A DNA stretch of 64,000 bases from Desmonostoc muscorum LEGE 12446 (GTDB lineage Bacteria > Cyanobacteriota > Cyanobacteriia > Cyanobacteriales > Nostocaceae). This document shows, piece by piece, positions 1 to 64,000 of the stretch. Below the pieces are notes generated by a model. The model had not been told where the DNA came from, did no database searches, and saw nothing but the letters and a program-made list of their open reading frames with translations. Position 1 is the first letter of the stretch. The number at the start of each line of letters is the position of its first letter. The stretch spans positions 7,153,001-7,217,000 of the forward strand of contig NZ_JADEXS020000001.1 of the NCBI RefSeq assembly GCF_015207005.2, in the 5' to 3' direction. The translations under genes and the position numbers were made by a program.

Positions 1-714
1 CCTCCCTTAGAAGATGTCTTATTTTTACCCCAACGTCCTTACATAATTTTGGGAACTTTGCGCGAACAATTACTTTATCCTCAAACGAATCGCCAAATGA
101 GTAAAAAAGAACTTGAAGCAGTTTTGCAAGAAGTTAACCTGCAAAACTTATTTAGCCGAGTCGATGATTTTGATACAGAAGTTCCTTGGGAAAATATATT
201 ATCTTTGGGAGAACAACAACGCCTCGCTTTTGCAAGAATATTAGTGACTCGTCCTAGCTTCACTATCTTAGATGAAGCAACAAGCGCTTTGGATTTAAAT
301 AATGAAGTGAATTTATATCGACAATTGCAAGAAACGAAAACAACATTTATCAGTGTTGGACATCGGGAGAGTCTGTTTAATTATCATCAGTGGGTTCTAG
401 AACTTTTAGAAGATTCTAGTTGGCAACTGATAACGGTACAAGACTATCGGCTGCAAAAAGCAAAACAAATTGTTACTAATCCCGCCGAAAATAATCCAAT
501 TACGGTAGATACTTCAGCCAACAATGAATCTCAAAGTCAAGTAGAGATAGACGCGATCGCCGGACTTTCTCATAAGGAAATGCAGACATTAACAGATTCT
601 TCCATTAATACTATCAGAAGCAAAGCTAGCCTTGGCAAGTCCATCACTACTCAGGATGGCGTGACCTACCGCTATGACAAAGACCCCAAGGTATTGAAAT
701 GGATAAGAGTTTAG
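1..714 (+). CDS. ABC transporter ATP-binding/permease protein, C-terminal part (cut by window start)
   Basis: The reading frame is open from the first base, so only the end of the gene is present. The visible part is the second half of an ABC ATPase: a Q-loop-like stretch (FLPQRPY), the signature LSLGEQQR, Walker B (FTILDEATSALD) and the switch histidine in SVGHRE. This arrangement resembles SbmA/BacA- or YddA-type exporters with fused membrane and ATPase domains, which is inferred because the membrane part is not visible. After the ATPase comes a tail of about 85 residues ending in a helix-rich segment (LSHKEMQTLTDSSINTIRSK) and DGVTYRY, which looks like a small appended domain. The stop touches the next gene's possible GTG start, so the two are probably cotranscribed. 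Substrate unknown. Confidence 0.85.
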   Translation, partial: PPLEDVLFLPQRPYIILGTLREQLLYPQTNRQMSKKELEAVLQEVNLQNLFSRVDDFDTEVPWENILSLGEQQRLAFARILVTRPSFTILDEATSALDLNNEVNLYRQLQETKTTFISVGHRESLFNYHQWVLELLEDSSWQLITVQDYRLQKAKQIVTNPAENNPITVDTSANNESQSQVEIDAIAGLSHKEMQTLTDSSINTIRSKASLGKSITTQDGVTYRYDKDPKVLKWIRV

Positions 715-2451
715 GTGCTACTCATACTTTTGAGAATCAGGGTAATGCTTACTAAACAGCAAAGACAACTAATTACTTACAAAAAGATTAGGATTTATGA
801 ACGAACCTACAAACTACCTGTTCTGAAAAACAGCAAATTAAAAGCTGTTCAAAAAAAAATTAAGGAACGCCGAAGGTTAATTAAAGAAGGCGTTCGGTAT
901 TATCAGCTTTGGGGAATAATTAAGCTTAAAAGAGAAATAGGTCAGGAGAAAATTTTTCAAGAAAGCCAATTACTAATAAAAGATTACACTCAAATTATTA
1001 ATTTTTTAGAAAATTATAAAGACAGTTATCAAAAATTTTTGCTGAAGCTGACTGATGATTTGAAAAAATTGTTTATCCAAAAACACCTAGAAATAAAAAA
1101 CTTAGATCGTGAAAGAAAAACACTAGAAATAAAAAATTCTAAAAATCCCCAAATACTTGAGGAATTAAACCGGGAAAAAGAAGAAAACCTGAAAGCACTT
1201 TTACTACTAAGCAATGCTTGTTTTTTGATGTTAGAAAAAATCAAATTGCTGAGCGAAGGTCTTAAAACTTTGGCAGAAGATACTAAAACTCAAAAGCAAA
1301 TTGTCGAGCAAGTAGCTAAAGATTTACAAGTTTATCAAGAAATTTACGAATATCAAATAAAAGCCCAAAAAGTTCGTCAAGAAATAGTAGAATTTGCTGA
1401 AACTGCAATTAATTTTGAAAATTATTTACAAGATTACTTTAGTCCCTTTCAATCCTTAATAGATGAAGTAGTGAAAGTAGATGAGGATTTTTACTCAACT
1501 GTCGGAGATATTAAAAATTTAGCAGATAATATTTTAAAGTCTGAGTCTAATTTATTAATTCCCAAAGAAAGTGACGGAATTTCTGAAACTTTTTTAGATT
1601 TTATGGTATCAAGTTATGAAAAAAAAGAAAGATTAAAAGATGCTTTTATTAAATGTAAATTATTAGATTGGCAACTCCATGATTTTGATTTAGCCAATAC
1701 TCATCTTTCTTTAGAGAAAGAAATTGATTTCATATCTAGCTATATTTCCAACCAACTTGTCGAGCAAAGAAAAGAAATAGGTATACCGGAAACAAATTTG
1801 GTTTCTAGAACCCCTCCCCCTGGTGTTAAAGAAACTGAATTGATAAAACTGACTAATGACGATGCTAGGTTAACACAAGGATTTCAAAAGAAAAATAATA
1901 TTGATTATACCGAATTGCGGAATCTCCTGAGCCAGGATAAGTGGAAAGAAGCTGACATTGAAACCACTAAATTAATGCTGCAAGTCATAGGCAAAAGTTA
2001 TTGGAATGAAGTTTATCAAGAAGATATTAATAATTTTTCTTGCAAAGACCTCCAAACCATTAATCATCTGTGGGAAGAATACAGTCATGGTTCTTTTGGC
2101 TTTCGTGTTCAGCAAAATATTTGGAGTGAAATGGGTGGTAAAGTAGATTATGAAACAGAAAAGAGACTCGGCGATCGCCTTGGTTGGCGAAAAGAAGGAA
2201 ACTGGTTAGATTACGATCAATTAACTTTTCAATTATCCCCTACAACACCCATAGGACATTTACCAGCGCAATGGTTACACTATCACCAAGATACCTTTAA
2301 TTTATATCCATCATCTGCGGAGCATCTTTCAATGGGAGCGTGGCGCGTCGGATCTTGGTTAATTTGGCAAATGCACTTATTCTTGTGTCGTGTAAAATTT
2401 TGTAATGAGACTTTCTTATGCGTTGAGAGCAAATTTGTTAATAATAAATAA
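715..2451 (+). CDS. Coiled-coil protein with C-terminal GUN4 domain
   Basis: 578 codons from a GTG directly after the upstream stop; an ATG at 745 is an alternative start. The first ~370 residues are Lys/Glu/Leu-rich and predicted coiled coil. From about residue 395 to 550 the sequence matches the GUN4 fold: LRNLLSQDKWKEAD, then DLQTINHLWEEYSHGSFGFRVQ, then RVGSWLIWQMHLFLCRVK near the end. GUN4 domains bind protoporphyrin IX and Mg-protoporphyrin and stimulate Mg-chelatase; cyanobacteria also carry stand-alone regulators with this domain fused to other modules, and this looks like one of them rather than the housekeeping Gun4. A short extra tail follows the usual GUN4 end. Its tight coupling to an ABC exporter hints at a tetrapyrrole-linked role, which is inference. 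Confidence 0.75.
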   Translation: MLLILLRIRVMLTKQQRQLITYKKIRIYERTYKLPVLKNSKLKAVQKKIKERRRLIKEGVRYYQLWGIIKLKREIGQEKIFQESQLLIKDYTQIINFLENYKDSYQKFLLKLTDDLKKLFIQKHLEIKNLDRERKTLEIKNSKNPQILEELNREKEENLKALLLLSNACFLMLEKIKLLSEGLKTLAEDTKTQKQIVEQVAKDLQVYQEIYEYQIKAQKVRQEIVEFAETAINFENYLQDYFSPFQSLIDEVVKVDEDFYSTVGDIKNLADNILKSESNLLIPKESDGISETFLDFMVSSYEKKERLKDAFIKCKLLDWQLHDFDLANTHLSLEKEIDFISSYISNQLVEQRKEIGIPETNLVSRTPPPGVKETELIKLTNDDARLTQGFQKKNNIDYTELRNLLSQDKWKEADIETTKLMLQVIGKSYWNEVYQEDINNFSCKDLQTINHLWEEYSHGSFGFRVQQNIWSEMGGKVDYETEKRLGDRLGWRKEGNWLDYDQLTFQLSPTTPIGHLPAQWLHYHQDTFNLYPSSAEHLSMGAWRVGSWLIWQMHLFLCRVKFCNETFLCVESKFVNNK

Positions 2452-2482
2452 AATTAGAGTTGCAGCTAATTTGGTGATTAAT

Positions 2483-2902
2483 ATGACTAATACTAATCTT
2501 TCTGACATCGATATAGAAATTTTACTTTTTGGAAAATGGCGCTTTAATTCGTCTTGGGAAAAAATCACTATTATATTTAGAGATGATATGACTTATGAGC
2601 AAACCAAGATTCAAACATTTATTTTTCATAAACCTAGAGAAATTCTCACAGGTAATCAATTTACTGGTGTATGGTATGTAACTGATAGAAGATTGCATTT
2701 AAGTCTGAAAGCTATTCCTAAATCATTTTTTAATTTACAAATACCGCTAGCATTTAAGATTTCTATTGCAGATGTAATAGCTAGTTTAGGTTCTATATTC
2801 ATCACAGAAAAGTATGAAATCGTTGAAATTAATAGTTCCAAATTTCTAATCAGGGATAAAGATCAATCATTTGTTGGCACAAAAATAACAGGTTATTATT
2901 AG
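2483..2902 (+). CDS. Hypothetical protein, about 139 aa
   Basis: I do not recognise this protein. The frame is open from 2405, overlapping the GUN4 gene end, but the ATG at 2483 (MTNTNLSDID) is the more natural start. The sequence is rich in beta-prone and aromatic residues (LLFGKWRFNSSWEKITIIFRD, TGVWYVTDRRLHLSLK, KYEIVEINSSKFLIRDKD), and the GKW...W pattern recalls lipocalin-like beta barrels; this is a weak structural guess only. There is no signal peptide or membrane segment. It lies in the same orientation just after the GUN4-domain gene and may share its transcript. Confidence 0.5.
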   Translation: MTNTNLSDIDIEILLFGKWRFNSSWEKITIIFRDDMTYEQTKIQTFIFHKPREILTGNQFTGVWYVTDRRLHLSLKAIPKSFFNLQIPLAFKISIADVIASLGSIFITEKYEIVEINSSKFLIRDKDQSFVGTKITGYY

Positions 2903-2951
2903 TGCTAGCATCTTGAATCATCCGCTCAGATTTTGGGGTTTTTGAAGATTG

Positions 2952-3018
2952 AAATTTAGGCTGACGCGGGGACACGGAGACACGGGGACGCGGAGATTTT
3001 TTTTGATAAGTGATTAGA
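2952..3018 (+). repeat. Interspersed spacer repeat (GACGCGGGGACACGG type)
   Basis: A G-rich run with repeated GACACGGGGAC-like units begins at AGGCTGACGCGGGGACACGG and ends in TAAGTGATTAG. The same sequence in inverse orientation lies at about 57944-57994, and a related core lies at about 46313-46346. It is therefore a dispersed element family, not a unique regulatory site. Confidence 0.7.
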
Positions 3019-3021
3019 GCT

Positions 3022-3104
3022 AAACCCTCCCAAGCCCACCCCGCTAAAGCTGTGCTTTAGCTCCCCTCCCCTCTTAGCAAGGGTAGGGTTTGGGGGTGGG
3101 GTTC
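3022..3104. terminator. Large imperfect hairpin between convergent genes
   Basis: An inner perfect inverted repeat (GCTAAAGC at 3043-3050 and GCTTTAGC at 3054-3061) is flanked by complementary C-rich and G-rich arms (AAACCCTCCCAAGCCCACCCC against GGGTAGGGTTTGGGGGTGGGG, shown in part). It lies between the + strand unknown and the - strand RTX gene, so it could end transcription from both sides. Related sequence occurs at about 20380-20440 and 26040-26090, so it is also a dispersed repeat. Confidence 0.5.
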
Positions 3105-3123
3105 TTTTATGCACCGTGAACGG

Positions 3124-6100
3124 TTACGAGTAATTAAAGTAACTATTAGTTAGATTCAACCCTGTTTGAGCATCGATAAGAGCAATCAATTCATCGGGTT
3201 CGGTTCCTGGTTTATCTCTAAATAGCTGGGTATTGGAACCGGAGAGAACTAAACGATAATCAGTACTTACACCTCGAAGTTGAATGATGTCTTCACTGGT
3301 ATTAAAGTCAGTAAGTCTAGCGTAGCTATCTGTTCCCGCAGTTAGGACATTATTGTCATCGTAAAAGACTGTATTTGTATCTCCTAAAACAAAGCGATCG
3401 CGTCCTAAACCTCCTGTTAAGATATCTATTTGACTTAAACTGGGGCTAGCTCCACCTCCATTGAGAGTATCATTACCTGCACCACCTCGGAGAGTATCGC
3501 TGAGGTTTCCTCCCCTCAAGTTATCTGCTTGTGAGGTGCCAAGAATATCAAATTGTTCAATATTGAAGTAGGAGATAGTACTATCCCCTGCGGAAATGGT
3601 GCCACTGCCATTAGCGCCCACAGTGGTAGAAATGCCAGCAGTAGTAATGGTAGAGTAGTCAACCTTGAGTAAATCAGTTTCTGTGCCGCCATCTACATAA
3701 TCAGCACCGAGTCCGGGATCTAAGGTATCATTGCCTTCTTCGCCCCGCAATCCAGCGAAGTAATTAATGGCGAAGAGTTCACCAGGATCGATGATAAAGT
3801 TAGCGTTACTGTCGATGAAGACATATTCTGTATAGAGAAAGGTATCTCTGTCATTGCCAGAGCCGCCTTTGAGGTAGTCGTTTCCTTCCCCGGCGTACAA
3901 ACCATCTGAGCCACCATCACCAGAGAGACTATCATTACCTACCCCACCAAAGATCAGATCGTTCTCGGCTTGCCCTGATACGGTATCATTGCCCGTATCA
4001 CCATAAATGCGGTCTTTGCCACTGCCACTGATAATGTTATCGTTGCCATCTCCGCCTTCTATGATATCTTGCCGAGTGGTAGCACTGAAATTCAGAACAT
4101 CGTTGCCACTGCCAGATTTGAAGTAAATAGATTCGATATCTTTGAAGTTGACATCGTTTAAAACTGCAAAGACACTAGCATTGGTGTAAGTAACAGTGAA
4201 GTTAGTAGTGATGGTATTGCCTGAACGGTCTAATTCTAGAGTATCAATGCCATTGCCGCCGATAATTGTATCGGCTCCTTCGGCGGGATTGAAATAGTCA
4301 TCACCTTCTCCCCCTAAGAGGCTATCATTCCCTGCACCTCCGTAAAGACTATCGTTGCCTTCACCGCCTAAGAGGGTATCATTACCTGCCTCTCCATAAA
4401 GTTTATCGTTGCCTGCTTGCCCTAAGAGACTATCCTGACCAAGACCACCTCTAAAATCTTCATTTCCCACACTACCAGAGATGGTGTCATTGCCATCTCT
4501 GCCTTCGACATAGTTATTGCCAATGGCTGCACTTAAATTCAGGTTATCATTGCCACTTCCAGATAACAGACTAATGGTTTCTATTTCTTTGAAGGTGGTA
4601 TCGGCAATGGTAGCAAAGACATTGACATTAGTGTAGTTTAGTGTTAATGCAACAGACTGATCGGAATGGTCTAAATCGAGAAGGTCTGAGCCAGTCCCTC
4701 CCAAGACAGTATCGGCTCCTTCTTCTGGCTTGAGATAGTCATCGCCTTCTCCACCTAAGAGGCTATCATTGTCTGTACCTGCGTAAAGGGAATCATTACC
4801 TGCACCGCCTAAGAGGGTATCATTACCTGCCTCTCCATAAAGCTTATCGTTGCCTGCTTGCCCTAAGAGACTATCCTGACCAAGACCACCTCTAAATTCT
4901 TCATTTCCGACACTTCCTGAAATGGTGTCATTTCCGTTTCTGCCTTCGACATAGTTATTGCCAATGGCTGCACTTAAATTGAGATTATCATTGCCACTGC
5001 CCGACAACAGACGGATGGTTTCAACTTGTCTAAAGGTGCTATCAGCAATGGTAGCAAAGACATTAAGATCAACATAACTCAGGGTTAAGGAAGTCGATAA
5101 ATCAGAATGATCTAATTCGAGGTAATCTGAACCTGTTCCCCCAACAATAGTATCTGCTCCTGTGCCTGGTCTTAAAGTGTCGTTGCCGTCACCCCCGTCG
5201 AGGCTATCAATGCCTGAACCACCATCAAGATCGTCATTGCCATCTTCGCCTAAAAGGGTGTCGTTACCAGCTCCGCCATAAAGTCCACCGTAGCGGCTAG
5301 TGCCCAAAAGACCCAAATAGGTGCTATCGTTATCATCTCCAGTACCACCTCTAAGCAAATCATCGCCATCATCGCCATAGAGTCCATCAGTGCTGGCTCC
5401 TCCTGTGACGGTATCGTTGCCAATTCCCGCCAAAATTAAATCGTTACTGATGCCTGTGGTGATGTTGTCGTTACCCGCTCCGCCTTGGACAGTGTTATTG
5501 CCAATGGCTGCACTGATATTCAGGCTGTCATTGCCACTGCCGGAAATCAGGTTGATGACTTCTATTTCTTTGAATGGTACGCCGCCTGTAGCGAAAATGT
5601 TGGCGTCGGTGTAGCTGACAGTAAAGTTAGTTGTGCCACCACCATTGTCTAAATACAGGGTGTCATAACCTGAACCGCCAATAACTGTATCTAGTCCACC
5701 GCCAAGGTCGAGATAGTCATTGCCCGCTCCACCATCAAGGCTATCATTACCTGCTCCGCCGTAGAGATCGTCATTGCCATCTTCGCCTAAAAGGGTGTCG
5801 TTACCTGAACCGCCATAAAGTCCACCGTAGCGACTAGTGCCCAAAAGACCCAAATAGGTGCTATCGTTATCATCTCCAGTACCACCTCTAAGCAAATCAT
5901 CGCCATCATCGCCATAGAGTCCATCAGTGCTGGCTCCTCCTGTGACGGTATCGTTGCCAATTCCCGCCAAAATTAAATCGTTACTGATGCCTGTGGTGAT
6001 GTTGTCGTTACCCGCTCCGCCTTGGACAGTGTTATTGCCAATGGCTGCACTGATATTCAGGCTGTCATTGCCACTGCCGGAAATCAGGTTGATGACTTCT

Positions 6101-8670
6101 ATTTCTTTGAATGGTACGCCGCCTGTAGCGAAAATGTTGGCGTCGGTGTAGCTGACAGTAAAGTTAGTTGTGCCACCACCATTGTCTAAATACAGGGTGT
6201 CATAACCTGAACCGCCAATAACTGTATCTAGTCCACCGCCAAGGTCGAGATAGTCATTGCCCGCTCCACCATCAAGGCTATCATTACCTGCTCCGCCGTA
6301 GAGATCGTCATTGCCATCTTCGCCTAAAAGGGTGTCGTTACCTGAACCGCCATAAAGTCCACCGTAGCGACTAGTGCCCAAAAGACCCAAATAGGTGCTA
6401 TCGTTATCATCTCCAGTACCACCTCTAAGCAAATCATCGCCATCATCGCCATAGAGTCCATCAGTGCTGGCTCCTCCTGTGACGGTATCGTTGCCAATTC
6501 CCGCCAAAATTAAATCGTTACTGATGCCTGTGGTGATGTTGTCGTTACCCGCTCCGCCTTGGACAGTGTTATTGCCAATGGCAGCACTGATATTCAGGCT
6601 GTCATTACCACTGCCAGAAATCAGGTTGATGACTTCAATTTCTTTGATGGGTAAGCCTGTAGAGAAAACGCTGGCGTTGGTGTAACCAACAGTAAAGTTA
6701 CTTGTGCCAGCACTGTTGTCTAAATACAGGGTGTCATAACCCGCTCCGCCGATAACTGTATCTAGTCCGCCGCCAAGGTTGAAATAGTCGTTGCCGACTC
6801 CTCCATCAAGGCTATCATTTCCGGCTCCGCCATAGAGATCATCATTGCCATCTTCGCCTAAAAGGGTGTCGTTCCCTGCACCTCCGTAGAGTCCGGCGTA
6901 GCGACTAGCTCCGTTGATATAACCCAAGTAGGTGTCATCATTATCGTCCCCAGTACCACCTCTGAGCAAATCATCGCCATCATCACCATAGACTGCATCA
7001 TTCCCTGCTCCTGCTGTGACGGTATCATTGCCAAAGCCTGCAAAGATTAAGTCGTCACCGATGCCTGTGGTGATGTTGTCGTTACCCGCTCCGCCTTGGA
7101 CGGTGTTATCGCCAATGGCAGCACTGATATTCAGGCTGTCATTACCACTGCCAGAAACCAGGTTGATGACTTCAATTTCTTTGATGGGTAAGCCTGTAGA
7201 GAAAACGCTGGCGTTGGTGTAACCAACAGTAAAGTTACTTGTGCCAGCACTGTTGTCTAAATACAGGGTGTCATAACCCGCTCCGCCGATAACTGTATCT
7301 AGTCCGCCGCCAAGGTTGAAATAGTCGTTGCCGACTCCTCCATCAAGGCTATCATTTCCGGCTCCGCCATAGAGATCATCATTGCCATCTTCGCCTAAAA
7401 GGGTGTCGTTCCCTGCACCTCCGTAGAGTCCGGCGTAGCGACTAGCTCCGTTGATATAACCCAAGTAGGTGTCATCATTATCGTCCCCAGTACCACCTCT
7501 GAGCAAATCATCGCCATCATCACCATAGACTGCATCATTCCCTGCTCCTGCTGTGACGGTATCATTGCCAAAGCCTGCAAAGATTAAGTCGTCACCGATG
7601 CCTGTGGTGATGTTGTCGTTACCCGCTCCGCCTTGGACGGTGTTATCGCCAATGGCAGCACTGATATTCAGGCTGTCATTACCACTGCCAGAAACCAGGT
7701 TGATGACTTCAATTTCTTTGATGGGTAAGCCTGTAGAGAAAACGCTGGCGTTGGTGTAACCAACAGTAAAGTTACTTGTGCCAGCACTGTTGTCTAAATA
7801 CAGGGTGTCATAACCCGCTCCGCCGATAACTGTATCTAGTCCGCCGCCAAGGTTGAAATAGTCGTTGCCGACTCCTCCATCAAGGCTATCATTACCTGCT
7901 CCGCCATAGAGATCATCATTGCCATCTTCGCCTAAAAGGGTGTCGTTCCCTGCACCTCCGTAGAGTCCGGCGTAGCGACTAGCTCCGTTGATATAACCCA
8001 AGTAGGTGTCATCATTGTCGTCCCCAGTACCACCTCTGAGCAAATCATCGCCATCATCACCATAGACTGCATCATTCCCTGCTCCTGCTGTGACGGTATC
8101 ATTGCCAAAGCCTGCAAAGATTAAGTCGTCATCGGTAGTTCCTGTAATATTGTCATTCCCTGGTGTGCCGGTAAAGGTGGCTTGCTCAACCGCGATCGCC
8201 TCTTTGTCAATTATGATCACACTACTATCATTTTCTTTCTTTATGCGTTGCAGCTCAGTCTGACTTAAACTCACGCCCCGCACTAAAGCAGAGAAATATT
8301 CTCCCTCATCTCCTCGTGTATCTTTTTTATTAATGTAGGCATCAATAAAATGTCCAATTTCTTCTAATAAAACTGCGTTAATGGATTCACCAGAGGCACT
8401 AGCAACAAATTTATCAGACAGATAAATTGTATTCTTGCTGGCAGCATAAGCCCCTTTTGCATTACCCAGAATGCTGCTATTAATTACCTCAATTTTAGGT
8501 AATTCAGTAAAATCACCAGTTTGTAAGTGCGATCGCAGTTTTCCAGCATTAGCACGATTGTATTGTCTACCAAAAACAGTATCTAACAAATTCCAGAAGT
8601 TTTCTGAATTAGAAAAGGCCTCTAGTTGGTTGTATACCAGTGTCAGGAAGGGTTGTAGGAAAAAATTCAT
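3124..8670 (-). CDS. Giant RTX (hemolysin-type calcium-binding repeat) protein, 1848 aa
   Basis: A secreted-type protein. Residues 1-165 form a cyanobacterial N-terminal module containing LLEEIGHFID (E103, E104, H107), which resembles a degenerate zinc-protease helix but is not a full HExxH. From about residue 168 to 1750 there are many GGxGxDxLx nonapeptides, which fold as calcium-binding beta rolls in this family. The C-terminal ~100 residues (DRFVLGD, YARLTDFNTSEDIIQLRG, NSYFNYS) match the end typical of cyanobacterial RTX proteins exported by type I secretion; no N-terminal signal peptide is visible. Blocks of 179 residues are almost identical: three copies of one type (from residue ~181) and three of another (from ~718), then diverged copies. 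No secretion ABC/HlyD genes lie next to it. Likely surface or exoprotein; the target is unknown. Confidence 0.9.
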   Translation of the reverse strand: MNFFLQPFLTLVYNQLEAFSNSENFWNLLDTVFGRQYNRANAGKLRSHLQTGDFTELPKIEVINSSILGNAKGAYAASKNTIYLSDKFVASASGESINAVLLEEIGHFIDAYINKKDTRGDEGEYFSALVRGVSLSQTELQRIKKENDSSVIIIDKEAIAVEQATFTGTPGNDNITGTTDDDLIFAGFGNDTVTAGAGNDAVYGDDGDDLLRGGTGDDNDDTYLGYINGASRYAGLYGGAGNDTLLGEDGNDDLYGGAGNDSLDGGVGNDYFNLGGGLDTVIGGAGYDTLYLDNSAGTSNFTVGYTNASVFSTGLPIKEIEVINLVSGSGNDSLNISAAIGDNTVQGGAGNDNITTGIGDDLIFAGFGNDTVTAGAGNDAVYGDDGDDLLRGGTGDDNDDTYLGYINGASRYAGLYGGAGNDTLLGEDGNDDLYGGAGNDSLDGGVGNDYFNLGGGLDTVIGGAGYDTLYLDNSAGTSNFTVGYTNASVFSTGLPIKEIEVINLVSGSGNDSLNISAAIGDNTVQGGAGNDNITTGIGDDLIFAGFGNDTVTAGAGNDAVYGDDGDDLLRGGTGDDNDDTYLGYINGASRYAGLYGGAGNDTLLGEDGNDDLYGGAGNDSLDGGVGNDYFNLGGGLDTVIGGAGYDTLYLDNSAGTSNFTVGYTNASVFSTGLPIKEIEVINLISGSGNDSLNISAAIGNNTVQGGAGNDNITTGISNDLILAGIGNDTVTGGASTDGLYGDDGDDLLRGGTGDDNDSTYLGLLGTSRYGGLYGGSGNDTLLGEDGNDDLYGGAGNDSLDGGAGNDYLDLGGGLDTVIGGSGYDTLYLDNGGGTTNFTVSYTDANIFATGGVPFKEIEVINLISGSGNDSLNISAAIGNNTVQGGAGNDNITTGISNDLILAGIGNDTVTGGASTDGLYGDDGDDLLRGGTGDDNDSTYLGLLGTSRYGGLYGGSGNDTLLGEDGNDDLYGGAGNDSLDGGAGNDYLDLGGGLDTVIGGSGYDTLYLDNGGGTTNFTVSYTDANIFATGGVPFKEIEVINLISGSGNDSLNISAAIGNNTVQGGAGNDNITTGISNDLILAGIGNDTVTGGASTDGLYGDDGDDLLRGGTGDDNDSTYLGLLGTSRYGGLYGGAGNDTLLGEDGNDDLDGGSGIDSLDGGDGNDTLRPGTGADTIVGGTGSDYLELDHSDLSTSLTLSYVDLNVFATIADSTFRQVETIRLLSGSGNDNLNLSAAIGNNYVEGRNGNDTISGSVGNEEFRGGLGQDSLLGQAGNDKLYGEAGNDTLLGGAGNDSLYAGTDNDSLLGGEGDDYLKPEEGADTVLGGTGSDLLDLDHSDQSVALTLNYTNVNVFATIADTTFKEIETISLLSGSGNDNLNLSAAIGNNYVEGRDGNDTISGSVGNEDFRGGLGQDSLLGQAGNDKLYGEAGNDTLLGGEGNDSLYGGAGNDSLLGGEGDDYFNPAEGADTIIGGNGIDTLELDRSGNTITTNFTVTYTNASVFAVLNDVNFKDIESIYFKSGSGNDVLNFSATTRQDIIEGGDGNDNIISGSGKDRIYGDTGNDTVSGQAENDLIFGGVGNDSLSGDGGSDGLYAGEGNDYLKGGSGNDRDTFLYTEYVFIDSNANFIIDPGELFAINYFAGLRGEEGNDTLDPGLGADYVDGGTETDLLKVDYSTITTAGISTTVGANGSGTISAGDSTISYFNIEQFDILGTSQADNLRGGNLSDTLRGGAGNDTLNGGGASPSLSQIDILTGGLGRDRFVLGDTNTVFYDDNNVLTAGTDSYARLTDFNTSEDIIQLRGVSTDYRLVLSGSNTQLFRDKPGTEPDELIALIDAQTGLNLTNSYFNYS
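4909..8130 (-). repeat. Six tandem 537-bp coding repeats inside the RTX gene
   Basis: The period is 537 bp (179 codons). Three nearly identical units cover about 6520-8130 and three of a second type about 4909-6519, the last one diverging. Identity is high at the DNA level, including silent positions, which indicates recent duplication or gene conversion. The spacer between calcium-binding blocks carries YLGYINGASRYAGLYGG in the first type and YLGLLGTSRYGGLYGG in the second. Confidence 0.9.
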
Positions 8671-8751
8671 AAAATAAATTTCTTAGGTAAAAGGACTAAG
8701 TAACCAGAACTAAGTGGTATACTTAAGTAGTTTGTAGTAGAGTATATCTTA

Positions 8752-8796
8752 GTATTTCAAAAACACATATAAAACTCATCTTAATTTTTGAAATAC
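8752..8796. promoter_or_regulatory. 12-bp perfect inverted repeat in a divergent promoter region
   Basis: GTATTTCAAAAA (8752-8763) and TTTTTGAAATAC (8785-8796) are perfectly complementary, 21 bases apart, in the spacer between the RTX gene (leftward) and the GNAT gene (rightward). It could be an operator or an mRNA stem-loop. The rest of the 286-bp spacer is AT-rich with no other clear feature. Confidence 0.35.
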
Positions 8797-8956
8797 ACCT
8801 AGCTAGAGCACCAAAATCTTGGACTGGTGTGCTAAGCAAGGGCTAACACAATCTAAATATACTGAATTGACATTGGCGTAATTTGACATTTGGTGAAGAT
8901 GCAAATCATCAAACACGCTTTTTGGCACAATTACCAATAATTACCCAACTACAGCT

Positions 8957-9424
8957 TTGTCTAAACCTGTAATCACTGTTCGCCTAATTGCACGCCACGA
9001 ACTTCCCCAACTTCTGGCGTTGTATCAGCATCTCAATCCCATTGATGCACCTCTACCTGCTGACGACGTGTTACAGTCCATTTGGGATAAAATTCTCGGC
9101 GATCCACATTTATATTACATAGTTGCCGACATTGGTGGTGAGTTAGTCGCTACATGTAACTTAACCATTGTTCCCAACCTGACACGGGGCACACGTCCAT
9201 ACGGCATTATCGAAAATGTTGTCACCCACTCCGATTATCGACGACAGGAATTTGGTACACGAGTGCTGCATTATGCTTTGGATTTAGCATGGCAGCAACA
9301 GTGTTACAAAGTGATGCTTTTGACTAGCTCAAAAAGTGAGGAGACGTTGCGCTTCTATGAACGCGCAGGGTTCAAGCGTGGAGTAAAAACCGGATTTATT
9401 GCCCAGCCTCCAGAGGAGTTGTGA
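8957..9424 (+). CDS. GNAT-family N-acetyltransferase
   Basis: 155 codons. It has the GNAT fold: the beta4 strand plus acetyl-CoA loop (IIENVVTHSDYRRQEFGTRVL, with R/Q-x-x-G-x-R/A at the pyrophosphate loop) and the C-terminal FYERAGFKRG motif. Such enzymes transfer acetyl from acetyl-CoA to an amine; the substrate cannot be told. There is no ATG upstream within the open frame (an in-frame TGA lies at 8894), so TTG at 8957 is the only good start. It stands alone, divergent from the RTX gene. Confidence 0.85.
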   Translation: MSKPVITVRLIARHELPQLLALYQHLNPIDAPLPADDVLQSIWDKILGDPHLYYIVADIGGELVATCNLTIVPNLTRGTRPYGIIENVVTHSDYRRQEFGTRVLHYALDLAWQQQCYKVMLLTSSKSEETLRFYERAGFKRGVKTGFIAQPPEEL

Positions 9425-9532
9425 GTAGAACTGATACGTGTTAGAGAGATTATTTATTTATATTTTTTTATTGTAGAAAATTAGTTATTTAGTCTACTAT
9501 TTTTTTGGGGAAGGTAGCAAGTTATATATTGG

Positions 9533-11851
9533 ATGGGTGCGATGAGAATCTTGCTAATCGAAGATGAAGAAGTTTTAGCAAGTGTCTTGTTGAAGTCTCT
9601 GACTAAACAACACTATGTTGTGGATGTAGCACAAGACGGGCAAATGGGTTGGGAATACACTCAAAATGCTAGCTACGATCTGCTGCTCATAGATGTAGGA
9701 TTGCCGAAACTGGACGGGATTACATTGTGTCAGCGATTGCGTTATGGTGGGTGTTTCACTCCGATTCTGTTGATGACGGCGAAAGATGGTACTCAAGAGC
9801 GGATTCAGGGACTTGATGCAGGTGCGGACGATTATCTGATTAAGCCTTTGGATTTGGGAGAATTGCAAGCAAGAATACGGGCGCTGTTACGTCGTGGCGA
9901 TCGCCCCGTTACCCCCATACTAGAAGTAGGCGCACTCCGACTAGATCCCAGTAGTTGCGAAGTCACCTATAACAACAAACTAATAGAATTAACCGCCAAA
10001 GAATACAGTCTGCTGGAGCTATTTCTGAGGAATCCATCGCGTGTTTTTAGTCGCGGGGATATCATTGAGCATTTGTGGACTTTTGACGATCCACCCCAAG
10101 AGGAGACTGTAAAATCACATATTAAATACTTACGGCAAAAGTTGAAAGCAGCCGGAGCAGTAGATTGGATTGAAAACGTTTATGGTTTGGGATATCGGCT
10201 GAATCCTGGAAGAGAGCAGGGGAGGCAGGGGAGGCAGGGGGAGCAGGGGAGGAAAGAAAAATTTATCCCCAATCCTCATGTTGAGGAGCAGTTTCAGCAA
10301 GCGATGGGTGGTTTGTGGAAACAATATGAAGGGTTGATGGTGCAGCGGTTGGCGGTGCTGGAAGAATTAGCAGCAGCAGTTTCTAGCAAAACTCTGACTC
10401 AGGAGTTACACAAATCCGCAGAACGAGAGGCGCACAAATTAGCTGGTGTCTTGGGGATGTTTGAACAAGACAATGGTACTCAAATAGCGCGGGAAATTGA
10501 ACAGATTTTAGGCAAAGATGGTGATTTGTCTGTAGATGAAAAGCGGCAATTGCTGAGGCTGATTGAAGATTTGGGTAAGTTAATTAATCAAATGGGGCAA
10601 AAGGTAGACGATCAAAATAATAGTGCGATCGCCCCAGAAATTTGTAGTCAATTAATATTAATCGACTCTAATCCCCAAGTAGGTTCTCAATTGCAACAAC
10701 TCGTTGAATGCATGGGAATGTGTTGGCAGCAAATTACAAACATAGAGGATGCAAAAAACTTTTTGCAAACCATATCCCCAGATTTAGTAGTCATAAATGT
10801 AGATGAGGCAGGGTGCCGCCAAGAAAGTTTATCACTGCTGTCAGAATTAGCAACCCGTACCCCACCCGTACCCGTGCTGGTGCTGGCTGGGAATGATGAG
10901 TTGGTAGAACGCGTGACTTTTGCTCAGTGCGGCGCACGGGGTTTTCTAGCCAAACCTGTAACAGCTGCTCAGGTGTGGGATGTTTCGTCTCAACTATTAC
11001 AACGTACTCGTTCTCTGCGGGTAAATATATTGGCAGTAGATGACGATCCCCTGATTTTAGCAGCACTGCGCCCAATGTTAGAACCTTGGGGTATGCGGAT
11101 GACGGCATTGGACAATCCGTTACGTTTCTGGGAGGTGCTGCAATCTACGACACCGGATTTGGTGATTTTAGATGTAGATATGCCGCAAATTAGCGGTATT
11201 GAACTTTGTCAAGCAGTTCGTACTGATCCCCAATGGCAAGAATTACCGATTGTGTTTCTCACTGCTCATCGAGAAATCAAAATTGTACAGCAGGTGTTTG
11301 CTGTGGGGGGAGATGATTATGTAATTAAACCTGTGGTTGGGGCAGAATTGTTAGCACGTATTACCCATCGCCTAGAACGCAGCCGTTTACTTCAGTCTCT
11401 TTCTACGAAAGATCCTTTAACTGGAGTAGCGAATCAGTTTCAGTCTCGCCGCAATTTAGAACATTTGATTACTCAAGCCGAGAAAAATCAGCAATCTGTT
11501 TGTTTGGCGATTTTGAGTGTGAATGATTTGCGCCAAATTAATATTAAATATGGTCATGAAGCTGGTAATCAAGTATTACAAAGATGGAGTCGTTTATTTC
11601 AATCAGCATTTTGCAGTGGTGAAGTGTTAGGTTATTGGGGTAACGGAGATTTTGTCGTGGGAGTTTCTGGGTTAACAAAACCAGAAATTAACCATCGCCT
11701 GAGTGAGATTTTAACTACTTTACGCCAGCAAATATTCACAGCTTTTGATGGCGATCGCTTTCAGGTAATATGTAATTTTGCTGTAGTGGAATATCCCAGT
11801 GATGGGCTAACGCTCCAATCTTTATATCAAGCTGCCGTTGGGCATAATTAA
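9533..11851 (+). CDS. Multidomain response regulator: Rec-winged helix-Hpt-Rec-Rec-degenerate GGDEF
   Basis: 772 codons; an ATG at 9542 is an alternative start. Order: OmpR-type receiver (residues 4-120, D54, K104), OmpR/PhoB DNA-binding winged helix (~128-224), a Gly/Gln-rich linker (226-242), an Hpt-like helical bundle with AHKLAGVLG (H301), a second receiver (~372-490) where the phospho-acceptor position is Asn422, a third receiver (497-615, D547, K599), and a GGDEF-like domain (625-772) whose signature is GNGDF rather than GGDEF, so cyclase activity is unlikely. The combination suggests a phosphorelay hub that also binds DNA. The linker is encoded by a G-rich repeat of spacer type (see 10205-10250). 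No kinase is adjacent; the frameshifted hybrid kinase starts 2.2 kb downstream. Confidence 0.88.
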   Translation: MGAMRILLIEDEEVLASVLLKSLTKQHYVVDVAQDGQMGWEYTQNASYDLLLIDVGLPKLDGITLCQRLRYGGCFTPILLMTAKDGTQERIQGLDAGADDYLIKPLDLGELQARIRALLRRGDRPVTPILEVGALRLDPSSCEVTYNNKLIELTAKEYSLLELFLRNPSRVFSRGDIIEHLWTFDDPPQEETVKSHIKYLRQKLKAAGAVDWIENVYGLGYRLNPGREQGRQGRQGEQGRKEKFIPNPHVEEQFQQAMGGLWKQYEGLMVQRLAVLEELAAAVSSKTLTQELHKSAEREAHKLAGVLGMFEQDNGTQIAREIEQILGKDGDLSVDEKRQLLRLIEDLGKLINQMGQKVDDQNNSAIAPEICSQLILIDSNPQVGSQLQQLVECMGMCWQQITNIEDAKNFLQTISPDLVVINVDEAGCRQESLSLLSELATRTPPVPVLVLAGNDELVERVTFAQCGARGFLAKPVTAAQVWDVSSQLLQRTRSLRVNILAVDDDPLILAALRPMLEPWGMRMTALDNPLRFWEVLQSTTPDLVILDVDMPQISGIELCQAVRTDPQWQELPIVFLTAHREIKIVQQVFAVGGDDYVIKPVVGAELLARITHRLERSRLLQSLSTKDPLTGVANQFQSRRNLEHLITQAEKNQQSVCLAILSVNDLRQINIKYGHEAGNQVLQRWSRLFQSAFCSGEVLGYWGNGDFVVGVSGLTKPEINHRLSEILTTLRQQIFTAFDGDRFQVICNFAVVEYPSDGLTLQSLYQAAVGHN
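10205..10250 (+). repeat. GCAGGGGAG-type repeat inside the response regulator gene
   Basis: Units of roughly AGGCAGGGG/GAGCAGGGG repeat four times and encode an EQGRQGRQGEQGR linker between the winged helix and the Hpt domain. The same kind of sequence occurs, in complement, in the spacer at 13763-13803, so a non-coding repeat has become an interdomain linker. Confidence 0.75.
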
Positions 11852-11976
11852 TAGACCTCTTGCAAAAGTCCCCTAACACCCCACCCCCAGCCCCTCCCCG
11901 CTCGCGGGGAGGGGAGACTTTGACGTAAGTCAAAGGCGGGGTGGGGTTCTTTTTTTTGATTTATGCAAGAAGTCTA
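11852..11976. mobile_element. MITE-like element, TAGACYTCTTGCA family, copy 1
   Basis: The ends TAGACCTCTTGCAAAA and, inverted, TAGACTTCTTGCATAA match at 14 of 16 positions. The 125-bp interior is a strong C-rich/G-rich hairpin with a CCCCGCTCGCGGGG core and a second GACTTTGACGTAAGTCAAAG stem. It begins at the stop of the response regulator and may act as its terminator. Related ends occur at 52391-52483 and a single end at 48461-48480. No coding capacity. Confidence 0.65.
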
Positions 11977-12164
11977 ATAAATATATTATTGAATTCGTCC
12001 CTTGAAAACAGATGTATATCAATCACCGTAAAAGTTTGGAGTTTTGCACTGGGAACTAGACTAAAGTCGATAGCGATCGCATTTCCACAAATTGTAAAAT
12101 TTTCTAGTTGAAAATGCCTCAAAGTAGAAATCAGGGCTTTACCCAGCAATGGAGAAAGGGTGAG

Positions 12165-13673
12165 ATGAACAATTACACCTTTGGGCGTAAGAAAGCAGGT
12201 ACATCATTTTCAAATCCATCCCTTGTCTCACCAAATACTCCGACCCTGGCGAACCCAATACGTGGCTTTGGTTTACCAACGAATAATATCCAAACAGCAA
12301 CCTCAGAGTCAAACAACCTTGAAGAAACCCAGGTTGCTGACGGGGAATCCTTGAAAGCCATTGAGCAACCGTCTTTTGGTCACGACATTAGTCGCATAGC
12401 GTTGCGTCGTCCCCAGGCAAAACTGACGGTGGGAGAACCAGGGGACAAGTATGAGCAGGAAGCAGATTGGATGGCAAATCAGGTGATGCGGATGGTTGTG
12501 CCAGACAAACTTAACGCTGCTAGCGTAAAGCCTGTACAAAATTCCTTGCAGCGCAAATGTGCAGCCTGTGAGGAGGAAGAAGAGAAAGTAGAAACTAAGC
12601 CATCCATACAATTGGCTACTGATAAAGGTTTACAAGTCGGAGATAATATTGAGAGTCCCTCAGGCCTTATTATTCAGTGCAAAAAGGAAAATGAGGAAAC
12701 TCTGGCAGCCATTCAGGGACACGCAATGTTCAATCTCCTGCCTCGGTTGCAGGCTTTGCCAGAAGATGTTCGTAACGATGAGCAGGCTGGCGGATTTGTA
12801 GGAGGACCACGGCTAGTCACTGCTATGCGAGTTGTAAGAGAGAAGGGAAAACCTTGGCTGGACTTCGTTGCTGCTCACAACGGTGAATTGGCTGCCTTGC
12901 CTAGTGACCAAATTGCAGACGTTATGAGCTTTCTTGGTGCGCCCAAAGAAGCTCGATACTTTAAATCCGATCTGTTCGATGGACGTTTTGATGGTGCAGT
13001 AGATCCAGATGCAGGCGTTGTCACTCTCTTCTTTCGCGTGAGGTTTGAGGTAGAAAGTGCTAAGTTTGGCACAGCATCCCCTGGCACGCCTAACTGGGAA
13101 AAAGAAACTCAGGCTGGCCTTCAACAGTTCAAGGCTGACTTTAAGCAAGTCGTTGAGGAAACTTGGTCGGGGAAGGGATCGGTACGACCTACTTGTCCTG
13201 TTGGTTCCATCAAGGCACTTCAAACTAAGGTTGTTGTTAGTGTTGTCGATAGCGGCGAACACAAGTTAATACACATCTTCTCAGATGTAGGAGAAGGCCG
13301 CTCTAACATGGGCCAAGAAGGCAACTTAAAAGTCAACGATAATAAGCCAAGAACAGAGACGAAGCAGGTAGTCGATCCAACAGGACGCCACCCAGAGCAG
13401 GCAACAAATACACAAATCACTTCGGCTCACGAGTTTGGTCACGCTATTGGTTTGTCACACCCCCGCTGTCCTGGTGGAGACGATAACTGTTATGGTGTGA
13501 CTGCTGAGGAGCGGCGCGATGTCATGGGGGGTGGTGACAAGCTCCAAGTAATCAAGCGGGCTGGCAAAATCGTCCATGATGACTTTCAACCGTTCGAGCG
13601 CATTGCTGAGCAATGGGGCAAAGATATTTTCCCAGGGGCATTAGCCCATTGCAATAAATGGTCGGCTGGATAG
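12165..13673 (+). CDS. Metzincin-type metalloprotease with DUF4157-like (injection-system cargo) leader
   Basis: About 502 aa. The start at 12165 (MNNYTFGRKK) is chosen because GAGAAAGGGTGAG lies directly upstream and because it matches the usual N terminus of this cyanobacterial family; the open frame extends back to 12108. Numbering from 12108: residues 40-65 carry PNTPTLANPIRGFGLPTNN, residues 106-127 carry LTVGEPGDKYEQEADWMANQ, and CAAC followed by a glutamate run lies at 151-159. These are hallmarks of proteins with the DUF4157 region found on cargo of extracellular contractile injection systems. The C-terminal part has the full metzincin motif HEFGHAIGLSH (441-451) and a Met-turn-like DVMG (471-474), so three His should bind zinc. 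No signal peptide. No injection-system structural genes are in the window. Substrate unknown. Confidence 0.8.
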   Translation: MNNYTFGRKKAGTSFSNPSLVSPNTPTLANPIRGFGLPTNNIQTATSESNNLEETQVADGESLKAIEQPSFGHDISRIALRRPQAKLTVGEPGDKYEQEADWMANQVMRMVVPDKLNAASVKPVQNSLQRKCAACEEEEEKVETKPSIQLATDKGLQVGDNIESPSGLIIQCKKENEETLAAIQGHAMFNLLPRLQALPEDVRNDEQAGGFVGGPRLVTAMRVVREKGKPWLDFVAAHNGELAALPSDQIADVMSFLGAPKEARYFKSDLFDGRFDGAVDPDAGVVTLFFRVRFEVESAKFGTASPGTPNWEKETQAGLQQFKADFKQVVEETWSGKGSVRPTCPVGSIKALQTKVVVSVVDSGEHKLIHIFSDVGEGRSNMGQEGNLKVNDNKPRTETKQVVDPTGRHPEQATNTQITSAHEFGHAIGLSHPRCPGGDDNCYGVTAEERRDVMGGGDKLQVIKRAGKIVHDDFQPFERIAEQWGKDIFPGALAHCNKWSAG

Positions 13674-14091
13674 AATGCAATACTGCGTAGGTTTTGGAAT
13701 TTCTTGGTTGAGGCAAGCTGTTCAATAGCCGGGGGAGAAATGGAAGCTGGCGTTGAGTTTTGCCTCCCCTGCCTCCCCTGCTTCCCCTGCTTCCCCTGCT
13801 TATCCGAGCAGTATTGGGATAGAATAATTAGGTTTTTTTCTCACGCAGAGGCGCAGCGGAGGTTTCCGAGCATCAGAACTTTCCAAGACACAGCCGCCCA
13901 GAGGAAGTGAAATTTGCTGTGAGTTCCGGAAAATTTGAAGGTAATGTGTAGTTTTACTGTAGTCGAATATTCCAGTCCTGGAGTAACGATACAATCGCTA
14001 TACAGATTTATTAGTATCATCAACAGCACATGATTATTAATTTGTAAAGGATTGAACTGATAATTATTACTGATTATTTGAAGGGGAGTCG
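13674..14091. other. Spacer with TGCCTCCCC/TTCCCC repeat and no supported gene
   Basis: 418 bp. Positions 13763-13803 hold a short tandem C-rich repeat (CTCCCCTGC and TTCCCCTGC units), the complement of the repeat inside the response regulator at 10205-10250. The stretch around 13830-13920 (TTTCTCACGCAGAGGCGCAG) resembles a dispersed cyanobacterial spacer sequence. A short GGGGAG sits close to the following ATG at 14092 and could be its ribosome binding site. Confidence 0.6.
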
Positions 14092-17000
14092 TTGATGAGT
14101 AGACAACAGCTAGAGCAGGTAGAGCAATTGCAAGTCACCGTGAACAAGATGCAAGTCACACTGGATGCGATCGCTGATGCTGTAGTCTGGGTAGGAGAAG
14201 ACCAACTCATTCAATGGTGCAATTCTAGTTTTGCATTTCTGGTTAACCAAGCCCACGGTAGTCTCTGCGGCTTGAGGTTCACTGATTTGCTACCCTTAAC
14301 CCAGGCTGGAAAGTTAGTTGCTTTACCCCGCTATCCACATGTGCGGCTACTGAATGGGGAGTATGAAACAACAAATTATCAGTTGCAGCAGGGCGATCGC
14401 ACTTTAACATTACAAATTTCTGGTAGCTGCATCGGATTGAGTGGCGATCGCTGTGCAATACTGGTAATTCGAGATATCACTGAAACAAAACAAGCTCAAG
14501 AATCTTTGCAAGAGATTGAGGAGCGGTTGCAGACATTAATTAACGCTACACCCGATATTATCTGTTTAAAAGACGGCGAGGGAAAATGGTTGCTGTCAAA
14601 CCAAGCTAACCTCGAATTTTTAGAACTACAAGGCGTTGATTATCGAGGCAAAACTGACTCAGAACTGGCCGAATTTACCGATTTTTATCACGATGCTTTG
14701 CTTTATTGCAGCAAAACAGATGAACAATCTTGGCAGTTTGGATCTGTGCATCGGGTAGAAGAAATTATACCGCGACCTGATGGAACAATGAGCAGTTTAG
14801 ATATGATTAAAGCTCCTCTGTTTCACCAGGATGGTAGACGCAAGGCAATACTTGTTTTGGGGCGCGATATTACAGACCGCAAAAAAACCCAAATAGCTCT
14901 AGAAAATTCTTTATCTTTGTTAAATGCTATCTTTGAATCAATTCAAGATGGTATCTTAGTAGTCAATACTTCTAGTAATATAACTAGTTTCAATCAAAAG
15001 TTCTTAGAAATGTGGTCAATTCCACCAGAACTTTTGACGGAACCAGATCATCCCCGACGGCTAGCGCATCTGGCAAACCAACTAAAAGACCCCGATGGAT
15101 TTTTACAACGCGTCCGAGAATTATACCAAAACCCGGAAGTAGTTAGTTACGATTCCTTAGAACTGCGGGATGGCAGAATATTTGAGCGTTACTCCTGTCC
15201 TCAACGCGTCGGCGAACAAATTATTGGTAGAGTCTGGAGTTTCCGCGATGTTACTCAACGCCAAAGATCTGAAGAAGCACTGCGACAAAGTGAGTTGCAA
15301 TACCGCAGTATTTTTGAAGCTATCAATGATGGACTATTTATTACTGAAATAGAAACTGAAACAGTTGCCGAGATTAATCCTGCTGCTTGCCAGATGCACG
15401 GTTATACCTACGAAGAATTTATGGCTTTGCATCCATCTGTTTATATTCACCCAGATTCACATTCTGTTTTCCATGAATTTGTAGAGAAAACACGAGCTGG
15501 TGAGCAATTTGATGGACAAGCAGTTGATATCTGCAAAGATGGCACTTTAATCGATGTGGAAGTCAAAGGAACGACTTGCATTTATAATGGCAAGCGTCAT
15601 ATTTTAGCAATTGTGCGGGATATAACTGCTCGCAAACGCACCCAGGAAGCCTTACGCCAAAGGGAAGCACAATATCGTGATTTGGTGCAAACAGCGAACT
15701 GCATCATTCTGCGTTGGGATAGCAATGGTGACATTATATTTTTAAATGACTACGGTCAAAGGCTGTTTGGTTTCGATGTAGATGAAATTACAGGACGCAA
15801 TGTTGTCGGTACAATTGTTCCAGAAACCGAAACTTCTGGACGTGATTTGCAGGCGTTAATGGTGGATATTTGCCTGTACCCAGAAAACTATCTATTTAAC
15901 GAAAACGAGAATTTGTGCAAAAATGGCGATCGCGTTTGGATAGTCTGGGCGAATAAACCCATTTTAGATGAACAAGGAAACTTAATCGAGATTCTTTCAG
16001 TGGGCACCGATGCCACAGAACGCAAACGCGCCCAAGCAGCCCTGCAAGAAAGTGAGTTAAAATTCCGCAGCATCGTGGAAAATGCCAATGATTTGATATT
16101 TGTCCTGTCGCCAGAGGGAATTTTTACTTATCACTCGCCGAATGTCACGGCAATTATGGGTTACAGCTTGCAGGAAATTGAAGGTCATTCTGTGGTAGAG
16201 TTTACCAAACCTGAAGATTTACCAACTAGCGCCGCCGCCTTACAAAGGGCGATGACTGGCGAAAAGCTGACTAATATTGAAGTGCGATTGCGACACAAAG
16301 ACAACAGTTGGCGATGGTTTAATTTTAATACTTCAACAATTAATACTTCTAGTGGTGAAATTGCGATCGCAGGTGTGGGACGCGATATCACAGAACGCAA
16401 GCAAGCAGAAGAAGCTTTGCGTCGTAGTGAAATGAAGTACCGCAACATCTTTGAGAATTCCCAAGTGGGGATTTTTCGCACTCGTCCCGAAGATGGCTTA
16501 ATTCTTGATGCTAACGATCGCGGTGCAAATATCCTGGGTTTTGCCTATGCTTCTGACTTAATTGCCAAGTATTTTATCACTGATTTATATGTAAATCCCA
16601 GCGAACGGGCATCGATTTTAAAACAGGTAGAAGAGTACGGCGAAGTATGCAACTTTGAAGTCGCAATGCGTCGCCTGGATGGTTCTTTGGTTTGGCTATT
16701 GTTGTCACTGCGCCTCAACTCTGAAGAATCTTGTCTCGATTGCGTATTTACAGATATTAGCGAACGGCAAGCCGCGCTGCGCGAACGCAAACAAGCAGAA
16801 GCCGCCCTCCAGCAAAGCGAGTTAAAGTTTCGCACTATCGTTGAAAAAGTCAATGACGTGCTTTTTGTTGTCACTCCTGATGGTGTTTTCAACTATATTT
16901 CCCCAAATATCTTGAAGACTACCGGATTTGCCCCCAGCGAAATGGAGGGTAATTCCTTGGCATTGTTTACTCATCCTGATGATGTGCCAAAATGTCTAGA

Positions 17001-18333
17001 AGTAGCCCAAACTATCCTGGCAACAGGCGAGGGAATTTCCGATACTGAATACCGCGCCAAACACCGAACTAAAGGCTGGGTTTGGCTAACTTCTAATGCA
17101 GTCCGCACACAAGATGCCCAGGGTAACTATCAGATTGTTGGCGTAGCTCGTGATATTAGCGATCGCAAACTAGCAGAAGCAGCCCTACAACGTCGTACCC
17201 AAGCAGAAAGTTTAATTAGTAGCATATCTCGGCAATTTATTGACCAAGATTTAGAAACAGCAATTAATTTTACACTGCGAGCGATCGCTCAATTTATTGA
17301 TGTTGAACACAGTTGTATATTTGAATGTTCCAACGATCAACAAGAATTTAACCTCATCCATGAATGGTGTGGTGAAGATGTTCCACCATTGATTGATATA
17401 GCCAGAGGTTCGCCCGTGGAAGTTTTCCCCTATTTCTACGAGCCGATTCTCCGTGGTAGACATCGCCAAATCTCTCGTGTGGAAGAACTACCCCCCCATC
17501 TACCTGAGCGACAATTGTTTGAAACCATGTCCTTTCAATCTTTACTCGCTGTGCCCATGCTTCATGCTGGCAGAGTCGTTGGGTTTGTTGGTGCAGCGAT
17601 GATTCATTATACCAAAACCTGGAACCAAGAAGATATTAATTTATTGAAACTCGTAGGTGAAATAATAGCGATCGGTCGAGCCAGACATCAAGCAGAAGAA
17701 GCCCTGAGAATTGCCAAAGAAGCAGCCGAAACCGCCAACCGAGCCAAAAGCGCTTTTTTGGCTAACATGAGTCACGAACTCCGTACCCCTTTAAATGCGA
17801 TTCTCGGCTTTTCCCAATTAATGGAACGAGACACCAGCCTCAACTCGAATCAGCGTGAATCTTTAACTACCATTAACCGTAGTGGAGAACACTTGTTAAA
17901 CCTGATTAACGATGTCTTAGAAATGTCCAAAATTGAAGCCGGACAAATCATTTTCAACCCCGAAGACTTCGACCTTTATTTTTTGTTGCAAACATTACAA
18001 GAAATGTTCCAGGTGCGGACACAAGCAAAGCAACTATTCCTCAACTTTGAAATGTCCCCCAATCTCCCCCGCTACATCCAAACAGATGTAGGTAAACTCC
18101 GCCAAGTCCTGATTAACCTTTTGGGTAACGCCGTCAAGTTTACTCAAACTGGCGGGGTAACGTTGCGGGTGAGGTTAGGGAATGGGGAGTGGGGAGTAGG
18201 GAGTAGGGGAGGTGTGGGAGGTGTGGGAGGTAAGGGAGGAGAGGGAGGAGGGGGAAGTATAAATTCTCTTTCTCCCCCACTCCCCACACTCCCCCCACTC
18301 CCCACTCCCCACTCCCCACTCCCCATTCCCTAA
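14092..18333 (+). CDS. Eight-PAS/GAF hybrid histidine kinase, N-terminal part, interrupted in the ATPase domain
   Basis: 1413 codons. A short coiled start is followed by eight PAS domains beginning near residues 10, 133, 268, 394, 517, 650, 775 and 905, a GAF domain (~1030-1195), HisKA with NMSHELRTPLNAILGF (H1228 is the phospho-acceptor) and the first half of the HATPase including the N box (LRQVLINLLGNAVKF). It then runs into a palindromic repeat, reads as Gly/Trp- then Pro-rich filler, and stops at 18331. The G boxes and receiver continue in another frame (18333-19277). As it stands the kinase lacks the ATP-lid and should be inactive. No membrane segment is visible, so it is probably cytosolic. 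Ligands of the PAS domains are unknown. Confidence 0.88.
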   Translation: MMSRQQLEQVEQLQVTVNKMQVTLDAIADAVVWVGEDQLIQWCNSSFAFLVNQAHGSLCGLRFTDLLPLTQAGKLVALPRYPHVRLLNGEYETTNYQLQQGDRTLTLQISGSCIGLSGDRCAILVIRDITETKQAQESLQEIEERLQTLINATPDIICLKDGEGKWLLSNQANLEFLELQGVDYRGKTDSELAEFTDFYHDALLYCSKTDEQSWQFGSVHRVEEIIPRPDGTMSSLDMIKAPLFHQDGRRKAILVLGRDITDRKKTQIALENSLSLLNAIFESIQDGILVVNTSSNITSFNQKFLEMWSIPPELLTEPDHPRRLAHLANQLKDPDGFLQRVRELYQNPEVVSYDSLELRDGRIFERYSCPQRVGEQIIGRVWSFRDVTQRQRSEEALRQSELQYRSIFEAINDGLFITEIETETVAEINPAACQMHGYTYEEFMALHPSVYIHPDSHSVFHEFVEKTRAGEQFDGQAVDICKDGTLIDVEVKGTTCIYNGKRHILAIVRDITARKRTQEALRQREAQYRDLVQTANCIILRWDSNGDIIFLNDYGQRLFGFDVDEITGRNVVGTIVPETETSGRDLQALMVDICLYPENYLFNENENLCKNGDRVWIVWANKPILDEQGNLIEILSVGTDATERKRAQAALQESELKFRSIVENANDLIFVLSPEGIFTYHSPNVTAIMGYSLQEIEGHSVVEFTKPEDLPTSAAALQRAMTGEKLTNIEVRLRHKDNSWRWFNFNTSTINTSSGEIAIAGVGRDITERKQAEEALRRSEMKYRNIFENSQVGIFRTRPEDGLILDANDRGANILGFAYASDLIAKYFITDLYVNPSERASILKQVEEYGEVCNFEVAMRRLDGSLVWLLLSLRLNSEESCLDCVFTDISERQAALRERKQAEAALQQSELKFRTIVEKVNDVLFVVTPDGVFNYISPNILKTTGFAPSEMEGNSLALFTHPDDVPKCLEVAQTILATGEGISDTEYRAKHRTKGWVWLTSNAVRTQDAQGNYQIVGVARDISDRKLAEAALQRRTQAESLISSISRQFIDQDLETAINFTLRAIAQFIDVEHSCIFECSNDQQEFNLIHEWCGEDVPPLIDIARGSPVEVFPYFYEPILRGRHRQISRVEELPPHLPERQLFETMSFQSLLAVPMLHAGRVVGFVGAAMIHYTKTWNQEDINLLKLVGEIIAIGRARHQAEEALRIAKEAAETANRAKSAFLANMSHELRTPLNAILGFSQLMERDTSLNSNQRESLTTINRSGEHLLNLINDVLEMSKIEAGQIIFNPEDFDLYFLLQTLQEMFQVRTQAKQLFLNFEMSPNLPRYIQTDVGKLRQVLINLLGNAVKFTQTGGVTLRVRLGNGEWGVGSRGGVGGVGGKGGEGGGGSINSLSPPLPTLPPLPTPHSPLPIP
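18175..18333. repeat. Palindromic heptamer-repeat element inserted in the kinase gene
   Basis: Two perfect 22-bp arms (18175-18196, starting TTAGGGAATGGGGAG, and 18312-18333, ending CCCCATTCCCTAA) enclose G-rich then C-rich tandem repeats. The right half contains four consecutive CCCCACT heptamers (18293-18320) plus CCCCATT. Removing 18178-18332 (155 bp) joins GTGAGGTTA to ATCTTTGAA and restores an ordinary VRLIFEIEDTG reading, so this is an insertion into an ancestral intact gene. The element resembles the spacer element at 40803-40920. Confidence 0.85.
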
Positions 18334-18377
18334 TCTTTGAAATCGAAGACACTGGACGGGGAATAGCACCAGAAGAA

Positions 18378-19277
18378 ATGAATAACTTGTTTCAGCCTTT
18401 TGTGCAGACAACAAGCGGTATCCAAACTAAGGAGGGAACTGGGCTAGGATTAACAATTAGCCGCCAGTTTGTGCGATTGTTGGGGGGCGACATCCACATT
18501 ACCAGCAGCCCTGGGCAAGGATCTACTTTTAGCTTTGACATCCAAGTGAATTTAGTAGCAGCGTTAAAAGCTACACCCAAGTTAAGTAAAGGGCGCGTAA
18601 TTAAACTGGCAGCCAACCAACCAGATTATCGGATTCTGGTAGTAGATGACCGCAAAGAAAACTGTGACTTAATTGTGCAACTGCTTGGAAGTGTTGGTTT
18701 TACTACCAAAACGGCTAATAATGGACAACAAGCGATCGCAATTTGGCAAAATTGGCAACCCCACCTCATTTGGATGGATATGCGGATGCCTGTGATGAAC
18801 GGCTATGATGCAACTAAAGAAATTAGAGCCAGAGAAAGAAATACAGATGTCAATCATAGTACTGTAATTATTGCTCTAACTGCCAGTGCTTTTGAAGAAC
18901 AACAAGCAAGTATCTTAGCCGCAGGTTGTGACGACTTAGTTCGTAAGCCATTCCGGGAACAAGTGATTTTTGAAAAGATGGCTGAATACTTGCAGGTGGA
19001 TTATATCTATGCAGAAGAAAGCAGTGAAAATGCCACATATAAAAAGCCAGATAATGTTCAATCTCCCATTTTGGATCTTCACTCTGCAATTCAGGTTATG
19101 CCTGTTCAATGGATAGCAGAATTAAATCAAGCAGCCATTGAAGTCGATGCCGAGCGAATTTTCCAACTAATTGAGCAAATTGAGCCAACTCAGTCTCACT
19201 TAGCAGCAGAACTAGCAAATTTAGTTCGTAACTTCTGCTTCGATGAAATTATTGATATTAGCTTACAGGTGGAGTAA
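18378..19277 (+). CDS. Displaced C-terminal part of the hybrid kinase: G boxes plus receiver
   Basis: The frame is open from 18234 and reads kinase sequence from 18333 (IFEIEDTGRGIAPEE), i.e. the G1 box, then FQPF, GTGLGLTISRQFVRLLGGDI (G2) and GSTFSFDI. A receiver follows (YRILVVDDRKEN, phospho-acceptor in LIWMDMRMP, LVRKPF), then ~90 residues without a recognised domain. ATG at 18378 lies inside the ATPase, so independent translation would not give a sensible domain; this is the tail of the gene starting at 14092, shifted by one base. A net gain of one base (or one 7-bp repeat unit) would reunite them into about 1730 residues. Confidence 0.85.
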   Translation: MNNLFQPFVQTTSGIQTKEGTGLGLTISRQFVRLLGGDIHITSSPGQGSTFSFDIQVNLVAALKATPKLSKGRVIKLAANQPDYRILVVDDRKENCDLIVQLLGSVGFTTKTANNGQQAIAIWQNWQPHLIWMDMRMPVMNGYDATKEIRARERNTDVNHSTVIIALTASAFEEQQASILAAGCDDLVRKPFREQVIFEKMAEYLQVDYIYAEESSENATYKKPDNVQSPILDLHSAIQVMPVQWIAELNQAAIEVDAERIFQLIEQIEPTQSHLAAELANLVRNFCFDEIIDISLQVE

Positions 19278-19339
19278 ATAATATCGCGATCGGTTGAGTA
19301 CTTACAGCAAATTGCAACAGGCGTGATGTACAGATAATC

Positions 19340-19367
19340 GTAGGGGCACAACATGTTGTGCCCCTAC
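19340..19367. repeat. GTAGGGGCACA palindrome (28 bp), copy 1
   Basis: A perfect palindrome, GTAGGGGCACAACA followed by its complement. Variants occur at 37776-37803, 44021-44049, 50928-50955 and 62205-62232, mostly at the ends of genes. The remaining part of the 19278-19463 spacer shows no gene. Confidence 0.8.
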
Positions 19368-19463
19368 CCGTGTACGTGTCCCTCATTCAAATGAAAATCG
19401 CTATATGCAATTAGTTTTGAGGTGGGATGTGCGATCGCCAAGGTGCAGTACAATAAAGCTACT

Positions 19464-19580
19464 ATGCCTGCTAAAGATATCTATCACGATACGGTCAAAA
19501 ATTCTTTGATTGAAGATGGCATTATTCGTCTAGTGACCTTCGATACATTAAAGCAGGAAATTATCCGATGGATTCACTGA
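19464..19580 (+). pseudogene. xisH: xisH remnant with internal deletion, 38 codons
   Basis: The frame reads MPAKDIYHDTVKNSLIEDG and then IIRLVTFDTLKQEIIRWIH. The first part matches the N terminus of XisH (fdxN-element excision controlling factor) and the second resembles its C terminus, while roughly 100 central residues expected for this family are missing. The join is in frame, so a short peptide could still be made. Its stop overlaps the xisI start, as in normal xisH-xisI pairs. XisH proteins carry a nuclease-like fold according to family knowledge; the deletion would remove that core. Confidence 0.75.
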
Positions 19581-19897
19581 AGATTGACTATAGCAACATT
19601 GTCGAAAAAGTGCTGAAAGAGTATGCTGATTTTTTGGGTAGCGACGAGGAAGTTAAAGTCGAATTGGTGTTCGATAGAGAAAGCGATCGCTACCTTTTAG
19701 TGGAGGCTGGGTGGCAAAATGGATATCGCATCTACGGAACTTTGTTACACATTGATATTATTGATAATAAACTTTGGATTCAGCACGATGGTACAGAAGA
19801 GGGTGTTGCTGTAGATTTAGTTAAAGCGGGAATTCCTCAAGAGCAGATTGTTTTGGCTTTTAGAAGCCTTGAACATACAGAGTTTGCAGTTTCGTAA
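19568..19897 (+). CDS. xisI: XisI-family protein (fdxN element excision controlling factor)
   Basis: 109 aa, full length for the family. Diagnostic stretches: IVEKVLKEYADF, VELVFDRESDRYLLVEAGWQNGYRIYG, HIDIIDNKLWIQHDGTEEGVAVDLVKAGIPQEQIVLAF. XisI works with XisH in developmentally regulated excision of the fdxN element in heterocystous cyanobacteria, but most genomes have many xisH-xisI pairs of unknown function, and no recombinase is nearby. The start ATG overlaps the end of the collapsed xisH. This copy has lost its partner, so it is probably an orphan or acts with another XisH. Confidence 0.88.
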   Translation: MDSLKIDYSNIVEKVLKEYADFLGSDEEVKVELVFDRESDRYLLVEAGWQNGYRIYGTLLHIDIIDNKLWIQHDGTEEGVAVDLVKAGIPQEQIVLAFRSLEHTEFAVS

Positions 19898-19971
19898 TAG
19901 TTTTTTGGCGATCGCCTTTGGGTTAGAGTATGTGTAGGCTAGCAAACACCGCAGGTATTGCTACCTATTTT

Positions 19972-20189
19972 ATAAGTAAAAATAATTTTGCATTAAATCA
20001 ATTCATTTTTTACTTATAAAAAGTCATATTGTATAAGTAAACTATGAACTGGAGTTAATACAGCTTAAGCTTAGCTAATACATGTTGATGTTTTAGTTAC
20101 TAATGCTCGTTTATTAATAAGTAAAGCTAATTTTGTATTAAATAAATTAATTTTTTATTTATAGAAAGTTATTCAATGATAAGTTAAAC
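19972..20189 (+). repeat. Two diverged AT-rich direct repeats
   Basis: Copy one (19972-20042) and copy two (20117-20189) both begin ATAAGTAAA, continue TAATTTTG.ATTAAAT and end in AAGT(T)AAAC. Each also contains an inner imperfect inverted repeat (AAGTAAAAA against TTTTTACTT in copy one). About 70 bp each, separated by 74 bp. Confidence 0.6.
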
Positions 20190-20229
20190 ATAAGATTTAG
20201 TTAGTAAATTTATTTTTAATTTATCAATG

Positions 20230-20327
20230 AACATGTTTTAGTGACTCTGGCATGTTTCGGAGTAACTAACCAACATATTTTAGTGACTCTGGCATGTTTC
20301 GGAGTAACTAACCAACATGTTTTAGTT
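20230..20327 (+). repeat. 42-bp tandem direct repeat, 2.3 copies
   Basis: Units start at 20230, 20272 and 20314 (the last partial). The unit begins AACATGTTTTAGTGACTCTG and contains GGCATGTTTCGGAGTAACTA. The first two copies differ at one position. Too few copies and no spacers, so not a CRISPR. Confidence 0.75.
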
Positions 20328-20495
20328 GAAAATACTAACTCTACATCGGCTTTACCGGTGTGATATCCATAATACCTGGAACCCCACCCTGCTAAAGCTC
20401 TGCTTGAGCTAACCTCCCCTTAGCAACTACGGTGTACACAGAAGTTAGATCCAGTTTTACCCCAATACGCTTGGCATAAGCCAGAAACCCCTCAT

Positions 20496-20564
20496 GTAGA
20501 GACGCGATTTATCGCGTCTAAAACACCGCCACATTAGAGAGACGCGATTTATCGCCGTCTCTAC
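20496..20564. repeat. GTAGAGACGCGATTTATCGCGTCT palindrome pair
   Basis: Two copies of GAGACGCGATTTATCG in direct orientation, with outer GTAGAGACG and CGTCTCTAC forming a larger inverted repeat. A single copy lies at 56681-56704 upstream of the universal stress protein stop. A dispersed palindromic repeat. Confidence 0.7.
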
Positions 20565-20708
20565 AGAGAATGAATATACTCGTCGCACCATGTTGTGACG
20601 TAGTTGAAAGCCCCCACTATCAAATAATAACAATTCTCTAAAATGTGGCAACCGATTCAAACCCCATAACCCAGCCTATATCTGACTTTCTTAATTACGA
20701 ATTACGAA

Positions 20709-23700
20709 TTACGAATTACACAGAGGCTTATCATCTCCACTGACACTAGAACTGTTCTTCAGATAGTCGTGTAGCCAATTGCAACTTTGCACCAATAAAT
20801 TATCTAAATTCAGGTTCCACAATTTCACTGTTTTGTCATAACTAGCAGAGGCAATGGTCTTGCCATCTGGGCTGAAGGTGACGTGCAAAACCTCAGCCTC
20901 ATGCCCCTTGAAGGTAGTAATCTCTGTGCCATCAATCCGCCACAGTTTCAATGTTTTGTCATAACTGGCAGAAGCAATGGTCTTACCATCTGGGCTGAAG
21001 GCGACGTGCAAAACGCCATCCTCATGCCCCTTGAAGGTAGTAATCTCTGTGCCATCAATCCACCACAGTTTCAATGTTTTGTCATTACTGCCACTTGCAA
21101 TGGTCTTGCCATCTGGGCTGAAGGCAATGTGCCTAACCTTAGCCTCATGCCCCTTGAGGGTACTAATCTCTGTGCCATCAATCCGCCACAGTTTTACTGT
21201 TTTGTCATTACTGCCACTTGCAACGGTCTTGCCATCTGGGCTGAAGGCGACGTGCAAAACGCCATCCTCATGCCCCTTGAGGGTAGTAATCTCTGTGCCA
21301 TCAATCCGCCACAGTTTTACTGTTTTGTCCCCACTGCCACTAGCAATGGTCTCGCCATCTGGGCTGAAGGCAATGTGCCTAACCCAACCTTCATGTTCCT
21401 TGAGGGTAGTAATTTCTGTGCCATCAATCCGCCACAGTTTTACTGTATTGTCATTACTGCCACTTGCAACGGTCTTGCCATCTGGGCTGAAGGCGATGTG
21501 CAAAACGCCATCCTCATGCGCTTTGAGGGTAGTAATCTCTGTGCCATCAATTCGCCACAGTTTCACTGTTTTGTCATTACTGGCAGAAGCAATGGTCTTC
21601 CCATCTGGGCTAAAGGTGACGTGGGAAACCGAACCTTCATGCCCCTTGAGGGTAGTAATCTCTGTGCCATCAATCCGCCACAGTTTCACTGTATTATCAA
21701 TACTAGCAGAAGCAATGGTCTTCCCATCTGGGCTAAAGGTGACGTACGAAACCCAACTTTCATGCCCTTTGAGGGTGGTAATCTCTGTGCCATCAATCCG
21801 CCACAGTTTCACTGTATTATCAATACTAGCAGAAGCAATGGTCTTGCCATCTGGGCTAAAGGTGACGTGCGAAACCGAACTTTCATGTTCCTTGAGGGTA
21901 GTAATCTCTGTACCATCAATCCGCCACAGCTTCACTGTTTTGTCATTACTGGCAGAAACAATGGTCTTGCCATCCGAGCTAAAGGCGACGTGCAAAACCC
22001 AACCTTCATGTCCTTTGAGGGTAGTAATCTCTGTGCCATCAATCCGCCACAGCTTCACTGTTTTGTCATTACTGGCAGAAGCAATGGTCTTGCCATCCGA
22101 GCTAAAGGCGACGTGCCTAACTGCTTCCTCATGCCCCACAAAACGGTTTTGCTCTCTGGTTTCATCAAATACTTGGCGCAGGTTGGCTACAAACTGCATC
22201 TTGGTATCTCCATCTGCTCTACCTAATGATTCGACCTTTTGCAGTTGCTTTCCAGCTTTGACGTAGTTAATTAGTTTATCGAGTTGTGAATCTGAGTTTA
22301 AAGATAGTGTGGCAATTCTATTCAAGCTTTGCAGTTGGGCAATGTCGGCTTGGATTTGAGCTTCTCGCCACTGGGTAAAAGCAAAAATTGCCACTGCACT
22401 CACGATAATCGTCGAACCTACAGCTACTTTAGTAGTGGTTTGTGCTGCAAGACGTGCTTTTATCTGTTGCTGAAGCTCTCGCTGTTGACGTTCTTCTACT
22501 TCTCGTCGCACTCGCTCTCGTTCTGCTTGACTAGCTGCAATTAACTCCCGTGCTAAACCGCTTAAAGAAATCCTTTGGCCGGAGTTTTGCCAGAAATCTT
22601 CAGCCTGCGCCAACTTTACCCCTTGCAGTAAATAATCCGGAATCTTGCCATTACTTTGCCACTCTTGAGCATCTGACTCAATTTTCCGTTGTTGTCTTAA
22701 CGCCTCTCGGTTTTCGGAAATCCACTGGCGTAACAGTGACCAATTACGAATTAAGGCTTCATGGGCAACATCTACTACAGCCAAAGGACTCGATTCTGTC
22801 CCTTTCTCCACCAAAGTAGTCGTCACCACTAGCCGAACATTTTCAGCCGCCAGCTTGGCAATTACTCTTTCTACTAGCACCGCTTCTTGTGGTGATGACA
22901 CCAAATTTTGCAGCAAAACTCGTCTGCGGGTATCCTCTGTTCCCTCTCCTAGCTGGGTGAGTTCGAGAAAAATCCGCTTGGCAATGGGCTGTTCTTCACT
23001 TGATAAAGACTCATAAACCTCATTAGCACGTTTTTCTAAAGTTCCCTTGACACCTCCCAAACGGGTATATGCAGCTAAGGTAAATTCCTGCTGTTGCCAA
23101 AGTTCCGTCAGGGTGTACTGTAACAGTGGTAAACTTCCTGGTGAACCCTCGACATCAGCAATTATTTGCTGCACCAGTTCGGATTGCACCTGCAAACCTA
23201 CTTTCAAAGCTGGGGCGGTAATGGCTTGTTTTAATTCCTCAGTTTCCATCGGTGTCACAGTCACCAGATGCTGTTGAATCTGTTGTGCCAGTCCACTATA
23301 TTGCTGTTCTGCACACTTGCCAAAAAAGTCTGCCCGCATTGTCAATACTAAGCAGAGTTTATCTGTGTGAGATAAAGCACCAATTAAACAGGCAAAAAAT
23401 TTCTCTCGTTCTGCGACATCCTGGCATAAGGTAAAAGCTTCTTCAAATTGATCTGCTACCAGCATTACCCGTTCAGTATCAGCAGCATTAATCAATTGCC
23501 CTAAGCCGACTCCACCCTTGGCTAGCAGTTCCTCTGCTTTGGCTAACTGGGATGCTCTATCAATTACTGATAACCCAGAATCTAAAAATGCCAGTGCTAA
23601 ACTCTGGAGGGGATGCTCACCAGGGCGAAAAATCTTAATTGACCAATTCTCGCTACCGGAGAACCGCCTTCCTAGTTGAATTTGATACAGTAGACCTGCC

Positions 23701-24638
23701 CTAACTACACTCGATTTGCCACTACCTGATGCTCCTAAAATCGCCAAGAAGTTGCTAGAGCGGACTTTTTCTAATAATTTGTCGGTTAATGCTTGTCTGC
23801 CGAAAAAATATTCAGCGTCTTCTTGTTTACAGTCAAAGTATTGCAAACCACGGTAAGGGCAAACCGAGCCAGTGACGGCATTATGAGACTCCTGCTTTTG
23901 CTGTTGCCAAGTGCGTGTTAAGTCAATTGCACCACCAGAGTTAGCAAAAATCGGACGTTGCGGGTAGTTAGCCCAATGATGATGGAGAAAATCAATTAAA
24001 GTATAGTTGGTTACCCATTGTTGTGGCGATCGCTCTGGATCAAGACCTTGCAACAAAGCTTCTGTCAATACACTATAGCTGCTCCCCATTGCTTCATAAG
24101 CCACTTCAAATTCTCTGGATGCAGCGATAAAACATCTATCCCGTCCTTTACCTCTCTCTCCAGGATCTGCCTCTGCAAAATTCAGTAACTCACCACTATA
24201 ACAACAATCCAGCCAAATAATTTGTTGTTTTACCTCGCTGTCTTGTAGCAGTTGACGCAACCATTGCAACGACAAACCCCAGTTACCTAAATCTGGATTC
24301 ACATCACTAGTGACTAAAAATCCTTGTTGAATACCCCGGTTTTTTCGCAGTCCATGTCCAGAAAAATACAGTAGTGCCGTATCTGGAGCATTCTTACCTT
24401 CAGGCTTAAACAGTTGAACTATGGCCTCTTCTAACTGCGTTAACGTCACTGGGGTCTTTTGACCAACACGAACAGTATTGTTTTCTTTATTCTTAACACT
24501 TGGTAGCCGTTTAACATTAAATTGACCGTATTGTTCTAGTAGTTTGGCTATAGCTTCTGCATCCTGTGCTGGTGCTGTGAGACTAGGCAGACGTTCATAG
24601 CTATAGGTATTAATTCCAACTACCAATGCGTCTCGCAT
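20709..24638 (-). CDS. Caspase-like peptidase / STAND ATPase / WD40 protein, 1309 aa
   Basis: N-terminal caspase-type (C14) domain, residues 1-245, with the catalytic pair in YFSGHG (H95) and LDCCYSGE (C145 or C146). A STAND-class ATPase follows (CPYRGLQYF at 260, Walker A GASGSGKSS 302-310, Walker B VMLVADQFEEAF). A single hydrophobic helix lies near 735-757 (VAVGSTIIVSAVAIFAF). From about 832 there are eleven WD40 repeats of 41 residues. The architecture fits a ligand-sensing switch: WD40 binds, the ATPase oligomerises, the protease is released. Related prokaryotic proteins are implicated in cell death or defence; a role here is inferred. The helix suggests membrane anchoring. The flanks are repeat-rich and an IS element lies upstream. 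Confidence 0.9.
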   Translation of the reverse strand: MRDALVVGINTYSYERLPSLTAPAQDAEAIAKLLEQYGQFNVKRLPSVKNKENNTVRVGQKTPVTLTQLEEAIVQLFKPEGKNAPDTALLYFSGHGLRKNRGIQQGFLVTSDVNPDLGNWGLSLQWLRQLLQDSEVKQQIIWLDCCYSGELLNFAEADPGERGKGRDRCFIAASREFEVAYEAMGSSYSVLTEALLQGLDPERSPQQWVTNYTLIDFLHHHWANYPQRPIFANSGGAIDLTRTWQQQKQESHNAVTGSVCPYRGLQYFDCKQEDAEYFFGRQALTDKLLEKVRSSNFLAILGASGSGKSSVVRAGLLYQIQLGRRFSGSENWSIKIFRPGEHPLQSLALAFLDSGLSVIDRASQLAKAEELLAKGGVGLGQLINAADTERVMLVADQFEEAFTLCQDVAEREKFFACLIGALSHTDKLCLVLTMRADFFGKCAEQQYSGLAQQIQQHLVTVTPMETEELKQAITAPALKVGLQVQSELVQQIIADVEGSPGSLPLLQYTLTELWQQQEFTLAAYTRLGGVKGTLEKRANEVYESLSSEEQPIAKRIFLELTQLGEGTEDTRRRVLLQNLVSSPQEAVLVERVIAKLAAENVRLVVTTTLVEKGTESSPLAVVDVAHEALIRNWSLLRQWISENREALRQQRKIESDAQEWQSNGKIPDYLLQGVKLAQAEDFWQNSGQRISLSGLARELIAASQAERERVRREVEERQQRELQQQIKARLAAQTTTKVAVGSTIIVSAVAIFAFTQWREAQIQADIAQLQSLNRIATLSLNSDSQLDKLINYVKAGKQLQKVESLGRADGDTKMQFVANLRQVFDETREQNRFVGHEEAVRHVAFSSDGKTIASASNDKTVKLWRIDGTEITTLKGHEGWVLHVAFSSDGKTIVSASNDKTVKLWRIDGTEITTLKEHESSVSHVTFSPDGKTIASASIDNTVKLWRIDGTEITTLKGHESWVSYVTFSPDGKTIASASIDNTVKLWRIDGTEITTLKGHEGSVSHVTFSPDGKTIASASNDKTVKLWRIDGTEITTLKAHEDGVLHIAFSPDGKTVASGSNDNTVKLWRIDGTEITTLKEHEGWVRHIAFSPDGETIASGSGDKTVKLWRIDGTEITTLKGHEDGVLHVAFSPDGKTVASGSNDKTVKLWRIDGTEISTLKGHEAKVRHIAFSPDGKTIASGSNDKTLKLWWIDGTEITTFKGHEDGVLHVAFSPDGKTIASASYDKTLKLWRIDGTEITTFKGHEAEVLHVTFSPDGKTIASASYDKTVKLWNLNLDNLLVQSCNWLHDYLKNSSSVSGDDKPLCNS
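20770..22146 (-). repeat. Eleven 123-bp WD40-coding tandem repeats
   Basis: Each unit encodes about 41 residues of the pattern GHExxVxHVAFSPDGKTIAS followed by ASxDKTVKLWRIDGTEITTL. Units are nearly identical, differing mainly in the two or three residues after GHE (AV, GW, SS, SW, GS, DG, AK, AE). Conservation extends to silent positions, pointing to recent amplification. Eleven is not a multiple of seven, so at least one incomplete propeller would form. Confidence 0.85.
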
Positions 24639-24652
24639 GATAAATAAGAGAA

Positions 24653-24726
24653 ATTTTTAGAGAATCATTGCTGAGAGCATTATCACTTAGTTATTAGCAA
24701 AACTACAGTAAAAATTCTCTAAAAAT
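24653..24726. promoter_or_regulatory. 13-bp inverted repeat upstream of the caspase gene
   Basis: ATTTTTAGAGAAT (24653-24665) and ATTCTCTAAAAAT (24714-24726) are perfectly complementary and bracket a 48-bp AT-rich interval just upstream of the start at 24638. This could be an operator pair or a stem in the leader. The spacer from here to the IS (24727-24918) contains degraded repeat text (GATTTTAAATTTTGGAT, CCCACGCCACTTGCTC) and no gene. Confidence 0.35.
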
Positions 24727-24985
24727 CTGTATAAAGTGGTAAAGGATAAAATCACCGAATTTGAGATTTTAAATTTTGGATAATGGAATTGAAGATTCTT
24801 GCATTCCAAATTTAAACAGGTTTGAAGCCCACGCCACTTGCTCTAAGCTGGGGAACCCGTCCAACCCAGTGGCTCCCGAATTCAAACGCGAAAATAAATC
24901 TAAAATCCCAAATCTTTAGGGCATGTCATCAATTAGATAAACTGGAATCAGAACTGCTGGAAAAGAATAAACACTATTGAAACCG

Positions 24986-25360
24986 ATGACGCGCCGATAC
25001 GCACTACGAGATGATCAGTGGGAGAGAATCAAAGACCTGCTACCTGGGCGAGAGGGCTATGTGGGAGCCACAGCTAAAGATAATCGATTGTTTGTTGAAG
25101 CAGTATTATATCGTTATCGAGCAGGCATTCCCTGGCGTGACTTGCCATCGAGATTCGGGGATTTTCGGGTGATTCACACCCGCTTCAGTCGATGGTCAAA
25201 AACAGGCGTGTGGGAGCTGGTGTTTCAGCACTTGGCCGATGATGCCGATAACGAATATGCCATGATTGACTCGACAATTGTCCGCGCCCACCAGCATAGT
25301 GCGGGTGCAAAGGGGGGGATGCGTCCACAGAAGCCATTGGTCGCAGCAAAGGGGGATTGA
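24986..25360 (+). CDS. IS5-family transposase, first frame
   Basis: Encodes the N-terminal half: RRYALRDDQWERIKDLLPGR (DNA-binding region), YRYRAGIPWRDLPSRFG, and the first catalytic Asp in MIDSTIVRAHQHSAGAKGG. ATG at 24986 is preferred over the TTG at 24977. A run of seven G (25312-25318) in GCAAAGGGGGGG allows a -1 shift; after slipping the frame reads GGDASTEAIGRSKGGLSTKIHA, the normal family continuation. Without shifting, translation ends at 25360. Confidence 0.85.
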   Translation: MTRRYALRDDQWERIKDLLPGREGYVGATAKDNRLFVEAVLYRYRAGIPWRDLPSRFGDFRVIHTRFSRWSKTGVWELVFQHLADDADNEYAMIDSTIVRAHQHSAGAKGGMRPQKPLVAAKGD

Positions 25361-25746
25361 GTACTAAGATTCATGCTGTGGTAGATGCTTTGGGCAACCC
25401 ACTGAGCTTTCACCTGACACCCGGACAAGCTTGTGATCTTGATGGCTCTGACCAACTGCTACCCAATATTGTGGCGGACACAGTACTGGCAGATAAAGGC
25501 TATGATGCCGATGAGCGAGTAATTGAGCGACTTCAGGCACAGGGCAAAACCGCAGTGATTCCTCCTAAACGCAACCGTACCAGACCTCGTGACTACGACC
25601 GAGATTTATACAAAGCCCGTCATCTCATTGAAAACTTTTTTGCCAAACTCAAGCAGTACCGAGCGATCGCAACGCGCTACGACAAACGCGCTGCCAACTT
25701 TCTGGGTGCAATTTATTTGGCTGCTTCTGTCATTTGGCTCAATTGA
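25357..25746 (+). CDS. IS5-family transposase, second frame (catalytic C-terminal half)
   Basis: The frame lies -1 to the first and is open well upstream of 25357, so it is reached by frameshift at the G7 run, not by its own TTG. It carries STKIHAVVDALGNPL, the second acidic residue region (TVLADKGYDADER) and the DDE-terminal glutamate region YKARHLIENFFAKLKQYRAIATRYDK. The full transposase would be about 253 residues, normal for this group. No other disruptions, so the IS may be active. Confidence 0.85.
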   Translation: MSTKIHAVVDALGNPLSFHLTPGQACDLDGSDQLLPNIVADTVLADKGYDADERVIERLQAQGKTAVIPPKRNRTRPRDYDRDLYKARHLIENFFAKLKQYRAIATRYDKRAANFLGAIYLAASVIWLN

Positions 25747-25756
25747 TGACACGCCC

Positions 25757-26210
25757 TAAAGTGAAACGGTATAAGAACTAGACCAGAGAACAGGTTTTTT
25801 ATAAAAAGTTGCTAGTCGTCTTCGCTCTCAAACATTTCTGGAATTCCGTAAGGGAATTTATTAAATAATTATTAAAAATATATATAATCGGCAAAATTAT
25901 GCCTGAAACTCATTAATAAGAAGTCTAACTAATTAAATCTAATTTAGCACTTCCAACCTGAGAGTGCTAAATTTTAACTAAATTTTCATAACTACGATAT
26001 AGACATGAATTATATTTCAAAAAATGTTTGCGGCAGATAACCCCACCTGGGCTGACGCGCACCTTACCCTTAGCAAGGAAGGGGTCTTATATATGTGTTG
26101 CATTATTTTTTACAATTGTTATTACATTTTTTATAAATGGCATATTTATCAGACATTCTTTTATTAATCAAAATTTTAAGCGCTACTAATTAAAAACTAG
26201 GAGGATTGGG
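25757..26210. other. Spacer downstream of the IS
   Basis: 454 bp. It begins with AGTGAAACGGTATAAGAA (25759-25776), similar to the end of the MITE at 62169-62272, so the IS may have landed beside or in such an element. It contains the CIRCE-like site (25944-25970) and at 26041-26091 a degraded relative of the hairpin at 3022-3104. GGAGG at 26203 serves the next gene. Confidence 0.55.
25944..25970 (+). promoter_or_regulatory. CIRCE-like HrcA operator
   Basis: TTAGCACTT, a nine-base spacer, then GAGTGCTAA. The consensus CIRCE operator is TTAGCACTC-N9-GAGTGCTAA, so 17 of 18 arm positions match with the exact spacing. In cyanobacteria HrcA represses groE genes through this site. Here the next gene is the small unknown at 26211, about 240 bp downstream; no chaperonin gene is present in the window. 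Confidence 0.7.
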
Positions 26211-26558
26211 ATGAAATACACTTTTGATATTGTAGGAGTATCTCCACTTTTGCAGTTTTTTAATCACCAACAACAGATTTGGCAACAACCATCCCGCCTT
26301 GGCGTAGAATATTTGGGAATGCATACCTGTACACTAGATACATTTCTCAAATCTGTAGAATCAGTTCCACTACAGCGGGGTTGGAATCTGGATCAAATAG
26401 TAGATACAGTCATTCAGTTTTGGTTGAATAACTCAGATAGTATTCGTTATTGGAAAGTATGTTTAAGTAATGCTGGTAAAGATAATTTATTAGTGACCAG
26501 ATTGGCAGATATAACCGCTTTACAAGCTGAATTTGAATCCCTACTAGATAAAGAATAG
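26211..26558 (+). CDS. Conserved hypothetical protein, 115 aa
   Basis: A complete gene with a strong ribosome binding site (AGGAGG, seven bases before ATG). Sequence: MKYTFDIVGVSPLLQFFNHQ at the N terminus, then VEYLGMHTCTLDTFLKSVESV and a helical C-terminal half (LADITALQAEFESLLDKE). I recognise it as of a type seen in other Nostoc-like cyanobacteria but know no function. No signal peptide or membrane helix. The CIRCE-like operator upstream suggests heat-shock control, which would be the first clue to its role; a strong hairpin about 95 bp downstream would end the transcript. Confidence 0.7.
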   Translation: MKYTFDIVGVSPLLQFFNHQQQIWQQPSRLGVEYLGMHTCTLDTFLKSVESVPLQRGWNLDQIVDTVIQFWLNNSDSIRYWKVCLSNAGKDNLLVTRLADITALQAEFESLLDKE

Positions 26559-26652
26559 TCAAGAGATAGGGAAAAATAAATCTTGATCGACATTTAGGGG
26601 CAATGTCTGACAGGAATTCTTAGTTTCTGAGAAACTACTCTACCTACAATAT

Positions 26653-26689
26653 TAATAATCCTGACTTGCTAGATAAGTCGGGATTATTA
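26653..26689 (+). terminator. Strong stem-loop after the 115-aa gene
   Basis: TAATAATCCTGACTT (26653-26667) pairs with AAGTCGGGATTATTA (26675-26689) over 15 positions with one G-T pair and a seven-base loop. A short T-rich stretch (ATATTTTC) follows. Likely intrinsic terminator. Confidence 0.6.
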
Positions 26690-27130
26690 CATATTTTCAG
26701 GAAGATTTGTGATTTGACTGATTTTCAAAGGCTTTGACAAATTTGATTGATTTTATTGTCAAAACTATCCTCAGAGTCATCCTAAAATCTCTTCTAAGTA
26801 TTTAGGAAAAATTCATTTTTATAAATTTATGTGGTATTGTTTAAAATGCTCTCTATAATTTTATTACTGATACAGATTTTACTTACGTAGGTCGATCAAA
26901 ATCTTCCAGGGTTAATACTTGTTTTTCCTTCCACCTTGAGTATTGTTTGATTCTGGAAACAGTTGCAAATTCAAGCTTTTAAGCTTATAAATGCCTGGAA
27001 TTGAGAACTTAGGTTGTCTAAAATATTGCCCTAAGTATTGACAATTCATGAATAATCGAATAACAAGGTGGCAGCAGCTTAAAAAAAAAGCGTTAGTGCA
27101 TTCCTACCTAGAAACTAATTAACGCCCTTC
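26690..27130. other. AT-rich spacer, no gene seen
   Basis: About 440 bp without repeats or convincing open frames. Position 27079-27087 is an A run (nine A) shortly upstream of the next gene. A promoter for the 87-aa gene presumably lies here but no clear -10/-35 pair can be assigned. Confidence 0.5.
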
Positions 27131-27394
27131 ATGAAACTTCATACGGAAAAGATAATTATGTCAGAAAATACCGAATACAAAGCTTCTAAGTTAGGAAATC
27201 AGGCTATTGCGTACAAAGAGCGCCTAAACTCTTGGGCGATCGCTCGTTTACTTCCCGATGCCCAACGGGAAATTGTGGCTCGTTTCCGCAGTCGTTCTGA
27301 TGCAGAGGGCTATATACAGCACCTGCGTCAGGAGATCCCAAACGCTTCTTTCTTGATTGTCTTTGATTGTCAACGTGAAGAAGCTGTAATTTAA
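27131..27394 (+). CDS. Conserved hypothetical protein, 87 aa
   Basis: Not recognised by function. The protein is soluble, with a basic centre: WAIARLLPDAQREIVARFRSRSDAEGYIQHLRQEIPNASFLIVFD. The pattern (aligned beta strand at the end, helix with RSRSDAEGYIQ) looks like a small alpha/beta domain found as stand-alone proteins in Nostocales. ATG at 27158 (MSENTEYKAS) is an equally good start. It is a single gene; a short hairpin-like AATTACAGG...CAACTTTTGG region and a GGATGGAGATTTCCTCCATCC stem lie just after it (27419-27439), suitable as a terminator. Confidence 0.6.
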   Translation: MKLHTEKIIMSENTEYKASKLGNQAIAYKERLNSWAIARLLPDAQREIVARFRSRSDAEGYIQHLRQEIPNASFLIVFDCQREEAVI

Positions 27395-28014
27395 ATTACA
27401 GGTTTTTTTCAACTTTTGGATGGAGATTTCCTCCATCCGATAAAATTTTTGTTTTTCTGTGTGCGCTCTCTAGCTTGAAAATAAGGAGTAGGGAGTGGGG
27501 GTCAAATAATTTTGGATTTTAAATTTTGGATTTTGGATTAAAAGAAACCACACTGGGTGGGGGCTTGATAGCGCAGGGTTAGCGAGTCAGATGCTCCTGG
27601 GTCGCTAATACTACGAAATAATCTAAAATTTAAAATCTAAAATCTAAAATCTAAAATTGGCACGGTCAAGAGATTTTCCTATTAAAGTGCGATCGCTGCA
27701 AAAATACTGGCTCAAATGTCACAACTCTAGATTCCAATCCAGGCTTCACTTCAAAATTCTCTGGTTGGTAAACTCAAGAGGATAAGGAGATAATGGGAAG
27801 GCAGACAAGGGAAGCTCTATCTTTGATGGGGTTTTCCGCAAGTCCTCTCCCCATCTCTTTGTCCCCTTATCCCCTTATGGTGAAGGTTTTCGTTAAAAAT
27901 ACAAATATTCTACTTCCAAAAAATTCAGTAATTCTCCCCTTGCTATTGATATTTTAGATTACTTAAAAGTGAAAGTTAGTACAAAAAGCCCTGAAAGTGC
28001 TGGAGGGTTAATAA
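27395..28014. other. Spacer rich in short repeats
   Basis: 620 bp. After the GGATGGAGA/TCTCCATCC-type stem at 27419-27439 there is GGAGTAGGGAGTGGGGG at about 27486. At 27508-27660 two sets of 7-base ATTTTGG/AAAATCT units form an inverted repeat around GCGCAGGGTTAGCGAG. At 27778-27880 GAGGATAAGGAGATAATGGG faces CCCCATCTCTTTGTCCCCTT in inverted order. These are dispersed spacer repeats. TGGAGGG at 28001 is the ribosome binding site of the next gene. Confidence 0.6.
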
Positions 28015-31000
28015 GTGGTCAAACAGCACCGACGTGATTGGTTAAAAGCTGTGAAATTTTGCCGCGAAAGAAAATTCCTAGCACTGTTGCTAGGGATTTT
28101 ATTCTCAATTTCCGTAATCTTACTGTGGCAAAAACTCCCGTTGCCAATCACTGAGTCCTTAGCAGAATTTGCAATGATTACCGGGTTATTTGTTGCTGGG
28201 TTATTGGTTACCAGCACCGTGACATTATCAATTTATTTCGCCCTAGTAACGAAAGCCAGTAACCAAAAGATAGCAGCAATAAATCAGGAGTTAACTCAGA
28301 GAATTTTTGAACAACAACAGGTAGAAATTACCCTCCGCACCAATGAAAATCGTCTGCGGCAGCTGTTGGAAACTGTCAAAGTCATTCCTTGGGAATTAGA
28401 CTTGAAAACTGGGCGATTTATCTACGTTGGGTCGCAAGCGGTAAACTTACTAAATTATCCCATCGCCCAGTGGTACGAGGAAAACTTTTGGGTCAATCAT
28501 CTACATCCACACGACCGAGAAAAATCAGTTCGTTTTTGTCAACAGGCAACTGCTAGGTGCGAAAATCACGAATTAGAATACCGAATGCTAGCAAGCGACG
28601 GGCGAGTTGTTTGGCTGCGACACATTGTGACGGTAGTTCACGAAGCCGGAACTCCTACAATGCTCAGGGGATTTATGTTTGACATTACTGATTTGAAGCT
28701 GGTGGAAGAAACCTTGAGGCTCAGGGAGAGGGCGCTTGCTGCTACTAATAATGGAATTATTATTGCTGATGCCAGGCTTGCATATAATCCGGTTATTTAT
28801 GTCAACCCTGCCTTTGAGCGGATAACAGGTTATAGTACCACAGATGTGATTGGGCAGAACTGTAGATTTTTGCAAGGCACAGATACCGAACAACCAGCAC
28901 TCGAACAACTGCGGTCATCCATTAAAGCGGGAACAAGTTGTAAAGTGGTTCTCCGCAATTATCGCAAAGATGGCATGTTGTTTTGGAATGAATTGAGTAT
29001 TTCTCCTATCCATGATGAAAATGGCAAATTAAGTCACTTCATTGGCATTCAGACAGATATTAGCGATGTCTACGACGAACTTCGCTTACGCAAACTTGCC
29101 GAAGCCCGTCTGCGTCACCAAGCCCTCACCTTTGAAAACATGCACGATGGCGTGATGATCACAGATTTAACAGGAAGTATCATTGATTGGAATCCAGCTG
29201 CTGAAAGCATGTTTGGCTATACCAAAGCCGAGGTTTTAGGTAAAACTCCAAGTATTTTACATAAATCTGAAGAAGCCGCAGGATTAAGTGCCAAAGTTCT
29301 CCAAACAATCAACCAGCAAGGACGCTGGTCAGGAGAAATACATTTTATTCGCAAAGATGGTAGTGAGGGAATTTGCGAAACAACTGTAGCATCTTTACAG
29401 GATGAACAGGGACAAACTGTTGCCACTATTAGTGTCAATCACGACATTACCGAAAACAAACAAGCTAAAGAGGCATTGCAGAGGCAATTACATCGAACTT
29501 TATTACTCGAACAAATTACTCAAGAAATTCGTCAAAGTTTGGACACCAGCAAAATTTTTGAGACGGCTGCTACTCAAATTGGACAAGCATTTAGAGTCGA
29601 TCGCTGTTTAATTCATTCTTACATTAATGACTCCATTCCCCTAATTCCCCTAGTAGCAGAGTATAATGTGCCTCCCGGTCACTGCTCGATATCCAACTTG
29701 GAAGTTTTAATAACTAACAATCCCCATGCTGAGCAGATGATGGCACAAGAAAGTGCGATCGCCTCCCCAAATGTCTACGTTGATGCTTTACTTCAGGGGG
29801 CTGAGTCTACCTGCCAAGAAATCGGGCTGAAATCCATGCTCTGTGTCCGTACCTCTTATCAAGGAGAACCAAATGGTGCTATAATTCTTCACCAATGTAG
29901 CCATTTTCGCCAGTGGACACAAGACGAAATTGAATTAGTAGAAGCAGTGGCAGCTCAGTTGGGTATTGCTTTAGCACAAGCTCAATTACTAGAACAAGAA
30001 ACCCGCCAACGTCAAGAACTCACCTTGAAAAACTTTGCCTTGGAGCGAGCAAAACGCCAGGCAGAAGCCGCAAATCTAGCAAAAAGTGAGTTTTTGGCGA
30101 TGATGAGCCACGAAATTCGTACTCCCATGAATGCGGTTATTGCCATGACAGGTCTGCTGTTGGATACGGACCTGACGCCCCAACAACAAGACTTTGTGGA
30201 AACAGTCCGCAGTAGTGGAGATGCTTTGCTCACCATCATCAACGACATTCTAGATTTCTCCAAAATTGAATCGGGGAAGTTGGAATTAGAAGAACAGCCT
30301 TTTGATTTGAGAGCTTGTGTGGAACAGGCCATCTACCTTTTAGCCCCGAAAGCCGCCCAAAAAGATATCGAATTAGCTTACCTGATCGAGCCGCAAGTTC
30401 CCACTTACATCATCGGCGATTTAACACGTCTGCGCCAAGTCTTGATGAATCTGCTCAACAATGCCATCAAGTTTACTGAAAACGGAGAAGTGGTACTTTC
30501 TGTTGGACTAGGGACTGGGAATCGGGGATTGGGGACTGGCGATCGGGGATTGGGGACTGGGAACCGGGGATTGGGGACTGGGAATTTAACTCAAGAAACT
30601 TCTTCCCAATCCCCAGTCCCTAGTACCCAATCCCCAGTCCCTAGTACCCAGTCCCCAGTCCCTAGTACCCAGTCCCCAGTCCCTAGTACCCAGTCCCCAG
30701 TCCCTAGTACCCAATCCCCAGTCCCTAGTACCCAGTCCCCAGTCCCTAGTACCCAGTCCCCAGTACCCAGTCCCCAGTCCCCAGTCCCTAGTACCCAGTC
30801 CCCAGTCCCTAGTACCCAGTCCCCAGTCCCTAGTACCCAGTCCCCAGTCCCTAGTACCCAGTCCCCAGTCCCTAGTACCCAATCCCCAGTCCAAATTCAA
30901 TTTGCCATCAAAGATACAGGTATTGGCATTGCACCAGAAAAAATAGAACGGTTATTTCAACCCTTTACTCAGGGTGATGCTTCCATGACTAGACGATATG

Positions 31001-32472
31001 GCGGTACAGGACTGGGACTGGTAATTAGCAAGCGGCTCAGTCAGATGATGGGCGGTACCCTTTGGGTAGAAAGTCAGGGGTTTGTTGGTGGCGATCCCGG
31101 CTCCACATGGAAAAGTAAAAAATTATCATCTTCTTACCTTTCCCAAGGTTCAACATTCTACTTCACCATTAAAGCCCAAGTAGCTGCTATGGCAGAACAA
31201 GCTGAATTTAGCAGTTTGCTAGTGCAGCTGGCCCGAAAGCGGCTGTTGATTGTAGATGACAATCTCACCAACCGCACAATTGTTAGCTTGCAAGCAGAGT
31301 CTTGGAAGATGCAAACTTATGCTGCCAAATCTGGTAAAGAAGCTTTAGCTCAACTTGCTCAGGGAGCGCAGTTTGATATTGCCATTTTGGATATGCAGAT
31401 GCCAGAAATGGATGGTCTCACCCTGGCTCGTCAAATCCGCAAGCAATCTGGCTTTTCAAATCTGCCTTTGGTGATGCTGACCCCTTTGGGTAAACTAGAA
31501 ACCTCCCTCGATTTTGGTGATGTGCAGTTTGCTGCCTCTTTGAGCAAACCAATTAAACAGTCTCAACTCTACGATGTTTTTACCCGTGTTTTGGGTAATC
31601 AGCCGATTCGGGCTAGTATTTCTCATTCTCATTCTCCCTTGGTCGATCCGCATTTGGCACATCGATCGCCACTGCGGATTCTTTTAGCAGAGGACACGGT
31701 TGTTAATCAGAAAGTTGCTCTATTAATGCTACAAAAAATGAGTTATCAGGCAGATGTAGTAACCAATGGGCTAGAAGTGTTGAAAGCTTTGCAAAAACAG
31801 CCCTATGACGTAGTGTTAATGGATATCCACATGCCCGAAATGGATGGGTTGGAAGCAACTCGGAGAATTTGTCAACAATGGGAAGTTGGTTTTCGTCCCT
31901 ATATCATTGCGATCACTGCTAATGCCATGCGGGGCGATCGCGAAGCTTGTCTGGCTGCTGGGATGAATGACTACATTAGTAAACCTGTTCAGCTGGAAGA
32001 GTTAGCCCAAGCACTCAGCAAATGCCCACCTCAAAGAAGTAAACAAGACCTGGTAATGTCTGGGGAATTGCAACCTCCGGCCAATATCCTCCAGGAAAAC
32101 CCAAACCCGACATTCTATAGTGCCAATATTGATGCCAAAACTCTCAAATCCTTGCGGAATATACTCAGAGGAGATCGTGCTGCATTTGCAGAACTAATTG
32201 AGTGTTATCTTACAGAAACTCCCAGACTGGTACAAAATATCAGCACAGCGATCGCTACTGAAGATGCCCAGACTCTATGGAAGACAGCACACCAACTCAA
32301 ATCCAGTAGCGCCTCTGTAGGGGCGATGACCCTGGCGCAACTTTGCAGGCAATTAGAAGCACAAGGACGGAGCAACAAATTACAAACCAGCCTAGACGCC
32401 ATATCACAACTACACCAAGAATATGAACAAGTTAAAACTGCCTTACAAAAAGAACTTGCCAAGGAAGCATAA
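28015..32472 (+). CDS. Membrane-anchored LOV/PAS/GAF hybrid histidine kinase with two receivers and Hpt
   Basis: 1485 aa from a GTG with GGAGG seven bases upstream. Two membrane helices (~21-40 and 54-78), PAS (~112-228), a LOV-type PAS (~238-350) with GQNCRFLQG, where C283 sits at the flavin-adduct position, a third PAS (~366-485), GAF (~498-655), HisKA ([14 protein letters not shown]699), HATPase (N box [15 protein letters not shown] to GGTGLGL), receiver 1 ([15 protein letters not shown]), receiver 2 ([15 protein letters not shown]) and a C-terminal Hpt ([13 protein letters not shown]). Residues ~831-967 are an in-frame repeat insertion between the N and G1 boxes. The stop overlaps the following cyclase start (TAATG), so blue light may feed into c-di-GMP signalling; that link is inferred. 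Confidence 0.92.
30508..30893. repeat. In-frame heptamer/21-bp repeat array inside the kinase ATPase domain
   Basis: The left part has G-rich units (GGGACTGGGAATCGGGGATT, encoding GLGTGNR) and the right part about 13 C-rich units of 21 bp (CAGTCCCCAGTCCCTAGTAC plus C, encoding QSPVPST). 21 bp equals three CCCCAGT-type heptamers, so copy changes by whole units preserve the frame. The two halves are complementary, giving a large imperfect hairpin with ends near TTGGACT. The heptamers are of the CCCCART class known from heterocystous cyanobacteria. Confidence 0.9.
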
Positions 32473-33428
32473 TGAAAGCCACCCCTCAAGAAAGCCAATC
32501 ATTAGTTTTAATTGTTGATGATGAACCGTTTATCCGCATGATCTTACGCAATTTCTTGGAGCGGGAAGCGTATCAAATAGTGGAAGCTAAAAATGGCATA
32601 GAGGCTTTAACTGTGTTTAAGCAACTCCACCCAGACATAGTACTCCTTGATGCCATGATGCCCGACATGGATGGGTTTGAGTGTTGTACTCAGTTGCAAA
32701 TTCTTGATTCTAGTAAATACACTCCAGTATTAATGATTACAGGACTTGAGGATGAAGAGTCAGTTGACCGTGCATTTGAAGTAGGGGCAATGGACTATGT
32801 TACCAAACCGATTCACTGGCCAGTTTTGCGACAACGGGTAAAACGCTTAATTCAACAATCTCAGTTACAACAAAAACTCGAAGCTGTGAATCTGGAATTG
32901 CAGCGATTAGTTAGTATCGACGGATTAACTGAAGTCGCAAACCGCCGGGGGTTTGAAGAGTATTTTTACCAAGAGTGGCAGCGGATGAAACGAGAACAAC
33001 GCCCACTTTCTCTGATTCTTTGCGATGTTGATTTCTTCAAATCATATAACGATACTTACGGGCATCGAGTAGGCGATCGCTGTCTCATCAAAATTGCTCA
33101 AGCCATCAAAGATATTATCAAACGTCCTGGAGATTTAGTTGCTCGTTATGGTGGCGAAGAATTTGCCATAATTTTACCTAATACAGACATCCAAGGGGCG
33201 ACTCATGTTGCCGAAAAAATTTGCGATGCTGTCCGGACATTGGCAATTCCTCATCAGAATTCACAAGTTAGTCCTTATGTAACCCTGAGTGCCGGGTTTA
33301 CCACAGAAATTCCTCAAACAAATTCTGACTTGGAAGAAATGATTGCCGCAGCAGATCGGGCATTGTATCAAGCAAAAACAGCAGGACGCGATCGCTTTGT
33401 CCAAAACATCCTAGCTACCCAAAAGTGA
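32472..33428 (+). CDS. PleD-like response regulator diguanylate cyclase (Rec-GGDEF)
   Basis: 318 aa. Receiver (11-128) with D60 as phospho-acceptor in IVLLDAMMP and K112. A short coiled linker leads to a GGDEF domain (~145-312) with intact GGEEF (227-231), substrate residues in CDVDFFKSYNDTYGHRVGD, and an I-site RPGD (218-221) exactly five residues before the active site, implying product inhibition. It should make cyclic di-GMP from two GTP when phosphorylated. The start overlaps the stop of the LOV hybrid kinase by one base, so the two are translationally coupled and probably form one pathway. Confidence 0.93.
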   Translation: MKATPQESQSLVLIVDDEPFIRMILRNFLEREAYQIVEAKNGIEALTVFKQLHPDIVLLDAMMPDMDGFECCTQLQILDSSKYTPVLMITGLEDEESVDRAFEVGAMDYVTKPIHWPVLRQRVKRLIQQSQLQQKLEAVNLELQRLVSIDGLTEVANRRGFEEYFYQEWQRMKREQRPLSLILCDVDFFKSYNDTYGHRVGDRCLIKIAQAIKDIIKRPGDLVARYGGEEFAIILPNTDIQGATHVAEKICDAVRTLAIPHQNSQVSPYVTLSAGFTTEIPQTNSDLEEMIAAADRALYQAKTAGRDRFVQNILATQK

Positions 33429-33465
33429 CGAACTGCAAACATACAGCAGAATTCTGCTGTAATAC

Positions 33466-34215
33466 CTAATCCCCAATCCCTTTGACACACTCAATACCAA
33501 TTATGGGCACATAGTCAATAAAATTCTGCCAAAACTCTTCACCAAATTCCTCTAACCCTTGAGGAGAAACTATTGGTTTTTGCCAGCGAACCTCTTGGAA
33601 ACCAACACTTTGGAACGCCCATTCATGAGTTTCTGTACTGAGGTAATAGTTATCAAAGCTGAATTTTTGCTCATTAGCAGAAATTGTATATGTTATCGGC
33701 GTGCCTTCTATTAATGGTGAGTTTATGCTTTTGATAAATCCATATTTTTTGGTTGCGAGATAGGACGCAGGAGGTTGAGAGCTATTATTATTGATGGTGA
33801 CAAAACGACCACCTGGTTTCAGGTTGATAAATATGCTCTGACACATTTTGAGTAGTTGTTCTCTCGTTTGAGCATAATTTAGGAGAAAGGATGCCACCAC
33901 CAGATCAAAGCTACCAATTTTACCGAGTTCGAGTACATCACCAAGGATATATTCAATATCTTGGGGTTCTCTGGCTTCTTCTTCTCTTGCCAGTGCAATC
34001 ATTTTTTCAGAAATTTCTACCCCTATCACCTTTGCTGCACCTTGGAGTTTGAATTGTCTGGTGTAAAATCCTTCTCCGCAAGCCAAATCGAGGAGTGATT
34101 TGCCAACCAAATCGCCAAGCAAATTAAAGTATGTATATGCCTCAATATGCAGACGAAAGGGCAATTGTTTGGATTTTTTATATTGCTCGGCTATGGAGTC
34201 ATAGTAGGCTGTCAT
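33466..34215 (-). CDS. Class I SAM-dependent methyltransferase
   Basis: 249 aa. Methyltransferase_11/25-like domain: motif I LLDLACGEGFYTRQF (S-adenosylmethionine binding), motif II acidic residue after IGVEIS, EYILGDVLELGKIGSFDLVVASFLLNYA (motif IV), LKPGGRFVTINNN (motif post-IV). The C-terminal part (LSTETHEWAFQSVGFQEVRW) forms the usual lid strands. The substrate is not evident; the family includes small-molecule methylases of ubiquinone-like and toxoflavin type. Convergent with the diguanylate cyclase gene, 37 bp apart, so a terminator must lie within or between them. Confidence 0.85.
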   Translation of the reverse strand: MTAYYDSIAEQYKKSKQLPFRLHIEAYTYFNLLGDLVGKSLLDLACGEGFYTRQFKLQGAAKVIGVEISEKMIALAREEEAREPQDIEYILGDVLELGKIGSFDLVVASFLLNYAQTREQLLKMCQSIFINLKPGGRFVTINNNSSQPPASYLATKKYGFIKSINSPLIEGTPITYTISANEQKFSFDNYYLSTETHEWAFQSVGFQEVRWQKPIVSPQGLEEFGEEFWQNFIDYVPIIGIECVKGIGD

Positions 34216-34330
34216 TGCTATTTACTCGATACAAAAAATACCTAGATCAATTAGCTTTTTGTCTTGGTTTGTGTGTCCAAGGAAGCAAATAATAATTCCC
34301 TGTTTTCAGGTTACTATGGGCAGAGTAAAT

Positions 34331-34711
34331 TTACGACGATCGCCAACCCAATGCTTCACTGATTTGTGCTGCTAGTTTCAGAGGACGAAAAGGCTTGGCA
34401 AAGACAGCAGTTACATCTAAGCCTGTAAAGCTATCTCGATCCGCATCCTGGACTTTAGCAGTTAGTAAAATTACGGGAATTGACTGAGTGACGGGGTTAG
34501 CCTTGAGTTGTTGCAGGGTGGCACGCCCATCCATATCAGGCATCATCATATCTAGTAGAATAACATCAAGTTTAAAGTTGGCAGCTACATTCAACGCTTC
34601 CCGACCAGAACAAGCAGTCAACACGTTCCAACCAGCACCCATTTCTAATCCCAGTTTGGCGATCGCCTGCACATCTTCTTCATCATCAACAATCAAGATA
34701 CTTCTATTCAT
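34331..34711 (-). CDS. Single-domain CheY-like response regulator
   Basis: 126 aa, nothing but a receiver: acidic pocket LIVDDEED, phospho-acceptor D54 in VILLDMMMPDMDG, T85 and K106 (FAKPF). Without an output domain it should act by protein contact or as a phosphate shuttle. It follows the Rec-PAS kinase gene in the same direction after about 105 bp and is a natural partner for it. Confidence 0.92.
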   Translation of the reverse strand: MNRSILIVDDEEDVQAIAKLGLEMGAGWNVLTACSGREALNVAANFKLDVILLDMMMPDMDGRATLQQLKANPVTQSIPVILLTAKVQDADRDSFTGLDVTAVFAKPFRPLKLAAQISEALGWRSS

Positions 34712-34816
34712 AGTGTCACTTTCACATCATAGGTGATGCTGGTTGGCTTGATCGGTCTGCAATTATTCTAAAATGCGATCGGGGAAAAGTCGGGGAAATT
34801 AGCTAGATAAAAGCTG

Positions 34817-36367
34817 CTATGTAGAGCTAGTTAAAGGTAACAACACATAAAATGTGCTACCTTCACCTAAAATGCTCTGAACCCAGATTTTACCGTTATG
34901 TTGTTGCACAATATTCCGACAAATGGCAAGTCCTAAACCTGTTCCTCCTTTGTTACGGGAATCAGATGCATCTACTTGCTGAAAACGCTCGAAGATAATT
35001 TGTAATTTATCTTCAGGAATTCCTCGTCCTTCATCTTGGATTGTAATTAAAACATAGTTGGGTGAGGAAGTCAGGGAATGCTGATTTTCTTGGGACTCAA
35101 CGGTTTTATATTCTGAGAGGATAGCACCAATCCACACGCGATCGCCTGGTTCAGAAAATTTGATAGCATTACTGAGTAAATTTGTCAATGTTTGTAGCAG
35201 GCGATCGGCATCTGCCCAAAGTTCAATTGTCAAAGGATTAAGAATTAGTTGGACTTGTAATTTATCTGCCATTGCTTGCATTGCTTCCGTTGCCGTAATT
35301 AGCAAGTCGGCGACATTGCACTTGGCTTGTCGCATGAAGATTTTGCCCGATTTCATCCGCTCTAAATCGAGAATATCGTTCACTAAACGTATCAGGCGTT
35401 CAGTATTAGTTGTCGCAATGCTCAGGACTTTTTGTCCTTGTTGGGTGAGAGTTCCTAGTTGTCCTGAACCCAACAAATCTAATGCTCCCATTGTGGAAGT
35501 TAAAGGTGTACGCAATTCATGACTGACTAAAGAGATAAACTCGTTTTCTAGGCGTTTGCGTTCGGTGATGTCATTGACAATTAATAAAGCACACGGTACT
35601 CCGGCTAGGTCAATTAATTCGATAGATATTAGTATAATTTTGACTTCACCAGACTTAGTAGAAAATTCCAATTCTTGATTGTAAAGCGAGCCAGTTTTGG
35701 GCAGAAGTTGAATTTTCTGGGCGAATGCTACTGTATTTTTACCCAAATCAAGTTCAGTGGCAGTGTGTCCAATAACTTCCTCTAAAGAATAGCCACTGAT
35801 CCTTAAGAAACTGGGATTGACATCAAGAAAACGAGCTTCGGAAACTGTGGCGATCGCAATTGGGTTGGGGCTAGAGCGAAAAACCTTAGTAAACTTCTCT
35901 TCTGCTTTAGTGCGATTGTCAATTTCCTGCTGCAACTGCTGATTTTGGGCTTGGAGTTGTTGTTGCAATTGCCGAATCGTCAAGTGATTTTCAATGCGTG
36001 CTAAAACCTCTTCTAGTTGAAAAGGCTTAGTGATATAGTCTACCCCGCCAACTGCAAAAGCTTTTATTTTATCTAGCACATCACCCAAAGCGCTGATAAA
36101 AATTACCGGGATTTCACGAGTGCGATCGTTTGCCTTCAAATTTTGACAGACTTCATAGCCATTCATCTCAGGCATATTCACATCCAACAAAATCAAGTCA
36201 GGAGGAACTGCATTTGCTCCTCGTAATCCCGTAGAACCTTTAGTTACACTCCTAACTTTATACCCCTGTTCCGTCAGCATGGCAGATAGGAGGTTCAGGT
36301 TTTCTGGTGTGTCATCAATTACCAAAATGTCAGCTTTGGGGAATTTGAGTGACTCGTTAAGCATCAC
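34817..36367 (-). CDS. Hybrid histidine kinase, Rec-PAS-HisKA-HATPase
   Basis: 516 aa. N-terminal receiver (11-130; D18/D19, D62, K114), a Gln-rich coiled coil (132-155), PAS (~158-270), HisKA with FISLVSHELRTPLTST (H283) and HATPase with LTNLLSNAIKFS (N), DEGRGIPEDKL (G1), FERFQQVDASDSRNKGGTGLGLAI (F/G2) and GSTFYVLLPL. Cytosolic: no membrane helix. The receiver in front suggests that it is itself regulated by an upstream kinase. The N-to-G1 loop is of ordinary length and free of heptamer repeats, unlike the two larger kinases in the window. Probable partner: the CheY-like protein downstream. Confidence 0.92.
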   Translation of the reverse strand: MMLNESLKFPKADILVIDDTPENLNLLSAMLTEQGYKVRSVTKGSTGLRGANAVPPDLILLDVNMPEMNGYEVCQNLKANDRTREIPVIFISALGDVLDKIKAFAVGGVDYITKPFQLEEVLARIENHLTIRQLQQQLQAQNQQLQQEIDNRTKAEEKFTKVFRSSPNPIAIATVSEARFLDVNPSFLRISGYSLEEVIGHTATELDLGKNTVAFAQKIQLLPKTGSLYNQELEFSTKSGEVKIILISIELIDLAGVPCALLIVNDITERKRLENEFISLVSHELRTPLTSTMGALDLLGSGQLGTLTQQGQKVLSIATTNTERLIRLVNDILDLERMKSGKIFMRQAKCNVADLLITATEAMQAMADKLQVQLILNPLTIELWADADRLLQTLTNLLSNAIKFSEPGDRVWIGAILSEYKTVESQENQHSLTSSPNYVLITIQDEGRGIPEDKLQIIFERFQQVDASDSRNKGGTGLGLAICRNIVQQHNGKIWVQSILGEGSTFYVLLPLTSST

Positions 36368-36570
36368 AATATCGACTTTAGCCAGAATAGGTTACTCATT
36401 ATTCCTAGAAATTTTCACGTTAGTTCAGTTTCTTAATAATCAGTTACAAAAAAAATACCAATTACCCGATTATTTCCCCTACTTCTCCCCGATTGATCAC
36501 TAATCTAATAAACATTAAATCAAGTTTGTAGCTCACCTTTACTAAATTACACAACTAAGGAGTAACTTAT

Positions 36571-37023
36571 ATGCAAACTTCAACCATACGTAAACCAATT
36601 ATTCTAACACCAGGAGAAGGTCATCAATTTTCAATACTTGGTGGACATTTTACAACCAAAGCAACCGGTGAAGAAACAAATGGAGCTTGGACAGTTTATG
36701 AAATTACAGATACACAAGAAAATGGCCCACCGCTGCATACTCACCCCTGGGAAGAAGCATTTTATATTCTTGAAGGGGAAATAGACATCCAAGTTGGTAC
36801 AGAAACAATTTTGGCATCACCAGGCTCTTTCGTTAATATTCCTCACAACGCACCACACGCCTTCAAAGTTCGTTCTGCTACTACTAAATTCCTAGTTTTA
36901 ATTGCACCCAAGGGAGCGAAAAACTTTTATGAAGAAATGGGTGAAGTAGCTGATAGCTCCTCGTTCAATATGGAGAAAGTACAGCCTGTTTTAGTCAAGC
37001 ATGGATTGCAGTTTATTGCATAA
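36571..37023 (+). CDS. Cupin-domain protein
   Basis: 150 aa, one cupin barrel. Motif 1 is [24 protein letters not shown] with two His and the Glu that bind metal; motif 2 is [15 protein letters not shown] with the third His. AAGGAGTAACTT before ATG is a clear ribosome binding site. Small cupins of this kind include dioxygenases, isomerases and sugar-binding proteins; this one resembles quercetin-2,3-dioxygenase-like proteins, without certainty. Monocistronic; a hairpin repeat (37057-37115) follows and could terminate it. Confidence 0.82.
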
Positions 37024-37056
37024 TAAACCGACCAATAAAAAATACTCAACTACTTC

Positions 37057-37115
37057 TTGTGGGGTGGGCATCTTGCCCGCCCATACCCCAAAGCTGGCAA
37101 GACACCCACCCCACA
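37057..37115. repeat. TTGTGGGGTGGGC hairpin repeat
   Basis: Arms of 21 bases (37057-37077 starting TTGTGGGGTGGGCATC, and 37095-37115 ending CACCCACCCCACAA) match at 19 positions. It lies just after the cupin gene and may end its transcript. This looks like a common dispersed palindrome rather than a site unique to the locus. Confidence 0.65.
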
Positions 37116-37218
37116 AAATTGAATAATTTATTTGTTGGAAATCCATAAATTCTTTATTCTGAATTCTGACTCCTGACTCCTGAATTCTTCCTGATAAATC
37201 TACTTCTAAAAAAGTCAT

Positions 37219-37779
37219 ATGTACTCAATAACAAAGAAGCAACTCAATTCCATGCCAAAAGCCACTCGCCTGTTCGCTGCTAGTGCCCTCAGCTTGAGCC
37301 TCAGTGCCAGCCTTGTTTTTTACCCCAGCGCCAGTCAGGCGGGTAAAAATGATGCTGGAGTGCCTACCGAACTGCAAGGTGAGTGGCGCTACGGTCGAAT
37401 CTCATCCATCCAATACCAAGACAGCTACACAGGGCAGCCAGCAGCCCCGAACGGTTCTAGCGATCAATTTCAACTCGCCTCTAACGGTAGCTACCAGCGA
37501 AACAGGCTGATTCAAATCACCACCTACAACTGCTCGTCTAACCTGTTCATAGAGGAAAAAGGCAAAGTTAAAGTTGAGGCTGGACGCCTGACTTTCCAAC
37601 CCAGCGACAGCACATCCAAAGGGCAAATCTGCAATAGCGGGCGCACCTACTCTAGCCGCAATACAGCAAAACCTGAAACCTACCAATGGTCGATTCAGAC
37701 GAATGAGTACGGCCAGCAAGTTCTAGTGCTTGAAACTACTGACGGTCAAGGTAAAGCTCATTATGGGCGACCTCAGTAG
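37219..37779 (+). CDS. Secreted hypothetical protein, 186 aa
   Basis: Function not recognised. A signal peptide is clear ([20 protein letters not shown], cleavage after ASQA), so it is exported to the periplasm or beyond; ATG at 37252 (MPKATRL) is the better start for the signal. The mature part begins KNDAGVPTELQGEWRYGRIS, resembling small lipocalin-like or META-like beta domains, and has paired cysteines (YNCSSN, GQICNSG) that could form a disulphide. GC content is a little above its neighbours. The stop codon lies inside a GTAGG palindrome. Confidence 0.65.
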   Translation: MYSITKKQLNSMPKATRLFAASALSLSLSASLVFYPSASQAGKNDAGVPTELQGEWRYGRISSIQYQDSYTGQPAAPNGSSDQFQLASNGSYQRNRLIQITTYNCSSNLFIEEKGKVKVEAGRLTFQPSDSTSKGQICNSGRTYSSRNTAKPETYQWSIQTNEYGQQVLVLETTDGQGKAHYGRPQ

Positions 37780-37803
37780 GAGCGCATAGCTATGCGCCCC
37801 TAC
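37776..37803. repeat. GTAGGAGCGCATA palindrome, copy 2
   Basis: GTAGGAGCGCATA and TATGCGCCCCTAC are complementary with one mismatch around a GC centre. The element supplies the TAG stop codon of the secreted protein gene (37777-37779). Confidence 0.75.
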
Positions 37804-37926
37804 ACACCCATACAAACGTTTTTAAATTTTGGATTTTTCTTCAATCCAAAATTCTTTCAGATTTGTCTCCCCTAGTTTTCCCCCATTGTTTCGTAATCTA
37901 CAAAATATCGAACTGAGGTTATTCAT

Positions 37927-38409
37927 ATGATTCACCATATTTCAATTGCTGTTAAAAACCCTAACCATGTTGCCCAAGTTCTTGGGGAAATTTTAAAAGC
38001 AAAAGCTGTTCCTTTTCCTCCTAACCCAGGTAGTTATATGGTTATACCTTTCGATGAACATGGTACAGCCATTGAACTTTATCCTTTAGGTTCTCAAATA
38101 GAGCCTGGTGAAGGTGATGATGAAGCTGTATTTGTGTGTACTGCTATTAGTTCGAGATTTACAGATATTCATGCAGCTATTTCTGTACCCACCAGCCAGA
38201 AAGAGATTGAACAAATTGGTGCCCGTGAAGGCTGGCGCGTAGTGCGTTGTAACCGCGATTCTTTTTTTGATGTGATTGAGTTCTGGGTGGAAAACAGATT
38301 AATGATTGAATTTCTAACACCAGAAATGGCATCTGTGTATTTGAAATTCGCCACAGAGAAAGAAAATTTGAAATATTTTTTGGCAGAGCCGGCATTAGCA
38401 ACGATTTGA
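37927..38409 (+). CDS. VOC-superfamily (glyoxalase-like) protein
   Basis: 160 aa. The beginning MIHHISIAVKNPNHVAQVLGEIL is the first beta-alpha unit of the vicinal oxygen chelate fold with a metal-type His, and AIELYPLG the next strand with Glu; the second half (IEFWVENRLMIEFLTP) gives the symmetric strands. Enzyme class cannot be told: the superfamily includes glyoxalase I, dioxygenases and antibiotic resistance proteins. It faces the glutathione transferase gene across a strong two-way terminator hairpin. Confidence 0.75.
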   Translation: MIHHISIAVKNPNHVAQVLGEILKAKAVPFPPNPGSYMVIPFDEHGTAIELYPLGSQIEPGEGDDEAVFVCTAISSRFTDIHAAISVPTSQKEIEQIGAREGWRVVRCNRDSFFDVIEFWVENRLMIEFLTPEMASVYLKFATEKENLKYFLAEPALATI

Positions 38410-38432
38410 TAATCTAACAATCCTATTTTCTT

Positions 38433-38467
38433 CAGATCCCCGACTTCTTTAAGAAGTCGGGGATCTG
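38433..38467. terminator. Perfect 17-bp hairpin between convergent genes
   Basis: CAGATCCCCGACTTCTT and its exact complement are separated by one base, followed on both sides by AT-rich sequence. It lies between the VOC gene (+) and the glutathione transferase gene (-) and should serve as a bidirectional terminator. Its core CCCCGACTT/AAGTCGGGG recurs inside the MITE at 52988-53092. Confidence 0.75.
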
Positions 38468-38488
38468 AACACTGCGAAACTCTATTGA

Positions 38489-39160
38489 TTAAACAGCAAC
38501 AGGAGTAGGTGCAGCGAATTTAGCATATCGCTGGATGTAAAATTCTTTGGAGTTAGCGATCGCCTTTACAGATTCACGCTCCTTTAGGGCGTGCTTCCAT
38601 TGTCTCAGACGGGTGAATTCAGTGGGTATGCCAAAGCCACGATACTCTTTGAGTGCAGCCCAGCGTTCAAACCAGGGGAAATAGGTCAAATCAACCAAAC
38701 TGATGGATTCACCAAACCAGTAGGGACCTTCCCCAGATAGTTTTCCTAGACCTTCGTTTTCAATAAACTCCAAGTGTTTGTATAGTTCCTGCTTCGCTTC
38801 TTCTTGTTTTTGAATATCTGAACTTCGCAGAAGGTTAGAAAAAGCAGAAACAAACCTGGTATTAGCAAAATCGATCCAGATGCGAGCCTGCGCCCTAGCA
38901 ATAGGATCGCTGGGTAACAGAGGTGGATTAGGAAATACCTCATTTAGATACTCGTTAATGATTGCTGATTCCCAAACTCGCTCATTATTATGAGTGATTG
39001 CCGGGACTTTACCATAAGGAGAAACCTTCCTAAAGCCCTCCGGTGGATTCTGCAAATCAATCTCAATCAAATCGAAGTCAATGCCTTTCTCTTGAAGTAC
39101 CAAGCGGGTACGATGAGCATAAGGACAAACAACTGCACTGTATAGTTTGATTTCAGACAT
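38489..39160 (-). CDS. Glutathione S-transferase family protein
   Basis: About 223 aa from ATG at 39160 (MSEIKLYSAVVCPYAHRTRL), chosen because AAGGAATT precedes it; the frame is open 20 codons further. N-terminal thioredoxin-like domain with CPYA at the catalytic position (Cys type, as in omega or dehydroascorbate reductase-like enzymes), cis-Pro in KVPAITHN and the glutathione-binding E-S in WESAIINEYL. The C-terminal helical domain includes YWFGESISLVDLTYFPWFERW. Likely glutathione-dependent reductase or detoxification enzyme in the cytosol. Confidence 0.88.
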   Translation of the reverse strand: MSEIKLYSAVVCPYAHRTRLVLQEKGIDFDLIEIDLQNPPEGFRKVSPYGKVPAITHNNERVWESAIINEYLNEVFPNPPLLPSDPIARAQARIWIDFANTRFVSAFSNLLRSSDIQKQEEAKQELYKHLEFIENEGLGKLSGEGPYWFGESISLVDLTYFPWFERWAALKEYRGFGIPTEFTRLRQWKHALKERESVKAIANSKEFYIQRYAKFAAPTPVAV

Positions 39161-39623
39161 TTTTAATTCCTTGGTAAATAGGACTTGTTGAACAGTATTG
39201 AGAATTGAATTTTTATTCAAGATCCCAAATCTTAAAGAGGGACTGGGGATTGGGGACTGGGGACTGGGGGCTTAGGGCGTGTTTTCAAACTACTTGTTTA
39301 GCCTCCTAACTTTTTAGATCCCCCTAAATCCACGCCAGTTGCTCATGGGGGAAACCCCCAGACGCTCGCGGACTCGCTAACGCTGCGCTATCGCCCTTGG
39401 CGTCTCCCCTTGGGAGAAGACCGCACTGGCTCCCCTTAAAAAGGGGGACTTTAAGAGACTCTCAGCCCCCCAATTTATCGGGGGGTTGGGGGGATCTAAG
39501 ACTTTGAAAACACGCCCTAGTGACTGGGGACTGGGAAAGAGGTTTCCTAACCTAATACCCAATACCTAATACCCAATACCCAGTCCCTAGTCCCCAGTCC
39601 CCAATCACCAGTCCCCAATACCC
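39161..39623. other. Spacer with heptamer repeats split by a MITE-like element
   Basis: 463 bp. GGGGACT/GGGGATT heptamers lie at 39240-39270 and continue, with matching phase of sequence, at 39521-39540; the MITE-like element 39273-39519 sits between them. A second set of mostly 7- and 8-base CCTAATACCCAATAC and CCCCAGT units occupies 39550-39617 next to the arylsulfotransferase-like stop. No gene. Confidence 0.7.
39273..39519. mobile_element. Non-autonomous element (MITE-like) with GGGCGTGTTTTCAAA ends
   Basis: Perfect 17-bp terminal inverted repeats TAGGGCGTGTTTTCAAA, starting and ending with TA, enclose 213 bp without a gene. The interior has known-type spacer text (CACGCCAGTTGCTC, GCTCGCGGACTCGC, GGGGGTTGGGGGGATC). 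The ends share TTAGGGCGTGTxxTCAA with the right end of the IS at 24919-25756, so that type of transposase could have moved it. It interrupts a heptamer array. Confidence 0.7.
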
Positions 39624-40751
39624 TCAAAGCCAGGGTATTTCTTCCGGTGCATAACGGAAGGCGCGGAAAACTGAATTTTGTTCCCCACGACTGACCGGCG
39701 ATTTCTCACCTGGAATATTCCGAGCTGCAAAGTGGGGGTTGATGTATTCCCAAACAATTTCTCCTGTAGTTGTCACCTCGAATATCCGACCGTAGGCACC
39801 TTCTGTAATTAAGGTATTGCCATTTGCTAAACGTTGCGCTCCTGATATGTAGGAACTAAAGAAATTTTGGGGCGGGCTATCGGTGTATTCCCAAACTATC
39901 TCTTTTGTTTGACGGTTGACTTCAATCACACGGGAGAAATTCAGAGCAGTGTGACGGCGATGTGCGCCATTATCGAAAATCAGGATATTACCGTTAGCTA
40001 ATTCGTTGGGGAAATGCTGCTGTGCTAGTACGTCATCTCCTAGCGTCCAGATGATTTCTCCGGTTTGGCGATCGATAATCACCACTGTGGATATATTACG
40101 AAAGCTGACAATAATGTTGCCGTCGGCGAGTTCACCTACAGTATTTCCATGAGTCCATTCGTGTCGATGATCCTGGGGAGTAATCGTAAATATATCGGGA
40201 TCGAGATGTTCCCAGGCGTGCCAAGTCCAAACAATTTCACCTGCTGGAGTCACTTCATAAAGCACATCAGCATAGATATCACCATTCGCTTCTGTACCTG
40301 TTACGCCGCCTTTAATTCGAGGAACCAAAGACTGGGGTATTTTTTCAATGGCTAGTAGAATTGTGTTGCCATTGGCTAGTCTGCGTCCATCGTGATGGTG
40401 GTCTGGATGCTTATATTCCCAGATAATATTCCCCTTAGGATCTGCTTCTAAAACAACACCACTTTTGAATGCAGCCCACAACGCAAAACGTAGTGGTTCT
40501 TCTGGTGGAGTCTTACCGTTATAAAACAAATTGCCATTAGGTAAGAGATAACCATATAATCCTGGTGCATATGGCAGATTCCATTGGTGTACTACTTCTC
40601 CTTCCAAATTCAAGAGGTAAACTTCACCTTGACCTGTCAGGGGCGTAAAAAGTGTGTATCCCTTGAAGACTTTTTCGGGATTGTAAGCCTTTAAACCAGT
40701 ACCCCGACGACGAATAGTATTTTGGTCAACCAATGTTGCTGTAAAAGTCAT
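39624..40751 (-). CDS. Arylsulfotransferase-like (ASST/PQQ-type propeller) protein
   Basis: 375 aa. Recurrent blade motif: GEVVHQWN, GNIIWEYKHPDHHHD, GEIVWTWHAWEHLD, GEIIWTLGDD, KEIVWEYTDSPP, GEIVWEYINPH, each followed by LANGNTL/LPNGNLF turns. This fits a six-bladed propeller of the arylsulfotransferase family, with the active-site His-rich loops (HHHDGRR, DHRHEWTHGN). There is no signal peptide, whereas classical AssT is periplasmic, so transfer activity is uncertain. Monocistronic, followed by heptamer repeats. Confidence 0.78.
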   Translation of the reverse strand: MTFTATLVDQNTIRRRGTGLKAYNPEKVFKGYTLFTPLTGQGEVYLLNLEGEVVHQWNLPYAPGLYGYLLPNGNLFYNGKTPPEEPLRFALWAAFKSGVVLEADPKGNIIWEYKHPDHHHDGRRLANGNTILLAIEKIPQSLVPRIKGGVTGTEANGDIYADVLYEVTPAGEIVWTWHAWEHLDPDIFTITPQDHRHEWTHGNTVGELADGNIIVSFRNISTVVIIDRQTGEIIWTLGDDVLAQQHFPNELANGNILIFDNGAHRRHTALNFSRVIEVNRQTKEIVWEYTDSPPQNFFSSYISGAQRLANGNTLITEGAYGRIFEVTTTGEIVWEYINPHFAARNIPGEKSPVSRGEQNSVFRAFRYAPEEIPWL

Positions 40752-40802
40752 ATTCTACCTGGTAAATATCTAGTACTCTGTCAAGCTAAAAATGATTGGT
40801 GA

Positions 40803-40920
40803 AGGTGGGGAGTAGGGAGTGGGGAGTAGGGAGTCAGGAAAGAATTTTTATAGAGTTGTTACAACTTATCTCCCTCATCCCCCTCATCCCCCTCATCTCC
40901 CCACTCCCCACTCCCCACTC
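40803..40920. repeat. Palindromic GGGGAGT / CCCCACT heptamer element in a spacer
   Basis: GGTGGGGAGTAGGGAGTGGG on the left faces CTCCCCACTCCCCACTCCCC on the right, with CCCTCATCCCCCTCATCC in between. It is the same type as the element inside the kinase gene at 18175-18333 and abuts the stop codon of the aldo/keto reductase gene. Confidence 0.75.
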
Positions 40921-41958
40921 CTACGGCGCTGGGTTCGGTGACTGAGCATGAACTTTATCCAACTCTTCCAAAATGTCTTTATCAAGAACTACATCCACGC
41001 TTTCCAGATTTTCCTTGAGTTGTTCGAGTGTTGTAGCACCAATAATTGTGCTAGGCACAAACCAACGACTCCGCACGAATGCTAAAGCTAGATGTGCTGG
41101 ACTGAGTTGATAACGCTTGGCAATTTCCACATAAGCTTTTACTGCTTCGCTGACTTTTGGTTTTAGATACCGCTGACCAAAATTTTCAAACAAACTGACT
41201 CTTGCTTTCTCTGGTTTACCATTTAAGTATTTGCCAGTTAAGAAACCAAACGCCAAAGGACTATAAGCTAGTAACCCAATTTCTTCGTAATAAACTGCTT
41301 CTGCTAAGTGTCCGTCAAATACTCGATTGAGCAAGTTATAGGCATTTTGAATCGAAACAACTTTGGGCAATCCTAACTGTTTAGCAATGTTACTAAACTG
41401 AGTGACTCCCCAAGGAGTTTCATTACTCAAACCGATATAGCGAATTTTACCTGCTTTAATGACATCGGCAAAAACTTCTAGCTGTTCTGCTATGGGTACC
41501 GTTTCTCCTATTTGAGTGGGATCGAAGACTGTTTGTCCAAACCGTGGCACGTAGCGATCGGGCCAGTGAATTTGGTACAGATCTATATAATCTGTTTGTA
41601 ATCTGTTGAGACTATCATCTACAGCTTGTTTAATATTATCACGGTCAATTGCTTTGGCTCCACTACGTACCCATTTAAAGCCTCTACCAGGGCCGGCGAT
41701 TTTAGTAGCGATAATAACTTTATCTCTTTGTTGATGCTTTAACCATTCGCCGATATAAGTTTCAGTTAATCCATAAGTTTCGGCACTTGTAGGTACTGGA
41801 TACATCTCAGCCGCATCAATAAAATTGACTCCTTGGGCAATAGAATAATCTAGCTGATCGTGGGCTTCTTCGATGGTATTTTGCTGTCCATAGGTCATTG
41901 TGCCCAGACAAATTTCAGAAACTTTTAAATCACTGTTGCCAAGTTGGTTATATTTCAT
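40921..41958 (-). CDS. Aldo/keto reductase (Tas-like)
   Basis: 345 aa. TIM-barrel NADPH-dependent oxidoreductase. Catalytic residues are visible: Asp and Tyr in NFIDAAEMYPVP, Lys in VIIATKIAGPGRG, His in YQIHWPDRY. The cofactor-binding end is SPLAFGFLTGKYL and VRSRWFVPSTIIGATTLEQLKENL. The insertion PVPTSAETYGLTETYIGEWL is typical of the Tas/YghZ branch. Substrate unknown. The MFS exporter gene lies 50 bp upstream on the same strand, so the two may be an operon. Confidence 0.92.
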   Translation of the reverse strand: MKYNQLGNSDLKVSEICLGTMTYGQQNTIEEAHDQLDYSIAQGVNFIDAAEMYPVPTSAETYGLTETYIGEWLKHQQRDKVIIATKIAGPGRGFKWVRSGAKAIDRDNIKQAVDDSLNRLQTDYIDLYQIHWPDRYVPRFGQTVFDPTQIGETVPIAEQLEVFADVIKAGKIRYIGLSNETPWGVTQFSNIAKQLGLPKVVSIQNAYNLLNRVFDGHLAEAVYYEEIGLLAYSPLAFGFLTGKYLNGKPEKARVSLFENFGQRYLKPKVSEAVKAYVEIAKRYQLSPAHLALAFVRSRWFVPSTIIGATTLEQLKENLESVDVVLDKDILEELDKVHAQSPNPAP

Positions 41959-42008
41959 ATTCTTCAGTTAAAGAAAACGGCAATTTTTGATAATTTCTCA
42001 CAAAAAAA

Positions 42009-43268
42009 TTATTCCATAACTATCCCATTTTTCATATAAATTTGGCGGATTAATTTTTCAATTGCTGACAGATTTTTATAAAAAATAATCGAACCCATGA
42101 TACAACATAATGCTCCGAACATTAAAGCAAATCTTGCACTGATTATACTCGCTAATCCACCTATAAATAAATTACCAAAGGGTATTATTCCCATTACAGA
42201 CATATTATAGAGGCTCATAATTCGACCTCTTTTTTCATCGTCTGATATTGTTTGTAAAACAGCGTTGCTTGATGAGTATTCTAAGATATAGCCACAACCA
42301 ATTACTGTAATACTCATTAAAGAAAACAAAAAATTATTTGAGAGTGAAAAAGTAATTAGTGCTATGCCAAATATAACAGGTGCGATCGCAATAATTTTCT
42401 CAAGCCCTATTGCACTTCTTTGGGAACTCAAATAAATACCACCACATAAGGCTCCAAGTCCTGATGCTCCCGTTAAAAAACCCAAAGTGCTAGAATCTCC
42501 ATGCAGAATTTCCACGGCAAAAACAGGCATAATTCTGAGATATGGCATTCCCATAAAACTGAATAATGCTATCAATAGCAAAATTGAGCGAATAGGCAAA
42601 AATTCGTATGCATAAATAAAGCCTTCTTTTAAATCTTCCCAGATATTATTTTGATGATTTGTTTGTCCAATTAGTGGCTTGTCAAGCTGAATTGCCAATA
42701 AAGCAAAAATTACAGCAATATAACTAATACCATCAATTAAAAAACAGTGACCAGGAGAAAGATGAGCAATTATTATACCTGCGATCGCTGGGGCTATGAT
42801 CCGTGAACCACTAAGTAAAGAAGAATGGAGAGCCGTTGCGTTGGTAATATCTTCTTTTTTTTTAATTATGTCTATGATGAAGGCATAGCGAGTAGGTGTC
42901 TCAATACTAGCAATCAAACCTTGTAATATACTTGAACTGATAATATGCCATATACTAATTACCCCTGTTAAGGCAAGCATTGCTAAAATTAGCGAAACAA
43001 TCATCATTATAAATTGGGCGACAATTAAAATAGTACGTCGATTAAACTTCTCTATCCAAACACCCGCTAAAGGACTAATTATCAAATGAGGAAATTGGCT
43101 GATAAAGCCAAGTAATCCTAACAAAGTTACTGAATTTGTTAGAGAATAAACTAACCACGCGATGGTAGTTTCTGTCATAAAACTACCAATCATAGATAAC
43201 ATTTGCCCGCTAAAAAACAGACGGAAATTTCTAGACTCGAAAGACTGTAAAGTTTGCATTACACTCAT
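42009..43268 (-). CDS. MFS transporter (EntS/MFS_3 type)
   Basis: 419 aa with about 12 hydrophobic segments. N terminus SFESRNFRLFFSGQMLSMIGSFMTETTIAWLVYSL is typical of the EntS-like branch, and the cytoplasmic loop motif appears as AGVWIEKFNRRTILIVAQ. Members export siderophores, drugs or other small molecules across the plasma membrane. The sequence is more AT-rich than its neighbours, with ATA and TTA codons frequent. It precedes the aldo/keto reductase gene and may be cotranscribed. Confidence 0.88.
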   Translation of the reverse strand: MSVMQTLQSFESRNFRLFFSGQMLSMIGSFMTETTIAWLVYSLTNSVTLLGLLGFISQFPHLIISPLAGVWIEKFNRRTILIVAQFIMMIVSLILAMLALTGVISIWHIISSSILQGLIASIETPTRYAFIIDIIKKKEDITNATALHSSLLSGSRIIAPAIAGIIIAHLSPGHCFLIDGISYIAVIFALLAIQLDKPLIGQTNHQNNIWEDLKEGFIYAYEFLPIRSILLLIALFSFMGMPYLRIMPVFAVEILHGDSSTLGFLTGASGLGALCGGIYLSSQRSAIGLEKIIAIAPVIFGIALITFSLSNNFLFSLMSITVIGCGYILEYSSSNAVLQTISDDEKRGRIMSLYNMSVMGIIPFGNLFIGGLASIISARFALMFGALCCIMGSIIFYKNLSAIEKLIRQIYMKNGIVME

Positions 43269-43923
43269 TTTGAGTAGATGTTCATCATGTAGTTTTTGTC
43301 ATATAAATGCTTTTGTCTCAAAACAACACTAGTCTGCTAATAAGCCAATATAAAACTCTTAGGAAAATCTTTCTCTGTTAAACTACGGCAAATCGCTGTG
43401 CAGTAAGTATTAAAGCAGTACAGATGTTGATTATTCCATAGATTAATCAGATAAGTCAGCTAAGTTGGTGGAATAAAAAATCCCAAAATGTAACACAAAA
43501 TACTTGCTTTTATGAAATTTTTGTGGGATGGACTTTTTGAACCTCAGTGCATACTACGGCAAATCAATCTATTTACAGTAGTATATCAGAAAGTCTTAAG
43601 ATTCTTCTAGAATTAAGTCTTAATAAATATTCATAAAATGAACAGCGAGAGAAATTCTCTTGTTGTTAGAAAATTGCTATGCAGTCACTACTTTGGGTTG
43701 AGGTTTAGCGAATAACTGGCCTAAGTGATGCAGCAAAGGGGCTTGTCGCTAGACATCTAGTCTCAACTTCAGTAGGTACAGCTTACATTTGAAACATTTG
43801 TACTTGGCACCACTAACCTGATAACTGCGTCAACTATCTTGCAGCTAAATTACTGCATCAGTTTTCCTGGTGTAGCAATTTAACGTTTGCATGGAATGAA
43901 ATATAACTAATTAACCAGAAGTA
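43269..43923. other. Divergent spacer, no gene
   Basis: 655 bp between the MFS gene (leftward) and the GHL10 gene (rightward). CTACGGCAAATC occurs at about 43382 and 43553. No hairpin or promoter could be assigned with confidence, and no frame looks coding. Confidence 0.5.
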
Positions 43924-46263
43924 ATGACAACTCAGTTTTGGGAAAAAAGCAGAGAAATTAATGCGGCTCTAACTAACTTACTATTTACAGCAGTTTTCAT
44001 GTATTTGAACCACATCTGTTGTAGGGGCACAGCATTGCTGTGCCCCTACCGCGTGGTCTATTTACCTAAAAATAGCTGTAAACCTGTCCAGAAACGCGTA
44101 CTCATAGGTTTGGGCAAGCTGAGTCAACAGCGAGGTTGGTGGCTTTTAAGAAAGCGTCTGCTGCCATTATTATGTTTGATATCATTCTTTGTGGTATTGC
44201 AACTCAACAACTTTGCCCCTGTTGTTGCCCAAATACCTCGTCAGGAAATTCGAGGGGTGTGGCTAAGTGGTAACGATTTTAGCGTTTTTAGAAATCGTTC
44301 ACAGGTGCAAGCTGCCATGACCCAACTGCGGCAGTTAAATTTTAATACTGTTTATCCCGTAGTCTGGAATGATGGTTATACACAATACCCCAGCGCCATA
44401 ATGCAAAAAATGGGTATTCCCTTTTTCTTCAAAGGAACAGAGGGACAAGATGTAATTGCAGACATTATTACTCAAGCCCGCAGCCAAGGGTTACTAGCTA
44501 TACCCTGGTTTGAATTTGGTTTCATGGTTCCCCTAACTTCGGAACTGGCATCACAGCATCCAGATTGGCTAACACAAAAGCAGGATGGGACTCAAACTTC
44601 AATTACTGCTGCGGGTGAAGTAGGGTGGTTGAATCCCTTTCACCCCGAAGTGCAAAAGTTTATCCGCGAACTCGTAATGGAAGTGATCGCGCAATATAAT
44701 GCTGATGGCGTTCAATTTGACGACCATACGAGTTTACCTGTAGATTTTGGTTACGATAAGTACACGATTAGTCTATATACTCAAGAAACTGGGAATCCTC
44801 CTCCAGCCAATCCCCAAGCCCAAGCATGGATAAAATGGCGGGCAGATAAAATTACTGCATTCATGGTAGACCTCCACCAAACTGTGAAAGCCAGAAAACC
44901 GAATGCTATCTTCTCAGTTGCTCCCAATTACTATGATTTTGCTTACAAGCTGCAACTGCAAGACTGGCTCAACTGGGTACGGTTGGGTATTGTCGATGAA
45001 TTGGTTATGCAGGTGTACCGTAATGATTTAGAAAGTTTTATCGGTCAAATTACCCGCCCAGAAATTTTAGAAACTCAACAAGTCATCCCGACTGGTATCG
45101 GTATTATGGCGGGGTTACGAAATCGCCCAGTTTCCATCCCACAAATCCAATCCCAGGTACAAGCAGCGCAACAACGCGGTTTAGGTATCGGCTTTTTCTA
45201 CTACGAAAGTCTTTGGGATATCGCGCCTGAACCAGCAGCACAACGTCAGTCGGCATTCGCGGCTCTTTTTCCCAATTGGGCGTTGCGCGACATCTCTCAA
45301 AATACACCCCGCCAGCCAACTTTTAACACCATATCCTTACCTTTATATCCCAAACCTTCCGTCGGTCAACGTGTTCGCGGCTATTTTCTGGAAGTGGCGA
45401 TCGCAAATGGTCAGCCAAGACGTATCTTATTAGATACAGGCTCAACAGGGCTAAGGGTTCCCAAGGAATTTTTAGGTAATGCTCCCATCGAAAGAACCGG
45501 TCAAAATATCAAGGAAGTCTTAAGTGATGGTACTATCCTGGAGGGAGAATTAGTTTATACTAATGTCCGGTTTGGTTTGATTCCCACCACAGAACCTGTT
45601 CCCGTACAGGTTGTTACTAGTCGCCAATGTACTGCCCAAAAACCTAATTGTTCCGCAAAGAGTGGTGTGCCATTTTCTGGTATTGTCGGTGTCAACTATT
45701 TTGAAAAGTCACTTCTCTATAACCCCTTGAGAAAATTACCAGGCAATCTGAGTAACGGATTTATTGTGATGGGAAATGGTGGTAGTGCCAACAATGGCAG
45801 CCTAATTCTCGGTTTAACTCCCCAGAATCAAGCAGGTTTCAAAATGGCTTCTTGGAGTCAACAACCTGAAATAAATGGTGTACCTGGTAAAAGATGGGAC
45901 TCTCGACTGAGCAAAGTTTGTTTAACACTTGCTGGGAGTTCTGCGAAAAATGCTTGTAATGGCAGAATGATTGCTGATACTGCAACTATTAATGGTTTGA
46001 CTGAATTCAAGTCAGCTTCTACAGCAGGTAAACTCAAACCAGGAGTATTAGGTTCAGCAAATACTGTGAAAGTAGCAATTAATGGCATTTTTGATTACAG
46101 TGTGAAACCAGGAACCCGTGACGGATTTAATCGCTGGAATTTGAGTATCTCGCCACAGTCAGAACTGAGTATATTTGTAAATCCTGGAATTGCATTTTTT
46201 GATAAATACGATGTACTCTTTGACCACGTTAATGGAAAACAAGGTTTTCGCAGTCGGCGGTAA
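43924..46263 (+). CDS. GHL10 glycoside-hydrolase-like protein fused to a pepsin-like domain
   Basis: 779 codons. A hydrophobic export signal lies at ~75-102 (RKRLLPLLCLISFFVVLQL, then VVAQ), so the true start may be downstream of 43924. Residues ~106-455 are a GHL10/DUF187-type TIM barrel (EIRGVWLSGNDFSVF, ADGVQFDDHTSLP, IVDELVMQVYRND, GIGFFYYESLW), a family thought to act on cell-wall glycans. Residues ~475-775 carry LLDTGSTGLRV (D504) and IADTATIN (D685), resembling the two aspartates of a pepsin-like or DUF3443-type domain. The N-terminal coding region includes a 29-bp palindromic repeat. Extracytoplasmic; substrates unknown. Confidence 0.8.
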   Translation: MTTQFWEKSREINAALTNLLFTAVFMYLNHICCRGTALLCPYRVVYLPKNSCKPVQKRVLIGLGKLSQQRGWWLLRKRLLPLLCLISFFVVLQLNNFAPVVAQIPRQEIRGVWLSGNDFSVFRNRSQVQAAMTQLRQLNFNTVYPVVWNDGYTQYPSAIMQKMGIPFFFKGTEGQDVIADIITQARSQGLLAIPWFEFGFMVPLTSELASQHPDWLTQKQDGTQTSITAAGEVGWLNPFHPEVQKFIRELVMEVIAQYNADGVQFDDHTSLPVDFGYDKYTISLYTQETGNPPPANPQAQAWIKWRADKITAFMVDLHQTVKARKPNAIFSVAPNYYDFAYKLQLQDWLNWVRLGIVDELVMQVYRNDLESFIGQITRPEILETQQVIPTGIGIMAGLRNRPVSIPQIQSQVQAAQQRGLGIGFFYYESLWDIAPEPAAQRQSAFAALFPNWALRDISQNTPRQPTFNTISLPLYPKPSVGQRVRGYFLEVAIANGQPRRILLDTGSTGLRVPKEFLGNAPIERTGQNIKEVLSDGTILEGELVYTNVRFGLIPTTEPVPVQVVTSRQCTAQKPNCSAKSGVPFSGIVGVNYFEKSLLYNPLRKLPGNLSNGFIVMGNGGSANNGSLILGLTPQNQAGFKMASWSQQPEINGVPGKRWDSRLSKVCLTLAGSSAKNACNGRMIADTATINGLTEFKSASTAGKLKPGVLGSANTVKVAINGIFDYSVKPGTRDGFNRWNLSISPQSELSIFVNPGIAFFDKYDVLFDHVNGKQGFRSRR
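44021..44049. repeat. GTAGGGGCACAGCA palindrome, copy 3, inside an open frame
   Basis: GTAGGGGCACAGCA, one base, then its exact complement. It reads as CCRGTALLCPYR in the GHL10 frame between the first Met and the signal peptide. Either the gene starts after it or the repeat has been absorbed into the N terminus. Confidence 0.8.
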
Positions 46264-46275
46264 TATCGTGTCCGG

Positions 46276-46376
46276 TATCAAGTTCGCTTAATGACTTGTA
46301 ATTCAAAATTCTCCCCGTCCCCGTGTCTCGTGTCTTTACGTCAGCCTTAATTACAAGTATTCATCCGAACTTGATA
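46276..46376. mobile_element. MITE-like element with TATCAAGTTCG ends
   Basis: 28-bp imperfect inverted ends: TATCAAGTTCG...ACTTGTAATT at 46276-46303 and the complement at 46349-46376. The interior (CTCCCCGTCCCCGTGTCTCG) is related to the repeat at 2952-3018. About 100 bp, no coding capacity, just downstream of the GHL10 stop. Confidence 0.6.
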
Positions 46377-46699
46377 TAACCCTCTTCTGTCACTTTCCGG
46401 GAGGGCGATCGCTAGAAGCCTTATGAGGCTATCAATACAAGCTATACTATTAGAAAAAAATCGGTCTTGTATTTGTTATTAGAAAATAATCGCGCGATCG
46501 CAGGCTATACAAAAGCTCTAGAATTGAGAAATGGCAAAAGTTTTCCGAGAGTGACAGAAGAGGGATAAATATAGGACTCATATTTGATTTTTGAACAAAA
46601 CTCAGTACACCTTTATTGCTCCTTCCCAGTCCCCAGTCCCCAATCCCCAGTCCCTTACCTCTACAAGTCATTCAGAAATCAAATCGGATTGCTATATAA
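46377..46699. other. Spacer with CCCCAGT heptamers
   Basis: About 320 bp. CCCAGTCCCCAGTCCCCAAT lies at 46625-46644, a short heptamer array. GGATTGCTATAT at 46687-46698 is one end of the MITE family seen complete at 52988-53092. No gene. Confidence 0.55.
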
Positions 46700-48445
46700 T
46701 TACTTCTCTGTTTCTTCTTCGGTATAACGACGCGGTGTATAAACCCAAACATTACCATCGCTGCGTTTGATAATTCGGGTTTTTGTGGAACCGACGATAA
46801 TAATTGTCCGCATGTCGGCGGTAGTTGGTGCTAACTCCTCAAGTGTTATCACTTTCACGATCTGTCCTGGTCTGCCGAGATTCCGCCCTAAGACTATTGG
46901 TGTATCTGGTGTTCGATGTTGCAACAAAATATTTCTCGCTTCTGCCAGTTGCCAAGTACGGTCTTTGGAAACAGGATTGTAGAAAGCAATTACGAAATCA
47001 GCTTCGGCAGCAGCGGCAATTCGTTGTGCGATCGCCGACCAAGGCTTTAAGATGTCAGAAAGGGAAATTGCACAAAAATCATGCCCAAGGGGCGCACCAA
47101 TGGCTGCTGCTGCTGCCTGCATCGCTGAAATGCCTGGTGCAACATGAATGTCAATACTCTCCCATTCCGGTTTAGCATAGCGATCGCATACTTCAAAAAC
47201 CGCTGTTGCCATTGCATAGATCCCAGGGTCGCCAGATGAAACCACGGCTACATATCGCCCAGATGCAGCTAAATCAAGTGCCATCTTTGCCCGTGCTTCT
47301 TCTTGGCGGTTGTCGGACTCATGTCGTTGCTTACCATCTCCGAGAGAACCGATTAAATCTAAGTAAGTTTTGTAACCTACCAAATCAGTTGCCGACTTGA
47401 GTATTTCCTTGACTTCCCCAGACATCCACTCTTGACCACCGGGACCTGTGCCAATAATCGCTAACCTTCCCCGTGGCTGACCTATGGTGTTGGCGTCAAT
47501 TGGCTGTTGGGCAATGGCGATCGCAATGTGACCAGAACTAGATAAAGGAACTGTGCCTGTGGCGGCGATCGCTGCGGCTTGGGCAGGGCTATAACCTTGT
47601 AATATCAGATTTTCTAGCTGATTTGAGGTGAAAAAGCGAACAGGCACTTTCAAGGCGCTAGCTACGGCGTGGATAGCAGGATCAACAGCGGCGGTCATGG
47701 GTGCAAATATGCCGGCAACTGATGCTCTTGCGAGTGCAGCATCAGCTAGTAGTTGCTGTACTAAAGCTACTGCTTGGTCTGTATAGCCAATGATGCCATC
47801 AATGGCGATCGCTATAGTTGCAGGGTGATAGACAAGGCAGTTGGGCATAGGAGTCACCAAATGTTCTGTAACCTGAATGGTCAAATCTCCATTTGCATCT
47901 ATGGGCAGTTTGCTATCACTCAACCAAGGTGCTGCGCCTTCTACCTTGACTTGCGCCCCGGCTAGCAAATCTGAGATAAATTTTTTCGCCTCCTCTGGGT
48001 TCGCTAAATGGTATCCGGGGGGAGGAGACAACAGCGCTGTGCCCAAACGTAAATCCCCTGTGGTGGTAATTGCAGGTTTGACATCAAGGACTTCAGCAAT
48101 CCGGCGTGCCAAATCATTTACCCCACCGAGTCCGCCCAAGAGGGGGACAACAGCGCTACCATCTTCAGCTACAGCTAGCACTGGTGGTTCCTGTTTTTTG
48201 TCAGAGAGCATCGGAGCTAGCGTCCTAATCAAAATACCAGCCGCACAAATCCCAATTAGCGGCCTTCCCTGAGCAAATAACTCTCGCAGCGTCTCACCAA
48301 AATTCTTGAAGCTGACATCAACGCCAGACGTGCGACCCTCTAAACCGTATAATGTCGTTCCTGGTAGGACAGTGATTATTTTGCGTGCTAGTGCGACGCT
48401 ATTTTGACCTAATACTACAATGGCGGGTGCAACGTTCACGATCAT
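46700..48445 (-). CDS. cobJ: Fused cobalamin biosynthesis protein CbiG / precorrin-3B C17-methyltransferase (CobJ/CbiH)
   Basis: 581 aa. Residues ~8-340 are CbiG-like: the N-terminal domain (LYGLEGRTSGVD, LIGICAAGILIRTLAP, VPLLGGLGGVNDLARRIA) and C-terminal domain (VAGIFAPMTAAVDPAIHAVASAL, VPVRFFTSNQLENL). Residues ~345-575 are a tetrapyrrole methyltransferase (RLAIIGTGPGGQEWMSGEVKEIL, YVAVVSSGDPGIYAMA, APGISAMQAAAAAIGAPLGHDFCAISLSD). The enzyme methylates C17 with ring contraction using SAM, and CbiG opens the lactone in the anaerobic route. The fusion is usual in cyanobacteria. Cytosolic; other cob genes are not in the window. Confidence 0.92.
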   Translation of the reverse strand: MIVNVAPAIVVLGQNSVALARKIITVLPGTTLYGLEGRTSGVDVSFKNFGETLRELFAQGRPLIGICAAGILIRTLAPMLSDKKQEPPVLAVAEDGSAVVPLLGGLGGVNDLARRIAEVLDVKPAITTTGDLRLGTALLSPPPGYHLANPEEAKKFISDLLAGAQVKVEGAAPWLSDSKLPIDANGDLTIQVTEHLVTPMPNCLVYHPATIAIAIDGIIGYTDQAVALVQQLLADAALARASVAGIFAPMTAAVDPAIHAVASALKVPVRFFTSNQLENLILQGYSPAQAAAIAATGTVPLSSSGHIAIAIAQQPIDANTIGQPRGRLAIIGTGPGGQEWMSGEVKEILKSATDLVGYKTYLDLIGSLGDGKQRHESDNRQEEARAKMALDLAASGRYVAVVSSGDPGIYAMATAVFEVCDRYAKPEWESIDIHVAPGISAMQAAAAAIGAPLGHDFCAISLSDILKPWSAIAQRIAAAAEADFVIAFYNPVSKDRTWQLAEARNILLQHRTPDTPIVLGRNLGRPGQIVKVITLEELAPTTADMRTIIIVGSTKTRIIKRSDGNVWVYTPRRYTEEETEK

Positions 48446-48719
48446 AAAACTTCTTTTATATAGATATCTTGCAAAAGTCGATATCCTTCAAATGAAACCA
48501 CATATAAAGTGTCGCTGGTTCCCCAAAAGCACAATTAGTACCATTAATTACGAATTATTTGGTCAAGGCTTTGTTTACTGCTTGCACTAGTTCTGGTCAT
48601 TTTCTTGCTTAAAGTGAGAACGCAGGGAGCAGGAGAGCAGAGAGAAAGTTGTATTAAGTCTTTCCCCTCTGCCTTTTTCCATATGCCCCATGCCCCATAC
48701 CCAATGCCCAATCCCTAAT
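48446..48719. other. Spacer with one MITE end
   Basis: TAGATATCTTGCAAAAGTC at 48461-48479 matches one end of the element at 11852-11976; no second end is visible. CCCATGCCCCATACCCAATG at 48684-48703 is a run of 7- to 8-base repeats. No gene. Confidence 0.5.
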
Positions 48720-49112
48720 TCAATTAGCTTTACGCTCTTTGAGTACTTGATCTAACAGGTTTCTTGCAGGTTGCGCTTTAGCCAACGCTGCTTGATGGTC
48801 ACTATGAGCGCGAACAAGGCGAAAAAGACTGCTCACACCTGTTTTGAGTTGCTCAAGTTCTTCACCACTAACTAATTCTCCATCGAGCATCCGCCCAATC
48901 AAGGGTTTGATGTCGCCCACTTCTTGGCGGACTTTTTGGAGCTTTTCTACGGAACTCAGTAAGCTTTTTAGGGAGTTCAAGATATCATCAATATCCTGGC
49001 CACCCTCAACTGATTCAACTTCTTCTTCAATTGTTACTGTATCTTCGTCTGAAATTGTAGCCAATTCCTGTGCAGAAGTTTCACTTTTAATCCCGTTTGA
49101 CCGTGCCATCAA
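48720..49112 (-). CDS. Conserved hypothetical protein, 130 aa
   Basis: Function not recognised. The protein is acidic at the start (DEDTVTIEEEVESVEGGQ) and then helical (DIDDILNSLKSLLSSVEKLQKVRQEVGDIKPLIGRML), ending in LARKAQPARNLLDQVLKERKAN-like sequence, suggesting a coiled coil or small helical bundle. It has no Cys, no signal and no membrane segment. It looks like a lineage-specific cyanobacterial protein. Monocistronic, with the hemF remnant 117 bp upstream. Confidence 0.65.
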   Translation of the reverse strand: MMARSNGIKSETSAQELATISDEDTVTIEEEVESVEGGQDIDDILNSLKSLLSSVEKLQKVRQEVGDIKPLIGRMLDGELVSGEELEQLKTGVSSLFRLVRAHSDHQAALAKAQPARNLLDQVLKERKAN

Positions 49113-49228
49113 CGTTTCCTCAAGGAATTTTTCTTAGTGTATCGCTTATTCCAAGTTTCTCAAGATAATAAAGAGGGAGAACGCACAACAGACAGGTATG
49201 GTGAATACCTCATTGCTGAAAAATGTTG

Positions 49229-49528
<300 letters not shown>

Positions 49529-49709
49529 TTAATCTCTAGTTAATAACTGTATAGCTATTAAGCAAACAAAAATTGAAGGTTTTCAAAACTTAATAAACTG
49601 CTTTTTTGGCTTTAGCTTGCAATGCAACAGTTCTAGGTGCTAACTTTGAGCTTTGCTAAAGAAATGTAGAAATTTTAATCACGGGTCTAGTCAAAAAACT
49701 CCAATTATC

Positions 49710-49725
49710 ATAACTTTATAGTTAT
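49710..49725. promoter_or_regulatory. ATAACT-TTAT-AGTTAT palindrome upstream of acsF
   Basis: Two perfect 6-base arms with a four-base centre, 30 bases before the acsF ATG. It overlaps the region where a promoter or an operator would lie. The binding protein is unknown. The remaining 49514-49709 is AT-rich with no gene. Confidence 0.4.
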
Positions 49726-49755
49726 ACAAAGCAATAGTTGATTAACAGCGCCATC

Positions 49756-50832
49756 ATGGTTAATACCCTACCTCAGTCTACCCCCAAGCAGCCAAAAGCT
49801 GGAATCAAAGAGCCAAGCCAAGAAACGATACTTACTCCCCGGTTTTACACCACAGACTTTGAAACCGCGGCCAACCTGGATTTGTCTGCTCAGGAAACTG
49901 AGTTAACAGCGATGCTCGAAGAAATGCGAGCAGACTACAACCGTCACCATTTCGTTCGGGATGAGGCGTTTGAGCAGTCGTGGGAACATATTGGTGGAGA
50001 ATCACGCCGCGCCTTTATTGAATATCTAGAACGTTCGTGTATTTCAGAGTTTTCTGGGTTTTTGCTGTTTAAAGAACTATCCCGAAAACTCAAAGGCCGC
50101 AGTCCTCTTTTGGCGGAAATATTTCAGTTAATGGCGCGTGATGAAGCCCGCCACGCTGGATTTCTCAACAAAGCAATGGGGGACTTCAAAGTTTCCCTCG
50201 ATTTGGCCACAGTTACTAAAACCCGCACTTATACGTTTTTCCCGATTGAGTGGGTGATTTATACAGTCTACCTATCAGAAAAAATCGGTTACTGGCGTTA
50301 CATTATTATCTATCGGCATTTACAAAAGCATCCAGAAAACCAGTTTTACCCCATCTTCCGCAAATTTGAAAGTTGGTGTCAGGACGAAAACCGTCACGGG
50401 GATATATTCAAAGCATTATTGCGATCGCAACCGCAACTTTGGAAAACCTGGAAAGCTAGGCTGTGGAGTCGCTTTTTCCTGTTATCAGTATTTGCCACCC
50501 ACACCCTGACGGTTCACGAACGGGCTAGTTTTTACGATTCCTTGGGACTCGAAGCAACAGAATTCGATCGCCAAGTAGTTCGCAACACTAATGAAACAGC
50601 TGGTCGCGCTTTTCCTGTAATGTTGAATACCGAACATCCCAAGTTTTTCCCACGTCTACAACGCTGCTCTGGCTACAACTTGAAAATTTCAGAGATTGAG
50701 CGCAGTTCTGGGCCGAAATTGGTGAAGCTGATTCGCAAACTACCTTTGATTGCAGCAATTGTTTGGAATCTGCTGTTACTTTACCTGATCGAACCCATTG
50801 ATACTGAGGCTTTGCGGGAAACAGTGCGTTAG
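49756..50832 (+). CDS. acsF: Mg-protoporphyrin IX monomethyl ester oxidative cyclase, AcsF
   Basis: 358 aa from ATG at 49756 (MVNTLPQSTP). Diiron enzyme that builds the isocyclic ring E of chlorophyll with O2. Iron ligands lie in CISEFSGFLLFKEL, MARDEARHAGFLNKAM and SWCQDENRHGDIFKAL (E-x-x-H motifs). Other family blocks: ILTPRFYTTDFETAANLD at the start and FFPRLQRCSGYNLKISEI near the end; a hydrophobic C-terminal segment (LPLIAAIVWNLLLLYLIEPI) suits the membrane-associated cyclase complex. Cyanobacteria often have two copies tuned to oxygen level; which this is cannot be told. Regulated perhaps through the palindrome upstream. Confidence 0.95.
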   Translation: MVNTLPQSTPKQPKAGIKEPSQETILTPRFYTTDFETAANLDLSAQETELTAMLEEMRADYNRHHFVRDEAFEQSWEHIGGESRRAFIEYLERSCISEFSGFLLFKELSRKLKGRSPLLAEIFQLMARDEARHAGFLNKAMGDFKVSLDLATVTKTRTYTFFPIEWVIYTVYLSEKIGYWRYIIIYRHLQKHPENQFYPIFRKFESWCQDENRHGDIFKALLRSQPQLWKTWKARLWSRFFLLSVFATHTLTVHERASFYDSLGLEATEFDRQVVRNTNETAGRAFPVMLNTEHPKFFPRLQRCSGYNLKISEIERSSGPKLVKLIRKLPLIAAIVWNLLLLYLIEPIDTEALRETVR

Positions 50833-50927
50833 GTATTAGGCAACAAGCCCCAGACATACAGGACACAGCAGCTCTTATACCTGCCGATTCTGCTTTAAAA
50901 ATGAATCGTTCACAGTTAATGTACAAG

Positions 50928-50955
50928 TTAGGGGTGCTAAGTTTGGCGCCCCTAC
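50928..50955. repeat. TTAGGGGTGC / GCGCCCCTAC palindrome, copy 4
   Basis: Imperfect palindrome (TTAGGGGTGCTAAGTTTGGC then GCCCCTAC) about 100 bp after acsF, between convergent genes. Same family as 19340-19367. Confidence 0.55.
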
Positions 50956-51025
50956 AAATTTCTGTACTTCATCTAATTGGGAACCGCTATAAACCTGAAT
51001 TTTTGTTGATTGCGATCGCTCATCC

Positions 51026-51745
51026 TCAATCATGAACCGTACCATCGGGCATGATTGCTCCCTGGAAATCAGCCTCAGTGATAATTGCTCCTGTTAAGTC
51101 TGCTCCTAGCAAATTAGCTTTTTGCAGAATCGCACCACTAAGATCCGCATAGCTCAAGTCTGCTTTTTGCAAACTAGCTTGACTGAGATCTGTTGCCAAA
51201 TCTCCCCACAGTGTTGTGTGGCTCAAATTTGCCCGACACAACTTTGCTCCATCTAAGTTGGCGTGATGCAGTGAAACCGCTCTCAAATCAGCGTAGCTCA
51301 AGTCTGCCCCAGTGAAAACCGCGTATCCCAAATCTGTGCGTTGATTGGCGCTGGGGCGGAAGTCTGCTTGAATTAGCAGACAACCAGAGAGCTTTGCACC
51401 ATTTAAATTAGCACCACCTAAACTAGCTTTGATTAAGTTGGCTTCGTCTAGGCGTGTCTCAACTAGCTTTGCACCAGTCAAATCAGCTTCACGCAGAATG
51501 GCGCGATACAAGTCTGCTTCACTTAAGTCTATTCCCCAGAGAATTGCTTCACTAAGGTTTGCCTCTCGCAGACATGCTTGGTTAAAGTTGGTTTTACCCA
51601 GCCGTGTCTGGCGTAAATCGGCATTGCTAAAATCTGCACCTCTGAGGTTGGCATTGGTTAGCTCTGCTTCTTGGAGATTTACTCGCTGAAAGCCTCGTTC
51701 TCCAGCGGCATAGCGTTTGAGAATTTCATCCACGTCCATAATCAT
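51026..51745 (-). CDS. Pentapeptide repeat protein
   Basis: About 239 aa. Start at 51745 (MIMDVDEILKRYAAGERGF) is chosen from AAAGGTCGTA upstream; the frame is open to 51814 but those codons read spacer-repeat sequence. From residue ~20 to the end it is a continuous A(D/N)LxX array (ANLRGADFSNADLRQTRLGK, ANLSEAILWGIDLSEADLYR), which folds as a right-handed quadrilateral beta helix. Such proteins are abundant in cyanobacteria; some mimic DNA, most have no known role. No signal peptide. One irregular stretch (FRPSANQRTDLGYAVF) interrupts the array. Downstream of the ArsR gene and probably on its transcript. Confidence 0.88.
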   Translation of the reverse strand: MIMDVDEILKRYAAGERGFQRVNLQEAELTNANLRGADFSNADLRQTRLGKTNFNQACLREANLSEAILWGIDLSEADLYRAILREADLTGAKLVETRLDEANLIKASLGGANLNGAKLSGCLLIQADFRPSANQRTDLGYAVFTGADLSYADLRAVSLHHANLDGAKLCRANLSHTTLWGDLATDLSQASLQKADLSYADLSGAILQKANLLGADLTGAIITEADFQGAIMPDGTVHD

Positions 51746-51827
51746 TACGACCTTTAAGTTACCTGGAGCGCGTTCTCCCTCTGGACAATGACGTTTGACA
51801 GCATTGCATTGCAACGTCTCTACTTGT

Positions 51828-52190
51828 TCAAAAGATTGCTGTTTTGCTCCGAAGAGTTTTTAGGGTTTCAGCCTGCTGTTGGATGCGTTCACTAATGCGA
51901 TCGCACGCTAACTCACAAAGCTCAAAAATCATGGGATCGACAATCTCGTAATAGGCACTAGTGCCTTTGGGTTGACGAGATAAAATCCCTGCTTGAGTTA
52001 ATACTTTCAAGTGCTTAGATAGATTTGCCTGCCCTAACCCAGTAGCCTCGGCAATTTCCATCACATTCATTGCACCTGACTTCAGACAAGTCAAAATCTG
52101 TAGCCGACTAGCTTCTGATAAAACCTTGAAGTAGTCAGCAACCGCCACGAGAACAGCTGGATCGGCCTTGAGTGGCTTAGTTTTTGGCAT
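51828..52190 (-). CDS. ArsR/SmtB-family transcriptional regulator
   Basis: 120 aa winged-helix repressor. The helix-turn-helix is LSEASRLQILTCLKSGAMNVMEIAEATGLGQANLSKHLKVLTQAGILSRQPKG. The typical metal box ELCVCDL is replaced by GAMNVMEIAE, so the usual alpha3 cysteines are absent; one Cys pair in the C-terminal helix (ELCELACDRI) might sense metal or redox state. It resembles the subfamily that controls sulfur or rhodanese-type genes. Its upstream region holds an ATTAGT/ACTAAT inverted repeat suited to autoregulation. The pentapeptide gene follows about 80 bp downstream. Confidence 0.88.
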   Translation of the reverse strand: MPKTKPLKADPAVLVAVADYFKVLSEASRLQILTCLKSGAMNVMEIAEATGLGQANLSKHLKVLTQAGILSRQPKGTSAYYEIVDPMIFELCELACDRISERIQQQAETLKTLRSKTAIF

Positions 52191-52231
52191 AGGGTGATTT
52201 AATGGTCAGCACAATAGTTATTTAATAGTTT

Positions 52232-52249
52232 ATTAGTAATATAACTAAT
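52232..52249. promoter_or_regulatory. ATTAGT-N6-ACTAAT inverted repeat upstream of the arsR gene
   Basis: ATTAGTAATATAACTAAT lies 42 bases before the regulator's start in an AT-rich stretch with further TAGTTA and GTTAAC half sites. ArsR-family proteins commonly bind AT-rich 6-2-6 or 12-2-12 imperfect repeats over their own promoter. Candidate operator. Confidence 0.4.
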
Positions 52250-52390
52250 TGTTAACTAAATCTAATAGTAGCGTAGTTGTCTGATGAACTCTTCAATTTT
52301 TGACCCGTGGGGACTGGGGACTGGGAAAGAGATATTTTCATTCCTTCCTTGTGCTCGCGTAGCGTGCGCTTTGCGCTCACTGTGTTCATG

Positions 52391-52483
52391 GAGTCTCTTG
52401 CAAAAGTCCTTTTTTGGGTTCTCTTCTCTGCGCCTCTCTTGCCTCGTGCGTGAGATAAAAACTTATTTATGCAAGAAGTCTAT
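52391..52483. mobile_element. MITE-like element, TAGACTTCTTGCA family, copy 2
   Basis: The right end TTATGCAAGAAGTCTA is identical to that of the element at 11852-11976; the left end GAGTCTCTTGCAAAAGTCC is a slightly changed version of its left end. The interior differs. Just before it (52300-52330) is a GGGGACTGGGGACTGGG heptamer run. Confidence 0.55.
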
Positions 52484-52956
52484 TATTTACAGTGTTGTTT
52501 AAGAAGAGATATAGCCAGTTGAAAATTATTCGGTTGAGTTTGTACTGCATAGGCTTCTCTTTCTAAATCTTGCCTGTGGACATCGGCATAGTGCATAAAA
52601 AATGGTCGAGCATAATTGATAGGCTGAATATCTAAACCTAAAGTTTTTATTTTACCTTTACCTGCACAAACTTGCGCGGCATGAACAGCTTCATGAATCA
52701 GGGTTTGAGTACCGATTTTTAGCTCAAAAACTACTGGATTAATCCAAATTTTTTTGCTGGATTCTTGTAATAAGCCATAAGCACCTCGCTTCGGTGGTAG
52801 CTGAATTATCACCCGAAATCCAAACTTTTCTAATTGATTTTTTAAATCCGTAAATTGTTTGTCAGGAGGAGGTAATTGAGAAATTAACAATAAGGAATTC
52901 AACAGCAGAGTTTCTATCATGATAAATTGTGTATTCGATTGAAGCTTACTAATCAT
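52483..52956 (-). CDS. HExxH-containing hypothetical protein (putative zinc peptidase-like)
   Basis: 157 codons; ATG at 52920 (MIETLLLNSLLLISQ) is an alternative start. The key motif is TLIHEAVHAAQVC, an HExxH zinc signature, followed 50 residues later by DLEREAYAVQ, which could give a third Glu ligand as in gluzincins. The N terminus is hydrophobic and may be a signal or membrane anchor. Family not recognised; the arrangement resembles small cyanobacterial metallopeptidase-like proteins. Activity is a guess from the motif. It stands alone between two MITE-like elements. Confidence 0.65.
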   Translation of the reverse strand: MISKLQSNTQFIMIETLLLNSLLLISQLPPPDKQFTDLKNQLEKFGFRVIIQLPPKRGAYGLLQESSKKIWINPVVFELKIGTQTLIHEAVHAAQVCAGKGKIKTLGLDIQPINYARPFFMHYADVHRQDLEREAYAVQTQPNNFQLAISLLKQHCK

Positions 52957-52987
52957 CTTTCAGATTATGTCTGCTCAATTAACCATG

Positions 52988-53092
52988 ATATAGCAATCCT
53001 AAATTCTTCGTCAGATATAAGACCCCCGACTTATTTTAAAAGTCGGGGGTCTGTAACCTTCTATTCTCAAAAATCAAATAGGATTGCTATAT
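52988..53092. mobile_element. MITE-like element with ATATAGCAATCCT ends
   Basis: Perfect 13-bp terminal inverted repeats (52988-53000 and 53080-53092) around a strong central hairpin, AGACCCCCGACTT and its complement (53020-53052). 105 bp. Single ends of the same family lie at 46687-46698 and about 57884-57897. The hairpin core is shared with the terminator at 38433-38467. Confidence 0.75.
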
Positions 53093-53244
53093 GTAAAGCC
53101 ACTATTTTTGATGGCATTTATGGAAAGAGCAAGGAACTTTAGGAAAAGGAGTCTTTGAGCGTTACATACATTACCCACGTCCCTATAGCTTTTACACCAC
53201 GTTTTCTATCTTCATCCCTGAGTTATTGTTTGCCAAATACCAAA

Positions 53245-55158
53245 CTAGCTAACTAAATCCTTCACCTTGTTCATAATACTCACTGGGTCAATCCCTTGAT
53301 GTAGAAATTGTTCCCACAAACCGCCACAACCTTCTTTATGAGTGCCAAGATAAGCGTATTTGGGAGTAAACCCACGCTCTAACAACCAGCTACCAAAACG
53401 GCTGCCTAATCCAGTTCGACGGTTAAAGGACTCGACCACAAGTACAAAAGGAGCATTACCGATTTTTGCCATTATCTCTTCGTCAATAACGTTTAAAGTT
53501 GGTTTGTTGATTAAACCTATATTTAGCCCTTCTTGCTTCAGACGCTCTACGGCATCAAGGGCACGATACAGAGCATCACCAAAACTGATAATGTAGCCTT
53601 GGGTTCCTTCTCGAATTACCTCGTCTTTACCAGGAACAAATTTATAGTCGCTACCAAAAAACTCATGACCGTTGTTGTCGAGAACTAATGGTACTTTAGA
53701 ACGGGTGGAAAAAATGAACCGCAGTCCAGGTTCAAAGAACACAGATTCTACACAGGCTTTCATCTGATTAGCATCAGATGGAAAGTAAAGACGTGTTTGG
53801 TAGCCATCATCTAAACCATTGTCAGCGAACATATTATTCAAACCGAAATGGCAGGTGTTATCCGCCATATCATCGATACCTGCATGAGAAAAGTGACAAA
53901 GTACATTGGAGTAGTTCAGCCGCGCCATCGTAATCTCTGAGATACACATTTCCAAAAAAGCGCTAAAGGTTGCGAAAATACCTTGTTTTCCTGACTCCAT
54001 TCCAAATCCCGCGGCAGCAGAAAAATTGCCCCGTTCCATAATGCCAGAGGAGATAAAAATTTCTGGGTATGCATCGTGAATTTTCTTCAGACCACAAGAA
54101 CCTTCAAGATCACTATCGATGACTCTGACCTTTTCCTTGCGTTCTGCTTCACTTATACGACCTAAGACGGCAACCACCGCATCACCGAAAACATTGCGAT
54201 TAGCATCCCATTTGTTACTCGAACCAAGAAAAGTATAGGTTTGTTTCGGTTTCTGAATACTCTTGATATATTCGATAGCAGCAGTTTGTCCGCGTGATTC
54301 TAGGTATTGAATTGCTAACTCTACAGAAATCACATCGTGTCCGTGAGTAGAACCTTCTAACCCTGCAATACCAGGACACATAGGGCGTTTATTAATGATG
54401 GCAATTGGCCCAGGAGTACTCACAGCTTCGCAAATACGATGGTATAGATCGTCTAAGTCTTCCCCATCTCCTTCGAGTATCTTCAAACCATGCCCTTCTA
54501 AGGTTTTGGCGACGGTGAAACCGGGTAAATATTTTGAAGGATGTCCGGCGATCGTCACATCATTATCATCAATAATTAGTTTGACATTAAGATGTTGAGC
54601 CACAGCCAAGCGAGCGGCTTCAGCGTCATTGCCTTCCTGCTGCGAACCATCGGAACCAAGACAGAAAACAACTTTGCCTGGATTGGCGATCGCCACACCA
54701 TTAACATAAGGCCACATATGCCCTAATCGTCCAGAACTAAACTTGACACCAGGAGTTAACCCCAATTCAGGATGTCCTGGTAAGTGGGAGTTTGCTTCAC
54801 GATAGTGCAGGAGTTGCTCGCTTGGTAAGTCACCATGTAAAGCTGCCATCAGATATTGAGTTGCAACTCGATGTCCGGCTTCATCAAAGAAAATCGGCAC
54901 AAATTGCTCCGATGCTCCCCGAAACAGGGCATCAAGTATGACCACTTCTGGTACTGTGTCATAGGGTCCCCCAGTGTGACCACCCACCCCTCTAGCAGCT
55001 CCGCTGGCTGTAAAAAAGACGATCGCATCACGGCACAGTTGAATATTTGTTTTTAGTCTTTCTCGTTGCTCTTGGGTAAGAGTTGCATTGGCTGGATTGA
55101 GAGCTAGAGGCTTGTAAGCGCCCAAATCAATGGGAAATTGAATGTTAGTACCAGTCAT
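53245..55158 (-). CDS. Atypical transketolase
   Basis: 637 aa. Thiamine diphosphate enzyme with both halves: the cofactor motif GSDGSQQEGND...IIDDND (168-200), substrate-side His in GGHTGG, FFDEAGH and LPGHPELGLTPG, the pyrimidine-binding domain (VIDSDLEGSCGLKKI, IMERGNFSAAAGFGMESGKQ, FSAFLEMCISEITMARL) and the C-terminal domain (INKPTLNVIDEEIMAK). It differs from the housekeeping Calvin-cycle transketolase, which begins quite differently, and looks like a second, more divergent transketolase-type enzyme; a two-carbon transfer role is expected but substrates are open. Divergent from a DeoR-family regulator, its probable controller. Confidence 0.85.
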   Translation of the reverse strand: MTGTNIQFPIDLGAYKPLALNPANATLTQEQRERLKTNIQLCRDAIVFFTASGAARGVGGHTGGPYDTVPEVVILDALFRGASEQFVPIFFDEAGHRVATQYLMAALHGDLPSEQLLHYREANSHLPGHPELGLTPGVKFSSGRLGHMWPYVNGVAIANPGKVVFCLGSDGSQQEGNDAEAARLAVAQHLNVKLIIDDNDVTIAGHPSKYLPGFTVAKTLEGHGLKILEGDGEDLDDLYHRICEAVSTPGPIAIINKRPMCPGIAGLEGSTHGHDVISVELAIQYLESRGQTAAIEYIKSIQKPKQTYTFLGSSNKWDANRNVFGDAVVAVLGRISEAERKEKVRVIDSDLEGSCGLKKIHDAYPEIFISSGIMERGNFSAAAGFGMESGKQGIFATFSAFLEMCISEITMARLNYSNVLCHFSHAGIDDMADNTCHFGLNNMFADNGLDDGYQTRLYFPSDANQMKACVESVFFEPGLRFIFSTRSKVPLVLDNNGHEFFGSDYKFVPGKDEVIREGTQGYIISFGDALYRALDAVERLKQEGLNIGLINKPTLNVIDEEIMAKIGNAPFVLVVESFNRRTGLGSRFGSWLLERGFTPKYAYLGTHKEGCGGLWEQFLHQGIDPVSIMNKVKDLVS

Positions 55159-55447
55159 AAATTATTCCTTGGATTTAAACCGATTTAGACAAAACAACAG
55201 CATTGGCAAACTTCTGAAAAAGCAATATTAGAAATTCGGGCAATAGTAATCTACCCCCTTTTGATTGATAAAGCAGGCTGTGAAAAATCATTGAAAAGGC
55301 AGCTAAGATTGTTAAATCTTGCTTGCGCGGATGTGCTTGAATTTATTTAAAAGTCATCTGAAAGATGCAGAAACCTGCATACCTATGAGTATAAACTCAC
55401 AAACGCGCATTTTCAAGATCAAATATGCAATTTCAGGAAAATCAATT

Positions 55448-56203
55448 ATGCTAACTGCGGAGCGACGACAATTTATCTTAGAGATTCTACGTCGTGACAA
55501 AAAGGTGCTGTCATCGGAACTGAGTGCTGTTTTAAAGGTTTCGGAGGATACGATTCGTCGAGATTTGCGGGAATTAGCCGAATCGGGTTTTTTGCAGCGC
55601 GTTCATGGGGGGGCACTTCTGACTTCGCCAGCTCTTGCCAGTTATGCCGATCGCCAAAAACAAGCACCGAAAGAAAAAGAAGCGATCGCTCGTGCAGCTG
55701 CCAAATTAGTCTGTACAGGGCAGGTGGTAATTTTAGATGGAGGCACCACAACTCTCCAAGTAGCCCGTCATTTGCCCTTGAATTTGCAAGCGACAATTGT
55801 CACAAATAGCCCTCCCATTGCTGTTGCCTTAGCAGAACATCCCCATATAGAAGTTGTAATGTTAGGCGGACAACTCTACAAAAAAGCTTTGGTAAACGTT
55901 GGTGCTACTACGGTTGAGGCATTACGGATGATTCGTGCAGATTTGTGCATGTTGGGGGTGTGTAGTCTACATCCAGAATTTGGGATTAGCGTACAGAACT
56001 TGGACGAAGCGCATGTTAAACGAGTAATGATTGCTGGAGCAGCGGAGGTAGTTGGATTAGCCACAGAGGAGAAGTTAGACACTGCTGCTCCTTATGTTGT
56101 GGAATCGATTCATGCACTAACTTACCTTGTAACGGCACCAACTGTATCCGATCGCATGCTAACTTCTTACAAAGCTTTAGGTTTAACGATTGTTCGTGAC
56201 TAA
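55448..56203 (+). CDS. DeoR/GlpR-family transcriptional regulator
   Basis: 251 aa from ATG at 55448 (MLTAERRQFILEILRR), the standard family start with AGGAAAA before it; the frame is open to 55319. N-terminal winged helix: LSSELSAVLKVSEDTIRRDLRELAESGFLQRVHGGALL. The C-terminal DeoRC domain has the phosphosugar-binding pattern GQVVILDGGTTTLQVARHL, TIVTNSPPIAVAL and VMLGGQLYKKALVNVG. Such repressors are released by sugar phosphates. It is divergent from the transketolase gene with a 290-bp spacer between, so it probably controls that gene and itself. Confidence 0.9.
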   Translation: MLTAERRQFILEILRRDKKVLSSELSAVLKVSEDTIRRDLRELAESGFLQRVHGGALLTSPALASYADRQKQAPKEKEAIARAAAKLVCTGQVVILDGGTTTLQVARHLPLNLQATIVTNSPPIAVALAEHPHIEVVMLGGQLYKKALVNVGATTVEALRMIRADLCMLGVCSLHPEFGISVQNLDEAHVKRVMIAGAAEVVGLATEEKLDTAAPYVVESIHALTYLVTAPTVSDRMLTSYKALGLTIVRD

Positions 56204-56217
56204 TCCGCCTTGCGGTA

Positions 56218-56574
56218 CTAGGTTGTTTTAATCTGTCGAAGAAACTCAATGTTCAAATCTAGCTTTGTTCCTAACCATAGGGAATGATCCGTGTGGTCTG
56301 CCACATCATCGCCTGTTTCAGGGTGGACGAGAATATCCAAACCCTGACGATTGAGCATTAACCAGGGGACAACTTTATCAAACTGATTCGGCAAGAAAGC
56401 AACTTGATACATTCCTTTTGGGTGCGGACCGATGGGCTTGTCAAACCAGCGTCCAAGCCGCACATCAAATCTAGCGCCTAATCCTTCACGCACATCAGCA
56501 GCGACATCTTGAGTTGTGGTATCGAAGTAGACATGAGCATGAAAATCAACGATCTCGATAGTATCTTTTTTCAT
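56218..56574 (-). CDS. DOPA 4,5-dioxygenase-family protein
   Basis: 118 aa, full length for this small family. Metal-site motifs are visible: IVDFHAHVYFD at the N terminus and LDILVHPETGDDVADHTDHSLWLG in the C-terminal half, with conserved His residues. Members are extradiol ring-cleaving dioxygenases acting on DOPA or similar catechols, though most bacterial ones are uncharacterised. Convergent with the DeoR gene, only 15 bp apart. Cytosolic. Confidence 0.85.
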   Translation of the reverse strand: MKKDTIEIVDFHAHVYFDTTTQDVAADVREGLGARFDVRLGRWFDKPIGPHPKGMYQVAFLPNQFDKVVPWLMLNRQGLDILVHPETGDDVADHTDHSLWLGTKLDLNIEFLRQIKTT

Positions 56575-56680
56575 AGGGGATTTGGCTTTCTGAAAGATCC
56601 TTTGTTTTTCGCAGATAGTATTTTCTTAAAAGTCCAGAGAGGATCGAACCGTTAGCAATGATAAAAATTATACATCGCAA

Positions 56681-56704
56681 AGACGCGATTTATCGCGTCT
56701 CTAC
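56681..56704. repeat. AGACGCGATTTATCGCGTCT palindrome, single copy
   Basis: AGACGCGATTTATCGCGTCT followed by CTAC; same family as 20496-20564. It lies 42 bp from the end of the universal stress protein gene and may form its terminator stem. Confidence 0.7.
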
Positions 56705-56745
56705 AATAATCAATCTTTCGTAAAATGCTACAAGTCTTGTGATAC

Positions 56746-57282
56746 TTAATTCACACTTGAAACACTTGTAGTTTCTTTGACAAGTTCATCTTTTTTAGCA
56801 GTAACTGAAAGATGCACAATATGTACTGAACAAGGAGCATGGTGAAGGACGTAGTTACTCACACTACCGAGAAATAATTCCGTCAGCCCAGAACGACCGC
56901 GACGCCCCATAACAATTAAGTCAGCGCCATAACTACGCGCTAAATCACAAACAATGCGTCCAGGATTACCAAGATTTTGGGTAAATTCTGTAGTAATACC
57001 TGCTGTATTAGCTTGGGCACAGAAAGATTGTAACATCTGGATGCCTTGATTCTTAAAGGTATCCCACTGCTTTTGGTATAACTCGAAGCTTTGACTGTTC
57101 AATCCCGGATAATAGTCAAAATTAGACACCATAGGTACATAAGGGCTACCCTCTTCTTCTGGCGATAGGACATGCACTAGCATTAAGCTGGCTTGTGTTA
57201 ACTTTGCTAAACCCAACGCTTGGTCAAAAACCTTTTGCCCTACTTCCGAGCGATCTAATGCAACTAAAATCTTTTTAAACAT
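56746..57282 (-). CDS. Universal stress protein (UspA family)
   Basis: About 178 aa from ATG at 57282 (MFKKILVALDRSEVGQ), supported by GGAGG five bases upstream; the open frame extends to 57348. One Usp domain with the ATP-binding signature VMGRRGRSGLTELFLGSVSN (G-x2-G-x9-G-S) and LVHV. It carries a 30-residue insertion (EEGSPYVPMVSNFDYYPGLN) after beta2. ATP-binding Usp proteins support survival under stress; the specific function is unknown. Confidence 0.92.
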   Translation of the reverse strand: MFKKILVALDRSEVGQKVFDQALGLAKLTQASLMLVHVLSPEEEGSPYVPMVSNFDYYPGLNSQSFELYQKQWDTFKNQGIQMLQSFCAQANTAGITTEFTQNLGNPGRIVCDLARSYGADLIVMGRRGRSGLTELFLGSVSNYVLHHAPCSVHIVHLSVTAKKDELVKETTSVSSVN

Positions 57283-58043
57283 ATAGACCTCCAGTTCTAT
57301 TGGTAATTGGTCTTTACGATTTTGGATTTGCAGATGCTGGGTTGTCAAAAATGAGCAATCCCTCTGCTATGTTTGGTCAGACTTTTCAGTATTCTCAATA
57401 ACCTTGCAGTGCTGACACTACAAGAATTGTAATAAAGCAACTGATGTGAGATGTCAGTTTAGCAACTTTTGAATTTTAAATTCCTCAAATGTCTTAGTCT
57501 GATATTTATATATATAGCAAAAGAATTTGAGGTACTTGTGAAGAAAGCAAATGTATCTACAGCAGAATTCAGAATTCCTATCGTTTCTTTATGAAGCTGA
57601 AATATATTTACCCCCCAGCTAACGCCGTTCCCCCAAAGCATCGGGGGTTCATAAGGCGCATCTTCATACAGAATTGGTATCAGAAGTAAAACAAGGTTGA
57701 TACCTGACTTTGAGACGAATCGTTGTGTAGTTCACTTTCCTTGAAATCTGCTGCAAACCTCGGTTTGCACGGTTGATGATGTCAGCCCAGGTGTTGACGT
57801 AAAACCTGTCCCTCTCCGACTCGGAGAGGGACGACTTGAACTTTAGTTCAAGGCAGGGAGAGGTTTGTCGAACTCACGTTCATTTAGGATTGCTATATAC
57901 GTCAAAAATTGATCTATTTCAGGGTATTAGCTGTGATATCATATCCGGCTAATCACTTATTATTAAAATCTCTCCGTGTCCCCGCGTCAGCCTTAACATG
58001 ATCTAATTTAACATTAGACTCCAGATAATTTTATAATAAAAGA
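57283..58043. other. Long spacer with three repeat types
   Basis: 761 bp. At 57802-57876 nested hairpins: CCCTCTCCGA/TCGGAGAGGG (one-base loop) inside AAACCTGTCCCTCTCC/GGCAGGGAGAGGTTT, plus TTGAACTTTAGTTCAA. At 57884-57897 one end of the ATATAGCAATCC family. At 57944-57994 an inverse copy of the repeat at 2952-3018. No gene is visible. Confidence 0.6.
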
Positions 58044-59795
58044 CTAATTTAAAGGAAGTAAAAGCGAAAAATCTGCCCCTTTTCCTAGTTCTGATATTAC
58101 ACTTAGTCGTCCACGATGTTTTTCCATAATAGAATAGCTAATCGATAATCCTAAACCCGTTCCTCCACCAACAGGTTTTGTTGTAAAGAATGGGTCAAAT
58201 AAGCGCTGCTTCACCTCCTCAGACATCCCAATTCCATTATCTACAATTTGAATGCTGACTGTATTAGGATTAATCATTTTAGTACAAATTTGAATGGTGG
58301 GAATTTTTGTTTGTTTGTCTTCATTAGTAATTACTCCTTCATTTTGGATAAATGACAAATCCAAAGCATCAATAGCATTGCTCAAAATATTCATAAACAC
58401 CTGATTTATCTGACTGGCGTAGCAATTGAGTTCTGGTAAATTTGCATACTCCTTAATCACATCGATCGCGGGGCGATATGGTTTTTGTTCTAGACGATGA
58501 TGCAAAATTAGTAAAGTGCTGTCGATTCCTTCGTGAATGTTGACAGGTTTCATTTCAGCCTCATCCAACCGTGCAAAATTTCGCAGAGAAAGGACAATCT
58601 GACGAATGCGAACTGCCCCTAGTCTCATTGATTCCAGCAATTTTTGGAGGTCTAATTTGAGGAAGTTTAAATCTATTAGCTCTAGTTCTTCTTCTATCTC
58701 AGGAAACGGTTGAGGATAGTAGTGATGATACAGTTCAACTATGTGTAACATCTGTTTAAAATACTCATTGGCATGGGTGAGGTTGCCATAGATAAAATTA
58801 ATTGGGTTGTTAATTTCATGGGCAACACCTGCCACCATTTGCCCCAGGGAAGACATTTTTTCAGTTTGAATCAGTTGGGTTTGCGTGTGTTGAAGTTTCT
58901 CTAAAGTTTCCGATAGATGTTGATTTTTCTCATTCAACTCTTGAGTTCTCTGCTGTACCTTATACTCTAAGCTATGGCTATAGTCTTCTAGTTGAGCTTT
59001 TGCCAAAGCTAGATTGTTATACAGTATGGCATTTTGCAGCGAGATGGCAGCTTGGGCTGTGAGCAGATGCAAAACCTCAAGACGTTTTTGGGTAAAGGCT
59101 CCAGTTGTTAAACTGTTTTCTAGGTATAAGATGCCAATAAGCTTGCCGCGATCGTGAATAGGTGTACATAGCAAGCTTTTTGGTTGCCGTTGAATGATGT
59201 AGGGATCGTTGGCGAAGGTGATTTCTGTACGAGCATCATCTAGTACAAGGGTTTGGCAGGTACGTGAGACATAGTTGACAACCGCTTTGGGAATATCTTG
59301 ACTGGCCGAAAGAGGAAGAGAGTGCAGGTTAATTACACCAAGGTTTTTACCCAATTGCTCCTCTCGATGGAGACTTTGATGTGCAATACCTGTTTCTGTG
59401 GTTGCTTTGCTGCTTTTTTGAGCCGCAACTACCCAATTATCTTCTTGAAGCAGCAAGAGTGCGGATTTTTCTGCCCCAGCATTTTCGATTACGACCTGCA
59501 TCAGGGTTGTCAACAGTTTTTCTAATTGAATTTCTCCAGCCAGTACATGAGAGGCTTTGATGACTGTTGCTAAATCTAAAGCTTCAGTCACACTAGAACT
59601 GCTGTGTCCTAATCCAATTGTCGTAGTTCGGTTGGGGGTTGAAGAACTAGTTTCCTGTTGCTGAAGGATCGCAGCCAACAATTGAGGATATTGCTGTTCC
59701 AAATGCTTGACTTTAGCTACCGCTCCCCAGTTGAGGTAACAGTAATAGGCATTTGCTAGATACACTTGAGCGATGCCTGCGGCGGGCAAAGCCAA
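58044..59795 (-). pseudogene. C-terminal end of a giant Ser/Thr-His kinase: GAF-HisKA-HATPase
   Basis: 583 codons, lacking its own natural start. The first ~40 residues (YLANAYYCYLNWGAVAKVKHLEQQYPQLL) are the end of the TPR-like region found just before the GAF domain in multi-kinases of the HstK type; in-frame homology goes back to about 59842 (NELAARFYLEWNKEA). Then GAF (~80-260), a coiled coil (VQQRTQELNEKNQHLSETLE), HisKA with VAGVAHEINNPINF (H326) and HATPase (NILSNAID, DNGIGM, GGGTGLGLS, GADFSLLLPL), all intact. The upstream ATPase/TPR region is gone and the junction with the preceding fragment is out of frame. It could still be made from an internal start, but is probably a remnant. 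Confidence 0.8.
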
Positions 59796-59835
59796 CGCCT
59801 CTTTGTTCCATTCTAGATAAAATCGAGCAGCCAGT

Positions 59836-60702
59836 TCATTGCCCCGTTAATAGTTCATAGAAGGTGATTCCCAGGGAATAGAAGTCAGTGCGGTAATCAA
59901 TTCCTCGGTTCATTCGCCCGGTTTGCTCGGGGGAGAGATAGGCGAGAGTTCCTTCTAAAACAGTCGGGCTGGTTGAAAGTTGGGTTTCTCTGGTTAGTAG
60001 CGAAGCAATGCTAAAGTCGATGAGTTTGACTTGCTTTGTAGTGGGATGAATTAGGATATTAGCAGGCTTGATATCTTTGTCAATAAATTCCAGTATTGTT
60101 TGATGAATCTCCTCTGGCACTTCAATCTCTTTCATTACTTGCAGAGAAGTAGGAGTATGAAGAGTGTGAGTATTTTCTATGTGGTTATGCCGCATTCCAA
60201 AATAACGGAACTCTGTACTAGTCATGTCTTGTAGTTGGAGTGCCGCAGACATCGTTGAACGGAAAAAGACATTGGCTGTCACTTCAGATACTTCAATAGC
60301 AACTAATTTTATAATCGGATGCGCTCCACGAGTATACCGCTCGAACAGAGGTAACATGGAACGGGAAATCAAGGTATGCTCACTCCATAGAAATCGAACC
60401 GCATCACTGAACCGCATAGGATAGTCAATTCCCATCTTCTCCATGTCTTCCAGTAACCATTGCCAGTGGAAATGTTCTTCATGGGTATGTACATTGACCA
60501 TGTTTTGAATGTAATTAGTGGTTGGCTCATCTCTGAGAATTCTTTTGCACAACTCACTGAACTCCATTGCGAGTGGAGCAATCACAGGGGCAAATGCCAA
60601 CCGCTGCCGTGGGTCAATTGTCTCGTCTTCCATATACTTAAAGAACGGCAACTGTGCATATTCCTGATTCTTTTTTTCGATCAACTCAAGAATTGACTTC
60701 AT
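59836..60702 (-). CDS. Chimera: heme-oxygenase-like (diiron-type) helical domain joined to a Ser/Thr kinase fragment
   Basis: 288 aa from ATG at 60702 (MKSILELIEKKNQEYAQLP), with AGGAG seven bases before it. Residues ~1-205 resemble helical proteins of the heme-oxygenase-like superfamily seen in Nostoc (RLAFAPVIAPLAMEFSELCK, HTHEEHFHWQWLLEDMEKMG, VSEVTANVFFR, RYFGMRHNHIENTHT), with many His/Glu able to bind metal. From ~207 the frame becomes the catalytic loop of a Hanks-type kinase (DIKPANILIHPTTKQVKLID, FSIASLL, LEGTLAYLSPEQTGRMNRGI, FYSLGITFYELLTGQ) and stops. The kinase N-lobe with Lys/Glu of the ATP site is missing, so no kinase activity is expected. A recombination product. Confidence 0.75.
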   Translation of the reverse strand: MKSILELIEKKNQEYAQLPFFKYMEDETIDPRQRLAFAPVIAPLAMEFSELCKRILRDEPTTNYIQNMVNVHTHEEHFHWQWLLEDMEKMGIDYPMRFSDAVRFLWSEHTLISRSMLPLFERYTRGAHPIIKLVAIEVSEVTANVFFRSTMSAALQLQDMTSTEFRYFGMRHNHIENTHTLHTPTSLQVMKEIEVPEEIHQTILEFIDKDIKPANILIHPTTKQVKLIDFSIASLLTRETQLSTSPTVLEGTLAYLSPEQTGRMNRGIDYRTDFYSLGITFYELLTGQ

Positions 60703-60726
60703 TTTGATGCTCCTAAAGATAGACAA

Positions 60727-61812
60727 TGGATAAATAACCAGCTTACTTATTTAGTTGGTATGCTACTCTCAGAGTGTGTTTGAAAAGTCAGAAATATGGT
60801 AAAAAAGTCTCTCAGTACACCCTCTGAATAGATAGTAGACAGCACTGACAGAGCTACATCAGCAAAGCATACTCAGGCGATCGCTAATGAGCAGGGGCGG
60901 AAGCTTGTGACACCGCCTAATGTTGCTGTGGAGAGGGATCAAACGCCCCACCCACAAGGATCTGTCACATAGGGGGAAAAAGACTGTAAGAAAGCCTCTC
61001 CGATACAGCCAAACTGTTTGTAGAGAAAAGAAGCTTAGTCTATTCCAAACACTGCGGATATGGACTAAACCACTTTTTCTTGTTCTGCAACATACGCACG
61101 TTGCAGTTAATAAATGTCATGTCATGCCTGGTAATAGCAATCTTATTATACTAGAAATATTTACAACATGGATTATTTATTGAGTTCTTGATGTTGCCTT
61201 AAACAAGGATTTATCTAAATATTATCACTTAAGTATTTTAAGTTAGATTGATACCTATTTGATAACACGCCCTAAGGAAGCCTTAGCTCTGACTTTTCGC
61301 TGCGGCAAGCTACCCGGAGGGTGTCTACGCGGGAAATCTCCGCTCAACGCCAGTACATACAAGTCGGGAAAACTGCTTTGAAGAATGGCTCAACTTTTCC
61401 CAAAATTCAAAATTGATTGACTAATTTGACTGCCGTGGATACTTGTACCAATTGTGTATATGAGGATTAGCTCAGAACCATTAATCTACCAAAACTATAT
61501 TAAGTCGATATATCTAGAGAGTGATTTTTTTTTATAACTGTAGATAACAACAACTTCATTCTACAGGTTGATGTATGCCTTATAGTCTTCCAAGTAAAAA
61601 TAAATTAGTTGAACATTGAATGAAGAACTCGTCAAGAGTACTTGCTCATTAACCATTACTAGGTTAATGCACAAATACCGAGAAAGACAATTTCTTCAGG
61701 TTGATTTTTCAATAACTTCCAGATTTGAGCATAGCTTGCTAGTTTTATCGGTAAAGTTTACCAGATAAAAGCATAAGCCTTGTGTTGTTAACGCTGTTAT
61801 CGAGGATTTCAA
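60727..61812. other. Long spacer, possible decayed element
   Basis: 1086 bp without a supported gene. AGAGTGTGTTTGAAAAG (60773-60789) and, inverted, CTTAGGGCGTGTTATCAAAT (61258-61277) loosely resemble the ends of the element at 39273-39519, so 60770-61277 may be a decayed non-autonomous element. At 61295-61360 is CGCTGCGGCAAGCTACCCGG, a variant of a common cyanobacterial interspersed repeat. An 87-codon frame at 60920 has no recognisable features. Confidence 0.45.
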
Positions 61813-62169
61813 ATGAAAATTATTGCTTCTGTTTTATCTGTTTTGCGTCCAGTACGTTTTCTAGTTGTGGCTTTTACTTGCGCCTTACTGTTGCTATCTA
61901 ATGCTTTTCCTGCTTTTGCGATCGATAGCTACCAAAGCAAGTCTACCGAAGGGGAAACACAACTGCTTGATATTCAGCGCAAAACTGACGAAGCTGCTAG
62001 AAAACCACCAGCCGGACTTGAAGAAGTTCAAAGGAAGTCCAACGAAGGACTCAATGAAGTTCAAGGAGCTGCTGACTTTGATAAACAAAAGAGTCCTGAA
62101 AATTCACAGAGTGCAACCTCGGTGGAAGAAAGTATCAAAAATGTGTTAGACAAAGTTACAGGTAAGTAA
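61813..62169 (+). CDS. Small exported protein, low-temperature-induced-like
   Basis: 118 aa. Signal peptide VRFLVVAFTCALLLLSNAFP with cleavage after AFA, so it is exported. The mature part is hydrophilic and repetitive: KSTEGETQLLDIQRKTDEAA, LEEVQRKSNEGLNEVQGAAD, SATSVEESIKNVLDKVTGK. It resembles proteins annotated in Nostoc/Anabaena as low-temperature-induced, which are LEA-like in composition; function is not established. Its neighbours (Dps, glycine-zipper stress protein) support a stress role. The stop is followed at once by a MITE-like element. Confidence 0.75.
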   Translation: MKIIASVLSVLRPVRFLVVAFTCALLLLSNAFPAFAIDSYQSKSTEGETQLLDIQRKTDEAARKPPAGLEEVQRKSNEGLNEVQGAADFDKQKSPENSQSATSVEESIKNVLDKVTGK

Positions 62170-62272
62170 TACCATTTCACTTTAAAGTTGATACAAATAC
62201 CTTGGTAGGGTAGCACAGCGGTGCTACCCTACGGTAAATCTAAATGTATCAATATTTTCGTGAAAATGGTAT
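62169..62272. mobile_element. MITE-like element with ATACCATTTCAC ends carrying a GTAGGGTAGCAC palindrome
   Basis: Imperfect inverted ends: ATACCATTTCACTTTAAAG...GTTGATAC on the left against GTATCAATATTTTCGTGAAA...ATGGTAT on the right. The centre is GTAGGGTAGCACAGCGGTGC plus TACCCTAC (62205-62232), a member of the GTAGGGGCACA palindrome family. 104 bp, beginning at the stop of the exported protein gene. A similar single end lies beside the IS at 25759-25776. Confidence 0.65.
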
Positions 62273-62611
62273 AAGATAATTAATACTTGACTTTGGTAAT
62301 AATTTAGTAGTAGTAAGTGGTTGCTTTTAAGTAATCACTTATTACTATTTATTATCCTAAAGAAAAAATTAAATTTTATGTAGGCGATTGATAATTATAA
62401 TGATTTGAAAATTTTTCTTGTCAATGCTGACCAAAAAACAATAACCCTAACTAATTACTAGTCCATCATCATAATACTACCTACTAAGACATAGGCATAA
62501 TTCTCAATATGGTAATTAATCTAAACTGACAATGCGCCCTTTGGTTGATGTAGATGATACCGTAAATCTGTGATGTTAATAAATGATAAGTTTGTCTAGG
62601 GATGAAAAACA
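62273..62611. other. AT-rich spacer upstream of dps
   Basis: About 340 bp without a gene or clear repeat. GGGATGAAAAAC before the ATG at 62612 may contribute a weak ribosome binding site (TAGGGATG). The dps promoter should lie here but no site can be assigned with confidence. Confidence 0.45.
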
Positions 62612-63151
62612 ATGCGTGCGATCAACATTGGTTTGACACAAGAACAGCGTCAAGGTGTGATTAATCTGTTGAATCAAGATTTAGCAGATGCCTATTTACT
62701 GTTAGTAAAAACCAAAAAGTACCATTGGGATGTTGTTGGCCCTCAATTCCGCTCTTTGCACCAACTTTGGGAAGAACATTACGAAAAGCTGACTGTTAAT
62801 ATTGATGCGTTAGCAGAGCGGATTCGTGCTTTGGGTGGTTATCCAGTTGGCACGATGGAAGGATTTCTCAAAATTGCTACCCTCAAGGAACATGCTGGTA
62901 GTGTGCCCACTGCAACCGGAATGGTAGCTAATCTAGTGCAAGATCACGAGCAAGTGATTCGCAATCTCAGAGATCATGTAGATCAGTCTGGTGAAAAGTT
63001 CCACGATCAAGGAACCGCTGATTTTCTGACTGGATTGATGGAACAACATGAGGAAATCGCTTGGATGTTGCGCTCATTTATTGAAGGGCAAGCACTAGAG
63101 GGAGACGGTACACAACCAGCAACACAAGCTAAAACTCCTGTAGGCGTGTAA
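62612..63151 (+). CDS. dps: Dps-family ferritin-like protein
   Basis: 179 aa, complete. Dps proteins form a 12-subunit shell that oxidises Fe(II), often with H2O2, and stores iron; some bind DNA. The inter-subunit ferroxidase site residues are present with the canonical spacing: H38 (KKYHWDV), H50 (SLHQLWEEHYEKL), D65 and E69 (NIDALAERI). The N-terminal tail is short and not Lys-rich and the C-terminal tail (GDGTQPATQAKTPVGV) is neutral, so DNA binding through tails is not evident. Nostoc genomes carry several Dps paralogues; this one is followed by a stress-protein gene. Confidence 0.93.
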   Translation: MRAINIGLTQEQRQGVINLLNQDLADAYLLLVKTKKYHWDVVGPQFRSLHQLWEEHYEKLTVNIDALAERIRALGGYPVGTMEGFLKIATLKEHAGSVPTATGMVANLVQDHEQVIRNLRDHVDQSGEKFHDQGTADFLTGLMEQHEEIAWMLRSFIEGQALEGDGTQPATQAKTPVGV

Positions 63152-63382
63152 GCAATAGGGAATTTTAGATTTTAGATTTTAGATTTTGGATTGTTGATTT
63201 AAAACCTAAAATCTAGAAAATTCTGTTCGCCTAGCGTCTGGTAGAATTGCCCCCAAATTTATTTGTGGAACAAATCCAAAATCTACAATTGTTTACTCAG
63301 CCCCATACCTGAAGGTATGGGGCTAATCCAAAATTTTTTGACTATATCTAGAGCAAAAAAACATAATCACAGGAGTATTTAA
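63152..63382. other. Short spacer with ATTTTAG heptamer repeats
   Basis: GGAATTTTAGATTTTAGATT at 63159-63178 and AACCTAAAATCTAGAAAATT at 63203-63222 form an inverted set, like that at 27508-27660. CCCCATACC/GGTATGGGG (63302-63321) is a small perfect hairpin. AGGAG at 63371 serves the next gene. Confidence 0.6.
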
Positions 63383-64000
63383 ATGCCAGAAGTATACAAA
63401 GCAGAACGTACTATTTCTGCTGTCTTCAAAGAACAAAAGCAAATTGATGATGTGATTAGACGTTTATTAGATAGAGGTGTGCCCAAAGATCACATTTCCG
63501 TCATGGGCAGAAACTTCCAGTCGGAAACTCGAATTTCTGGCTTTATTAGTAAAAAGGATGTGATTCTGGGAGGTTTAAGAACAGGGGCAGTTTTTGGTTC
63601 CTTGTTTGGTTCCTTTCTCAGCTTGCTCACGGGTGTAGGCGTACTATTTATTCCTTTTGTTGGCTCAGTTGTGGCAGGAGGTCCGATTGGTGCAGTGTTG
63701 TTAGGGGCTGCCAGTGGAGCGATCGCAGGTAGTGCAGGTGCCGGTCTAGTATCGGTTCTGACTACTTTGGGAATGCCAGAAGATAAAGCCGCTATTTACC
63801 AAACCCGCTTACAAGCTGGTGAGTTTTTATTGATGGCAGAAGTTCCAAGCGATCGCACCGGCGAATTTCAATTGCTCCTCGAAAGCGCTGGTGGCGAAGA
63901 AATTCAGGTAATTGAAAAAACCTTGGCTCGCCCTTGTCCAGGACTATGCAACAGCCCAGAGGACTTGTCACCTGAGGTTCGCGCTCATCTTTCTGATGAA
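63383..64000 (+). CDS. General stress protein with glycine-zipper membrane region, 3' cut by window end
   Basis: 206 codons are visible with no stop before the window ends; AGGAG lies seven bases before the ATG. Residues 9-60 ([36 protein letters not shown]) form the YflT/GS17M-type domain of heat-induced stress proteins. Residues ~70-125 are Gly/Ala-rich hydrophobic ([40 protein letters not shown]), likely membrane-inserting glycine zippers. A second domain ([24 protein letters not shown], [15 protein letters not shown]) follows, then a Cys-containing stretch ([19 protein letters not shown]). Probably a stress-induced membrane-associated protein downstream of dps. Confidence 0.8.

Follow-up and report, generated by a model that had tools for sequence, protein, structure and literature searches.

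The 64,000-nucleotide stretch of DNA analysed here, called the window (positions 7153001 to 7217000 of contig C1, in a genome of 9,635,616 bases), contains a hybrid histidine kinase gene that is read in two different frames, and the change of frame is at a palindromic array of short repeats. The question raised by this locus is whether the gene is dead, whether it is one phase of a switch set by the number of repeat units, as an earlier note on this DNA had proposed, or whether the split has another origin. Two relatives are referred to throughout: Nostoc sp. FACHB-973 (G014; locus L061), which belongs to the same species as this genome, and Nostoc calcicola FACHB-3891 (G001; locus L062). The coordinates of the features are collected in Table 1.

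Table 1. Features of the split kinase, of its array and of the other array-bearing kinases, with positions counted within the window.
Feature	Position	Strand	Basis
Hybrid kinase, upstream part: PAS domains, GAF, HisKA and start of HATPase_c	14092..18333	+	ORF and Pfam
Downstream frame: remaining HATPase_c and receiver; first ATG ORF 18378-19277, 299 aa	18234..19277	+	ORF and Pfam
Palindromic short-repeat array in HATPase_c, at a beta-hairpin turn; its outer arms are 18172-18208 and 18300-18336	18172..18338 (about)	+	repeat and fold analysis
Nonamers of the 3' arm; the frame diverges here from that of G014 and G001	18272..18292	+	comparison with G014 and G001
Four consecutive CCCCACT heptamers	18293..18320	+	sequence reading
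Second hybrid kinase, with an array of its own at this turn and the frame kept across it	28015..32472	+	domain search and locus comparison
Repeat array in the second kinase: G-rich 5' arm (30511-30586) followed by a 21-bp unit ~13.7 times (30605-30892)	30511..30892	+	
Repeat-bearing kinases: both window kinases, L176-L181, L183, L184, L210, L212, L232, L233, L235, L237 and L241			

The gene and the array at its break

Open reading frames and Pfam domains agree with the earlier note in that the kinase is split at the repeat between the frames 1 and 0 modulo 3. The upstream frame has its codon starts at 1 modulo 3 and its stop at 18331, the frame 0 modulo 3 is stop-free over the whole downstream part, and both are stop-free in the overlap (18234-18330, ~97 bases). 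The PAS, GAF and HisKA domains are located 5' of the break, and HATPase_c (profile positions 36-108) and the receiver 3' of it. All the domains of a hybrid histidine kinase (HisKA, HATPase_c and receiver) are present, but in two frames in this genome, and relatives show the same domains in one open frame, for example of 1723 aa in FACHB-973. The arithmetic by which one heptamer equals 1 modulo 3, with both frames open over the array, is also correct.

The array shows a G-rich part followed by a C-rich part, and the two form a palindrome whose outer arms, of 37 nt, are 92% complementary. Its DNA fold has a z of -8.5, and none of 200 dinucleotide shuffles is equally stable. Sequence, arms and fold thus confirm a palindromic repeat with four consecutive CCCCACT units; its description as an array of heptamers holds for these units, but the 3' arm is a mixture of nonamers and heptamers, and the heptamer part is not where the length departs from that of the open relatives. 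The 19-nt pattern CCCCACTCCCCACTCCCCA, of the CCCCACT type, has 302 exact matches in this genome, and its reversed control has none; the corresponding counts are 504 in FACHB-973 and 73 in FACHB-3891. Pattern counts therefore show 7-bp G-rich/C-rich units dispersed genome-wide, as expected of cyanobacterial G-rich heptamers, and the element is a short-repeat array of a G-rich/C-rich repeat family dispersed through this genome, palindromic in this strain. The first 30 pattern loci contain 19 array places, and four of the 19 are flanked on each side by at least 60 residues of open frame.

Within HATPase_c, the array falls in the beta-hairpin turn that separates the N box from the G1 box, and the loop it encodes is tolerated by the fold. 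In an AlphaFold2 model of the FACHB-973 protein (L061 5901-7400; 34 sequences, mean pLDDT 77.9, pTM 0.50), the array-encoded residues 166-191 show pLDDT below 50 and lie between strands 155-162 and 195-203; in this prediction the array encodes a hairpin-turn loop that is probably disordered. The structure 6qrj (listed as Hybrid kinase), which we take to be ShkA, has about 4 residues between the matched stretches at this turn.

Other repeats are present in the window. A nonamer array, GCAGGGGAG, is found at 10216-10252, in frame inside a response regulator/Hpt/GGDEF protein (9533-11851), and an intergenic nonamer array at 13761-13801, where FACHB-973 has one 9-bp unit fewer. A short palindrome, GTAGGGGCACAACATGTTGTGCCCCTAC, lies just 3' of the kinase at 19341-19368, and 40805-40921 contains another array of the GGGGAGT/CTCCCCA family.

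Orthologues and the origin of the split

Orthologues were searched for in 53 genomes of the genus, using the downstream 311 residues as query. Matches of at least 81% identity were found in 27 of the 53, this genome included, one match being in two pieces. The loop is complete in 24 of those genomes (this genome and 23 relatives), and the contigs of G027, G029 and G030 break off within the array or next to it. Three orthologues were added from a named collection: L076 of Amazonocrinis nigriterrae, L078 of Nostoc sp. 106C and L080 of Nostoc carneum; loci L058-L060, with ~50% identity, were left out before counting. All 26 orthologues with a complete loop show variable sequence at the same HATPase_c turn, between the strands TLRV and FEIEDTG; the array is thus not an insertion peculiar to this strain, and a fresh insertion interrupting the gene was rejected. 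The 24 loops compared are all different from each other, and a unit repeated exactly in tandem, twice or more, was found in 21 of the 24 tested, including this genome (G009, G026 and G043 show none). Other cyanobacteria, at 47-59% identity, often show a shorter turn or one of different sequence, and some of their turns are long too.

The distance between a conserved DNA anchor and FEIEDTG takes 19 values among 27 alleles and is 0 modulo 3 in 26 of them; the exception is this genome (209). Since the anchor was sought irrespective of frame, the frame count is a real test, and frame-blind change would give in-frame alleles in about one third. The alleles are related by descent, with nearly one genome per species and two of this species, and no probability was put on the 26 of 27, because of this relatedness and because the frame is kept partly by 9- or 21-base units; such units keep the frame by themselves, so that the conservation of frame is weaker as proof of selection. 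The earlier note had set two outcomes against a switch: a length constant in every relative, which is not what the 19 values show, and orthologues intact without the element beside further decay of this strain, which is contradicted in both halves.

Strong palindromes are found in a minority of the orthologues: five of the 24 have an arm-score z of at least 3.7 and four of the 24 a fold z below -5. Across species the arms covary (own arm 36.6, foreign arms 31.6), and 2 of 20000 permutations reach as high a value; the covariation is driven by a few near-perfect palindromes, and the own arm ranks best in five of the 24.

Several draft genomes simply end at the array. The 343-aa protein P0002, from a 36.6-kb contig, begins inside such an array, which may mean either that the contig ends there or that this allele is split too. 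Among the 27 complete alleles, the draft ends and P0002, the only established split allele is that of this genome. A supposed reciprocal split in FACHB-973 (contig C60) was rejected, as the contig itself ends 36 bases upstream of the match. The draft contigs of loci L044, L051, L055, L283 and L289 end in or beside such arrays. Drafts ending at arrays make split kinases in drafts suspect.

The centre of the array is common to this genome, FACHB-973 and FACHB-3891, and the two halves can therefore be compared separately. The 5' half differs from that of FACHB-973 by 51 bases (0 modulo 3). The 3' half is one base shorter than in FACHB-973, in the nonamer part, and FACHB-3891 agrees with FACHB-973 there. 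The CCCCACT tract has the same length in the split allele and in the open allele of FACHB-973, and a heptamer counter was rejected as the cause of the present split, since the tract is equal in open and split alleles of the same species. Outside the array, no indel relative to FACHB-973 was found in 14092-19277, and FACHB-3891 shows three frame-keeping gaps (15, 273 and 174 bases) against both others. Between this genome and FACHB-973, dN and dS are 0.0064 and 0.066 in the upstream part and 0.0055 and 0.057 in the downstream part (dN/dS ~0.1 on both sides of the break), and the branch of this genome has six synonymous changes and one nonsynonymous change in the downstream part. With no other indel and this dN/dS, the gene has been constrained until very recently, or still is; no sign of decay was found in this comparison, which supports the suggestion of the earlier note that the gene is not dead.

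The three genomes with CCCCACT at this locus form one clade and have the highest pattern counts of the 24 genomes with a complete loop (504, 302 and 73; the next has 61). High counts of the CCCCACT pattern are also found in genomes that do not have this orthologue: 330 in G044, 233 in G033 and 210 in G013, for example. The idea that the unit type of the locus follows the dominant repeat of the genome failed for the 8-mer CCCCTCTG (11 in G015, 14 in G016 and 24 in this genome, G000).

The reading preferred here, to which a probability of about 0.72 is given, is that a hypervariable coding repeat is held in frame by selection and that this genome shows a sporadic one-base frameshift, with no setting of a heptamer counter. 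The arrays would change through slippage, through template switching between the inverted arms and through exchange with copies elsewhere in the genome, and selection would usually remove the cells in which the frame is lost. The 3' arm of this strain is one base short, which parts the gene into a piece with PAS, GAF and HisKA and a piece with the ATPase end and the receiver. The shortened C run of this arm matches the run of five Gs in the 5' arm, a likeness that may have come from quasipalindrome template switching, and the inner hairpin has -13.5 kcal/mol here and -12.0 kcal/mol in FACHB-3891, a small difference and a weak basis for template switching. The split is recent, transient, or an error of sequencing or assembly.

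An error of the assembly or its consensus, with the base present in the cell and the gene intact, appears unlikely. The difference is known from the assembly only, and a single base in a C-rich run of a repeat could be such an error; every other complete allele is open, and another array kinase of this genome, L184, shows two unusual length differences close together, both of which suit an error. It is opposed by the 15 other array kinases of the same assembly, which are plainly in frame, and by the few frameshifting gaps in the blocks aligned to FACHB-973. In one orientation relative to contig C221 of FACHB-973, the blocks 9453-11853 and 11982-19304 show no frameshifting ORF indel outside the array, and gaps are found in a repeat block (5177-5422, 74% identity) and at the edge of the block 8294-9457. 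The inverted orientation gives 21298 aligned bases, 18282 of them in ORFs of at least 120 residues, and three frameshifting gaps were flagged: two cancel 3 bases apart and one is near the edge of a stop-to-stop frame, at a distance of ~29 bases. With so few flagged gaps a general indel error is unlikely, although an error could still lie inside the C-rich repeat. The kinase regions 11982-19304 and 26870-49201 are in opposite relative orientation in contig C221, and a rearrangement between them therefore separates the two genomes.

Ribosomal frameshifting, which would bridge the split so that some full-length protein is made, is very improbable. The two frames are open together for ~97 bases, and the CCCCCCA run at 18291-18297 is, by the register rule for -1 slip sites, in a register fit for such a slip. 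However, FACHB-973 reads the same run in another register, so that there is no conserved signal, and the strong hairpin pairs with the upstream arm and not with downstream sequence.

The same turn in other kinases

A profile search gives 154 HATPase_c matches in this genome, nearly all of them listed. The turn was read for 112 of these, namely both window kinases, the 30 loci with the best match and 80 selected for an incomplete or long match. In the 110 loci, a motif script read 67, nine incomplete ones were printed whole, and a model from the rest found the domain in 110 of 110. The remaining listed matches span at most ~342 bases for a nearly full profile and are thus too short for a long insert. 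Among the 112 turns, read by eye, about 17 kinases show repeat-derived sequence: 15 are plainly in frame, one is the split gene and one is L184. In 14 loci the turn region is 13 to 35 residues in excess, and no G/C array was found there, although a piece of some other repeat may be present in L239.

The array of the second kinase of the window has a 21-bp unit made of three heptamers. All 29 complete alleles of this kinase are in frame. The count covers the 30 orthologues for which a locus was obtained, the thirtieth being G030, whose sequence starts at the array; there are more matches that have no locus, and some of these are partial. The distance from NNAIKFT to the hit ranges from 105 to 441 bases in the 29 alleles, and in this strain the array is longer than in FACHB-973, of the same species, by 210 bases, that is, 10 x 21 bp.

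A third kinase (C1 about 421,100; L179, L293, L294) shows three unit types in this genome, FACHB-973 and FACHB-3891, and its downstream protein is 98% (FACHB-973) and 93% (FACHB-3891) identical. Three unit types in proteins so alike indicate that slippage alone is insufficient. A broader proposal can be made tentatively, and is doubtful as yet: filamentous cyanobacteria may have a standing diversification system, with short-repeat arrays, often inverted-armed, at one beta-hairpin turn in the ATPase domains of many histidine kinases. Strains of the same species would come to differ wholesale in unit type as the arrays undergo ectopic template switching with copies dispersed in the genome, and single kinases of the signalling repertoire would thereby be altered and now and then switched off.

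In L184 (C1 about 5,279,970; L297, G000:C1 about 5279900-5280000) the net length of the array is off by 2 modulo 3 relative to FACHB-3891, and ~35 bases past the array a one-base difference from FACHB-973 and FACHB-3891 restores the frame; through this compensating difference the conserved VTDTG (G1 box) is replaced by other residues. L184 bears on phase variation, in which the array would be a reversible on/off switch of the kinase, set by heptamer number or by any net length, and caught here in its off state. That off-frame states arise is indicated by the frame-shifting net length of L184 and its nearby compensation, and the long, repetitive array of the split gene, the 51 bases by which its 5' half differs between two genomes of one species and the otherwise undecayed gene also suit a switch. 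Compensation at a second site would hardly be needed, however, if arrays flipped back readily; open alleles make up 26 of 27 in the split kinase and 29 of 29 in the second, the heptamer tract is equal in open and split alleles, and phase variation was thought unlikely for this repeat family, in the part of the article available, by the authors who described GGGGA(C/T)T heptamers in Nostoc sp. PCC 7120 (Rehm et al., 2015; PMC4692102). A switch thus appears quite unlikely. What stands of the slippage switch proposed earlier is that the array sets the frame and is hypervariable among relatives; the number of CCCCACT units as its setting does not.

Under the preferred reading of a coding repeat held in frame with one sporadic frameshift, a supposed broken gene becomes a comparative system: one turn, in many kinases and species, with coding repeats that change fast and yet stay in frame. 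Its natural sequences allow the mutation of G-rich inverted repeats to be measured, and also how far the ATPase hairpin can lengthen. Kinases split at such arrays should be checked before they are named pseudogenes or switches, and draft assemblies break at such arrays.

Comparison with known systems

In the simple-sequence contingency loci of Haemophilus, Neisseria and others, the length of a tandem repeat inside an ORF sets the frame. The array resembles them in this property and differs in that nearly all alleles sampled are in frame, the units are mixed and the differing base is outside the heptamer tract. Repeat number does not separate on from off alleles here, the tract being equal in both, and on and off alleles are not both common in this sample. 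Small dispersed repeats were reportedly treated by Elhai and are mentioned in PMC3116915, and Mazel (1990) is cited in PMC2670836; PMC3116915 and PMC4907049 have no direct bearing on the array. By title or abstract, none of the papers retrieved deals with repeat arrays at this kinase turn.

Quasipalindrome-associated template-switch mutation has been described in E. coli (PMC7202029), and template switching in coding genes of yeast (PMC8604942), as far as the available parts of these articles go. The likeness is in an imperfect inverted repeat that is a mutation hot spot and whose arms become more alike; unlike in those systems, template switching is suggested here by one difference and a weak covariation of the arms.

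The Rickettsia palindromic elements (RPE), in the available text of PMC10969869, are ~150-bp palindromic repeats that lie within ORFs, keep the frame and suit the protein fold. The arrays resemble them in part: those of the two kinases lie within ORFs, at a turn that tolerates them, and keep the frame in 26 of 27 complete alleles of the split kinase and in 29 of 29 of the second, but a strong palindrome is present in a minority of the orthologues. RPE families each have a conserved peptide and are found in unrelated genes, whereas here the unit types vary at one site of paralogous kinases; no conserved encoded peptide was found in the 24 loops, which all differ and have widely different unit types.

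A further close family is that of the cyanobacterial heptamer repeats (STRR), G-rich/C-rich 7-bp units that are dispersed in the genome and partly intragenic, and whose hairpins have been reported in filamentous cyanobacteria in the part of PMC2670836 available. In the text available of Rehm et al. (2015), 68% of the repeats of Nostoc are intergenic, with a sizeable intragenic share, and few paired repeats of PCC 7120 are able to form inverted repeats. The unit AGTGGGG of the present array is close to, and not identical with, the GGGGA(C/T)T of that article. That text names no fixed protein site, whereas the arrays described here are found at one structural turn of many kinases, some of them with inverted arms, and in frame.
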